Source: Coptis chinensis
Lineage: Eukaryota; Streptophyta; Magnoliopsida; Ranunculales; Ranunculaceae
Assembly: GCA_015680905.1 (NCBI GenBank)
Contig: CM027384.1
Coordinates: 74,247,501-74,311,500 of the forward strand
Length of the DNA stretch: 64,000 bases
Direction of reading: 5' to 3'
Of the stretch, positions 1-64,000 are shown one piece after another; position 1 is the first letter of the stretch, and the number at the start of each line of letters is the position of its first letter. Both the position numbers and the translations under genes were made by a program. Below the pieces are notes generated by a model. The model saw nothing but the letters and a program-made list of their open reading frames with translations, searched no databases and had not been told where the DNA came from.

Positions 1-2
1 AG

Positions 3-212
3 TTGGCCCATCATGCTAAGAAGTTTTTAGCTGACGTGGCCAAAAGAGAAATGGAGCTTGATGCTGCTGTAGATATTCAAGGTACGGCTAAGGTGCTTTG
101 CTGGTCCCATGGGTTTAAAGTACACGTCGATAGTCATATTGTCGTTGATCCTGTTTTTCTTGATGTCATTGAGCAAGAAAATAAGTCACAGCTTCAACTC
201 TTTGTTGATTGA
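3..212 (+). CDS. C-terminal end of an unidentified protein (cut by left edge)
   Basis: An open frame enters from the left edge and ends at TGA 210-212, giving the last 69 or so residues of a protein. It is rich in charged residues (KKFLADVAKREMELDAA) and then has a Trp-Ser-His-Gly stretch and an acidic tail ending in LQLFVD. I do not recognise the family. The frame opens with TTG rather than ATG, so the true start or an upstream splice junction lies outside the window. Codon use looks like real coding sequence, and no other frame here is comparably open. The gene runs convergently toward the kinesin-5 gene; their 3' ends are about 1.4 kb apart. It could instead be the last exon of a multi-exon gene; the window cannot decide this. 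Confidence 0.5.
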   Translation: MAHHAKKFLADVAKREMELDAAVDIQGTAKVLCWSHGFKVHVDSHIVVDPVFLDVIEQENKSQLQLFVD

Positions 213-1582
213 CAGCCTGCAATGTGCAATATTTTTCTACTCATGGTCAAAATTAGCTATGGTTAAACTATTTGCTTGAATACTTTCATTCGACTGTTTG
301 GTGAAATATTGATATCTACATCTAAGGTTTCTGCTGTCGATAGGAAATGAAAAACAAAACTATGTTTGAAACTAGAGAGATTATGACAAGTCAGAAAATC
401 TGAGTAACTAGAGTATCAGCATTGCGAAAAAATTAGCATCAGACAAAGTAGAAAAGGTCAAGGGGAGTAGAGGTGGGATGTGGACGCCTAGTGCAGAGGC
501 ACTGAGTGATCTTTAATTCTGTTTGATTTTGGAAGAAAAAGAAGCAGATGGAAATAGAGAGAATAAGAAAGTGTAAAAGTGAATATGTAGAACTGGTTTC
601 AATGGCGCACACAGTCAGTGTTTTTTTATGTTTGCAGTGATGGTCAAGCTAACATTTATCTGAACTTAAACTTCACTATTCGCAGGTTCTGCACAAAATC
701 AGCAATATTTTACTAAACAAAGGTGCCAACTGCCCTTGCACAGATTCTGCATTACCACATTGTCAATTCATTTTTGCTAGAAATTTAGAACTATCTTCCC
801 ACTTTATTCTGCACTATTGTCAATTCATTTTTGCTAGAAATTTAGAACTATCTTCCCAATTTACAACTATCCTTGCATTTGCACGGAATTCTTCTAATAA
901 ATTCGAACTATCTTCCCAATCACAAGTTTAAATAGCCAGCCGAACATTTTTTTTAAACAAGGTGACAAACGACTTTCAAATTGTGAAGCGATTCAATAAG
1001 TTGACAAGGCAAGCATAGCCGAATTTTACTGAAACCCAACCATGTCCGTCCTAATAAATGAACGGATTCTGTCTTATATGGAAAGTGATTCAGGTAAAAT
1101 AACCTCAAAAAATAGTCAAAAACCATCTTTCTGTTTAGGAAAAACCACGAAAAAAAAATGACTTCACTTTAGGTTCTGAAGATCTACTGCACATATATGA
1201 TAACATTTAGATGATTTATCTAGTCAGGAAAGTATGACACTGAACAAAACAACATACACTTTTCGTTTGCAATAATGATAAATCAACAATTGTTCTCCAA
1301 AACCCAAGCGAGTTGCTCAGCCAAAGAACATTCGAAGGACAAAAGAAAAGGAAATAGAAGAAAGTGGAGACATGGAGACTACCTTCAATATACAACAGAC
1401 ACCCAACACCACCCTAACAGATTGCTAAATCCCGAGTGACTTATTTTACTCCTATATATAATATATTTTGCAAAGTATTCAACCCCCCTGCCGAATGCTT
1501 CTTTCAACTACAATAATAACATTGTACACCGGAAATGAAATACACTTACAAATATCATAACAAGCTACTCGCGCAGACCCCA
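213..1582. other. Convergent 3' flanks, no gene seen
   Basis: AT-rich sequence between two convergent gene ends, presumably holding both 3' UTRs. Apart from a 57-bp tandem duplication near 761-874 there is no open frame, RNA gene or mobile element that I can support. Confidence 0.5.
761..874. repeat. 57-bp tandem duplication
   Basis: The stretch beginning TGTCAATTCATTTTTGCTAG at 761 recurs at 818 with almost no change. A third, shorter echo (GAACTATCTTCCCAAT) follows at about 904. It lies in the 3' flank shared by the two convergent genes. It is probably a slippage or unequal-exchange product with no evident function. Confidence 0.8.
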
Positions 1583-4500
1583 TCAGTTTAGCTGGACTAA
1601 AGGCGAGCGTGGTATTAGAGATGGCTTTATTTCCTTCATGTTTGATGCCTCGTATGGATGATTCTCTCTAAATTCCTCAACTAAAGAGTCCATAGGCAGT
1701 GTCCGTAGCGATTCAATGGTTCCCTTGCTTGGAACATCTACCTCACACCTCACAGGTGTTGTGCCAGTGGGTTCATAATCCTACATTTAATTCAACAAAA
1801 ATTTGTAATAAGGGAGTCAAATTTCAATCATATGTGGCAATACCAGAGGGAAGATTTTCAGCAAAAATCAAATCGTCTATATTCACATAAGCCTCCTCGT
1901 CAGTTTAATATACTGAACATACCCAGAGAGTTAGGATACAGTTGCATTGCAATATCAAAAGAAGGCATTCTCTTGGTCAATTGCAACTGATTCCATCTCG
2001 AACGGTATGTCTACTCATGTTGGTCAAATGAACCAATTTAAAAAGGTCGAATAGGAAAAAAAAGGAGCCTAGGGTTTGTTTGTGGCTCTGCCAAACCCAT
2101 GTATTCATTTCTTTCACTATGAAAACCAAATTCTCTATGAAAAAGGCAAAAGTCAGCACTAAATTCCTCTATATAAGAGTGTGAGAAACAGTACCATGTA
2201 TCTTTGCTCGAACGTACTCTGTGCCTGCTCCTCTATCTCTATCGCCTGTCCTGAATGGTCATCTCGCAACTTCTGTATGGTATTTGTTTGAGCCTCAGCA
2301 ACTTCCATTATGCCAGATATGGATTCCCGTTCATGCGCTGACACACCTGGAAGGAGTATAAAAGGTAATAATCAAACATTAAAAACTAAATGAAAAGTAT
2401 ATCTGCATCAAGAAAAAATAGTCCGGATAATGAAATGCTAAAGGCATAAACTAGTAATAACCAAGTAAGCTGAAAAGCCAATATTTGAATACATCTGACC
2501 AAAAACGCAAGTATGTAACCATTTCTTCAAAAAAATAGGTGAAAGTGAAAGTGTGAAACCATAGCCAATATTTCGTCATATATACAAGTCCTTAGGAAAC
2601 CCATTATATTCACCATCTGTGGCTATTGGAAATTCAGCATAGATGAGGTGCAAATTTTAAATAATTTATAGCCCCATCAAATATGACTCATGGTATACTG
2701 AACAAGATCCTTAATCAACCTTGCCAGATATTATCTTTCATGTGTAACTGTTCGTCTATTTGGGAGTCAAAGTTCTTGGAAAGGGAAAAAGAAACACAAC
2801 AATTTCAACAAGAATGACTCACTCTCAAAATCGCAAAGAACATCCTCGTTACTCTTGGCAACGTCTTCTTCTGCTGCAGCCCTCGTTGAACTAATCTCTA
2901 AATCAAGCTGTTCATTGCTTTCAGACACATTTCTGCACCAAAGGGACAATAACGGAATCATGAGATGACAGATTTGGTAAGCATATTTGTCAATAATGAT
3001 GTCAGTAATAATTGAAAAGCATACTAAATATACTGAGGGTACAATCACTCACTCCCAAAAGGCACAAGATCTTAAGTGTATTTATTTGAAAATGATTCCA
3101 GTAAATATTAGCAGTCTACATTTGTTCTTCATACTCTTTCTTAACTACCAAACTAGGAGACAGCTAAAGTAAGTGACAGATATTTTATTTGCCATGGCCA
3201 GAGAAGGAAAAACCGTGTTTAAAACGAAGAAATGACTTCCATTTTTACTGTCATGAAATCACCTTGATTGGATCATTTGCAAGGTGACATCATTATGTCA
3301 GGAAGTAATCTAGCAAGTAACAAGGAGACATCAAATGTCAGGAACAAATGCTTCTGGCAACTAACCTGACAAGCGACCCAATTGCCGAAGCATGCTCACT
3401 GCTCATGTCATTTACAGATTCATGAGTATTCTTCCAGTGCTTGGAAGCAGTTTCAACAGTGCTTACACTGCAAGGTCAGCACAATCATGAAAGAGCATTA
3501 GCATATAAAGCAATTTAAGAGGGAAAAAATGAGAAATCAAATGAAAAAAAAGTAGAACAAACCCAACAAACAAAAGCACCAAATATATAAAACTGCAGGT
3601 TGAACAATGCAGAAAAGACTAACCATTTCTGTAAAAATATCTCCATACGACAATGTTTGGCAGCAGAAAAGTCAGCAGCATCTCTGGCACCATTTTCTGC
3701 TTGGCTGGAAAATTCCTGCCATTTTCTTTTTGCATCAGAGGTGATTCCGTCCATGGATGATGCATGTTCATCCAAAAGTGCCTTGTTCACGTTTGTAGTA
3801 TCTTTCAAACCGATAAGTCTCGTCTCCACCTGCAGGTTGTACAGAACATTTACAATAAACAAATAAAAGAGCGACCAAGCAAGAGAGAGAGATCAAACAG
3901 AATAAATAATTTATTAAGGATTCAAAACAATACCAGCTCCTTTTGACGACAAATGTAACTAGATACCAAATTGGTTACATCAACCAATAGTTTTTCCGAT
4001 TCACACTGTGTTTGTTCCTGCATTCGTTCATTTCGGAAAACTCAGATTAATCAAAGATATTATCATTTATTTGTATCTATAAGTAAGGCAGATTACCTCA
4101 TAAACCTTCTGAAACTCAGCAATACTCTTCTGTTGCACCTCATGATGTTGACTTGTATGTGTATGAAGTCTGTGAGATTCTTCTCCGAGCGTATTGAGGA
4201 AATCATTAATAAATTTGGAGGTTTCCTTTGAATGATTCATGCTGACATGGAATTTCTGGTGGGACAAAAAAGTTACTTTAGAAACAATAACATGAACAGC
4301 AGTACTCTGATTGTCCACCCAACTAAATCTTTAAAAAAATATTGACACTTGTACAATTCAATAGTTCTGGGATCCATCGACAGATTGTAAGACATTATAA
4401 CATAGGTGTAAACTCCAATAGGTTAAGACACTAATGATGTCTATTTTATTTATAAATGCTAAAAACAAATACTATACACCAGAAACCATAAATCACATAC

Positions 4501-7500
4501 ATCTTCGTTCAAGCTTTTCGTTACAAAAAGTTTTTAGTAGCATAACAATATGGGGAAACTGAAACACTAATCATGAAAATACTATTGCAAAGTAGCACAT
4601 GAGTTGATTAACAAACCTCCCGAAGTTCCCTAGCAAAGAGGGCCATTTCTCCTTGTTGACTTGATAAAGTGCCTTGAAGATCAGCAAATATTGAACTTGC
4701 TTCTCCATCCATGGAGTTCAGATACTAGTTCGCAAAAATGCAACAGATACGCAGCTCACAAGGATCAGAACAGAGACATATAAGAGAAAGCATTAGAAAG
4801 CAGCAATTAGAAAGCTTTGATGCCACATACCTCCTTAATTGTAGAAACATTGTCAGTAGCTGAAGAAGATATCTCATCTAGCCCTGCATTATTACTTGCT
4901 TTATGCAAGCGCACAACGTTTTGCATCGCTTCCATGTGAGAAGTATACAACGCCCTTGAGGTAACCAATTTCTTCTTTAAATCCAGTACCATCTAGAATT
5001 ACATAGGGCTTAGTAAAATGATGACACTACTTTCACAAAAATTTCTGATCATAAATTATTATACCTTCTCATGGGTTTCAAGAAAAGAATGACATAGTTT
5101 TTCAACACGGTCAAGGTGCACTTGTTGTTCAGACATTGATGTGGATACAGTGGCGCAAAGAGTTCCCACATTTTGTGAAAGATAGGCCTGGAAATCATTG
5201 ACCACTGAACGGTTCTCAGCATTCAGTTTATCTTCTCTGGCTGCATTCATAAACACCAACACAAGAAGCTAAGGAAAAATACAAAGACCAATGGAACTTG
5301 AGGAAAGAGTGCATCAGGACAGCAAACAGCAGAGCAGCGGAATACCTATTTTTGAAACTAACAACGCATTATCCTTAAGCGACTTTTCCAAGTCTGACCG
5401 CAGAACACACGCTTGATGAGCCAATGCATTTTCTGCATTTTACAAATTCAAACGCGTAAGAGGTAGAAGTAGGATACAAAAGCTCTCCAAAACAGCATCC
5501 AAAAGAAGGTGAAAATAAGAATCATCTGAGAACCTGCTTTCTGCTGTTCCGATATAATAAAATCTCTTTCCTTCAGGGAATACTGGGATTTTCTCAATTC
5601 TTCTTTTGCTTTAGCAAGTAACTTGCTGGTTTCCTCCAAATGATCCTATAAGTAAATAAAACTTCAAATGATTTCGTATAACCATGAAAATACATTTGGG
5701 AAAAATTTGTGAGCTTCACTTAATAAATATTACATAAGTAATATAAGTGTATTTATGCATAATTAAAATCAGGCTAATTTACCTCTGTCATATCAAGTTT
5801 GCTTCTCAAATCAGACAACTCTTGGACCTGGGCATCAAATTTCTCTTGCAATTCCTCAATGTGCTGTTCAGAAAGCATAAGAGTAATCAAGGAAATGGAT
5901 TTAAGACAACCAAAATCCCTAAAATACACAAGATCCAAAAGAATAATTGAAAACGCAGATTATAACTCACTTTCTGATTTGATTCAAGCGTAACGCCCAT
6001 CTGCTCAATTTGATCTGCCATTGCCTTCACCAAAAAGAAAATCATCTTACATAAGGAGCAAATCTTAAGAGCTAAATATGACTTTTTCAAATTATATCAA
6101 GTATACTTTAAATTCATCAATTATCAACTAGCATTAAAGGTTTGCACTTTGCAGTACTAGGTAACAGTTCTAATTTCATTTCCTTACACAGAAAACCATT
6201 TTCGCCATATAACAAGTTTGCTAAAGACTTTTCAATCCTTAATGCAGCAAACTGGAAACAGTCAACATTGTTCTGCACCATGATGCAGTTATCTATTTGC
6301 ATAGGAGATTAGGAGAAATGTCAAATTTACCAGAAGAAATTTTAAAATGAATTAGGACGCAGCTCATTTTACTATGTTGATTTTAATAAGTGAATTGTTT
6401 CTAGTTTTACTAAATAACATTTCATGAGGTGCTAAAATGCAGAATCATGACAACCATATTTTTTCCAACACATCATTTACGACTGTAGGACACAATAGCA
6501 GCAGATAGCTCACCCGCTGTCTCAGCAAGCTAAGAAACATTAAATGCCAAACACAAAACTCTACAAGGGATTATAACAATACCTTTCTTTCGCTCTCCTC
6601 TTGATAGTACCGTTCCTTTGGAATGTAAACTCCACATTTCTCTCTTGCAACATAAACCTCTACAAAAAAAGGCAGTTTCTTTTCTAGTAAGTACTAAAAT
6701 ACCTCTTTCAGCTCTTCACAATCCCATGGATCAACAACATTACCTGCTTTAAGCCGATCTATTTCTCCATACAGGTCCTTGATAAGTGTTGACTTCATCA
6801 TTTTTTGGTTTACCTACAAATTTCAAATCAAAGACAAATTTAAATAGAGGAAAAAAAATGAATATGAAGATGTAATAACAAAGGAGATGACTACAGTGGG
6901 GGATATTCGGCAATTCTGGTCAATCATTGCACAAACACCAACTACAAAAACCCTAATGATGGTTAAAATAAAATCTACTGTGTATGTGGATATAACATGC
7001 AAATAAACGTTGAAACATTTTTTGGAGAATTGGCAACACTAACAAAAAATTTACTTTTACTTCTTTTTTCATTAGAGAATGGCTTTTGATATTTGCATGT
7101 ATTCAATTTGGGCCTGCCATAATAACACGGCTGCAAAGCTGCAAACTTAACAAACTTTTTTTTTTTTGTGAGCCAAACTTAACAAACTAGAACAGCTTAA
7201 CAGGCCTATGCACAGTAACAAGGTGTACAGTTCGGACAAATAATTTCCACACTTGTTGTCACTGATAATAACAAGATAACGCACATACTAATAACAAGAA
7301 ATCTGTACTCAATTCATAGTCGAACACATGGTACAAAATATCGTGACATGTCATGATATATCAGGATATCTATCGAGATATTGGAAAACGATATGGATAT
7401 ATCACGAGATGATATTCGATACAATCAGTTGCAAATATCGTTGATTTATCCACAAATATCTCAATATTGGGGATATATCAGTGATATTAACCGGTTTTGG

Positions 7501-10157
7501 TTGATGATAACAATTTAATTTGCTATTTATCATTACATTCTAAATGATAATCAAAATGTATTATGATATATCATGATAAATAACTAAATACCATCAATAG
7601 GGTGATATTTGTCAATAGTTATTGATATATCCTCAATATCTGCATATATGCCACTGTAAAATATCACCACAGAAGGGAATATATCCACGATACATATCAA
7701 GATTTAGGGAGTCAATATATCCCCATATCGCAATATTTTGTACTATTGTCAAACATCCCTTTCTTATGGAAATCAATAAGCATTAAATGAACATAATGCA
7801 GCAGCTCTTAAAATGGCAGAGAAGGCTCAGCCAATAGTAAATCATACTACTCACTAAGAAAAGTAATAAATTACTAAAGGAATATAACAAAGAGAAGGGG
7901 ACGCATTGTTCTGTTCAAATGAGACAGAAAAATCAAACCTCGGGCTTATTTCTTATATTCTTCGCTCTGTGAGCATAATCCAAAGTGCTCAGTGTTTCCT
8001 CAAGACAGTGAACCGCTGGGGATACAGTCGCAATTATGCATGTTTTGGTCCTTCCACCAAGGGAATCACGAAGTAATCGCGTAAGTTTGCTATCCCTGAA
8101 TGACACCAAATATCAGGATTAGACTTATGAGAAACAACAAAAACAGCCAAACCTTTCACACAAGTTGTAAAAAATTAGGACCTGTATGGGACATGTCCAA
8201 GATGTTCGACAAGTGCACTGATTACACGGCCTAAAGTAAGTAAGCTTTTGTTAATCTCTCCAGCTTCTCTTGCACGACCCTACATACAAAAGGGTGATGA
8301 GGTAAAGCTTTAGTAAGCCATGCATACTTTTCATGCATTCAACGTAAACGTGTTAATTATACAAGCAAAAGTTTAATCATCATAACACAAAAGCAAAGAA
8401 GATGGGTTATACCTCCCTTGCACCAGAACGCGAAATATTCTCTGAACCAGCTAAGTCAACCAGATTCAACTTCCCACACTTTATAAGCTCTTCACCTTCT
8501 GGAGTGGCTTCTTTGATGTGAATTGTTATGGAAAACAGCGAATGTGATCGACTAGAAAATAAAGAAAGTGTTTAAATGAACATGAAAACAAATTATGATG
8601 ACACTAGAGCTGTATACTAGAACATGTGAGCATTGTCACCTGGACTGTTTGTTTAATAGAGTCTCTGCTGTACGACGTTTTGCAGACCCCCTTTCAAGTA
8701 AGGTGAAAATTTCATTTGCACTTGTTACAATTTCTTCTTCTAGTCCTCGTACAAGAACTCCACCTTTACCATCTTCCATGAGAAGTAACTGTTTTTTTTG
8801 CTTTTCGTCCATACCAAGTTTTAATAATTCTTCAGGAGCAAGCAAATCTGTGATTTCCTCATTATATAGTTCTAAAAAGGTTACTTTCACACTGTATTCA
8901 GCATTTTGACTCTCCAATGTGTCAAAAATCTGTTTGACAGCTCTTGGAATAACCCCTGCCTCTGGAGGCAACTGTCCCTTGCTTTCATTCTGCAATTGAG
9001 CAATAGCATCGGTTAAAGTGAATGCCCTCAAAAGATTAAAGTTGTGAAAATGCATATTCGTAATTGGCTAATTGCCTATCCAAAACCCTGAAGTGCAACT
9101 CAGTGCAAAAAAAGGGAAGGAAAATAAGGAGGGGAGAAGGTCTATCAGGGGAGAAAAGATACCTTTGATTTTTTACTGCCACCTTCCATTGTGTAAGTTT
9201 TTCCTGTACCAGTTTGACCATAGGCAAATATGGTGCAATTAAATCCTTCTAAAACCTCGTTTACAATAGGTACAACAGCTTGATCATATAAATCTCTCTG
9301 TTGAGCTGCGGGGCCGAAAACCTACAGAATACACATTATAATTTGTAGATTATTCAAATGCTTAAACTGTCAGAACTGAATTAGTTCCCTCATGTATCAA
9401 GACTTAAACATCTATCATTATCCAAATTACTGGTGTCGACCTCATTTTCAACAAAAAACAAGCAATGGTCCATAGTCCATGCCGACATTTTGTATCTCAG
9501 TTGTGTGCCACATGAAAATCAGTTAAGCAATCCAATTGTAATGAACTCTAGATGCTAGCCTTATTAGAGATATACGGACTCGGTATAAGGCTAATGTATT
9601 GTAGGGGTAGTATAGTTTTTGTCTTCATACATTTCACATTCAATTGTAATTCTCAACTACTGAATGGATATGTCAGAGCCCTATTAAGCTCTTTCCTTAG
9701 AAGCCTCACTTAAAGCAACATCCTAAAACCAAAGGCATTGTCATTACTAGCCTCTGAAATAGTTAAATGTTTATCTACCTATTCAAAGAACTAAGCATCT
9801 AAAATGCAATTTTTTGACAAATAACAATGTTACACAATTTATATAAAAAAAAGTCCCAGATCTGAAACCAAGTAAAAATGAAAATAAAATTTACCTTATC
9901 AAAAGTAAAAACCCTATCAATTTGTTTCCCAGCAATATTCTGAGAAACAGCAACTTCTCTTTGGTAATCATTACATGTCACAACTTGTGGTGCATTATTC
10001 CTCAATTCATCTTCACTAAACGGCCTGAAATTATAATAAAGATAACATTTTTAGTAATAAAAAACCCTATAAATGATTTTTTTTTTTTTGTTTTAAAATT
10101 TTACCTGCAACGAAGAAGGACCTGAACATTTACACCTTTATCTTGACGACTAGACAT
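1583..10157 (-). CDS. KIN5C: Kinesin-5 motor protein (KIN-5C / TKRP125 / BimC type)
   Basis: Plus-end-directed mitotic kinesin. Family members form bipolar homotetramers that slide antiparallel microtubules in spindle and phragmoplast. Exons on the minus strand, all with GT-AG borders: 10157-10105, 10024-9895, 9321-9163, 8989-8640, 8551-8413, 8279-8182, 8095-7939, 6813-6744, 6659-6583, 6024-5971, 5863-5783, 5645-5534, 5432-5346, 5240-5065, 4992-4831, 4724-4617, 4255-4097, 4017-3934, 3829-3624, 3467-3366, 2932-2823, 2346-2195, 1780-1583. They sum to 3024 nt, 1007 residues, close to Arabidopsis KIN-5C as I recall it. Visible: N-terminal motor domain with P-loop GQTGTGKT at residues 96-103, switch I NKQSSRSH near 227-234, switch II DLAGSE at 263-268; then long coiled-coil stalk; a BimC-box-like TPVR near 950 in the last exon; C-terminus [10 protein letters not shown]. 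The start ATG at 10157 opens [17 protein letters not shown], which matches the family. No break was seen in any exon. Confidence 0.96.
7331..7743. mobile_element. MITE-like ATATC-rich foldback in kinesin intron 7
   Basis: Inside the 1.1-kb intron 7 (6814-7938), a 413-bp block opens with GTACAAAATATCG and closes with the imperfect inverse CGCAATATTTTGTAC. Its interior is dense in ATATC/GATAT words, so it can fold on itself at many points. I could not find a convincing target-site duplication, so the superfamily is uncertain and it may be a degenerate MITE. It sits within the intron and leaves the flanking splice sites untouched. Confidence 0.55.
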
Positions 10158-10224
10158 TGTTTAGTCAAAATTGACACAAATTAAGGAAATGGGTCGAATC
10201 TAGAGAGAAATTCGAAACCCTAGA

Positions 10225-10267
10225 TTTCTCTCTCTCTCTCTAGAAACTCTTTTTTTTTTTTTTTTTT
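10225..10267 (-). promoter_or_regulatory. GA/A-rich tract in the kinesin 5' leader
   Basis: About 70 nt upstream of the kinesin start codon, the coding strand carries a run of about 18 A followed by GAGAGAGAGAGAGA. GA-rich (GAGA-type) tracts are common in plant 5' UTRs and core promoters. Whether this one is bound or transcribed cannot be told here. No clear TATA box was located. Confidence 0.4.
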
Positions 10268-11280
10268 GTATCCTCGTTTTGTTCTGTGTGTTTGAGTGTG
10301 TCTGTTGTGTGCCGTCGTGGCTGTCGTTTGGGGGTTTAACTTTGGGGGAGCGGGATGAGTCTGAAATTTGAAATTTTTGTAGATCCCGCTTTTAGATATG
10401 CCTAACGTTTGAATTGTTGTTTGATGGACGGTTGGGATTGATAGATGGAAAATATGTGTGTTTTTTGTTTTTTTCTCATTAAAATTAGAAATTGTATTGG
10501 GAGAAATAAATAAATATATATAAAAGTAAGAAATACTTCTGAATCCAATAGTTACACTGATATACTTTAAAATTGTTGAATACATTAGAAAACTCAAACT
10601 CAGCCAAACGAAACATCAAAAGTTTTTCAAGTTCAATTAGATGACATGGCACAATGTTCATCCCAACACCTAAAGATTACTTAAAGTTTGATTTCAAGAT
10701 GTTGACTTTTAATATTGAGAGGCCAAATCATTATAACCTACTTTTTGTTTATAGGTGTATTTGTATTAGAGTTCCATTTGCCAAATCCACAACAATAAAC
10801 AAATTGAAAAAATAGACCAAATGTAAACCATCATAGTCGTGTTACTAACATGCAACACCATGACAAAAAATCAAAAAAGCAACAAAATAATAAGAATTGA
10901 AATATATTAGCACTTGAGTCGACAAACATATGTGTGTGTGTTTTTATTAGTTCTAGATTATACAACGAGAGGCTTGTAGTTGAAACTTTGTTGACGCGAA
11001 ATGCTTAGCATATACCTTAATTGAAGTTAGTTGAGTAGCCTACTAAACTCACACTTAGTAAAAGTAGATCAGATGTGTTTTTTGTAGTGATTTTTTTTTC
11101 AACTTAATTTTGATGTTTCTACAATACAATTTACATATCATTAATTGCACCGTACATATGGCATAACGCTGGTTTTCAAAACCAATTTTTTTAAGATCGG
11201 ATCGGGGCAGAATGATCCCAAGTTAAACCAGTGGCTTGTATAGGAACCGATCGATTCCCTATTTAAAGAAGTCGTTGGGA
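10268..11280. other. Kinesin upstream region, no gene seen
   Basis: AT-rich intergenic DNA upstream of the kinesin gene. Open frames here are short and follow base-composition bias. I see no recognisable gene or repeat apart from short T and GT runs. Confidence 0.4.
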
Positions 11281-11289
11281 TTCATTAAA

Positions 11290-11914
11290 CGGAAAATTAC
11301 CTACGGGTGGAACTTTCGTATTTCTATGACAAAAAACTAAGTGGTCTAACTTTTAGGATCAGTCAAATGGTAATCTACAATTTTTGTTATCGAAAACCAA
11401 AATAACTAGGGGGGGCAGGGTAAGACTAACTCGAGGAGGCGTAAATTTACTATATTTCCCATAAATATCATTCTCCAAGTTTTTTTTTTTTTTTTTTCTA
11501 ATATTCTTTTATTTTATTTTGGTAACAACTAACTAACAACCTTACCCTTTATAGAAAGTTACGTATAAATTTGAAGAAATGCATTCAAATATATAGAAAG
11601 TTAGCTGGAGAGAGATCACTTTTATTTTTTTGAGAAGGAGACCACTTTGAATGAGCTATTATAACCTCTTATTTTAAATGAAGAGGCTTAATGGCAGCAA
11701 AAACAAAGAATGGAATGGAGAGAATCATGCACCGTTTTAAAATTTGAAAAAAGGGTAATAAAACACTTTATTGGCGTTAATATAATTGGGCTCCTTAGTT
11801 AGCCTGGTTTCTAGTAACGAAAATTGTAGATTACCATTTGAGTGGTCCTAAAAGTTAGACCAATTGCTTTTTTGTCATAGGAATTCGAAAATTGATCTCA
11901 TAAATAATTTTCCG
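11290..11914. mobile_element. Non-autonomous MULE-type foldback element
   Basis: A 625-bp element with terminal inverted repeats of roughly 120 bp. The left end reads CGGAAAATTACC and continues through AACTTTTAGGATCAGTCAAA; the right end is the inverse of the same text with scattered changes. The 9 bp on the left, TTCATTAAA (11281-11289), match the 9 bp on the right, TTCATTAAG (11915-11923), at 8 of 9 positions. A 9-bp duplication with long inverted repeats is the signature of Mutator-like elements. The interior has no transposase and is A/T rich with a long T run, so it would need a transposase from elsewhere. Confidence 0.85.
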
Positions 11915-12712
11915 TTCATTAAGCTTGAAATAGGGATATGCCTTGTGGTCTTAATTCTTATCAAATTTGAAAGCATGAGGTAACTTTTTTAAAGCCTTTA
12001 CGATGCCTGATTTAATCTATAGTTTAGTACGTGTTACTGGATTTAATCCATATTTCGTAGTTCATATTTCATACAGTAACAATGAAAAAGCTCTCATTTG
12101 GCTGAAAGCGGGTCTGTAATACCCCATAAATTTACAATAGGTTGCCTACCCTTAATATAAATTTAAAGAACATTAATTGTTAAATATCAAACTTAGTATA
12201 AAAGAACTCAAAAATAAGATAAATATTTGCAAAACATTTAATCTCATAATTGATGATCAAAGGGTTTAGCATATAGTCTTCTCAAAAAAAAAAAAATACA
12301 AGTCATGGCACCTCATAAAGAAACCCTTTCCAAAAAGACAAAAGAAGAACATATGACTCCATGTTACATACATCTAATCAAAAGTTAGGAGTCCTTTGAG
12401 CAGAGTAGGTCCCCAACTCTCATACGTGTATCGACCTTAGCGAGGCTGAATCCAAAAACCTGCAACAACTATAAGAGGTTAAACCTGAATATATAAGCAA
12501 GCTTGCCCAAAAGCTTAGGACCTACTTAGCAATAGAACCATCTTTTGGATATTAGTAACACTTCATTTAACTTGTACTAGAAAATGATTCAGAATTTATT
12601 TTCAACACCACATGATAAGAGTACGACTTGTAATACTTAATATCAAAGGGAAATGGTTATCACCATGGATAACAAATCCAAATATAATAAACTAAAAAAA
12701 AAAATATCTTAG

Positions 12713-12848
12713 AAACTATGACAAACCCACGTCCCGTAGCTCTTATTGACTATGGCTACAGCGGGATCTATTCGTCAAACTTAAACCATGACAAGCCCAC
12801 GTCCCGTAGTACTTATTGACATCGACTACGGCGGGATCCTTTTGTCAG
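12713..12848. repeat. 70-bp tandem duplication with CCCACGTCCCGTAG core
   Basis: Two adjacent copies, starting at 12713 and 12783, each carry ATGACAARCCCACGTCCCGTAG, a TTATTGAC step and a GGCNRCAGCGGGATC-like end. They lie inside the probable Gypsy LTR and are its most GC-rich part. Confidence 0.8.
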
Positions 12849-13339
12849 AAATCAACCACATACATATAGCATACCCATTAACTTTAACAAAGCTAAACGT
12901 GCAAATAAGCATGAACATATATAAAATAAAACATCACATGTAGATATTGAAAGTCCATTAGCTGAAAACACAATCGAGTGTCATAACGTGTAAAAAAAAC
13001 AGATAAAAATAAAATAACATAATCAAATTTCAGCAACGTCAGAAAAACAGTTTATGGTCTGCGTAGTCTTGGAAAACAATTCATATAAAATTGAATATAA
13101 CTCCAAATCTAAATCCTGAGAAATTCAGACACGTGTATCTAGGTTTTGTCTCAATAAACTTTTATCTAATTAAGTATCTAAGTCATCATAATACCTAACT
13201 AAACCTCAAGTTTCGGGAATGTCAGAAAAACGATTTCTGGTCTGCACAGTCATAGGAAACAATTCATATGAAATTATATACAACTCCAAATCAGTCGAAT
13301 CCAAATTCTAAGAAATCCAGACACATAGATCTTGATTTC

Positions 13340-14086
13340 TTCTCAAGAGTAATATGGAAGATTCTTTCTCTGAAATTTCCAAAAGCATGTACAAGTAGGG
13401 AGTCAAAATCTAACATGTTTCTTGAGTCATCACAATCCATTTAAGCCTTAACATGATTTTAATATATCAAAGTGAAATAAAATAAAAACTTTTAGATTAT
13501 GATAATTCATAAATTGTTTGTGCAAAAGAAATATCTAAGTACCAAACACCTAAGTGCGAGGGTAAACTTGTCTTAAAGCATGAAAATCAATGAAGACGAT
13601 GATCTCCTCCTCTTTCTCTCCCCAAAGCTTTTGCCATAGTTTCTCTTAAAATCCTAAGGTTTACTTAGAATAAGAGATTATAAGTTGTACCCACATTTTT
13701 GTTATTTACTTCTCAAGAGTAATATGGAAGATTCTTTCTCTGAAATTTCTAAAAGCATGTACAAGCAGAGAGTCAAAATCTAACATGTTTCTAGAGTAAT
13801 CACAATCCATTTAAGCCTTAACATGGTTTTAATATATCAAAGTGAAATAAAATAAAAACTTTTAGATCATGATAATTCATAAATTGTTTGTGCAAAAGAA
13901 AAATCTAAGTACCAAGCACCTAAACGCGAGGGTAAACTTGCCTTAAAACATGAAAATCAATGAAGACGATGATCTCTTCCTCTTTCTCTCCCCAAAGCTT
14001 TTGCCATAGTTTCTCTTAAATCCTAAGATTTACTTAGAAAGTTAGAATAAGAGATTATAAGTTGTACCCACGTTTTTGTTATTTAC
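13340..14086. repeat. About 370-bp direct tandem duplication
   Basis: The segment 13340-13709 is repeated immediately as 13710-14086, with the offset holding at 370 bp over most of the length and only scattered substitutions. Both copies run from TTCTCAAGAGTAATATGG to GTACCCACRTTTTTGTTATT. They lie inside the probable Gypsy LTR, so the duplication postdates its insertion or was already in the parent LTR. Confidence 0.9.
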
Positions 14087-14130
14087 CCCCAAACCATTTC
14101 TAGATGGTTCAAAACTTTTAGGGTCATATG

Positions 14131-16177
14131 TATGTATATATGGACATGTGTTAAAAGTAAAATACACAAAATTTTGTTCTATATGGCCATAAATCCAACC
14201 AATACAATTAAATCATCATTCTTACTTAAATAAAAAAAAATTACGACCAAATTATATACTTAGACAAACATAAAACAAGGCAAAATAAATACAACTAATG
14301 GAAATGATGTAAGAAAGTTAGGTGTGAGCACGAGAATGTGTCCAAACGAGTGATTTCAGGAAGTGAATAACATATAGCTATAGCTTATTTCTTCTTTCCA
14401 ATATATTATGTTTTCGTACTTTCACTAAACATTGTGCATCTCCATGACTTTTTCGTCGTTTACTTCTCTTCAAAACACTTTTAATTTTGTTTCTTCTTGA
14501 AACCTTGTAGCAACCATTTGATTTTTCAGAGAGGAAGCTAGGGGTGATTTGATTTCAAGCTCTATCTTGTTTCCCATTCATCTTCATTAATTGATTTCAA
14601 GTTACTTTTTTGATACCCAGGTTTTCTAATGGCCTACCTACATTGCCCACGTGCGCTGCGCTGCCCACAAAAGTGGCCCAATAAGTTAAACATAGCAAGT
14701 TTTAATTTAAATACATTTTTGTTAATATATTTTTATGTATTAAGATATTAGAAATATTTTACACAATATGCATGGGAAATATCTATTCGATTAAAGAAAT
14801 TATATTTCTTATAGAACCCGTTATTCACCAAAGAACTACGATCGTGAGAGGACTTGATTTTAGAAAACACTTTGGATACATAGGCAACCATTAATACGGT
14901 TCAGTCTCTCATCCACCACAATCAACACCCTTTACGACTCTATTAGTGTGTTTAGGTGAATTATTACATGAACAACAGGTATAAAATATGATATCCACCT
15001 GTTTTGGTTGACCCAATCTGGTATACCTGCCCCAGTAGGGCGGTCGAGGTTGGGGACGATATTGGCTTTGAGACTCCGACTTGACCTGCACCATCAGTAA
15101 CCATTGGATCTGCAACTCCATGACCTACACCGTATTACCCTTGCAAAACGATTTTAAGTTGGATTGGGTTTGTTAAATAACAAGGTTATGACTAGGAGCA
15201 ATAGTTTTGGACACGACGCACTAACCTAACACGTAATCAAGTAATCAACACGATTATTAACGGATTTAGGTTGGCCCATAATTGAATTTGGATTAATTAC
15301 GGATTGACCTGCCAAATTGGTTATGTAAGTGGGTTGGGTTTGAGTTCAAGAAGTTAACCAGACTAAAGCACATTTATACTTGTTTAGTTGCCGGGTCAGG
15401 CGGGATGTGTCATCAACCAAGCTACCCTGTGTAACCCGCTTAGTTGTATATATTAAGTATCTTAGAGTTTAATGACTTTTTTTTTTCTCAAGCCCACAAG
15501 AGTTTTTGATTGATTATTTTGTTATTTTGACATTATATTGCCTTGGTGTTTGGAAAACAATTATTTTATTTACTAGCAATTTTGACCGTCCCATGGCCGG
15601 ATTGTCACATTTTGTGTTTAAATTGGGTCCTTTTTTTATAAAAATAAACATTAAAAAACAGATAAGGTACATACATTGAAAGATATTATTTATGACTTTT
15701 TAAACCAACATTTGATTCAACCGACCAATGTCATTGGAATAGCAGTTAGTTCATGAATCAATTCAAACCATACCATCAAGAAAAAAGAAATGGAAGATAA
15801 AGTGATATGCTAATCCATATTTGAACTCATTATATTTCGACTATTATAAACCATGTTTATTACCTTATAAGGGAACAAAATGGCACTACAATTTAGCAAT
15901 AATTCATTTCATATCCAAAAAATTGAGAATGTTTTTGAAGTAGATAAAACGCCATCAATGTTCGAAATTTTAATTGACATTGCCAATATACTGTGAACAT
16001 CACTGACCAATCGCTTCCAGTTTAACATGAGAACCACGACACATTTCATCAAATCTATATATTAACATATACATATCTAGAAAAATGAGAAGACATTGGA
16101 GTTCGAGAGCTATTGCTAGGATAGTTCGGCACTTGTCATAGAACTACTACTATTACAATACATGCCCTTTAGGCAAG
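14131..16177. other. Intergenic, no gene seen
   Basis: AT-rich DNA. The part around 15190-15470 has dispersed GGGTT/AACCC words of the kind seen in decayed plant MITEs (for example GGTTGGGTTTGAGTTC), but no ends could be set. A 70-codon frame at 14909-15121 (minus) has no recognisable motif and is probably chance. Confidence 0.4.
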
Positions 16178-16710
16178 TGTAGAAAAAACATTCTGGTGTG
16201 AAGGGCACGACCCGCGCTCCATTTACACCTGGGCAAGGTGCGACCTGCGCTCATGACTTTGGTGACTTACAGGCTCTTTAGCGCGACCCGCGCTCCACCT
16301 TATTTCAGCACGAATGTGCCCTTTTTCGGAAGTTGTCTAAAATAGTATAAATATAGGTTTTTTATGTAGAAACCTAACTTTTCCAAAACAAAGAAAGAAA
16401 GAGATTATAAGTGAGCAATTCTTTGCGAGTGAATTGAGAGACTTGTAATCTGTTACTCCATACATCTAGTAAAGCTTGGAACTCGTAGTGTGGATGTAGA
16501 CAAATTGCCGAACCACGATATATCTCGTCTTGTGGTTTGTTCTTCTTTTATATTAATTGTTTTACTTTAGATACTTGTTATTTGATATTGAGAAGTGTTG
16601 GGATTACTTTGGAGGTGTTGAAGTCTTGTCTAGTAAGAATGATCGATCCTTGTGTAGGATTGATCTATTGTAGTGGGTAACATTGTTTCCACAGTGTTAT
16701 ATTCACAACA
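16178..16710 (+). repeat. Left LTR of Copia element 1
   Basis: Opens TGTAGA and ends TTCACAACA, directly followed by the primer-binding site. It is 533 bp long. The 5' part carries degenerate repeats of the GC-rich phrase GCGACCCGCGCTC spaced by about 35-45 bp, then a TATA-like AGTATAAATATAGG that is likely the element promoter. Confidence 0.9.
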
Positions 16711-19700
16711 ATTGGTATCAGAGCATAGATTTATGACCTAGGAATTTGTGTAGACAAGGTGTTCAATTAAATTCCTGAGTTATTTTTTTTTTTAGTTATT
16801 GTATGTAACTTGAAAAAATGGCTCCCAAGATGTCAAATGCTAAGTTTGAAGTAGAGAAGTTTAATGGGAAGAATAATTTTGGGATTTGGAGAATCCAAGT
16901 AAGGGACATCCTCATCCAACAAGGTTTGCATAAGGCTTTAAAGGGGATTAAATCTAAGGCGGCGAGTATGAGTGATGATGATTGGGAAGAGTTCGATCTA
17001 CAGGCTTGTTCATCAACTGGACCGTCTTGCTAATGAGGTTATGTATAGTGTGATGAGAGAAGATACCGCTGCCGGTATTTGGCTCAAGCTAGAGTCTATG
17101 TATATGACCAAGAGCATGACTAACAAGATGTACCTTAAGAAGCGTCTTTATTGGTACATGATGGTGGATGGTTCAATGATGCAAGAGCACGTTAGTGAGT
17201 TCCGTCGACGCCTAGTGGATTATTTGAATGTTGGCATGAAGATGGATGATGAGGATAAAAGCGGCATGTTTAATATTCTCTTTGCCAGAAAGCTATGAGG
17301 ATCTAATGACTAACTTTATGAACATAGAATATGTAGATCTCGACGAAGTTCAAACTGCGCTTCTTTCTTATGAGTTGATGAAGAAGACACGAGTTGAGAA
17401 TAACATTGATGCAGGACAAGGGCTAGTGGCAAGAGGAAATTCATATGAACAGAATTCTACAAGCAATGAGAATTCTAGGTCCAAGTCAAAGAAGCTTTTA
17501 AAACATGTACAGTGCTACAATTGCGATGAAAAGAGACATTACACAAGTAATTGTCCTCACCCGAAGCAAGAGAACAAGAGAGATGGTCAGAAGAAAGGTA
17601 AGGCAAAAATTGAGGCAAGTTATACTTCAGGCTCTGAAGGGGATGAGTTCAGTCTCTGTGTGTCCACACAAGACTATATGACCGAAAGGTGGATTATTGA
17701 TTTCGGATGTTCCTATCATATGTGCCCGAATAGAAAGTGGTTTTACTTCTTATGAGAGCATTGATGGTGGTTCCATTTTGATGGGTAATGACGTTGCTTG
17801 TAAGACGATAGGAATTAGAACTATACGGGTCAAGATGTATGATGATGTAGTGAGGACTTTAACCGATGTGAGATATGTTCCTGAGCTAAAGAAAAGTCTT
17901 ATTTCTCTTGGTACCTTGAATTCCAAAGGCCACAAGTTTGTGGGCGAAGGTGGAGTCCTAAATATTGTTAATGGCTCTTCAATTGTTATGAAGGATAAAA
18001 AACATGGAACCTTGTATACTCTGATAGGTAGTACGGTGATAGGCGATGTAGCAGTGGGTGCATGTAGTAATGATTCTGAGTGCACTAAGATATGGCATAT
18101 GCGTTTAGGGCATATGAGTGAAAAGGGTTTGTCTGAGTTGTGCAAACGAGGGTTCTTGAAGAATTTGAAGAAGCCAAGTATGGGGTTCTATGAGCATTGC
18201 GTCTATGGAAAGCAGTGCAGAGTCAAGTTCAAGTCAAGAAAGCACACAACAACATGCATCCTTGACTATGTGCATACGGATGTTTGGGGACCCTCCAGGG
18301 TGGCTTCAAAGGGAGGTAACCATTATTATGTCTCATTCATTGATGATCATACTCGCTATGTGTGGGTGTTTATGATGAAATCGAAAGATGAAGTGTTTAA
18401 GACATTTAAGAAGTGGAAGGCAAGGGTTGAAAATCACACAGATAGGAAGGTAAAGACATTACGGTCTGACAATGGTACTGAGTATACCTATGGTCCTTTC
18501 CAAGAGTTTTGTGCCCAACAAGGAATTGCCAGACACTAGACAGTTAGGGGCACGCCACAGCAGAATGGAATGGCAGAGAGGATGAATAGAACCTTGCTTG
18601 AAAGAGCGAGATGTTTGTTGTCTAATGCCAGTCTAGGCAAAGAGTATTGGGCAGATGCAGTGTCCATGGCGTGTTACCTGTACAATAGGTCACCAGTACC
18701 AACTATAGATTGCATGACACCTTATAAAGTGTGGTCAGGTAACCCAGCTGATTATAGTTTTTTGCGAGTGTTTGGATCGACAGCTTACTACCATGTGAGG
18801 GAAAGCAAACTAGATCCTAGAGATAAGAAGGCCATATTCTTAGGCTTCGCAAATGGGGTAAAGGGATACAGATTGTGGTGTCTAGAAGACCACAAGTTCC
18901 TGGTCAGCAGAGATGTTACCTTTGATGAGACTTCCGTATTATCTTTCAGTAAGTCGGAAGTAGCTGGGCAGAATGGTGAGTCTATAGAAGTTCAAGCTAC
19001 TGAGCTTGAGTTGTCTGATGCAGCAGATGACTAGTTAGATCATGATGAGGTACCAAATCATGGAACCACACAGCAATAGGAAGAAGAGCAAAAGCATCTG
19101 CAACTTGTAGTGGCTGACCCTAGGCCAAAAAGACAAGTTAAAGAAGTTCACAAGTATGGGCACGAGAAGCCGGTGAAACACTATGATCAGGTGGATTTAG
19201 TGGCATATGCACTGAATATCGAAGATGATGAGCCAGATAGCTTCAAAGAAGCTGTTAGAGATGCTCATTACAGAGATTGATTGGTAGCTATGCAAGCAGA
19301 GATGGAATCTCTTGATAAAAATCACACATGGGACCTAGTTTTATTACCAAAGGGCAAAAGGACTATCGACAGTAAATGGTGTTCAAAAAGAAAGAGGTCC
19401 TTCCTGAGTTTGACAGTACTGGGTACAAGGCAAGAGTGGTAGCAAAGGGTTTTTCACAGAAGGAAGGAGTCGACTACAATGAGGTATTTTCTCCGATGGT
19501 CAAACATACGTCCATTCGTGTGTTATTGAGTTTAGTTGCTCACTTCGACTTGGAGTTAGAGCAACTTGATGTGAAAACTACTTTCTTGCATGGTGACTTG
19601 GAGGAAGAGATCTATATGAGACAACTTGAAGGGTTTGTCATTGCTAAGAAAGAAGATCATGTATGCAAATTGAATCGGTCACTGTACGGGTTAAAGGAAT

Positions 19701-20912
19701 CACCCAGGCAATGGTACAAACGCTTTGACACGTTCATGATGCAACATGAGTACACCCAAAATAAGTATGATTGTTGTGTTTACTTTCGTAGGCTTCGTGG
19801 TAATGACTTCATCTATCTCCTGCTTTATGTGGATGACATGCTTATTACTTCCAAAAGCACGGTGGAGATAGACAAGTTGAAATCTCAATTTAGCTCTGAG
19901 TTTGAAATAAAAGACTTAGGTGGAGCCAAGAAGATATTGAGCATGGAGATTGACAGAGATAGGCATAATCGATGAATAGTTGTATCTCAGAAGAAATACC
20001 TTCAGAAAGTACTTTCGCATTTTGGTATGGAGAATGCAAAGTCGGTTTCTACGCCTTTGGCTAGGCATTTTAGGCTTTCAGCTAAGTTTTCTCCTAGTTC
20101 GGTGGAGGAACAAAAGTATATGGCACATGTTCCTTATGCTAATGCAGTGGGCAATTTGATGTATGCTATGGTGTGCACACGCCCAGAAATTTCACAGGCA
20201 GTTAGTGTTGTAAGCAGGCATATGGCTAGTCCTGGGAAGCAGCATTAGGAGGCAGTGAAATGGGTATTAAGGTACTTGAAGGGTACCTTGGATATGGGAT
20301 TATTTTATGGTGGAGGCACTTGTTATGTCAGTGGATATGTGGATTCAGATTATGCAGGTGATCTAGATAGACGACGATCGACTACTGGTTATGTGTTTAT
20401 GATGCATGGTGCACTGGTTAGTTGGAGGTCTATGCTACATACTACAGTTGCTCTATCTACTACTGAGGCAGAGTATATGGCAGTGGCAGAGGTAATGAAA
20501 AAGGCATTATGGCTTCGAGGTCTTCTAGATGATATGGGTATTGAGTAGAACAGTGTTGCTTTGCATTGTGATAGTTAAAGTGCTATTCATTTGGAAAAAA
20601 ACCAGGTTTATCATGCTCAGACCAAGCATATTGATGTCCGTTATCACTTTATACGGGATGTTGTTGAGGATGGTGATGTAACACTTGAGAAAGTGGACAC
20701 CCATGACAATCCTGCTGATATGCTGACTAAGGTTGTCACCGGAGTTAAGTTCCAACACTGTTTGGACTTGCTCCAAATCCTACATGCTTGATAGAGCCCT
20801 TTGTGGGCATGCCCCTTTGGGACGGATGGACTGCGAGTTTCTGGATGGATGTGTTCTTGCTAGATGTGTTTCGCTCGGTTTTATGTGTTAAAATCTCACC
20901 GAGGTGGAGAAT

Positions 20913-21513
20913 TGTAGAGAAAAAAGATGTTTTCTCATTATGGTGTGAAGGGCGTGACCCGCGCTCCATTTACACCTGGGCAAGGTGCGACCCGTGCTCA
21001 TGACTTTGGGGACTTACAGGCTCTTCAGTGCGACCCGCGCTCAACTTTGCCTGGTCGAGGGTGCGACCCGCGCTCTACCTTATTTCAGCACGAATTTGCC
21101 CTTTTTCGAAAGTTTTTTGAAATAGTATAAATATAGGTTTTTTCTGTAGAAACCTAACTTTTCCAAAACAAAGAAAGAGAGAGATTATAAGTGAGCAATT
21201 CTTTGTGAGTTGAGTGTTCATTCTTTGTGAGTGAATTGAGAGACTTGTAATCTGTTACTCCGGACATCTAGTAAAGCTTGGAACTCGCAGTGTGGATGTA
21301 GGCAAATTGCCGAACCACGATACATCTCGTCTTGTGGTTTGTTCTTCTTTTATATTAATTGTTTTACTTTAGATACTTGTTATTTGATATTGAGAAGTGT
21401 TGGGATTACTTTTGAGGGTGTTGAAGTCTTGTCTAGTAAGAAGGATCGATCCTTGTGTAGGATTGATCTATTGTAGTGGGTAACGTTGTTTCCGCAGTGT
21501 TATATTCACAACA
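20913..21513 (+). repeat. Right LTR of Copia element 1
   Basis: Opens TGTAGAG after the polypurine tract and ends TTCACAACA. It is 601 bp long, larger than its partner because it has one more copy of the GCGACCCGCGCTC-containing repeat and a duplicated GTGAG...CATTCTTT stretch. Confidence 0.9.
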
Positions 21514-24500
21514 ACAAGCTAAGTTACTAGACAGCCTCAGTTTACTATACTATACTACTTAATGGCTTGAACTTCATCTAATCACCTCCACAGTTACAAT
21601 TCTTTATTCTCATGAATGAACTGTTGATTAGAAACATGTGAGACATACACAATAATCAATTTCCATCTAAGCCTTTAATTTTCTTCATGCTTTACACCAT
21701 TTGCATTATTTTTAATGATTCCACATTCCATAGTTTGTTGATTCCTCTAGATCAATGATAGCAATTATATGGACAGATCGCATGACCGCATTGGTAACTC
21801 ATTATCCATAAACTTGTTAAATATGTTGAATAGCACAACAGTGGAAGTTGTGATCGATGCCCCTTCATGTTGGTGCAATATGAGGTCTTGAACTTGATAC
21901 CAACAAAGTTTATTAAGCAACATAGTTATATTGTGCATAGCCAAAGAATAAAGTATGTTCACTACATGACCTCTAGGCACGACATCGCAAATCACTATTG
22001 AAAACTCAAAAATCAAAATGGTAAGTCACAATCAAGTTGTTTGATGACTGCAAAAGCATATTATTAGTATGGAATTTAACCACTACACATTCTGCAAGTG
22101 CATTGGTATAACTGCTAATCGATAGTTAAATATGTTCACACCTCGTGTAACTCTTGTGATGCCCTACTGAGAGTATTAACACCAAAATCAAACTACTTTT
22201 AGCAAAAAAAAAAACCATGGTTTACAACTTACAATGATCATTTATGAAAAATAAATCACATGGTACAATGGTGCACTGCTACTAGTGGTGCATTGCTTCT
22301 TTCTCTTAACTACAATAGCCAACTTAAATGTGTGGTTTATAAGCACATAGCATACAAAAATTGGGAGCCATCACATACCTACAACTCATCAATTCAAATT
22401 CAACCATTGTAGCTCAATCTACTCATTTGGAGAGACATTCAGCAAACTTCTAAATAAATTTACACCATGGATAATATATAGCAGGCAACGATTCAAATAA
22501 TGAAATAGCATATGATGAAGTATCAAAGATGGGAAATCAAGTATGTGGCAAACTATTGAACTCATAAAATCAATAAAAATTTATCTTGTAAAGTTGTAAT
22601 TGATTTGGCGAAAGGCATATTAGCATAAACTATTGCCAAAACTATCCTTTTAATGGTCGAAATAACTCCCATATGAATTCTTTTGATATGCTTGGTGACC
22701 AATTAATAGAGTACCTACAATACAACATAAATGAATATACCGAAGTAAGAATGAAATCATAAAGAGAAAACATAACAAAAAGAAAAATCAATTGCACACT
22801 TCACACATAATCTTGAATGCTTTGCATAGAAGGTTTTCGAGAGCAAGGATGACCGTGTTCTTCGTACGCCCAAGTAGAAGCGAACCTATTCATATATTTC
22901 TTGGATATAAACTACAACCTTAAAAATTTCTGGTAGCTATGACACGTCCTTCAACAACAAATACAACAATATGTATCCCCTTTCTCGCCTTGCGGCTCAA
23001 ACAGAGTTTTGGCAAAAAATAATAATAAGGTGACATTGAAGTAACCTAAACCGGCAAGGACTAATGAGGTGCCTATATATAAATTCTCAATCCCCACACT
23101 GGGAAAGAAAATACAAAACACTTGAACAAACTTTCTCATATATATAAACAACTACATACAGGAAAAAAACTTAATGCCCAACCTTTATGGTATACTTTTC
23201 CATCTCATAAATAGCATTATAGCTAAACCACGCATGAATAGCATAATAGTTGCTCTGTGTGTTTGATACAACGATACCCTATATTGGTTCTAACTAAGGA
23301 CTACCCAACCTGGGCCACATGGTTATGTGACGTACTTTCACTTAATACTAATTTTTATGGGTAATAACTATGCCAATGCCCAGCTGACAAATCCCGCAGA
23401 CGCAAAATCTCTACAGATTCATATCTAATTATAGTGCAATACCCTCAAGCATAGAAGGCTTTTCCAGAAAAATTATGCACATACAAATCCCAAGTTTAAA
23501 ATACTGCTCAAAGCAGGCAGGTAACCTACTACTTGAAGAATTATCAACTTAAAGTCATTCCATTCCACATTTACAGCATGAAAACTATATGTCATGTTGG
23601 CCAGTCTTTTAGTTAGGCAATCAATAATATAATTGAGATTTGTGTAACTCATAAAATGCTTAGCGAGTAATGTGCATGACATTCTTTTTCAAGTTTTTAT
23701 ATCTTCAACTAATGATTCAATCATTAAAATTAAACCCAACAAAATATGGATCAAAAGAACATTAAAAATAAGAAAGTAATAAATAAATACTAATATGATC
23801 AAAAGCATTCCAGCAACATACTTAAGGAGAAAGCCTCCCTTGATTGCCTCTCCACAGATAATCGACATAGTGAGACATTGAAACAAACACTTAGCAAACC
23901 GACTAATTTGAAATAATTAATTATTTCCTTGTGCACGATAAAGCAATCAGAGTTAGCCCCAACCTTTTTTAATAATTAGAAGGACTTACACAACTCCATC
24001 TGTTCTACTACTTAGCAAGCGATGCGTTAGTTGAGAATAAAACAATTTCTTTCAAGTTTGGGATTCATTGAAACAAACACTTAGCAAACCGACTAATTTG
24101 AAATAATTATTTATTTGCTTAGCACGATAAATCAATCAGAATTAGCCCCAAGTCCCCAACCTTTTTTAATAATAATTAGAAGGACTTACACAACTCCATT
24201 TGTTCTACTACTTAGCAAGCGATATGTCAGTTGAGAATAAAATAATTTCTTTCAAGTTTGGGATTCATTGAATCCTATATATTATGTGAATACGAATATG
24301 TGTTTATGTAGCTATTGGGCAAAAAGCATCTAGTGTGGCTCAAATAGTGACTACATGCTTTCCATAAAAATAGGATGATGAAATACACTATTGTGGTAGC
24401 CAAAATGGCAGATTCACCTGCTACACTATAGTGTCTCGCTCCTCAATCCTCATACAGGAGTGGCTTTGGCAGAATATTAGGTGTACTATGATTTCAAAAC

Positions 24501-25629
24501 CTTGTTGGTTTTCTACATCTAATACTTTGACCTTGGCAATAAGCAACACATTGAAAGAGCTGCAATGATGTCGCCTGTTTGATATTGTTGTAGAAAGCTA
24601 GAAATTTGCATTCTTCAGCCACCCCATAGTCAAAATTATTGAAAGTCAATATAAATATAGTTTGGTAATCCAGGTAGAGGAGGCACCATTATTATATTAA
24701 AAAAGAAACAAATTTGAGTTGATAGCTAGGTATCCATTTTAAAAGGGTTTGGCACTATAAACAACTATGATGCAGAGTGTAATGCTATATTATAGCAAAT
24801 GAGATAGCAACAATAAAAATATTAGACTGTTAAACAAAGCTAATATGGAAGATAACTCACGGATACAGGGCAGTAAATTTTATGTCTATGTTGCAGCTAA
24901 ACGTGGAGCTAGCCTTGACCAAGGAGAAATTGCTTATGAGGGGCATGCCTAAAAAAAGATAGACAAAATCAGTAAAATCTTATAATTAGACAAACAATAT
25001 ACACATCCAGTTTCACTTATGCTAAAACAACTTAAAGTACGAATAATTCTACTATTTTACGATTGGAAGTCAAAAGATCAAGCCATCATATAACACTCTA
25101 TCAGAATAAAGAAAAGATTTATTCTACTCATCCATATATATCCAAACGCAAAATTTCAATCAAAAGAACAATATTGACAACATCTTATTAAAAACATTAT
25201 TGGTAACAATAGTAACAATGATAAGAAACTATAGATTCTACTGAATATCAAAGTGCGGAAAAATTATGTAAGGATCAACAATCACTTAAAGAAGAGAAAC
25301 TATGAACTGTACTAAATAAGGACATAACAATAACAGTGGCCCAATCTTTCTGTCATAATCATGAGCAACTGCTTGCTTTCCTTCTAAACACTGCCTACTC
25401 TAGGATGCCCATTCATATCCCACCTTTCAAAATCCAATTCTCTTCATCATAAGACCAATAGGAATAATATCACCTTCACCCCTTGCTATAGTAATTACAT
25501 TATGTCCGACCGCATCCAATCTTAACTACGCTTATGTTCATAGACCTTTGAACCTGTCCATAAGCAATTAATGATTAGATGATATGCTACATTAGTATGC
25601 TAATATTAAGTATTAACTACATTCATGGG
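21514..25629. other. Long intergenic stretch with a few unexplained exon-like pieces
   Basis: Mostly AT-rich, with no gene I can name. Three minus-strand pieces look better than chance. The frame 21765-22016 is 83 codons and protein-like in composition (LLNKLCWYQVQDL, MDNELPMRSCDLSI). The frame 22951-23151 has a preceding splice-acceptor-like CTTTCCCAG. The 88-nt piece 24861-24948 has an acceptor (TTTTTTTAG) and a donor (GTGAGT) and reads MPLISNFSLVKASSTFSCNI. I recognise none of them, and they may be remnants of one or more decayed genes. Confidence 0.35.
23876..24270. repeat. 190-bp tandem duplication
   Basis: The stretch beginning CATTGAAACAAACACTTAGC at 23876 recurs at 24066 with a handful of changes, and both copies end in GTTTGGGATTCATTGAA. 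It is a simple direct tandem repeat in intergenic DNA with no coding content. Confidence 0.9.
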
Positions 25630-25934
25630 AAATCACTAAGAACGTAACAATCACCATCTTAAACTCCAACTTAGAGTCTTCAAACCCAAAACCCAACAAA
25701 CATACATCTATATGCTTACCAACTGGTTCAAATTCCGCTAAATGTGGATCATCACAAGCGGAAGCTTTGCGTATTCTTCAGCAAGCGGGTTGAATGTATA
25801 AATAGGATTGCATAGAAGTAGAGTATTAAGTAAATTAATTCCAGGTAAACAGATAAACCCATTGCAACAACCCAAAATCCCAGGAAGCAAATGAAATGAG
25901 TTGCTAATGAAGTCATAATCGAAAACTTTAAATG

Positions 25935-27289
25935 TAGGGGCGGACCCAACACTTCAACTCTCCCCTGGCTAAAAAAAACGTCAGAATTCACAAGTAGACA
26001 AATATATATACTAATTCATCAAAATATCTGATCAAGTTCGACTACAAATCTATTTAAAAAGCAAAACTACTTAAACGATATTTTATGAGTCTTGCAGGCG
26101 TCAAAATCATCTATTACCAAATTCAGATCAACATCGTTAGCAAAATCTCTTTCAATGTAGATGACCATTGAATCTGCAAGAAACTCATTCTCCATCTTGT
26201 TTCAAAGTTGTGTTTTGATAAGTTTCATGGTTGAGAACGCCCTTTCTATAGTTGTTGTAGATATGGGAATGAAGAGTAAGCACAAAATGAATCAATCTAT
26301 CAATCAAGTGGTAGACCTTCGACTTTTCAGTTTCAACTAATCTTCAACACAACTCAAACACCGTGGACATATTATGGAAAACTGTATTATGACAAACATC
26401 AATCTCATAATATTGCTCCAGCTAAGTTCTCAATATAAGTATCTCTTGATCAGTGAAATCTCAAAAATAAAATCTCTCAACGAGACTGCAAATATCATCA
26501 ATCCTAAATGATTTGAAAGCAAAGCTAAGAGTAAAAAGATCTATTGTTTCCTAGGTGAATCTACTTTTCAAACTCCATTAATTGAAAATATATGGCATTG
26601 TTAAATATATCAACGCGATACCGATGCTCAAAGGTTATGCAATCTTGTTGTTGACAAGAACGACTCGTGCCAATCCTGTACACCAAATTCTATTATTCTG
26701 ACACACTTCCACAATCAATTGACCACCAAACAAGTGAACAACACGTTATTAATTTTATTATATGAAAGGAATGAACAACATTTCCTTAATTAGACATTAC
26801 AAATGATTGAACAAAACAAGTTAGATCAAACATTCAAACACTTTCTTCTTCTTCTTTTATCGGTACGAGTTAGCTAAAATACTAGTGCTAACAGTTTGAA
26901 ACGGGCTTCGATCAACAATTTTTTAAACAGAAGCTCTAGTAATCGAAAAATCATTGGATACTATTCTACAAATTCATAAATAACAAACAAAATATAATTT
27001 CAAAGAGGTGACTGATGAGCAACGAATAGTAGAAGAATTTAATCAAGAGATGGTTTATTCACTTATTCACCTTTGAATAAACAACAAATTAGATTCGAGA
27101 GAGCTAGAGTTGTAGAGAGATAGAGGGGTTGTAGTTGTAGGGAGAAAGATTGGTTATTCACATTCGGTTCTTTTATTTTCCTTAGGCTAATGGGCTTTCA
27201 AGTTTAGAGCGATGCATACTACTTATTTTTTTTAACTAAACGGACCCCGGGCTAAAGCCTGGTGTAGCCCTCTCCTAGGTCTACCCCTG
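25935..27289 (-). mobile_element. hAT transposon with TTF-type transposase remnant
   Basis: A 1355-bp element with hAT-type inverted ends: left TAGGGGCGGACCCA; right, read inward, CAGGGGTAGACCTAGGAG. It is flanked by a perfect 8-bp target duplication TTTAAATG (25927-25934 and 27290-27297). The 8-bp duplication and CAGGGGCGG-like ends define the hAT superfamily. Only the C-terminal part of the transposase is left inside, so this is an internally deleted, non-autonomous copy. It inserted into the F-box gene, and its perfect duplication suggests that this was comparatively recent. Confidence 0.93.
26067..26660 (-). pseudogene. hAT transposase, C-terminal remnant (TTF/ZMYM1-like, hAT dimerisation domain)
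   Basis: Read on the minus strand in changing frames: FEHRYRVDIF, SFRIDDICSLVERFYF, FTDQEILIL, YYEIDV, then LVETEKSKVYHLIDRLIHFV, followed by TTTIERAFSTMKLIKTQL and MENEFLADSMVIYIERDF. This ends at TAG 26067-26069. These phrases match the C-terminal hAT dimerisation region of the plant TTF-type zinc-finger transposases. At least four stops or frameshifts interrupt it, and the N-terminal zinc finger and catalytic core are absent. It cannot encode an active transposase. Confidence 0.85.
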
Positions 27290-27833
27290 TTTAAATGGCT
27301 TGATGGGTTTTTTCTTAAATGGTTTTTCATTCACTTCAAAATATAAAAATTGTGTTTGGGTGAAAATAAAAATTTAAGGACTGATTTTGGAGTGCTAGGC
27401 AAGTTGGATTTTGAGGAAAGATGAGTCAGTGAGAATGTTGTACCAAAGTTTACAAACGCACCTGCCAAAAAAATCACAAAATTTAACCTGGCCCATAGTT
27501 AATTCTAAAAATAAAATTAATTTAATAGGTCCACAAATATGTTGAAGAAAAACACAAATTGGATTAATAAATACCAATTTTCTTCAGATCAAAATAAAAC
27601 AATAAAAGACAACTAAACGAATAATCAGAACAGATCGAGAAATAAGAACAATGCATACCGAGAACAAAAATCGCATAGAACTTCATATCTTCCATGGTGT
27701 TAAGGTTTACAACTTTTTCTCTCTCATGAACATGTGTCTCTCTCTATAATAGATTCAAATATAAAAACAAGATGAAACTCATTGTCAAAAAAATACATGA
27801 ACGAAGAGGAAGTAGAGATATGCAAACATGCCA

Positions 27834-28440
27834 GGTGTTAAAAAATAAATACGAAAAGAAACTTACGAATCAATGACCTGCAAAATGTGTAAATATTTTT
27901 CGTTGATGATATAGCTATCAATTTGGTGTGCTACTATGAAACAAAAGATATAGCTATCAAAATGTAAACCCACTGGGTGTCTCCATTCAAGGCTTTAATC
28001 ACGACTGTTGCTGCCGCTTCCTATTAATACCTCCTGGTTTTGTAAGCCATAGCCTACCTTCTTGTTCTTATTGGTTGGTGTTGAACTTCTCTATGTAGTG
28101 CTCTCCTCCATAGATCACGCTCACAAAATGTTTAGGCAACAATTTGGACAAATTGGAGAAAACTTATTTGGAGGTTATGACTTTGTAACAGTTGAATCCT
28201 CTATAGGGAGTCCTCTGATTTTGCTTGCTGCTAGCAGCACCATAACCTCCTATAACAGCTGCCAACAGTAAACCCCGTGATCTTATGATATCACCAATCA
28301 CCTATGAGAGAGGGAGATCGATATAGATGCGATATAGCTTCCTTCTCCGTCAAGTCATTGAGATCCCTTCATTTTTTTTAGGTTGAGAACTCGTGGGATT
28401 TTGGGTGTTTTTATTTTTCGGTTATTAGTTTCGTCTTTGT
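27834..28440 (-). repeat. Copy A of a duplicated gene-start-like segment
   Basis: This segment shares two blocks with 29591-29740. One is AGGTGTTAAAAAATA...ACTTACGAATCAATG, which on the minus strand reads as a splice donor CATTGATTC|GTAAGT. The other is TCATTTTTTTTAGGTTGAG with AACTCGTGGG. In copy A the blocks are separated by about 400 bp of extra DNA (27945-28365); in copy B they are adjacent. The layout suggests a duplicated 5' exon/promoter of a minus-strand gene, perhaps the F-box gene downstream. Confidence 0.6.
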
Positions 28441-28514
28441 AACGGGAACTATATAAAAAAATAGGCGTGGGTTTGGGTTTTTTGTTTTGATAGTATTCGA
28501 CACAATCATGTTAA

Positions 28515-28805
28515 TCCATTCTACGTTCAATTCAAATATATTTCTCATTTGGTGTTCCTTGGAGCAAGCAGCTGACTGCCGATTGGCTAACATGTTGAAA
28601 ATTTTTCATCACCCAATACAATAGACACACCAACATTAGAATACTCTAACAAACAACTACTCTAAGAACGCAAAAGTTGAAAATTTTTACTCACCTTTTG
28701 GAGCGTTTTGGGTCAGCCAGTGCAATCTCAACTCTCAAGTAGCTTATCATTTGCCATAATCTTCTTCAAGTCTGCTCCATTAAATCCACCGTTCCAAAAT
28801 CTAAG
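28515..28805 (-). pseudogene. bZIP transcription factor fragment (group I, VIP1/PosF21-like)
   Basis: On the minus strand an acceptor (TTTATTTGTCAG) at 28807-28806 opens an exon-like piece, 28805-28695. It reads LRFWNGGFNGADLKKIMAND, then after a frame shift VEIALADPKRSKR, closing at a GTGAGT donor. After about 100 bp, 28594-28515 reads MLANRQSAACSKEHQMRNIF. Together these are the acidic lead-in and DNA-binding basic region of group I bZIP proteins (KKIMANDKL, ADPKR, ANRQSAARSKERK). The Asn-x7-Arg/Cys core is altered (AACSKE for AARSKE), there is a frame break, and the leucine zipper is missing. Retained intron position argues for a decayed gene copy rather than a retrocopy. Confidence 0.8.
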
Positions 28806-29590
28806 CTGACAAATAAAAAAAAAGATACAAATTAATTATAGACAAACCTAAATAGATTCATCAAAAAAATTGGTCATGACATATTGATTGGTTTTTTCAT
28901 ATCTTCAAAAATGTATGATAGTCACTACTGGCGAGTAGTTCCAAGATATTGAGACATATATATACCTACTATCTCCTCATATGTGAACAATGGTCACCAT
29001 CAATCAAGATGCTTCATCCTTAAAGTTTGTCTCTTAAATCTATTAGAAAAAACACCATCTTTCTAATCAAATTGATATGGACCCCAAAAATTCAAATACC
29101 CTTTCTCTCCTGTTCAATTATATATTTATCTCAATTGATTGTGGCGACGATCAATTAATTCAACTATTTAATATTTACCATTTATGTGAAAAAACTTAAA
29201 ATAATGAGGTACAGTTCAAACTATTGAAGGTGTATTACATGGGAAATGGCTTTTATCTTTTTTTTTTTAATATTTAAAGAACAAATTGCCATTCATGAAA
29301 AAATTAAGTCATTTACCTTCATTCTTTTTAGAATGTGAGTTTTTGGAAAAAAAAAATATACACAACAATCATGAATGGTATTTCTTGGCATTGAATTCAT
29401 CTTTGCAGTAAGATAACCTTATCATGAAACTGAAGGTTATGGGGAAAAATTGCTTACTTATCGAACTACCTAGAACAGCTTTACTGCCTTCTTCTTCATT
29501 GTGATTGGGGGGTTTCCTTTTTCTGTTAAGAAGAAGAAGAATTGCGTTTTTATATAGCTTCGATTGAATAGACATTTCAAACCCAAAAAC

Positions 29591-29740
29591 AGGTGTTAAA
29601 AAATAGATTACTAAAAAAACTTACGAATCAATGGACTGGCAAATTACTTCATCTTCCTTTGTCAATGAGATAGCTCTTCATTTTTTTTGAGGTTGAGAAC
29701 TCGTGGGTTTTGGCTTTGGGTGTTTTTTTTTTTTTTGGTT
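29591..29740 (-). repeat. Copy B of the duplicated gene-start-like segment
   Basis: Partner of 27834-28440: AGGTGTTAAAAAATAGATTA, ACTTACGAATCAATG and TTTTTTGAGGTTGAG with AACTCGTGGG occur here without the 400-bp interruption. On the minus strand the block again ends in a GTAAGT donor. No gene can be named downstream; the 68-codon frame at 29369-29575 carries only low-complexity Lys/Arg text. Confidence 0.6.
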
Positions 29741-29862
29741 AATAATAGTCGAAGGTATTTTGGGTTTTAAGGATTTCTAGTTGAATTCGAAGTTTTGTTT
29801 TTTTTTTTTTGTTTTTTGTTTTTTTTTTTTTTTTTGTTTTTTTTTTTTTTTTATTTTTTTTT
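29723..29862. repeat. T-rich low-complexity tracts
   Basis: Runs of T broken by single G or A, densest at 29793-29862. Such tracts are typical of insertion tails or slippage. They are assembly-sensitive and carry no coding signal. Confidence 0.85.
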
Positions 29863-30372
29863 CGATTCAAATTTTATGTTTGAATGATTCGTAGTTATCG
29901 CGAATTGGTTTAAAGATTGGGCATGTAATTGTTTTGTTCTTATTATATGTATCTCGATAACATCTAGAGAATCTCGAGAAAATCCAACGTCAGATATAAT
30001 TTGTAGACGTCAGATATAATTTGTAGTAGGGACTGACTCACAATTAATTAAAATACTGTCCTGACTTTTAATTAACTTTGTATACCCACTTAAAAATACT
30101 GTTGACTTGGCCTCCTAATATCCCTTATGAGCATTTTCGCCCACTGTGCAATAATAGATTTAGATTAATTTAATTGTTAGGTAATTGAATAAGGGTGTTA
30201 CTATTCTCACCATCGAATTTGATTAGTTTACTGCTAAAAGTTTGTACTACCCATTTTACCTACTTCACCACCCACCACTGCAAAGAACCTCAACTCAATT
30301 GTTTCTTTTTATTTCTCTATTTTTCTTCCCATCACTCTTGTTTTCCATCATTGATGATTTCCGGTTCAAACT

Positions 30373-30947
30373 TGTTGGAAATAAGGCTAGGTCAGACTTG
30401 ATATGGATAAACGCCCACCAAGATAAGGATAAACCACCGGGATAAAGATAACCACCAGGTATTGGGATGAGTATAGGACTCTATCCTTAGCCGATTTTGG
30501 ATAAGTATGAGACTCTATCCTAGCCAAATTTGAGGAGGTGGGAGAGCTCTATAAATCCCCCCATCACATATTGATCATCCCAAAAATGAGCAAATCTCTC
30601 TCTCCCTTTAATGGTGGCCTCCAACGTTTTCTAAAGAAGAAGCTAGTTTTCCATGGAGATTCCATAGGTGGTAACCTCTATTGCTAGCCATTGTCAGTTC
30701 TTGGTTCATGAACAAAGGTTGCTTCCCGTTCGTGGTTGGAACTTGACTCTAGCTAAGTTGAGAAGAAGAAGATCTTGAGTGTGTCAAGAACATCATCTTC
30801 TCTAGTAGATCAAAGCTTGGAACTTCGAATTGAAAGCTGTGACCAAGGTACGATCTTCTGTTTCCGCTGCACTACTTTATGCATGTGATATAGCATAATT
30901 GTACATATCGTAGGAATCATGCATGAGATATCAGTAAAATCCCTACA
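30373..30947 (+). repeat. Left LTR of Copia element 2
   Basis: 575 bp, from TGTTGGAAATAAGG to ATCCCTACA, directly before the primer-binding-like TTGGCATCGAGC. It contains GAGCTCTATAAATC, a probable TATA region for the element. Confidence 0.88.
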
Positions 30948-31392
30948 TTGGCATCGAGCTAGGTTTTCCATGGTTTGCATGCTTTTATTTGTAGTTTTGA
31001 TCTTGTGATCTACTAATTTTTTTTTGAAAACTGCATTTTTTTTCAAAATCTTTTAATTAATTTTAAAATAATCAGGTTGTTTAAAATTAATTAGAAATTG
31101 CTTAAATTTTTATTTTGCAAAATAATTTATTTATGGGAAATAATTTGGCTATTTTTAATTAAAATTTTTTTCTAGTTTTTTTTTCCTTAGAAATTTTTAC
31201 ATAGAAATTTATTTTCTGAGATTATTTCTCTAGAAATTTTAGGATTTTTCACATGTATTTTTTCACAATTAAAAATTGACATTAGGATGTTTATTTTTAC
31301 CATGCAGTAATTATTTAAATATGGATTTTTACTATTGCATGTAAATAAAATTATTTGTTTTCTATCAATGGTCATATGAAAACTAAGGCACA

Positions 31393-31827
31393 ATGCCTAA
31401 GTCGCATAGACCCGAGACTTGTAGGAAAACTGAACCAGATCTTGGGAGACTGGCTTCCAAGAAACGCATAACTGCAAAGCAATATAGGAGAGCTTTGAAG
31501 CGTACTGTCTTGAAATCTGATAGGATAAAGACAGAGCCACCATCACCAGAATATACACCAAAGAGTCTCAGTCCTATTCAAGATAGGAATGAGGCTCGAC
31601 CACTTAAATCTCTCCTACATCGGTTATGGGACGATGCTAAGGAACCAAATCCATATGATGTGTCATCATGGTTTATTTTCCCACCTCATAGGGAAAAAGA
31701 GGAAGTGGCTAGTATTTTTCAAATAGCTGATAGTGACTATGAGGATGAGGATGACCCCCCTAGGCACCCAGGACGTTTCTATATGTTCATGGTTGACTGG
31801 CTCTTTTTAGTTCCACATTGTTTTTGA
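31393..31827 (+). other. Extra open frame upstream of gag in Copia element 2
   Basis: A 144-codon frame, MPKSHRPETCRKTEPDLG..., lies between the left LTR and gag. It is basic at its start (KRITAKQYRRALKRT), then has a Pro/Ser-rich middle and an acidic patch (ADSDYEDEDDPP). It is not gag, protease or any Copia domain that I recognise. It may be an element-specific extra gene or captured host sequence; I cannot assign a function. Confidence 0.5.
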
Positions 31828-34800
31828 AAGATAGAAAACTCCTTTTTGTCGATACAATTTTATTAAATGGAAATTTAAGTAGTAGATTTTTTGCATATTC
31901 TATGTTATTGATAGTCAAATGCATTGATTTTATTTAATGGCTAGAATCATGCTAGTAGATTATCATGATCATCTCATATGTAAAAATGTGGATTACTTAG
32001 ATTTATTTTAAGAGATGATTCTTCTTCGTAGTATCTTATTTTTTTTGGAATTCAAACTTGATAGAATGGCACCCGATGGAAAATCCCCGTTTACCATGCT
32101 ACCTGAAAATGACTTATTAAACGATAAGAATTACGAACTTTGGTCTAGGAAAGTTAGGCTAATTCTGGCAGATAAGAAGGTCATTGACATAATAACTGAG
32201 ACAAAAGCAGAACCTATCGTCAAAGGATTAACACAAGCTGCTTATATTGTTGCACTTAGGAAGTACAATGAGTATACAAGTAGAGACAATGTTGCCCGAA
32301 TTGCCATACTTGGCACCATGAGGAATGACTTCATGATGCAGTATGATGGCCTTGGATCGGCTAAAGAGCTATGAGAAGTAGTAAAGGCGGACCTTGGGGG
32401 TACGACTACTGCACAGCTGAGGAGGCTACAAATGAGCTTTGACAAATTTATCAAGCTGCCTCATACCTCTATGACACAACATTGCACGGTGATGAGGAAC
32501 ATGGTTGCTGAGTTAGCCCAAGCAGGACAGGTCCTGTCAAATGAACAACAAATTCAAGCTATCATTAGGTCTTTACCTAAAACTTGGGAACAATTTCATC
32601 TTATCTTGATGCATGACGATAGTATCACAAACTTTGCATAGGTGCAAATGAAATGTGAGCTTGAGGAACAAAGGCTTCTCAATGAAAAGCCTGTTGTTCA
32701 AACTGAAGCAAATGTTGTCAACTCCAAAAAGAGGAAGGCTCCTTAGAACAAGAAAAGTGAAAAAGGGAAATGCAAGGAAAAGGCCAAGCCTGACCCACAT
32801 CAAAAGAAACCTAGGAAGTCGATAGACATGACTAGTGTTGAATGCTTCCATTGTCATCAAATGGGACACTATGCTAGGGCATCTCCTTCTCCTGAGGTAA
32901 GTTTTATTTTAAGTACTGTCATGCTGTCTGATTCCTCACAATATTGGATTGTAGATTCAGCAGCGGCAGACTACATAAGCCGGGATAGGTCCATGTTTGA
33001 AGATTTCCGGAAACTTCCACAAGGAACTCGGAGAGTCCACATGGGAAACCAAAGTGTAGCTGATGTTTTGGGCACATGCACTTGTAGGTTGGATTTTGCG
33101 AGTGGGAGATCCATCCTTATTGCAGAAGTACTCTTTGTACCCTCAATTAGGAGAAATATTTTATTAGTTTTGAAATTATTTCAAGAATCCTATGTGTTTA
33201 ATTTTTTCCAGAACTCACTTGAGATATTTTTGAATAACAGTTTGATAGGTCATGCTTATTTAATGGATTCTTTTATGACATTACACTTAGCACAAACTAA
33301 AGTTTTTATGTCTAAAATGGTTGGTTGCCAATTGTGGCATGCTAGACTAGGACATATTGGACACAATATGATAGACCACTTAGCAAGGGGAGGGTTGTTA
33401 GGTAGCTTAACCTATGTTAAAATGGAAACCTGTGAAAGTTGTCTTGCTGGAAAGGCCACCAAGAAACCTTTTGGGAAAGCCCAAAGGGCAACTTATCCTT
33501 TACAACTTATTCACTCAGACATCTGTGGACCAATGAATGTAACAGCAAGGAATGGGGCTTTGTATTTCATTACCTTCACAGATGACTATACACGTTATGG
33601 GACCGTGTACTTGATGTCTCACAAATCAAACGCCTTGGACTGTTTTAAAAAGTACAAGAACCTTGTTGAGAATCAACTTGATAGGACAATAAAGGCTTTA
33701 AGAACTGACCACGGACATGAGTATCTTTCTGATGAGTCATGAGTTTAAGGAACTCTGTGAAAATAAGGGTATAGCTAGACAGCTAACTATTCCTTATACC
33801 CCTCAACATAATGGTGTCTCTGAGAGAAGGAATAGAACCATGCTGGACATGGTTAGGTCTATGATGGCTCAGGCTAACTTGCCCATCTCATTTTGGGGTG
33901 ATGCATTGTTAACGGTTGCGCACATACTTAACCTAGTTCCTTCAAAATCTGTTGACAAAACACCCTATGAACTATGGACTGGTAGACAACCTGTTTTGAA
34001 CTACCTTAGACCATGGGGGTGTGCAGCCTTTGTCACTTCTCAAAATCAAGAATTTGGGAAGTTGAGTGCTCATGGAAAGAAATGTGTCTTTATAAGATAC
34101 AGTGAGACTTCTAAAGGGGTATATCTTCCTAGGGGAGGATACTCAAGGGCATGTCACAGAAATAGAAGCACATAACGTCAGATTCTTAGATGATCAATAC
34201 CCAATGAGGGGTGAAGTTGATAAGGATCTACGACTTTACAAAGTTCACAACCTTATAACTGATGTTGAACAAGGCGAAGATGAAACTTTCATCAACCCTG
34301 ATTCCAGTGACAATGGCAATGGTCAATCCCAACCTCGTAAGAGTGTTAGAGGCCATATCCCCGAACGTCGGTTTAAGATTGAAGGGGAGATAAATATGAC
34401 CAATGCACTTACAGAAATATCTGATGAACCTAAAACATTCAAGGAGGCTATTTCTGGGTCCAATACAAGTAAGTGGATGGAAGCTATGAAGGAAGAATTA
34501 GAGTCGATGAAGAAAAACAAAGTATGGGACTTAGTTGATCTACCTCCAAACAGGAGATCTATTGGGAACAGGTGGGTTCTCAAGATCAAGAAAAATATGG
34601 AAGGGAACATAGACAAATTCAAAGCTAGGCTTGTTGCAAAAGGTTACACCCAAAAAGAAGGAATAAACTATGAGGACACCTTCTCACCAGTAGTGAGATT
34701 TGCCTCCATACGTCTCCTCTTGTCAATGGTTGCCCACTTAGATTTAGAGCTTTACCAGATGGATGTCAAAATTGCTTTTCTCAATGGAGAATTGCAAGAG

Positions 34801-37010
34801 GAAATCTATATGGATCAACCCACTGGTTTTTCAATCAAGGGTCAGGAACACAAAGTGTGTAAACTGAACAGATCCATATATGGTTTAAAACAGACCTCTA
34901 GACAGTGGAATTTGAGATTCCATGAAGCTATGCTTCAAGACAAATTTGAAATGGTAAATGAGGACCATTGAGTATATGTCAAGACATCTAAAAATAGTTT
35001 TGTGATTCTATCTCTATATGTGGATGACATTTTGTTAGCAGGTAACAACAAAGCATTGATAAATTCCACTAAGGAGTGGTTGTCATTAAACTTCAAAATG
35101 AAGGACATGGGTGAAGCTAGTTATGTCTTAGGAGTTAAAATAACTAGGGATCGGCCCAAATGCTTGTTGTCTTTGTCTCAGGAGACATACATCAAGAAGG
35201 TTTTGGAAAGATTCAACATGACTGATTGCAAGCAAATGAATCTCCCAGTAAGTCTAGAAGAGTCTTTGAGTTCTGAAATGTCTCCCAAGTATCCTACTGA
35301 AACTCAGGTTATGAAAAATGTACCATACTCAAGCACAATTGGAAGCCTTATGTATGCAATGTTGTGTACAAAGCCAGACATCTGCTATGCACACTGGAAG
35401 GCTGTCAAGAATATAATTAGGTATCTGAAAGGCACCGTGGACTACTCACTTGTCTACCAAGGGAAAGATCTTAAGCTGATTGGGTACTCCGATGCCGACT
35501 GGGCTGGAGACCTTGATGAGAGGAAGTCAACTTCAGGATATACCTACATAATGAATGGAGGTGATATATCCTGGAGCAGCAAGAAGCAAACTTCCATAGC
35601 ACTTTCAACTATGGAAGTTGAGTATATATTGCATGTTGCTCGCCCCACACAGAGAGGCGCAGGCTCGACGATTCATCAAACACTTGTCAGTGTTCTCAAG
35701 AGTTGCTGAACCAGTTCACATCTGGACTGACAGCATGGCTGCTCTTACATACGCTAAAGATCCAAAGTACCATGGAAGAACCAAGTATATAGAGTTAAAG
35801 TACCACTACATATGACAAATGATACTGAAGAAGAAAGTGGTTCTACAACATATATCCACTGATCAAATGGTTGCGGATCCATTGACCAAACCTATTCCAA
35901 AGGAACTCTTCCTTCCACATGTAAAAATGCTTGGGTTAAAGAGGATGTGATTATGCTAAGAACACTTTGATGGTTTAATGAATAAACGTGCATTCTTTCT
36001 AGATCGATTGCATTCTCATTATACTGTTTATTATCTCATATGTATGTCAATAGGGTTGACTGGTTCACTCACATGAACAGTCACTTCCATTTTAAACAGT
36101 GGGAGTTTAGCTTGACAAGTCACTAAACCTTATAGGAAGGGTGGACCTAGTGCCGAGTTATGCCCCTTCTTATAATTGGATAAGAAGAAAAAGGCTTTAT
36201 AGGGAAGATTCTGTCTAAACCTACAAACGGTTGTTGCCAAGTGGGAGCAAAGTATCCTTGGAATTGTCATTAGGGATGACAACACTTGCATGGTATGAGT
36301 GGACATACAGATATCTATTGTTGAGTAAACAAATTAGATACTCTTGCCATGACATATTTTCACACAACATGTGTATAGTTGACCGACCACCTGAGAGCAA
36401 GAAAATAAATATCCCTAAAAAATTATTGCTATGTGAGCTCAATTGATAGGTTTTTTGTTTAAGACATATCGAATGATACCCTCCTTGAACTTTTGACCTT
36501 GTCAAGAAAATAAGAGGACTACTCGTAACTTTGGTTTGCTCCCTACAAGCTCTTACTAAAAGGCTGACTGGATGCATACTGGGAAGTTGGTAGAACTCGG
36601 CGACAATAAATGGCGTCATGCAAAGGGTAAAAGAACTGGCGGTTTATCACACAATCATTGATTCTACCGCCGACAATTGATGATAATTGTGAATCATGTG
36701 ATACGTTTTTTGACTTTATGGTGTGGATTCATAGGGATGAGTGTTATTTGTCAAAGTGATGAAACAAACAGATCTTGGGGTATACACACACTCTCCGGAT
36801 ATTAGGTTTTCGGATTCGTCTTCTTTAAGATCACTTTCATGGTAGATCACTGTGTCATGTTTTTCAGTGCGACTTGCTACTTCACAGATATCATAATACG
36901 TGTGCTAGGATCACACGAACCATTTGTCGTGTGAGACACACGAATGGATGAGCATTCTACTTAAACGCTTCTCTTAGAAACCTTCTTCGCCATTGTGGGT
37001 GAGTGGGAGA

Positions 37011-37570
37011 TGTTGGAAATAAGGCCGGGTCAGACCTGATATGGATAAATACCCATCAAGATAAGGATAAACCACCGAGATAAAGATAACCACCAGGTAT
37101 TGGGATGAGTATAGGACTCTATCCTTAGCCGATTTTGGATAAGTATGGGACTTTATCCTAGCCGAATTTGAGGAGGTGGGAGAGCTCTATAAAAAGAACC
37201 CGCCCCCCCCCATATATTGATCATCCTAAAAACGAGCAAATCTCTCGCTCCCTTTAATGGTGGCCTCCAACGTTTTCTAAAAGCTAGTTTTTCATGGAGA
37301 TTCCATAGGTAGTAACCTCCATTGCTAGCCATTGTCAGTTCTTGGTTCTTGGTTCGTGAACAAAGGTTCCTTCCAGTTCGTGGTTGGAACTTGACTCTAG
37401 CTAAGTTGAGAAGAAGAAGATCTTGAGTGTGCCAAGAACATCATCTTCTCCGGTAGATCAAAGCTTGGAACTTCGAATTGAAAGCTGTGACCAAGGTACG
37501 ATATTTTGTTTCTGCTACACTACTTTATTCATGTGATATAGCGTAATTGTACATATCGTAGGAATCATGC
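37011..37570 (+). repeat. Right LTR of Copia element 2
   Basis: About 560 bp, opening TGTTGGAAATAAGG after the purine-rich GTGAGTGGGAGA. It matches the left LTR along its length up to GTAGGAATCATGC, after which similarity ends close to an (AT)n array. Confidence 0.88.
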
Positions 37571-37610
37571 TAACAAGAATACAAATCACGCTCTTCAGAG
37601 AAAATACATA

Positions 37611-37613
<3 letters not shown>

Positions 37614-37674
<61 letters not shown>
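37614..37674. repeat. (AT)30 microsatellite
   Basis: About 30 uninterrupted AT units directly beyond the right end of Copia element 2. Long AT arrays can extrude cruciforms and vary in length. The 77-codon minus-strand frame reading repeated YI/IY across it is an artefact. Confidence 0.97.
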
Positions 37675-37677
<3 letters not shown>

Positions 37678-38454
37678 AAAACCAAAAGAATTTGAACTCC
37701 GAAAAAAGGTGTACGTTAAACTAAGTTTATTGCTAGCAATGACAAGATTTTTATGATTAAATTGAGTTGAATAACTTTGCATATTTTCAAAAGGGGAGTA
37801 CAAAGTTTGAGATCATATTAGATGTTTATCCAAATTTCAATTTATGAGGTTTTAGTGTTTTTTTTTTTGTTGTTATTGTTGTTGTTGTTGTTTTTTTTTT
37901 TTTTTTTTAACCAAGTTTTAGTATTTCAGTAGTGAGGAATGAAGATGTCCCTTCATATGGAAATGTTGCTCTGCAAGTATTTTTTTTTAGCAAGCCTATT
38001 TTAAATGAGATCAATAACTCTTTAATGCTGACGAGGTTCGAGCCCCAGACCTCGGTATTATCACCCAAAGGTTTTACCAACTAATTCAGTTGACTTAAAT
38101 CTTTATTGCAATTGAAATGTTGACTTGAAGTAGTACGTGTTCTCATTTCATGACGAGAACGTTAAAAGTCGATTCATGTCCATCACCCAACGAAAATATG
38201 TAATCAAATTAATTATCTTGCTAAAAAGTTTGGTACAATTAAGATAGTCGACTTTGAAGTGGTTCTTGCTCTGTAACTCAAGTTGAAAGATTAATGTTTA
38301 ATTGTTTATAGTTAAGTGAAACTTGGACACAAAAAGGGAGAAGAGGAGCTATAGGAAATTGATGGAAGAAGGGTATATTGGGTAGTACATATTTATTGTA
38401 GGGAATTTATCAGTGTGGGGTGGGAATATTATTACCCTTGAATAATAGATGGCA
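37675..38454. other. Intergenic, no gene seen
   Basis: AT-rich DNA with T and GTT runs near 37855-37910. The text CGAGGTTCGAGCCCCAGACC near 38033 resembles a tRNA T-arm/B-box, but no cloverleaf or A box surrounds it at the right spacing. It may be a SINE remnant. Confidence 0.35.
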
Positions 38455-38462
38455 TTTCACAG

Positions 38463-38994
38463 TAGGGATGTCAATGGGCTGGGACAAGCCCGAAGTCCGA
38501 TTGAATCCGAACCGATAAGATAAGGACTTAGACTTTAAATTTAGCAAGGTCTGGACATACCTATGTCCGATCCGATAATGGCCCGGCCCGAAATCTATAA
38601 TAGTTTATGTGTTTTATATTTAATATTATTAATATATCTATTATATTTACTGAAAGTTGATATAAAAAATTGGAAGCCATATTGGTTAGTATTGTGTTTG
38701 CCACACAAGAGTTGTGGATTCGATTCTTACCACTTACAAATTTTAGACAAAAATAACAGTTCTCATGTATTGCTACCGGACCTAGGCCTGGCCCAAATCC
38801 GAACTTGCCCAATAGGACTTAGGCCGGACTTGGACTCAAAATATCAAATATCATTTGGGCCGGGCCTGGACCTAGGTGTGTCCTATTCAGGTCCAATAGG
38901 ACTTAGGCCGGACTTGGACTCAAAATATCAAATATCATTTGGTGGGCCTGGACCTAGGTGTGTCCTATTCAGGTCCGACCCGTTGACAACCCTA
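38463..38994. mobile_element. hAT-type MITE with TAGGG(A/T)TGTCAA ends
   Basis: A 532-bp element. The left end is TAGGGATGTCAATGGG; the right end is the inverse, CCCGTTGACAACCCTA. Flanking 8-mers TTTCACAG (38455-38462) and TTTCATAG (38995-39002) match at 7 of 8 positions, as expected of a hAT target duplication. The inside is built of CCGGACTTGGACT/GGCCTGGACCTAGG phrases and contains an 84-bp tandem duplication (copies near 38821 and 38905). No transposase is present. The 156-codon frame crossing it is not a gene. Confidence 0.88.
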
Positions 38995-39105
38995 TTTCAT
39001 AGTGATCTTGGACACACCCATAAAAATACTTAGGTATCCCAATTTTAAAATAAATAAATAAAATAATTTAGACACATTTAACTTCATAAATTATCATTCT
39101 TTTTA

Positions 39106-39272
39106 GGGATATTTAGAATTTGGTCCTAACCATACTTGGTTTATTAGGGTTTGGTCCAGAAAAGGTTGAATATTAGGGTTTAGTCCTAGTTTTGGTTTTG
39201 ACCACAAACTGAGTTGGACTGTGGTCAATCGGCTTGTATTTTGAAATGGCAATAATAATACCCTCGCGTAAT
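39106..39272 (+). repeat. Left terminal inverted repeat of the MULE
   Basis: 167 bp, opening GGGATATTTAGAATTTGG and running through ACCATACTTGGTTTATTAGG to CCTCGCGTAAT. It contains a short extra stretch (GACTGTGG region) relative to its partner. Confidence 0.95.
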
Positions 39273-40268
39273 ATCAATGCGAATAACTAAAGTTGCCGTT
39301 GGAATCTCAATCAAAATTGACTTGCCACGTCACAAATCTAGCTAACAAATAAATCAACGGCCAAAACAATAGATCCGTTGGTGGTCCTCTCTATAAGAGA
39401 AACCAAATACCATTTCATCCTTTGCAAATCTCACTCGGAAGGAAATATGGGGAGCCTCACAAGACTTTTGTTACCACGTACACTTTTTTCTACCTCTTCA
39501 CCTTCAAAATTCAAAATTCTAATGGGTGACAAGTAGGACTAAGCTCTAATTTTTCAAGTAACAAGGGGACCAAGTCCTAAAAGATGGCCTTATTTATGTA
39601 TCAAAGTCTAACTTGTATATAATCTTGGTTTTCACGGATATGTCGGCTATGTTACCAAGAAGACCACCACACTTCGTAAAGTGTCCATACCTAAAAAAGA
39701 GATGCAATATGGAAAACTGTAGAGGCATTATGGATTTGCACAAGTCCAAGATAAATCGCAAAGTACTTGAAGTTATGGCTCTCACTGATGATTGGGTTGG
39801 ATGTTTCAATAAGGTTCAACTAACTCCACTGCGATAACCGAATCTTCCTATCCCATTGAAGGAGGTCACACTTGTCATTAATTGTGATGTTTGTGGGCAT
39901 GAGTGTTGTTGTTACATTTTGTCATTTTGTATTTTGAAGGAAGCATGTCCGGTAGTAGGATACTATGTCGGTTTGTCTACATTTTGTTGCGGACGTTTGC
40001 ATTACCTTTGTGGTGTCACATGTACATTTTGTTGCAGATGTTTTTAATGTTTTTCTAGTGTTTTAATGTTTTTTTATGTTGTTCTTCCAATGTTGTTGTT
40101 CTTCTAGAGATATTTGAGTCCATGTCCCAGTCTTTTGTTTGTTGCTTAATGTTTGTTAATCTACTTATCGATCTATTATTGTTGTTGGTACTCTAAATAA
40201 CATAACATTGAGAAATTTCAAACAAAACATAGCAGAGGACATTAAACTGACAAATTTCATACCAAAAT

Positions 40269-40370
40269 ATAGCATTATAAATCAAAAAGTACATCTAATC
40301 CCAAAATAGCATTACAAATCCAAAAGTACATCTAATCCCAAAATAGCATTACAAATCCAAAAGTACACCA
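40269..40370. repeat. 37-bp tandem repeat, three copies
   Basis: Unit ATAGCATTACAAATCCAAAA plus GTACATCTAATCCCAAA, starting at 40269, 40306 and 40343, with only two changes in the first copy. It lies in the MULE between its left TIR and the transposase end. Confidence 0.93.
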
Positions 40371-43300
40371 GACCAATAGCATAAGTACCAAAATGTAACT
40401 AAAACTAAAAACTGAAATGATAAAGAGTTTGTTTTCACAACAACATTCAGTCTTGGATTTGCTTTCACTATGTCTGACTAAGTGGCTCTACTACGACTCT
40501 CGACTTAAATTCATTGGAGGTGTTGAAGGTGTTGGTACATTGTCATCTCCAAACATCAGCCTATATAAACCCCTTGTCCTCACTCACATTGCCGGTGTTG
40601 GTCCTCTTGGCCTTCTACTTCCTCCTCCGGATTCTTCATCTTGTGGTGGTGGTGCTTTCTTTGTTGTTGCTTCCTGTTGAACTTCTCTGGCCGGTGCTCT
40701 TCCTCCTCTTGGCCTTGTGCTCCTTGCTCTAACTCCTCCTTCAGTCTTTGCTGCTGCTTTAGGTTCAACTTCTCCTGGCTGGTGCTCTTCCTCCTCTTGG
40801 CCTTGTGCTCCTTGCTCTAACCCTCCTTCTAGTCAGAGCTGCTTCAAGTTCAACTTCTGGCTCGTGGTGTTCTTCCTTCCTCCTCTGGCCTTGTGCTCCT
40901 TGCTCTAACTCCTCCTTCCTTCACTACTTGTGGTGCTTCATGTTCCACTTGTTGTTCTTGTTGTAGTGGAGTTGTAGTGGAGCACTCTTTCTTCCTCCCT
41001 CTCCTATTGGCTTCTTCAGGTGGAACATGTTGCTTTGGTGGTTGTTGTTCGGATGGTTGTTGTTCGATCTTTGGTTCAAGATGGTCTTGTCCACCTTCAA
41101 CTAAATCATTACTCATTAGTTAACTACCATTACTAACTTTAAATACTCATTTGTTAACAATGAAAAGTTACCTTGGCCTTTACCCTTCCCTCTCTTGCCA
41201 TGAACTCCTTTCTTTCTTTCTTCGTCACAATTCAAGGTATTGTGACCGTGTGTTCCACACTTTATTTTTCTATGAGTCTTAAGTGGTTCATCTTCACTCC
41301 TAATTCTCTGTTTTTTTGGCCTTCCAGCCCCCTTCTAGTGTGTTCGGGAGGTAGAACCAATTCTGATGGGCTTTCCCAGATAGAGTAAGCAATAAGTTAT
41401 CAAGTGGACTTACTATATAAGTAAGCAAGTGGACTTTCCTCAGTATAAGTAACTAATAAGTTATAGGGAGTTATGAAAGTTCCCTACTAGTATAGACTTA
41501 CTATTTCCTTCCTCAATATTATCAAGTGGATAAAGATAATTTGCATAAGTTGCTCAATGCCTCCACACTAAAATATGGACTGCAATACCAGTAAAAAAAT
41601 GGACTTAATTAATAACAAAAACAAAACAAATTAAAACAATATGCAATGAAGTAAATCACTTAAGGGGAACCCCATTACTTAATTACCTTGCCCATCGGGG
41701 CCTCCTTGGTCTAAGGATCTGCAACAAAGATGTACACAAGGTACTCGACATTTGCCACTCAATGCAAGAGCATTGAAGTTTGCCAATATCAACATTGTAC
41801 TTAGTCCCATCTTGGTGTTGATTGCTAAGTATTCAACATCTGATACACCCTTTATCTCATACCAATTGTATCTCAACTCTCTCTTTTTTATCATGAACAA
41901 CACATTTGGTACAACTTCACCAGGCATCAATGACAATGCCAATTCCCTTCTATCATAGACCATTTGCAGCAAATTTAGGTTGTACTTATCCATAAAATGA
42001 ACCAATGGTTTATCTCGATCGCGCGATATCCGGGGAATTGAAGCTTTCACAAATTATTGGTTAACTCATCACACTTTGATGTCCAAATAAAGTGTGCCCT
42101 AGCCCAACAACTCCTTGGCTCGTCTAACCAATCCAAAGCTTTACTGTTTGTTTTGTTGATAACACCCAATATCTTTATCGGTTCTTGTTGTTTATATGCC
42201 TTAGCTTTTTTAAGCTAGATTCTCCCATAATTCACCGCCAAAATTCTTTTTGAAGTTCTTATACATATGTCCAAGCAATACACGGAAGAAAAAACCAACA
42301 TATACATATTATCATTATGACTGAAATAAACAACATATACAAACAAAATGGCTTATTATGCATATACAACATATACATATACAAAAACAGCATATACATA
42401 TACAAAAAAAACAACATCACCTATTAGGCATTACCCGTGATTTGAATCGAAAGTACTCATCAACAAAGACTTATTAATCCTTTTTTTGCATCAGCGATGA
42501 AGGTAAGCTTGTCTTTATGCATGTCAAGAAATGGCTTCATCTCACATAAGAACTGCCTCCATGTATCCCCATTCTCCCCTTGCATATGAAAAAAACAAAG
42601 AGGGACAATCCCATTCATGGCATCCAAAATCCAATAGCGGTTAAACAACACCCACCATACTTGCCTTTGAAAAACAGCCATCCATACCAACAATTGGTCT
42701 ACACCCATTCAACCATCCATCAAGTGATGACTTGTACGCAACAACAACACCAATGAAACTATGATTCTTTTCATTCACAAAATGTTTGGCAAGGCTACCA
42801 GGGTTTGACTTTATAATCTGCCTACACATCTCTGGGACTAGTCTATAACCCTCCTCATAATTGCCATTGATCACTTCAAGCATCAATGTCCTAGCATTCC
42901 AACTAATCCAATATGATATGCTAACTCCATACTGAAAAAACATCTCTGCTTGTATATCCTTAGGTCTATAATCTGGATGCTCTCTCATCTTATTTTCAAG
43001 TGCTTGAGCCACCCATGGTGCTCTAGCCTGTGTAAACTTGTTCTTCACACTAGCTTCACATGTATGTTCATCATTATAGTTTCTAAGAACAAAAGTGTGC
43101 ATGTCTTTTCTGGTAAGAGTAGCAGTTATAGTCCACTCACAACTAGGATCTTTGCATGCCAAAATGTATCTCTCTCTGTCATTTCTCACTTGTTGTGTAC
43201 TAAACTTGTGCTTAATTGCCATTGTCTGGAAGAACTCTCTACAATCCTCTACAGTTGCCCATGTCATTTTAGGCTTCAACTCACACGAGCCAAACCTTTT

Positions 43301-43600
43301 AGAAGCTTCAGCAACGGTCGAAACCTTAGCCATGTCCTCAATCTCGAAAACATTTGTTGTTCCCATGGACCAATTTCCCAAAACGATGCCTTGTAATTCT
43401 TCTTCTAAATTGTGAACTTCTTCATCAACCATCATTGGATCAATATCATTATCTAACTCATTCTCGGAGTAATCACTACCGTAGGACAATACTCTTCATC
43501 ACTATCTTCTTGATTGCTATCATACCCTACATCCAAAAGTACCAAAAACCGCCCAAAATATTGACCATACCGATACAAAGGCTCTTCAAGATCCCTTTTA

Positions 43601-43765
43601 TCATGATTCAAATCCTCTAACACATCAACACTTTCAGCATGAGTACCATTATGATTCAAATCCTCTAACATATCAACAACTTCACCATGACTACCATTAG
43701 GATTCAATTCCTCTAACACATCAATAACTTCAACATGAGTACCATCAGGTTCATTCAATTCTTCC
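43601..43765 (-). repeat. 48-bp coding tandem repeat in the MULE transposase
   Basis: Three and a half copies of a 48-bp unit encoding LEDLNHNGTHAESVDV-like 16-mers. The length is an exact multiple of three, so the repeat expanded while the frame was under protein-level constraint. Confidence 0.9.
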
Positions 43766-44027
43766 AGAAACTCATTAATATTCTCGAAAGTACGAAAACC
43801 ATCATCAATGCGGGATCTAATTGAGACAAGTGCACATCATTCCCAGATGGCTGAACACCATTGTGCCCCTCAACCACATTCTCAGTCACCTCCTCTCTTG
43901 CTTGTGGCTCACTAATTTCTTCATCATCAGAAATGTCAAAGACCAATGGCTCTCCATTGGGACCTACAAGTGGTTTAGTTTTCGTTATGTTAAGCTGTTG
44001 GACTTTCTTATAGGTGCCATTGGTTTT

Positions 44028-44166
44028 GTTTTGAGTGGGAACCGGTTTAGGTTTTTGAGTGGGAACTGGATTAGGTTTTTGAGTGGGAACTGGTTTAGGT
44101 TTTTGAGTGGGAACTGGTTTAGGTTTTTGAGTGGGAACTGGATTAGGTTTTTGAGTGGGAACTTCA
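44028..44166 (-). repeat. 24-bp coding tandem repeat (octapeptide P-N/K-PVPTQK)
   Basis: About six copies of a 24-bp unit (plus strand TTTTTGAGTGGGAACTGGTT plus TAGG). In the transposase frame they encode a Pro-rich octapeptide. In the shifted frame they read as NQFPLKNL, which is not the native product. Confidence 0.9.
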
Positions 44167-45761
44167 ATGGGAACTGGACTGAATCTAGGTGATCTTCTAA
44201 CACTTTCAGTGACTTGTAAAGGTTTCTTGGGTGTTGTGGGCAGTTGTGTTGGGGTGGAGTCAAGAGGTGAGGGAGAGTTATGAGCAGTGATGCTGGAGTC
44301 AAGTGGTGGGGAGAGTTATAAGCGATGTTGAAGTCAAGTGGTGGGGGAGAGTTATGAGCAGTTGGTGGAGGTGGGAGGACAAATAGGTGGTATTGTTTAA
44401 GTGTAAGCTTACCCCACATATCCATAAGATGTTTGTCTTCTGTTATGCTACATAACTTCCCTTCAATCAAACTTGCAATCTCAAACTTAACTCCTTCACC
44501 AACCAATTTCTGCAAATCCTTTCGCAAATCTAGCAGAAATATCTCATCCCCATCATATTTCACACACTCTCTCTTACCACCCTTGTATTGACTAGCTTTT
44601 ATCTTCCCAGGAATAGTTCTCCCCCACTTACCACCATAATGTATCACAAATTCCTTTACACCTAGCAAAGGATTGGCCATTCTTCCTCTGTCCACAAACA
44701 TACAAACAAACAACATATAGGATAAATCAGTTAATAAGAAACAATTCAAACAAGGGGACCCTTCTCACAATTACATTCAATCAATTTAATGCAAGACAAA
44801 TATAAACTTGCAAATATAGATCATTCAAATGCATATAATTTCAAACATTTACAATATATCCATCCCAAATGTTATTACTTCCTAATTTCAAACATTTACA
44901 ACATATTCCAAATGTTATTACTTCCTAACAAAGGATCGGACTCTCGGACAAAATGTAAGAAAAGACCCCAAATCATAGCATGTCCACATATAGAGTTAAG
45001 TACTTGTAATTACTTCCTAATATAATCATAGTCCAACCTGAATAGTTAAAAATTAGGTTTTAGTCCATGTTTTCTAAAGTGTATGCGGCAATAGACTAAG
45101 CCATGCACCATGCAATACAACAAACCACCATTTTAATTCACGCTTTCTTGAAAAATTAACAATAACGATTATAAGAAGCATCACGAAAAGCCACCATTTT
45201 TCCAACAGATCAAGCTAACACTTTCATGTTTATCATACAACTTTATATAAAAATTATATTTTTACTAAGATTAATTAACATAAAAAACTAACCTTTAAGC
45301 AACAACCTTCAATTTTATGACGACAACAGATGATGATGACCTTAAATCAACGATTATGACCTCACAACAGCTTCAAAACCATAAAACAACGACGATCAAC
45401 AGGTACACTAGATGAAAATCATTAAAAAAAAACACGATCAACAACTCCAATGGAGGTTCTTCATATTTCGTGGTTAGAGAAGAAGAGGGGCTGGTTTGGC
45501 TGTTTGGGTTTGTATGCCAGTGTTAAACTTGGTGTTTTCACACATGAGAGCTAGGGTTTCTGTGAGAGAAGTCGAGAGAGAGAGTGAGAGAGTGAGTGAT
45601 CATTTCCCTCCTTATTTCACCTGTCTGTATTTCACATCCAAAACAAAAAATCTCATTTGTATTCTCGAGATGCGCAAATTTCAGATCTGACGGCCACATT
45701 AAAAGTCGAAGTCAGATGTCGACACGTGTCGAATTAATTTGATTAAATAGAAGCACACGAT

Positions 45762-45915
45762 ATTACACGCGGTATATTATTGCCATTTCGAAAATACAAG
45801 CCGATTGACCAAACTCAATAAAAAATCAAAACTAGGACTAAACCCTAATATTCAACCTTTTCTGGACCAAACCCTAATAAACCAAGTATGGTTAGGACCA
45901 AAGTCTAAAAAGCCC
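45762..45915 (-). repeat. Right terminal inverted repeat of the MULE
   Basis: 154 bp. Read inward on the minus strand it opens GGGCTTTTTAGACTTTGG and then follows the left repeat almost base for base to ACCGCGTGTAAT. It lies upstream of the transposase start, where MULE repeats usually carry the promoter. Confidence 0.95.
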
Positions 45916-46019
45916 TTCTTTTTATTAGGCGTATCCAAGATGTTTATTGACTAAAACAATATTTATTGACTAAAACAAGTATTGAATATATAACTCGTGG
46001 ACCATACTAAACCCTCTAC

Positions 46020-46454
46020 CAGTGTTTAGAAAACCGGACCGGACTGGTGGTTGAACTGGGGTCCGACCGGAACCGGTAAATTTTCTGTTCAGTTCAGTTA
46101 AAACTTGAGTTTATAGTTGAACCCTCAATTCTAAACCGGATCATCCTTATATAATTTTTTTTTTCTTTTTTTGAAAAATTGATAATGTGGGGAGTTGAAC
46201 ACTTGAACCTAACACCTAAACAAGATAATCCAAACTCCAAACCAATTTACTACTATGTATTTCTTGTATAAAAAATTTATTTTGATATATAATACCAATT
46301 AATATTGAATTAAAACATGTATTTATTCATTTTATTATTGTAATTATTAAAAAATTTGCTAAATAAACATAAATCGGTCCGACCGAGTTGAACCATGGTT
46401 GAACCATTTTAACAAAATATCGGTTCGATTACCGGTTCAGTTTTCAAAACATTG
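46020..46454. mobile_element. hAT-type MITE with perfect 8-bp target duplication
   Basis: 435 bp. The left end is CAGTGTTTAGAAAACCGGAC; the right end, read inward, is CAATGTTTTGAAAACTGAAC. Both flanks carry CCCTCTAC (46012-46019 and 46455-46462). The subterminal parts are rich in GGACCGG/GGTTGAACC words. No transposase is present. It sits only 88 bp from the MULE target duplication and about 70 bp before the lipase fragment, and may have removed or separated the 5' part of that gene. Confidence 0.93.
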
Positions 46455-46525
46455 CCCTCTACGTGATTAGAAAAAGATCGGGTTTTTTTTCTTCTCCTCC
46501 TCCAATAACGTCATCTTTTATCTCA

Positions 46526-49081
46526 CCAACATTCCAAGTACTGTGGCAGTAGTCGATATGGAAAGAAGTCACTCTTCAACAGAGTTGCACTTCAAAGTGC
46601 TTCGAATTACTATGTTGCTTCGTTCCTTTATGCTACTTCCGGGGTCGAGGTACCCAGCGACTTCATCATCCATTCCTTCTCCACGGAGGCTTGGGATCAT
46701 GAATCTAATTGGATGGGATACATTGCTGTAACATCTGATGAATTTAGTAATTAAAGCTTCTGGGAGACGTGAAATATATGTTGCATGGCGTGGAACCATT
46801 TGACCTCTTGAATGGGTTGATGTTTTGCAGCCAAAACTTGTATCAGTGGAATCCTTGTTGAAGATCAATGATCAGAGTGCACAACAAAGATATAATGTTT
46901 TTCTCAGTACGATTATATCTGTTGGAATATGACTGAAGTTTTGATAAATTGACCTAGAATTAGCAAAGTTGTAGGTAAACTATATACATCAAATCTAAAA
47001 ATGAGTAATAGTGGGCGAACTTGTTACACTTGCACCCGAACCTTCTACACAAAATTATTCAGAGTTCTAAATAGCAACTCCATCAAAGTTTTCTTTGTTC
47101 TGGACTAATTATTCTCCGAGTTATTGAGAAGAGTACGGTCCTTTAAACTATGAAAACAAACACCACCCTTGAAAAATCTGATATTTCTAGTATCAATTAT
47201 GTTGAGAAATTGGTATTTTTTGTTTTCATGAATGGTGCTAGATCTTCGAGAAGAATCGTGAGAAGTGTAATTGTGTCACTTTAAGTGTTAAAAGTGTGAT
47301 GCTATTTTTTTATTCACCAATGCCCCGTGAGTTGGTCTGTAAGATCATGTTTCAGACCAGCATCGTACACCCGCATAGATATCGGAGTAATGCTCTTTAG
47401 GCTCCAACTTTCACCAAAATGTTGTAAGCATGGTCTAGAATAGCAGGCACGGAGAGTTTATCAGTCCACAGTCCGTAGAACCACAAATAGCCTACAACAG
47501 ATCCAAATCTGCTCATTGGGAGGGGGATCAAATTTGTTGTATACAATCTACATTTGTTTCGGAATACGACGTTCACACCATTCAGTTCGTACTGAGTTCA
47601 CACAACACTTAGATGTGGTGACGTGTCGAAATTTCTGGTCTTAACTTTTACAGGGAGTGACTCTCAAGGACAAAACTGCCGAAAACATAACTCTCAAGGA
47701 CACTTTTTTTTTTTTTTTTTTTTTCGTAACTCACAAGGACCGGGTAGATGAATGTCGAGTATACCCTTGACGGGAAATAAAAAACGGATCGGGTAGATGA
47801 AATATCAAGTATACCCCTGATGCGAAATAATTAACGGCCCGGCCCAGACGAAATGACTGGTGTATTTAGTATGAACAATCATTGTTCATACCTTTTAGCA
47901 GGCGTGAGGCGTGAACACTCATTGTTCATACCCCAATTAAACAAACATTATGAGTGAACAATGAGTGTTCATACCTATTGGAGCTATGAACAATGATCCA
48001 GTTATGAACATAGATTGTTCATACCTATTTGGGAGTAGGAAAAATCACTGTTCATACATCAAAAGTATTCATACATCAAACATGAACAATCATTGTTCAT
48101 GACTACTTTTAATTTTTTTTTTCAATTGATAGGTATGAACATTGATTGTTCATAGTCCTTGGGTATGAACATTGATTGGGTATGAACATTCAATGTTCAT
48201 AGTCCTTGGTATGAACATTGATTGGGTATGAACATTCCCAAGGAACATTGATTGGGTATGAACATTCGATGTTCATAGTCCTTGGTCCTTTGGGTATGAA
48301 CATTCAATGTTCATACATCAATATATTGTATAAGGTACATTCACCTATTTGGATATGAACAATCATTGTTCATACATCAGCAGAAGGTATGAACACTCAT
48401 TGTTCATAGTAAAATGACAGAAAGGGTAAAATTAGAAAATATTTATTTTAATCCGGGCCATTTGTCCTTGAGGATTATTTTCACAGAAGGGTATAACTAG
48501 CATTTAAAAAAAATGTAAAAAGGCGGGGCCAACTTATTTTGTCCTTGAGGGTTACTAATTTTGAAATAGTGGGTTCATGACTTACTTTTCCCCAAAATTT
48601 GTCCTTGTGAGTTACTCACAAAAATCGTGTTCTCTAGACTTCATTTTCCCCAAAATTGGGCCTTGGGACCAATTTCTTGTAACTTTTAAACACTATAATT
48701 ATTCCTAACCTTAGAAAAAAAAAACGCCACCTGTGCAACAACAGAGGAAACAAGGATAAAAGCAGCAGCAATGATACTGATGATGATGACACTACAATGA
48801 AGGTCATGAAAGGATGGCTTACCGTCTATACTTCAAATAATGCCAATTCTCCTTTCACCAAACTCAGTGCAAGAACACAACTCCTCACCAAAATCAAAGA
48901 ATTGGTAAACAAGTACAAAGATGAAACCATAAGCATAGTCTTCACAGGACACATCCTCGGTGCAAGTTTGTCAGTACTAAGCGCATTTGATGTTGTTGAA
49001 AATGTATCATCAACCATCCCTGTAACGGCTGTAAGTGCTATCGTATTCGATTGTCCAGAAGTAGGGAACAAGGTCTTCAAT
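46526..49081 (+). pseudogene. Phospholipase A1-II (class-3 lipase, DAD1-like) gene fragment
   Basis: Plant PLA1-II enzymes are acyl hydrolases of membrane lipids. Two pieces remain. 46526-46890 reads SKYCGSSRYGKKSLFNRV, YYVASFLYATSGVEVPSDF, EAWDHESNWMGYIAVTSDE, and, after a stop and frame shift, YVAWRGTI and LEWVDVLQPKLVSVESLL. 48770-49081 reads MKVMKGWLTVYTSNNANSPF, KLSARTQLLTKIKELVNKY, then TGHILGASLSVLSAFDVVEN and [10 protein letters not shown]. The nucleophile elbow GHSLG is changed to GHILG (Ile codon 48953-48955), so the catalytic Ser is lost. The His/Asp part and C-terminus are missing: the sequence runs straight into an isocitrate lyase fragment in opposite orientation. The roughly 1.85 kb between the pieces is inserted DNA including the dyad-rich foldback. 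The N-terminus is also absent. Confidence 0.88.
47653..48619. repeat. Foldback segment filled with TGAACA...TGTTCA dyads
   Basis: The ends are imperfect inverted repeats: left GGGAGTGACTCTCAAGGACA; right, read inward, GTGAGTAACTCACAAGGACA. A second inner pair of CTCAAGGACA boxes lies on each side (about 47690 and 48465/48535). The central part, 47869-48409, holds at least ten copies of a dyad of the form TATGAACAnTnATTGTTCAT, plus single half-sites. Copies are unevenly spaced (20-110 bp) and lie in runs with spacer phrases such as AGTCCTTGG. No open frame exists. I know of no named plant element with this make-up; a MITE-like foldback is the nearest description, though no target duplication was found. 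Confidence 0.75.
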
Positions 49082-49359
49082 ATGGACTCCAGCAGCTCCC
49101 CTTTCTACGAAGAGCTTGCAAAGCTTAACCGTTGTTCTTGCACCACCTAAACCAGTATCCCCATCAGCAATGATTGGCTTGGAGTTCTTGCTATTTCTTC
49201 CCTGCTCATGCTCATCCTAGCCTGTCTTTGCTTCCTGTCATGGTATTGTTGAGTGAAGAACAAGTGTTCAACCTTGTTTGCAAATGATGTAAATTGATAG
49301 AGAGAGTGTTGTGCAACGGAAGCGATAACAACTACAAATAGCGATAACAACAACAACAA

Positions 49360-50051
49360 CAGGGCCGGCTCCTAAAAATGGTCCCTCTGTCTTAGGGAAA
49401 AAAAAACACGCACACACATGTGCGTATTTTTTTAAAATTATTACTAGTATACTGCATTGCAGTGGGGGCGTGAGCGAAGTAATGCATTTCATAATCATGT
49501 CTATGGAACATTTGAACGTTCCCTTCAACTTCTAAAGGGACAAGAAGTGAAGTATAAGAGAAAAGTGGAAGTGGAACATACCTTCATAATAATTGACAAG
49601 TAAAGGTAATGTACATGGACTTGTTGCTTCTAGTATGTTGAGTTGTTACAAATTGTCTTCTCCAAAGCTAATGTTTCATCTGATAGTACTGCTCCATGAG
49701 ACCATAAATAATCACCCGAGGTTATGCTAATGTCTAAGTCTAAAAGTGAATTACCAATTTACATAGAGAACCAGCGACACAAAATGATTGAAAGAATTAG
49801 AAATATGTAGGAAGAACGAAGGCAATGGTACAAGAACTTGGATGAGATAAAGTAAGGGTAAGAGGATTACAACAATGGCCTTCAACTTGATGGGTGCTAT
49901 GTTGGGCATTTCATTATACTCTACTATTAGTGCAGCAAGTTGTCGTCTTGCGGAACATAGTGACCTACAATTACATTGCATATTAAACAAACACAGTTGG
50001 GCTTTTGAGTTTTGACTAAATGGACTAGCCAAACAGCCGAACTAAAAAAAA

Positions 50052-50091
<40 letters not shown>

Positions 50092-50208
50092 TATGGACGT
50101 GGGTTAGTGGGTGTGCACTTGTGTAGCAGCTGGAGGCCCTAAATATTAGCAATCAAATGGGGGCCCTAGGCGGTGGCCTATGTTGCCTACCCCTCAGAGT
50201 CGGCCCTG
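49360..50208. mobile_element. hAT-like non-autonomous element nested in the LTR
   Basis: 849 bp. The left end is CAGGGCCGGCTCCT; the right end, read inward, is CAGGGCCGACTCTGAGGGG, a form common at plant hAT termini. It interrupts the (CAA)n stretch of the Copia 3' LTR; the other LTR shows the empty site. Only CAA is clearly repeated at both borders, so the usual 8-bp duplication is not seen, perhaps because the target was a triplet repeat. It contains an A26 run followed by (TA)n (50044-50094). A 93-codon minus-strand frame (49751-50032) is of unknown meaning. Confidence 0.78.
50044..50094. repeat. A-run followed by (TA)n
   Basis: About 26 A followed by about 12 TA units inside the hAT-like insertion. 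Low-complexity and likely to vary in length. Confidence 0.95.
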
Positions 50209-53200
50209 CAACTTGAGAGGAGTGGTAAATCACAACCAACTAAAACAAACAAAGTATCAACTATACAAGAAATAACCAACCAAGTAGTAGAGACACAAAT
50301 ATTTAAGTGGTTTGGCTTACGCCTAATCCATAACCAAATGAGAAGTTTCCAATTGAGAGAATCAAATAGTGTTACACTCACCCTATTCAATAGAACACCT
50401 AAAGTCCCCTTTTAGAAGAACTCACAAATTTCTCATCACCCTTTGGTTAAAACCTTAAATTTGTTTTTAGAGTGTAGCTGAAGTTTCGGAGGGATATGAA
50501 ATTTTGGCTCATTTCGGCATATGGCTACCAAAGGCCCATTAGTCCCATCATCCCAACAATTCTCCACCTCAGCGAGAATTTCTCAAATTTGAGCCGACCA
50601 ATCCACTACACCAAACCAAAACAAACAAATGTCTCGAAGAACCAAGCAAATGTCCTGAAGGACCAACAACGACTACACCACATAATGGTTGCCTACGTAC
50701 CCTCTAAACAGGATTAAGCCAATCGTAGTTCACATATGCTCATAAGAGCCAAATCATCTCAAATGAAGGATACGAATCAAGTCCAAGCAATGGTGGAACT
50801 AGACTCCAGAAACCACTTTGGTTAACATATCAGTGGGGTCATCCTTGGTATTTATCGTAGTAAGTAAGATATCACCCTTTTCCAAAATCTCTCTGACAAA
50901 GTGAAACCGCACAGTACATCAATGTGTTTCTTCGGGCATGATGAACTTGGTTCTTGGCCAAATATATAACACTCATGCTATCACAATGAATCTTAAGCCG
51001 AACCTGCACAATTCCCAAATCATCCAACAAACCCTGCAACCAAATAGCTTCTTTCATAGTCTCAGTCACTGCCATATATTCTGCCTCTGTCGTAGACAAT
51101 ACAACCGTAGACTGTAAAGTAGACATCCAACTCACCGGAGCACTAGCTAAAGTAAATACATATCCAGTAGTGGACCGATGCTTATCCAAATCACCTGCAT
51201 AGTCAGAGTCCACATAACCCACACAGAGCTGACTAGTATCCATCTCAAACTTCAAACCAACATCTACAGTACCAAGAATGTACTGTTGAATCTATTTCAC
51301 AGCTTGCCAATGTTTATTCCCAGGATTGTGCATATACCTACTAACAACACTAACAACTTGTGAAATGTCCGGCCTAGTTCATACCATACCATCGCATACA
51401 TCAAACTACCAACAACACTAGCATATGGAACATGAGTCATGTACTCACATCCTCATCCAAACTCGGAGACATAGTATCACTAAGTTTAAGAGGAATACTC
51501 ACAGACTTAGTGTTCCCATCAATACCAAACTTTTGTATTACCTTATTCAAATATGTCTTTTGAGACAACCAAACTCTGCCCTCTGCTCTATCTCTTTGAA
51601 TCTCCATGCCAAGAATCTTCTTAGCTTCACCCAAATCCTTCATCTCAAACTCTGAGGACAAAAGCTGTTTCAACTCATCAATTCAATCTCAGTCTTGCTT
51701 CTTGAGGCTATAAGCATATCATCAACATACAAGAGCAAGTAGATGAAATAACCATCATGTAGTTTGCGATAGTAGACACAATGATCATAATGACTTCTTG
51801 TGTACTTAAGCCCTAGCATAAACTGATCAAACCGCTTGTACCACTGCCTATTTCAAACCATATAGCGATTTTTTCAGTTTACACACCAAATCCTTATTTC
51901 CTGCAACTTTAAATCCACTCGGCTAAGTCATATAGATCTCTTCTTCTAAATCACCATGTAAAAAAGTAGTTTTTACATCGAGCTGGGCTAGCTCCAAATC
52001 ATACTGAGCTGCCAAGGCCAAAAGGATACGTATGGCGGAGTGCTTCATAACCGGAGAAAACACCTCATTATAATTAATCCCCTCCCTTTGAGCATAACCT
52101 TTAGCTACCCATCTTGCCTTGTAACGTAACTCATCACTTAGAGATCCTTCTTTCAATGCAAACACTCATTTCCCGCCAATCGCCTTCTTACCCTTAAGTA
52201 ACTTTACAAGCACCCAAGTATCATTCTTATGAAGAGATTGCATCTCCTCATCCATAGTTGTCTTCCACCTTTCTGACTGCGAGCATTGGATTGCTCCATA
52301 ATATAAGGAAGGATCGTCTTCGTCAAGACTTTCAATAATGAAAAGTGCATAGGTAACATAATCGTTTAGCCAATACAATGGGGGAACATTCCTTTTAGAT
52401 TTACCAGTTGCAATAGGCTCATGAACCGGAGCCAAAGGACCAACATTAATTTGCTCCTTTAATAGAGTCACATTCACTGTATCATCATCTGTTCCATCAC
52501 CTGTATTCACTACTTCCATGTCTTCAACTGGAACATCAACTGACTAACTATCCATGGTTGCCAATCTACTAGATACAGAACCATCTGGACTAGGTGAAGA
52601 CACATCAATTTCCACCTTCTGCAATACCTCTTTGGCCATACTCTCCACCTCCTGAGAGTCAGCAGACTTCAACATTAAAGCCTTATCAAATGTCACATCT
52701 CTGCTCAAGACAAACTTCTTATATTGCGGATCCCATAACGTATAGCCTTTAACTCCACCTTTCAGACCCACAAAGATAGCTTTCTTTACTCTAGGATCCA
52801 ACTTGCTCTCTTTGATATGAAAGTAAGCAGGACACCCAAACACACAAAAGGAATCATAATCTTGAGCAGGTTTACCAAACCAAACCTCCATAGGAGTTTT
52901 ACCTCCAATTGTAAACAAAGGCAACCTGTTAACAAGGTAGCATGCATAAGTCAAAGCCTCAGCCTAAAACACTTTACCCAATCCAGCATTGGACAACATG
53001 CACTGCACCTTCTCCATTAGAGTACGGTTCATGTGCTCAGCTACCCCATTCTGTTGTGGCGTACCTTTCACTATGAAGTGTCTCTCTATTCCCTCATCCT
53101 GACATACTTGCAAGAACGGATCACTCATGTATTCACCACCATTATCAGTACGAAGTCTTTTGATCTTTATGCTAGTCAGAGTTTCAATCAATTTCTTCCA

Positions 53201-55097
53201 CTTCACGAAGATATCTAGGACTTCATCCCTGTTTCTCATGATATATACCCACAATCACCTAGAATAATCATCAACAAAGGTCACATAATAATGCTTGTTC
53301 CCTCTAAGAGATGCATTCCTGGAAGGACCCCAAACATCCGAATGAACATAATCAAAGGTTCCACGCGTACGATGGATAGCGGTGCCAAACTTCACCCTTG
53401 TCTATTTGCCCATAACATAATGTTCACAAAAATCTAACTTACAAGTCTTAGCACCTTTCAACAGTCCCTGCCTCACTAATGCTTGCAAAGACTTCTCACC
53501 TGCATGTGCAAGACGCATATGTCATAATCTGGTGGCCTCCTTAGCAACTGCCTCTGAATGCTCAGTAACAGCTACTTCCCCAGTAATTGTATTACTATTC
53601 CCTTCAAATAGTATAAGTTATTCCGCCGTATGTGTTTCATGAATACCATTGCTCCCGAGACTAACTTCATAACACCATTTGCAATAGCTACCTTGTAGCC
53701 CTTAACATCCAAAATACCAACAGAGATAAGATTCTTCTTTAATGCGGGAACATATCTAACATCCTCTAATTCCCAAACCATTCCATCATGCATCTTGAGA
53801 CGAATATTACCTATCCCCAAAGTGTGACAAGGTTGATCATTCCCCATCAACATATCTCCACTATCAAGCTCCTTGAAGCTTGAAAACCACTCCCGTATGG
53901 GACAAACATGATAGGTAGCACCCGTATCCAAAATCCATTCACTAGAGTCAATGAAACAAATACTAGATGTAACGGCAAAAGAAAAATTGGAACCATTCGA
54001 ATCATTACCTCCTTGAGCAATGTTGACATGTATTGGCTTGTTTATGCTCGGTATCTTTCATCTTCTGTTTCAACTTCTTGCACTCCTTTTTCCAATACCC
54101 AACCTCATGACAAAAAACACTCATCTTTGGCTAGAGTTTGCCCTCTCGGCTTAGAACGAGATTTCCCTCTTCCTCCACCAGAATTCGGGTGGTCCTTAGA
54201 CCTCCCTCTTACCATAAAAGTAGAACTCGTTGACTCCTTTGACTCCCTTTTATTATTGTTCATCATATCCCAACATGTCAACGCAGTCTACACCTCACAA
54301 AAATTCAAAGATTTCTTTCCAAACATAATGATGTTTTTTATATGCCCGTAATCCTCTTTAGGAATAGATCTCAACAAATGGAAAGCTTTGTCCTCATCAT
54401 TCGTTTCTCCTTCAATATTCAACAAGTTGATAAGTAACTTATTGAACTCATTTATATGCTAGGCCAATGAAACACCTTGTTTCTTTCTCATTTCATATAA
54501 CTTTTCTTTCATAAAGACACGACCTTCCATTGTCTTATCCAAATACTTCTCTTCAAGGATTCTCCAGATTTCCTTGGCCGAAGCCTCATTGAGAACAAGG
54601 TACTTCACATCCCTAGCCAAACACGATCTTATGATACCACAAGCTTGTCTATTTTTCTTAACCCAAATACTCTCCTCTATATCTGATGGTTTTTCATCTA
54701 ACACATTATCTAAGTTTTGTTGGCATAGTGCATCTATAGCTTCACAACTCCACATACTAAAATTGTTAGATCCATCGAATTTCTCTACATCAATTCTCGC
54801 ATGATTGATATTCAAAGTCATATGAGATTTCTCCTTAGATATAGAAGTCGTAGGAGTAATGGTGGACTCTGTCGACATACTATTCTCAAACTCTCACACA
54901 CCCCAAACAATCCACAATAACCAAAGAAACACCCTCTTAGGGATTTCAACACACACTTGATAGTCAAAAGAGAACCCAAATACCAACAACCACAATAATC
55001 AACTAAGAAACTCACTTGAGAATTTCTTCAAACACTTGGACTCCTCCAATAACCACAAGTACAAACCCAAAGTAGAACCTTGGCTCCGATGCCAATT

Positions 55098-55498
55098 TGT
55101 TGTGCAATGGAAGCAATAACAATTACAAATGACGATAACAACAACAACAACTTGAGAGGAGTGGTGAATCACAACCAACCAAAGCAAACAAAGTATCAAC
55201 TATGTAAGAAATAACCAACCAAGTAGTAGAGACACAAAGATTTAAGTGTTTGGATTACGCCTAATCCACAACCAAATGAGAAGTTTCAAATTGAGATAAT
55301 CAAATAGTGTTACACACTCACCTTGTACAATAGAACACCCAAAGTCCCCTTTTAGAAAAACTCACAAATCTCTCATCACCCTTTGGTTAAAACCCTAACT
55401 TTGTTTTTATAGTGTAGCTGAAATTTCAGAAGAATACAAAATTTTGGCTCATTTCGACATATGGCTACCAAAGGCCCATTAGGCCCATCATCCCAACA
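55098..55498 (-). repeat. 5' LTR of Copia element 3
   Basis: 401 bp, opening on the minus strand TGTTGGGATGATGGGCC and ending CCATTGCACAACA. It holds the uninterrupted CAA repeat that marks the insertion site of the hAT-like element in its partner. Confidence 0.92.
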
Positions 55499-56246
55499 GG
55501 GAGTCAATACGAAAGAATATTTTTTTTTTTTTTGCAAATGAATGAATGATAGGCTTTATGACTGAATACAGAAACAAAAAGAGAGCTTTTTTTAGAATTA
55601 TACCTTGCCAACTAGACATGCATCCTATTACCAAGTAACTGAAATTCCTAACTATCTTTAACGCTAGATGGCCAAGCTCTTGTGTTCACAAGAGTGCATA
55701 CACACTTTGTTCCATTGTGAAAAAAAATGAAAATAATACCATAAGCGATATGCTACACAGTCACAGTTTGATGCCTGTTTTCAAAATTCCACACATAGAT
55801 GATAGACTACGAGGAAATTTGAAATTTTAAAAATGGATTGTCTAAATAACAGGAATGTCAAATTTTAGTTCCAACTTGGCAATATATTATAGTGTTTGGA
55901 CAGTGTCATAAGGATAATCTGCAAGATCAGGTCCTGGCTCGTTAGTGGACGTATGAGTTGATGAACATTGCCAGTCTGAGACATAAATGGTGTCCAAATG
56001 CTTAGCCATCATGGTGACTTGAACTGGGTTGAGAGCACCAAATGTTCTTGATGCTGTTCCATTGGCTTGGTGGGTCTTAAGTGTCCTCCACAATTTCTTA
56101 GCCAACTCATTGGATCCATAGCCTTACTCCAGGTTTCCTCTAAGAGAGACTACGTCTCTAGCGCTGTAAGGATGGCGGGTTAGCCTAAATCGTTCAGTGT
56201 TCCACCATGCCTACTGCCCTACACCTCTGCAACTTCTGCTTCAAAC

Positions 56247-57057
56247 CTGTCAAACAACCAAACAAGATTAACATCACCACGCCAAATTTGAATTTCCATT
56301 CTTCTAGCCTAACCACATCCAAAACAGAAGGCATGCACTTCCATAGGCAATCTTCACAACCTTGCACACACGAAATCAGCAACACGACTTTCCCCCTCAA
56401 TGCGGCATTTCATCAAACAACTATGGTGTTGAAAGCTAAACAGACAACCAATTAAGTCTCAACAGACCCAATTCTGAATTTATTACAGAGTTGCTCTGAG
56501 TTGCTACAAGACAAATGTTAGAAACACTAAAGGAGATGACTTCGTAACTTAAAAGCAAGTTCAAGTTTAATAAGCATGGGACTAAATCTGTGTTTACAAG
56601 GCTCGTAAGTGTGTGTGTGTGTGTGTGTTTTTTTTTTTTTTTAAGATACAACGAGAGATGAAGAAGAATACGAAAATAAATTTTTACTTAAAAAACAAAG
56701 GGGATACCAAATTGAGGTGGTCGTTATTTTTTCTTATTTTTTATTTTTTAAATCCTTTTGCCCCTACTCTTATTGGAAATATCCTAAATTAATTTGGGAG
56801 ATATTATTGGATTTAGACAGTTAATGGGGTAAAAAAACTTATGGTCAGTTATGGGGTATGGGAGTGTTTTTATGGGTGTGTCCAATATCCCCCTTCCTGG
56901 ACTTATGACATCGACAGAGGATATTTCAGTAATTTCGATTCTGCCACCTATCTAAAATGCAACCCACTTCAACAGTTTTTTTTTTTTTTTTTTTGGTAAA
57001 GATAGACTTCAACAGTTGAACTCGAGCCCTTTCTCTCCACCTTAGCCAAAAAAAAAA
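56247..57057. other. Region upstream of the acyltransferase gene; (TG)n and poly-T
   Basis: Contains a (GT)10 run followed by T14 at about 56609-56642 and another T run near 56977-56994. Short frames here are not convincing. The 50 nt before the acyltransferase ATG are CT-rich (CCCTTTCTCTCCACCTT), like a plant 5' leader. No certain TATA box was seen. Confidence 0.45.
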
Positions 57058-60000
57058 ATGGCCAATAAAAACCACACTGACTCAGTGAGTCGACCCGTTG
57101 GTGGAACTGAGTACAGTTGGTGCCGATCTGTACAAATAGGCACAGGTATAACAGTTCTGAGTCTCCTCCTCATTAAACCACTAAACCTCCAAACTCTCCA
57201 AACTGCCCTTCACAAACTCCAATATTCCCATCCTATCCTCCGATCCAAACTCACTCACTCAAACCCACTCACCTTCACTATACCTCCCACTCCACACATT
57301 CAAATCCAATTTCACGACTTCCCCTCAACTTCACAACTCATTCAAACAAACCCCACTTTCGAACGAGTTCTTGAACACGAACTGAGTCAAAACCAACTCT
57401 GGTTAAACCGAGTTGACTCAGTGGAAACCGATTCAGATACTTTTTGTTGTACACTTTACACTATTGAGGAAATGAAGAAATGGGTATTGTCATTTCGGTT
57501 ACATACTTCGATATGTGATCGAACTTCGGCTGTTGTTATACTTACTGAGTTGTTGAATTTGATTGGTGAGAAAAATGGAGGAGAGTTAGGGAGTGGTGAT
57601 GAGGTTAATTTGGGAATTGAGGAGCTTATTCCGAGTGGGAAAGCTAATAAACCGTTTTGGGCACGTGGGGTTGATTTACTTGGGTATTCACTGAACTCGT
57701 TTAGATTTTCTAATTTGGAGTTTAAAGATGTTGAGTCGGCTCGGACTACTGGATTCGTTCGGTTGCGGTTGAATTCAGTTGAGACTCAAAGAGTTGTTGT
57801 TGTAAGTAGTTTTATTGTTTTGTTAGTACTCAAATATTCAATGTATATATTAGCAACAGTTTTTTGTTATAGAGTTTTAGTATGTTCGTGCATTTTAATT
57901 GTGTGTTAGTGTAGAGTTCATTTTTGGTAATCTCTCACGGAATTTTATTGGCGAACAAAGATTGTGTACATTTTATTCACGAACCTTCTATATCAAAGAT
58001 ATTGTGTTTTGCTAAATGCAGTCCAAAGTGCAGAGAATTTCAAGTTTTGAGTCTCTAAACCGTACTACCGGAATAAATTTGTGTCATAATTATACATGTT
58101 ACTATTCCTCACGTCTACGCTACTCTTGTTTTTATGTTCATGTTGTAAAAGTGTAATTTGATTGTGATATATGTTACGTTTCGTGTATTCATTCGTGTCA
58201 GAGTTCCCTCGTGTGAAAATATGAGTTAATGGAGATTGGTTCCATGTATGGTATTCATACACTTTTTTCTTTTAAGTTCCTAGTGAAACTATCTTTTACC
58301 GATCCGAAAGAATGTGTGGCATGCCACACTCTCATGTCCCTTGGGCATGTGTGTCAGAGACCCTCCGAAACACTCTAGCTTGCATGTAAAAACTTTAGAG
58401 TTTCTCTTGGTTTAACATATTCTAACCTGGTTGCATTCGTAGGCCTTCAATAAACAAATTATGACTCATGGACTACCTTTAACATGCATATTGGCATGCC
58501 CCACTTCCTGAATCCATTTTTGGTAATTGCTTATGCCTTCAATAAATTTCCTCTATGCCGTCTGTTAGTCTGTATCTGTCATGCAACACAAGGAAGTGAT
58601 TGCATGTTCCTTTTTACCAACCTGTATGCATTAGTGAGTAGAGCCTTCAGAAATTTAACCTTTTTTTCCCAATTTTTATCACGGTTGTCATCTGCATGAA
58701 GTTTCAACAAAATTCAGTTTGTGTTTATATACTTATGACTTTTAGTTTAAAAAAAACCAATAAAACCAATAAATTCTTGTCATACTAAAACTTTTCTTTT
58801 TTGCTTGCTTTTTATTGTGTCATATTATTGACTACATTATGAGTTGAGGTGGATCCCAAACCCCGTTAAAAGTAGCTTCTCTTTGACGGATGAGGCCAAA
58901 CTAAGGATGGATAATTGGCCACTGTATCAACTTGGCCATTGGTATTTTTCTCCCAAATTTTGTTTTGCACTGAAACAAACCTGCTTTGGTTTGAAGTAGC
59001 AGTTGCTTGTGCCTAGAACACCACGTATCAAGTTCACCACTAGACAACATCTAGTGCCTTCCCCATATGGGTCTATGTCCCTTTACAACATCTTGCAGTG
59101 TCCTGACTCCCGATTTCCTGAGCATGCCTTGTGCAGCTATCCTTGTCTGAGATGCTGAGGTCTCATTTTGGAAATAGTTGAGTCATTTCAGTTGATACCT
59201 ATTTCATTGAAGACAACATTTGGATTAGCAATTATGGCACTTTGAAACTTAGAAAGTATAAAACACTATTTCACTCACTACCATTTTATGGCAAATTTGA
59301 AAAAATGTGGACCAAGATAAATCCTAAACTTGAATGCAATTTTGGCAAGTTAGAATGTTAGACAATGTTAAAACTGATCTTTGTGGAGATGTCTCGGTGT
59401 ACCCCGCTTCTAGAAGTTTTCCTAATCCATGAATAAGGGGCTGACTTTTGTGAGGAGATCATCTCCTCATCTCTATTCTCGACAAAAACCAGCCTTTAAT
59501 TCATGGGTTAGCTCAACTTCTGGAAGTGGAGTACAGATGAGGGAGTATGCCTATCCTCCCACCCCAAGAATATTACAAAGGATAAAAATAGAAAATAAAA
59601 AAGAGAAAAATCAATAAATTGAGTAACTAAACAAGGAGATGTCATGATTGATTGGTAAACTTGATTATTGAACTATGAACATAGTTCCTTTATGGTATCT
59701 CGGAATGTCTATTTACGGATATCACATACAATATGTGTTTGACACAGATTATTTTTATAATATGGCATGTCTATGTAACATAGGAAATAGTTTGTTTTAT
59801 AAGAAAATAGTGACGTAATCTTCTTTTTAAATTCTGAATATTTAGAAGAGCAGCTAATTCATAAAGATAATGTCTGCTAAATGAGGACGAGTTTAACGAC
59901 TTTAATCTAATCTGCCATTGTTCTAAATTTCCACTTCAAGTTCTGACTTATCATATCAATTGATTTCTGTGGATTGCAGGGTTGTGAGGCAAGAGGTATC

Positions 60001-60758
60001 AAATTGTGTGCAGCATTAGCAGCAGCAGGATTATTGGCTGCTTATTCATCTAAAGACCTTCCTGATGACCAAAGGGAGAAGTATGCAGTTGTTACACTTG
60101 CTGATTGTCGCAAAGAGCTAGATCCACCTCTTCAAAGCCATAATCTTGGTACAACACTCTTCACTTACCAAGTTCACATCAACTTAATTTTTGTACTTCC
60201 AACATGTGTTTTCGAAATAACATTGCCAAATAGTTCCGTAATCCTCATCCTCCAAAATGTATGATTCATTCTATTTGGAGCATAAATAAAGTACAGATAC
60301 TTGTTTCAGGATTTTACCACTCTGCCGTCCTCAATACACATGATATAGGCGAAGAAGCAGAATTGTGGGAGCTCGCAAGTAGGTGCTACGCAGCCTTCAA
60401 AAATGCAATGAGCTCCTATAAGCATTTCTCAGATATGGGTGACCTCAACTATCTCATGTGTAAGGCCATAGAGAATCCGGGTTTAACCCCCAGCTCGTCA
60501 TCAAGAACTTCCTTTATTGTTGTCTTTGAGGACCCCGTGATCGATGATACCAGTGGCTTGCAGCAAGAAATCGGACTGGAAGACTATGTAGGATGCTCTT
60601 CGGTTCATGGGGTGGGCCCATCAGTTGCTGTTTTCGACACTATAAGAAATGGAAGTCTAGATTGTTCCTGTGTCTATCCAATTCCCCTGCATTCAAGAGA
60701 GCAAATGCAAGAGCTCATTGATCACATGAAGAAAATTATAGTGGATGGGAGTGCTTGA
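57058..60758 (+). CDS. Condensation-domain / CoA-dependent acyltransferase-like protein
   Basis: Three exons, 57058-57801, 59980-60148 and 60310-60758, with GT-AG borders. They sum to 1362 nt, 453 residues, and the phases join without breaks. The ATG sits in AAAAATGGCC. The protein resembles the plant family annotated as condensation-domain or alcohol acetyltransferase-like proteins of the BAHD/chloramphenicol-acetyltransferase fold. The N-terminus has TEYSWCRSVQIGTGITVLSL and LQYSHPILRSKL, and the active-site region is LHTSICDRTSAVVIL, with His149 and Asp154 in HTSICD in place of the usual HHxxxDG. Exon 2 gives ARGIKLCAALAAAGLLAAY and VVTLADCRKELDPPL; exon 3 gives FYHSAVLNTHDIGEEAELWE and a C-terminal ELIDHMKKIIVDGSA. 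No signal peptide is evident. Substrate unknown. Intron 1 is long (2178 bp) and has no gene inside that I can name. Confidence 0.88.
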
Positions 60759-62249
60759 GCTTCAGAGGTTTGAATCCACATAAAGTTGTTCACAGAACTG
60801 ATTTCATGTATGATTTTCATAGCAGTGTATCTCCTCGATGTGCAATGAGTATGTTCAGTCTAGTGGACATGCATATATTGGCTGTCTATTTTGACAACTT
60901 ACCCGAGGACACCTTAACTACAAGTGTATTGTTTAGTATTTCACAGAAATCTGTAGATGCAATTTCTTATGGATGATTTTGCCGTGCACAATGTAAAAAA
61001 GTTGTAATGGCGTAATGCCATGCGGAGTACATTCTGTATCTCGTGTTAGAGACTTAGAGGGAAAGTGAGTTGGTTTCAAGCAGGCAAGCAGCTGCATCAG
61101 GATTCAGGAGATTACTATGACATGGATCTTTTCATCTGTACCTTTTTCATGTTGGGATGTAGTTTAGATGTGTGGGGATAAACTCTACTTCATGTGTCCA
61201 ACTACTCTTCTGAGTTCTGTCACCATCTAGTTTCACCATCAATCCAAGTTGTATTCCTAGGAGACTAGGAGGTTAAGATCCATTCATTAGTCTGATTGAA
61301 GGCCAACTGGCCAAGCTATGTTTGACACCGACAGTGTTATTAAGTCATGAAAAAGGTAGAGAAGAAATATAAAGAAATGATGCAGAGCCCAGCGCAAAGT
61401 TTTACACGATTTTCCCAAGACTGAGCCACTGAGGTATGTCCCTGGATCCTAACATTCCACTATGCTGCAATGTGAAAATGAAGAATACAAAGTGAGTTAG
61501 TTATGACTTTTCTATACTTGCAGAAAATATACGATTCAAGTGTTTTAAGGATTTATCCTCTCTAATGAGAAAAGAAAAATATTAATTGTATCGTGGGGTG
61601 TTCCTTCATATCCCACGAGGCTCAAAGTAGCTGTCAGCCTGCTGATCATATATAGTCGAGAGTATAACAACAAAAAATAGTGTTTTTCGGATTTTTTGGT
61701 CATAAAATGTTTTTACCTTGAAAGAAGAATCTAATTATAGGTTTCCTTTTGTAGTTTTAATCTTAAAGAAATTATGTAAGTAAATTAGTATAAAGTCACA
61801 CTAACTCCCTCATCCTTGTTTAAAAATCGTAACCATTTGCGTCCAGAAATCTTTGAGTTTGGTTTGAACTTGAGACATGCTGATCACTCAAATAGAGGAA
61901 TCAGTGAAAGTTGAGTTTTATTTGAAGAAGAAGCTGCTATTCAAATTCTGAAGTTCCTTTTATGAATCAATATCTAGTTACATAATTATCGAAAACATTG
62001 GAAGGAACAATAGTATCTTTTCTGGCTTCTACTTAGCTCCAATCGTTTCTGTTAGACAGATGACAATTTAGACAACTATGCTTCTAAAAAAAGGAGGCAC
62101 TAAGGAGATACCCAGAAGATACCCCTTGTAATCTCAATCAGGACTTCTTAGCTGGCTTTTCATATCTTCCTCGGCATAAATAAGATAGTTATGGGCTTAC
62201 AGCAGATCATATTATTAGCATATGCTTTTTGGTAGATTCTGTTAGTAAC
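60759..62249. other. 3' flank of the acyltransferase and upstream region of the germin-like gene
   Basis: No gene seen. A 73-codon frame overlaps the acyltransferase stop and is probably 3' UTR. A TATA-like ATAAATAA at 62176-62183 lies 74 nt before the germin-like ATG. Confidence 0.45.
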
Positions 62250-62879
62250 ATGGTTTTCAGGACTTTTGAGTATGGTATGTTTTTGTTACTAGCAGTTGCC
62301 TTTGCCATGGTCAACATGGCTACAGCAGGGGACCCAGACATTATCTCCGACATCATACTTCCTCAAAATGTTACTTCCGTTGATGGAAACTTCTTCACTT
62401 ACACAGCCATGCGATCTCTCGTTGAGGCACCATCTGTGAAGAATTTTACAGTCCTGAAAGCAAGTATGAATGAGTTCCCTGCTCTTAATGGGCAGAGTGT
62501 TTCCTATGCTGTGCTACGATTTCCTGGGAGTTCCATCAACCCCCCTCATATCCATCCTCGTTCAGCTGAACTCCTATTTCTGCTTTACGGTTTTCTCGAA
62601 GTGGGGTTTGTTGATACAAAGAACAAGCTATATACTCAGAAGATGCAAGCAGGGGACATGTTTGTGTTCCCCAAGGGGGTTGTTCACTTCCAAAATAACC
62701 TGTACTCTGATGAAAGTGCCCTTGCAGTTTCCGCATTTGGAAGTGCAAATGCTGGAACTGTGTCTATTCCAGGATCTGTGTTTACTACTGGCATTGGCGA
62801 TGTAATCCTTGCAAAGGCTTTCAAGACTGATGTTACCACCATTCAGAAGATCAAAGCTGGTCTTACACCCAAGGTCTAA
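62250..62879 (+). CDS. Germin-like protein (secreted cupin)
   Basis: Intronless, 209 residues. Germin-like proteins are apoplastic, Mn-binding cupins that form oligomers; some have superoxide dismutase or oxalate oxidase activity. I chose the ATG at 62250 (MVFRTFEYGMFLLLAVAFAM); the frame extends seven codons further upstream without an ATG. A signal peptide covers about residues 1-27, with likely cleavage after ATA before GDPDI. Cupin motif 1 is GSSINPPHIHPRSAE with metal ligands His100, His102 and Glu107; motif 2 is GDMFVFPKGVVHFQN with His146. N-glycosylation sites lie at Asn40 (NVT) and Asn65 (NFT). The two N-terminal cysteines of true germins are absent, as in the Cys-less germin-like subgroup. 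Length and C-terminus (IKAGLTPKV) are normal, and no break is seen. Activity cannot be inferred from sequence. Confidence 0.94.
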   Translation: MVFRTFEYGMFLLLAVAFAMVNMATAGDPDIISDIILPQNVTSVDGNFFTYTAMRSLVEAPSVKNFTVLKASMNEFPALNGQSVSYAVLRFPGSSINPPHIHPRSAELLFLLYGFLEVGFVDTKNKLYTQKMQAGDMFVFPKGVVHFQNNLYSDESALAVSAFGSANAGTVSIPGSVFTTGIGDVILAKAFKTDVTTIQKIKAGLTPKV

Positions 62880-63632
62880 ACTGATGCTGCTTATTAGTTA
62901 CATTTACTATGTCAAATCCTAAATCCTATTGTTTGCCATTTGAGAGTCTTTCCAGCAATAATACTCTTCTTTGTTGCAAATACTTTGTCATCGAAGAGAC
63001 TGGTGTAATTGTGGTTCTTTTCGCTGGAGAATAAACTTATTTTGTCCTATTACACCTCAGTTTATCAACTGGTTGAAGCATCACGACTTCATATTACTAC
63101 TACTCGATTAATAACTTCACATAACTACGGATTTCAGTATCTTAGTATTGAGTAGATTTTTCTCGGTAATAAATCATTAGAACTAATGGACTTCTTTTTG
63201 TTTTCATCAAACGGAAGTACTCATAGATGATAACAAATGCATTCATCTCTATTTTCTCCTTTTTAATGTTAGTAGTAATCATGATTAGTAACTCGTAGAA
63301 TTCATCTTTCAATCTTTTTAGTCCTCCGATCCATTCCATGCAATAATAAGCTTATAAAAAATTCTTTGTACTTTTGGCGCTTTGTATCATATGATTGTCC
63401 TTATGGCATACTTAGTAACGATATTTTTCGTTTTGCCAATAAAAATAAAATGAAACGATAGTTAGAAATCTAGTTACCAATCTGTAATGGAACTAAAGCT
63501 TCTTATTTGGTTAGAATAGAATTCATCAAATATGTTACTGAGAATTGTGTAGTTATAGTCTCGAGAACATCACTTAGATAAAAAACTATGCAGGTCTAAT
63601 TTTCTAACACCGTACTGTGTGGGGAGGGTTTC
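62880..63632. other. 3' flank of the germin-like gene, no further gene seen
   Basis: The 3' UTR probably ends near 63045; AATAAACTT at about 63031 could serve as a poly(A) signal. Beyond it the sequence is AT-rich with no supportable feature. Confidence 0.45.
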
Positions 63633-64000
63633 TGATAGAAAAGTTGGGATGTATATCATCAAGTTTGTCGACCTTGGTATTTTGGTAATATTTAATTGAT
63701 TTGAATTAAATATTTAATTGATTGATTTCTAATGAAATTACAATGGTTTATATAGAGATTACAAGTTTCTAAAATAGGAACAAACACAAACGGTGCGAGT
63801 CTGTACAAACACAAACGGTGGATTTCTAAACAGGATGCGAGGCGCGGGCGTGCTCTAATTGTACTTGAATAGAGTACGTGCGCGCTCTGCACTCTAACAT
63901 GTAGAACAACTTCTAATACTCCCCCTCAAGTTGGAGAGTGAATGTTAAGAACTCCCAACTTGCGAATTAATCTCAGAAAGGTGTCCTTGCTGAGAGGTTT
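63633..64000 (-). mobile_element. 3' end of a fourth Ty1/Copia element (runs off the right edge)
   Basis: On the minus strand the edge sequence reads KPLSKDTFLRLIRKLGVLNI and HSPT, the usual last residues of Copia pol, followed by a stop and the polypurine tract TTGAGGGGGAGT (about 63930-63918). A probable 3' LTR of about 286 bp follows, from 63918 down to about 63633, where the text ATCCCAACTTTTCTATCA gives a plausible terminal CA. Only the 3' end is in the window, so the state of the element cannot be judged. Family beyond Copia is not certain. Confidence 0.75.

Follow-up and report, generated by a model that had tools for sequence, protein, structure and literature searches.

The palindromic array

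The locus studied here raises the question of what kind of unit a dense cluster of short palindromes in the Coptis chinensis genome belongs to, and what may read it. Within the window, by which we mean the whole 64-kb stretch of DNA that was analysed (C8:74247501-74311500), a first-pass annotation had reported at least ten dyads in some 540 bp, with additional half-sites. This was borne out, since 11 exact TGAACA-N5-TGTTCA dyads (TGAACANNNNNTGTTCA) occur in the window, every one inside 47872-48406, compared with a mean of 0.02 and a maximum of 1 for the whole window in 100 dinucleotide shuffles. The exact dyads start at 47872, 47912, 47955, 48005, 48083, 48136, 48183, 48259, 48297, 48356 and 48390; a twelfth, with two mismatches, lies at 48038-48054, and five half-sites stand alone (47987, 48049, 48166, 48212 and 48229). 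The core ATGAACAATCATTGTTCAT, previously noted in two copies, is present in three (the dyads at 47872, 48083 and 48356). Spacing is irregular, with units of 17, 46 and 76 bp repeated over part of the array, and, in agreement with the annotation, a satellite or CRISPR array was rejected because neither unit nor spacing is regular.

Nothing in Rfam reached its gathering score across 46500-50000, and a plasmid search, which is a weak test for plant DNA, found no match. The 17-mer dyad was absent from the open-access papers searched and, among the matches listed for shorter motif strings, no paper was titled on such an array.

A complete, gene-less Mutator-like element

The array lies within a complete, gene-less, non-autonomous Mutator-like transposon of 1029 bp, whose features are collected in Table 1. 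The interval annotated before, 47869..48409, holds for the array; as a unit it falls short, the unit being the element at 47651-48679 together with its target duplication. The inverted end boxes said to enclose the array were recovered as two direct copies and, beyond the dyads, two inverted copies and an inverted one with a single mismatch.

Table 1. Coordinates of the transposon and its parts in the window.
Feature	Position	Strand	Evidence or remark
Whole non-autonomous Mutator-like element, 1029 bp	47651..48679	+	30 left and 10 right ends aligned; target duplications
Target site duplication, left copy, 9 bp, TAACTTTTA	47642..47650	.	Same as 48680-48688
Target site duplication, right copy, 9 bp, TAACTTTTA	48680..48688	.	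Same as 47642-47650
5' terminal inverted repeat CAGGGAGTGACTCTCAAGGACA, degenerate	47651..47672	+	13/22 match against inverted 3' end
End box CTCAAGGACA, copy 1	47663..47672	+	
End box CTCAAGGACA, copy 2	47693..47702	+	
Diverged third box ACTCACAAGGACC	47729..47741	+	Repeat family D9
Palindromic dyad array: 11 exact, one 2-mismatch, 5 half-sites	47870..48408	.	Core TGAACA-N5-TGTTCA, family motif approximately TATGAACAWTSAWTGTTCATA
Inverted end box TGTCCTTGAG	48463..48472	-	
Inverted end box TGTCCTTGAG	48540..48549	-	
Inverted end box TGTCCTTGTG, 1 mismatch	48600..48609	-	
3' terminal inverted repeat, last bases CCTTGGGACCAATTTCTTG	48658..48679	-	10-copy alignment and genomic count of GGGACCAATTTCTTG

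When 30 left ends and 10 right ends were aligned, the family borders proved sharp, with CAGGGAGTGACTCTCAAGGACA marking the left one and CCTTGGGACCAATTTCTTG the right. In the fetched loci, the 9-bp flanks were identical at 8-9 positions in 28 of 38 end pairings, and perfectly so in 20. These 28 target duplications are AT-rich, starting with T in 24 cases and ending with A in 23. Most of the remaining 10 pairings resemble wrong inner pairings, three of them in gene-bearing loci; one locus (L030) is off by one base, and another (L044) fits neither cause. CAGGG is a hAT-like start, and both hAT elements and Helitrons were considered from the ends, only to be ruled out by the 9-bp duplications. It is on these duplications, together with a linked transposase described below, that the assignment to the non-autonomous MULEs is based.

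The terminal inverted repeats of the gene-less window copy are short and degenerate, matching at 13 of 22 positions, and neither repeat analysis nor comparison of the ends revealed long inverted-repeat arms in the window element. The foldback structure that had been proposed is therefore not upheld, as the dyads also show no excess of changes that preserve pairing (see below). Short copies, with both ends within 0.8-1.6 kb, account for at least 17 of the 30 left-end loci.

Several other features were seen in the window. A class 3 lipase fragment (PF01764, 7.7e-17) on the plus strand, at 48683-49150, adjoins the right end of the element. On the minus strand, 42641-44764 holds a different MuDR-type transposase (DBD_Tnp_Mut, 5.5e-9 in 42641-43495), with more open frames upstream and no exact dyads near it. 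Copia-like retrotransposon frames, typed by eye, lie in pieces at 17240-19975, 32747-35709 and 53572-54057.

Copy number in the genome

Exact dyads number 24,150 in the 935.6-Mb genome, compared with 82 for a reversed-pattern control, the pattern being palindromic and hence giving an identical count on either strand. The 24-base 5' end AGGGAGTGACTCTCAAGGACAAAA, with up to two mismatches, was found at 465 places (237+228), and the 15-base 3' end GGGACCAATTTCTTG, matched exactly, at 384 (194+190), each with a control of 0. A unique tract, the outcome that a genome count could have revealed, is thus excluded. The flanks of the array gave 41 matches for 47640-47900 (from the best 40 of 1481 candidates) and 40 for 48380-48720 (from the best 40 of 1401), dispersed over the contigs. 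Together with the agreeing duplications, these matches substantiate the earlier suggestion of a transposon family with shared ends. All 10 dyad regions taken from the start of C1 (first 2.6 Mb, L005-L014, of which L009 and L010 are duplicates of one another) match the left block of the window element, 47650-47893, which mostly precedes the dyads. Across the loci examined, arrays hold from 2 to 25 dyads.

Some copies have histories of their own. At C2:76297282-76300508, on the minus strand, right ends with an exact match occur three times at intervals of about 1.2 kb, followed by one left end, possibly reflecting tandem copies. Another copy (L018, C4:84592371-84592612, minus strand) sits inside the dyad of a further copy, where the target duplication of the inserted copy, TTGTTCATA/TTGTTTATA, shares bases with a half-site; a near-identical neighbourhood is found on contig C55. 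A third copy, at 3681-6252 of L014, is split by what by eye is a LINE-like reverse transcriptase fragment.

Motif geometry and decay

Convergent half-sites in 46 loci are separated by 5 bp in 453 cases, by 4 bp in three and by 6 bp in two, nine of these loci having been selected for a 5-bp-spaced dyad, which biases toward that gap. The dimer-type geometry read from the window alone is in keeping with this distribution. In the same sample, where one locus (L036) is also part of a joined stretch and two others (L041 and L042) have near-identical flanks, the TA preceding the core is retained in about 90% of 451 dyads, as is the TA following it, and the spacer is mostly WTSAW, with T/A inside it retained too. 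The outer flanks favour G on the left and C or T on the right, so that the palindrome extends over approximately 21 to 25 bp. Some distances between dyads are found repeatedly across loci, at about 20, 30-31, 47 and 78 bp.

A single change breaks the symmetry of 182 dyads, in 140 of them at the G or C of a half-site, and 105 of the 182 changes are C-to-T or G-to-A. This bias may reflect methylation of the arrays; the half-sites have neither CG nor CHG, and CG is found in 36 of 451 spacers. Among 29 dyads with changes on both sides, eight carry them on paired positions (five keep pairing), compared with about nine expected from the single changes, which indicates that sequence and spacing are conserved rather than pairing as such.

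A gene-bearing relative with an accessory reading frame

A single locus among the 30 with left ends, L036, continues into a gene. The copy that it belongs to, at 30.93 Mb of C1 (L036 and L056, 13 kb), is the one gene-bearing copy that was read, in part, and its 5' end is the same as that of the window element. Its left end is at position 1502, and after it come five dyads, a short exon, three intron dyads and an exon at 2865-3737 that we term ORF-C, beyond which more open frames are interspersed with dyads. A transposase is encoded at 7179-8250 on the strand opposite to ORF-C, the two genes being convergent, with MULE (PF10551, 3.7e-7) and SWIM (5.9e-7) domains; by eye, there are also three dyads in a putative transposase intron and another transposase exon. 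Beyond about 8.5 kb the copy gives way to other DNA that, by eye, is retrotransposon-like. Exact 3' ends were not found near gene-bearing copies on C1 or C2, among the matches listed.

With exons assigned by us from open frames, none of the 26 exact dyads of this copy falls in an exon, and only one of its 80 half-sites lies within the 3541 coding bp of 7047. The description of the array as subterminal accordingly needs extension: this is not its sole position, as dyads of the gene-bearing copy are located in introns and between genes.

ORF-C matched no family in Pfam or NCBIfam. A C-terminal exon of its gene resembled a Ulp1 protease by eye, but Pfam returned no match and we make no such assignment. 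Among the loci first collected, an ORF-C query recovered no other gene-bearing locus; in the genome, at least 139 ORF-C matches and at least 140 transposase matches were found among the best candidates. When these were paired (best 134 of 714 and best 140 of 2532 candidates, respectively), a transposase was located within 6 kb of 50 of 124 merged ORF-C places, compared with 0.2 expected. Only two arrangements were found among these best candidates, namely, 31 on the same strand with the transposase upstream, and 19 on opposite strands with the transposase downstream.

The placement of the dyads recurs in further copies. In all seven additional ORF-C loci (L058-L064), dyads are found on either side of the ORF and none in its body. 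Within its final 7 bases, the ORF-C match contains the start of a dyad in L058 and L060 and that of a half-site in L063, and these match ends seem to run into an intron. A 5' end lies within 1.5 kb in three of the seven (L058, L060 and L064). Exact dyads in intron-like sequence were also found upstream of ORF-C in a same-strand relative with 65% identity (L065) and in a relative of a third group with 50% identity (L066), each divergent group being represented by one small upstream piece.

In Arabidopsis VANDAL elements, VANC carries DUF1985. A comparison of ORF-C with a DUF1985 frame (hhalign) was co-linear over 160 columns, with equally high scores in 4 of 100 shuffles. Pairing of DUF1985 places with the transposase gave one pair within 9 kb, compared with 0.4 expected. 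A DUF1985/Ulp1 gene was discarded as a partner: two among 100 listed 5' ends precede a DUF1985 place by some 3 kb, against roughly 0.3 expected within 9 kb, and we took this as coincidence. One of these neighbourhoods contains a complete short copy (L055) with its own duplication, TTACATTAA, about 1.7 kb upstream of the first DUF1985 frame, and no dyads occur in the DUF1985/Ulp1 gene region next to this copy; the second 5' end near a DUF1985 place is at 4.72 Mb of C1.

Possible readers of the array

The best reading of the dyads, as far as sequence can tell, is that they are predicted sites for a dimeric protein encoded by the element itself. This is based on their strict spacing, their avoidance of exons, their location in introns and spacers, and their presence in relatives down to 50% protein identity. 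The Mutator-like transposon inserted with a 9-bp target duplication and, under the mechanism that we propose, a protein would recognise approximately TATGAACAnT as a symmetric dimer, on a 21-bp palindrome with half-sites 5 bp apart. The likeliest binder would be ORF-C, the accessory protein encoded by gene-bearing copies, which, since it accompanies the transposase, is a candidate counterpart of VANC. ORF-C would cover non-coding DNA in members of the family and prevent their silencing, as VANC does on Arabidopsis VANDALs, and gene-less copies would retain or expand the array so as to benefit as well. The transposase would, in turn, have its sites in the CTCAAGGACA boxes close to the ends; exact in the gene-bearing copy only near its 5' end, at 1514 and 1544, these boxes are better candidates for this role than the dyads. 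Against this role, the boxes are not strictly terminal, and versions with one mismatch are internal, both in that copy (3069) and in L059, L061, L062 and L064. A point against the best reading itself is that a single palindrome is common to relatives that are 50% identical, which suits a more slowly changing reader, be it the transposase or a host protein, equally well. Taken as a whole, with dimer sites, ORF-C as likeliest binder, anti-silencing as with VANC and end boxes for the transposase, we give this reading an even chance.

A host reader would imply that sites for a transcription factor were captured and multiplied to express the element. A 21-bp palindrome is plausible as the site of a host dimer, and arrays that lie upstream and within first introns might serve as enhancers. 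However, this is difficult to reconcile with 24,150 dyads against 82 in the control, with 10 of 10 regions from the start of C1 sitting in related elements, that sample containing no host site set, and with dyads also located downstream of ORF-C and beside transposase exons; we regard it as unlikely. Somewhat less probable still is that the dyads are the transposase's own internal sites, for synapsis or self-regulation. A motif common to divergent groups fits a slowly evolving reader, and conservation within the same-strand group is about 70% for the transposase and about 65% for ORF-C, among best candidates; moreover, dyads are present inside the putative transposase intron. Yet cutting sites would be expected at the ends, where it is the other box, CTCAAGGACA, that is repeated and, despite its internal one-mismatch versions, exact nowhere else in the gene-bearing copy; and the dyads are dispersed through introns and the intergenic region.

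It is also conceivable that no protein reads the array, which would then be the passive by-product of functionless tandem duplication of a short palindrome. The recurrence of spacings of about 20, 30-31, 47 and 78 bp, and the variation from 2 to 25 dyads per locus, are what such a process could leave behind, but it would account poorly for a nearly invariant spacer length, for assigned exons without dyads, and for persistence of the motif in relatives at 50-65% protein identity, so that we find it quite improbable. Least credible is that the palindromes work as DNA or RNA hairpins, as a foldback, a cruciform or a source of small RNA: the dyads are self-complementary and the array is rich in inverted repeats, but a single symmetry-breaking change is tolerated in 182 dyads, double changes fall on paired positions in 8 of 29 against about 9 expected, and Rfam gave no match at gathering score in 46500-50000. 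We hold this to be very improbable indeed.

If the dyads are sites for ORF-C, it is tempting to speculate further on an anti-silencing system outside the Arabidopsis VANDALs, with a 21-bp palindrome, a reader unrelated to DUF1985, some 24,000 sites and hundreds of mostly gene-less riders, a proposal that we consider possible, if on the unlikely side. If true, a second self-protection system would show the generality of anti-silencing by transposons, and would potentially provide a natural, orthogonal tool to strip methylation at chosen DNA. Should the transposase or some host protein prove to be the reader, the array is still an easy mark of the family, and the question is easily tested.

Comparison with known systems

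Plant foldback elements and MITE-like MULEs are short, gene-less, present in many copies and equipped with internal inverted repeats, all of which applies to the present element; here, however, long inverted arms are missing, and a single spaced palindrome makes up the internal repeats. The MULE-Solanaceae_1 clade is described as having 9-bp duplications, a SWIM transposase, no inverted ends listed, an ORF of unknown nature and an antisense plant mobile domain (PMD) ORF (PMC6446971). By this description it resembles our family in its 9-bp duplications, SWIM transposase and extra ORF, and differs in that the description mentions no site array (PMC6446971) and in that Pfam gave no PMD match for ORF-C.

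The closest parallels are with VANDAL21 of Arabidopsis. VANC21 is described as binding clusters of YAGTATTAY in the non-coding DNA of VANDAL21, in its introns, intergenic parts and termini, where methylation is lost (PMC5735166; PMC10398659), and these clusters as growing and changing by tandem repeats (PMC5735166); it is for Arabidopsis VANDALs that sequence-specific anti-silencing by transposons has been described (PMC5735166; PMC10398659). VANDAL21 (Hi) is listed with 9-bp duplications and with inverted ends that are absent or short and degenerate (PMC6446971). The Coptis family shares with this system the Mutator type, the 9-bp duplications and the poor inverted ends (here seen in the gene-less copy), an accessory gene next to the transposase, namely ORF-C, and a short motif clustered in the non-coding parts of gene-bearing copies. 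The element is thus VANDAL-like in outline; it is not classed as a VANDAL because ORF-C has no Pfam family, DUF1985 included, and its alignment with DUF1985 is not significant. The sites differ as well, YAGTATTAY being a 9-mer repeated in the same orientation, whereas the motif found here is a 21-bp palindrome of fixed spacing. Moreover, Arabidopsis VANC motifs have one orientation and vary by family, whereas the Coptis palindrome is shared at about 50% identity, and short, gene-less copies that carry the array, unlike in VANDAL21, are common here, making up at least 17 of the 30 left-end loci.
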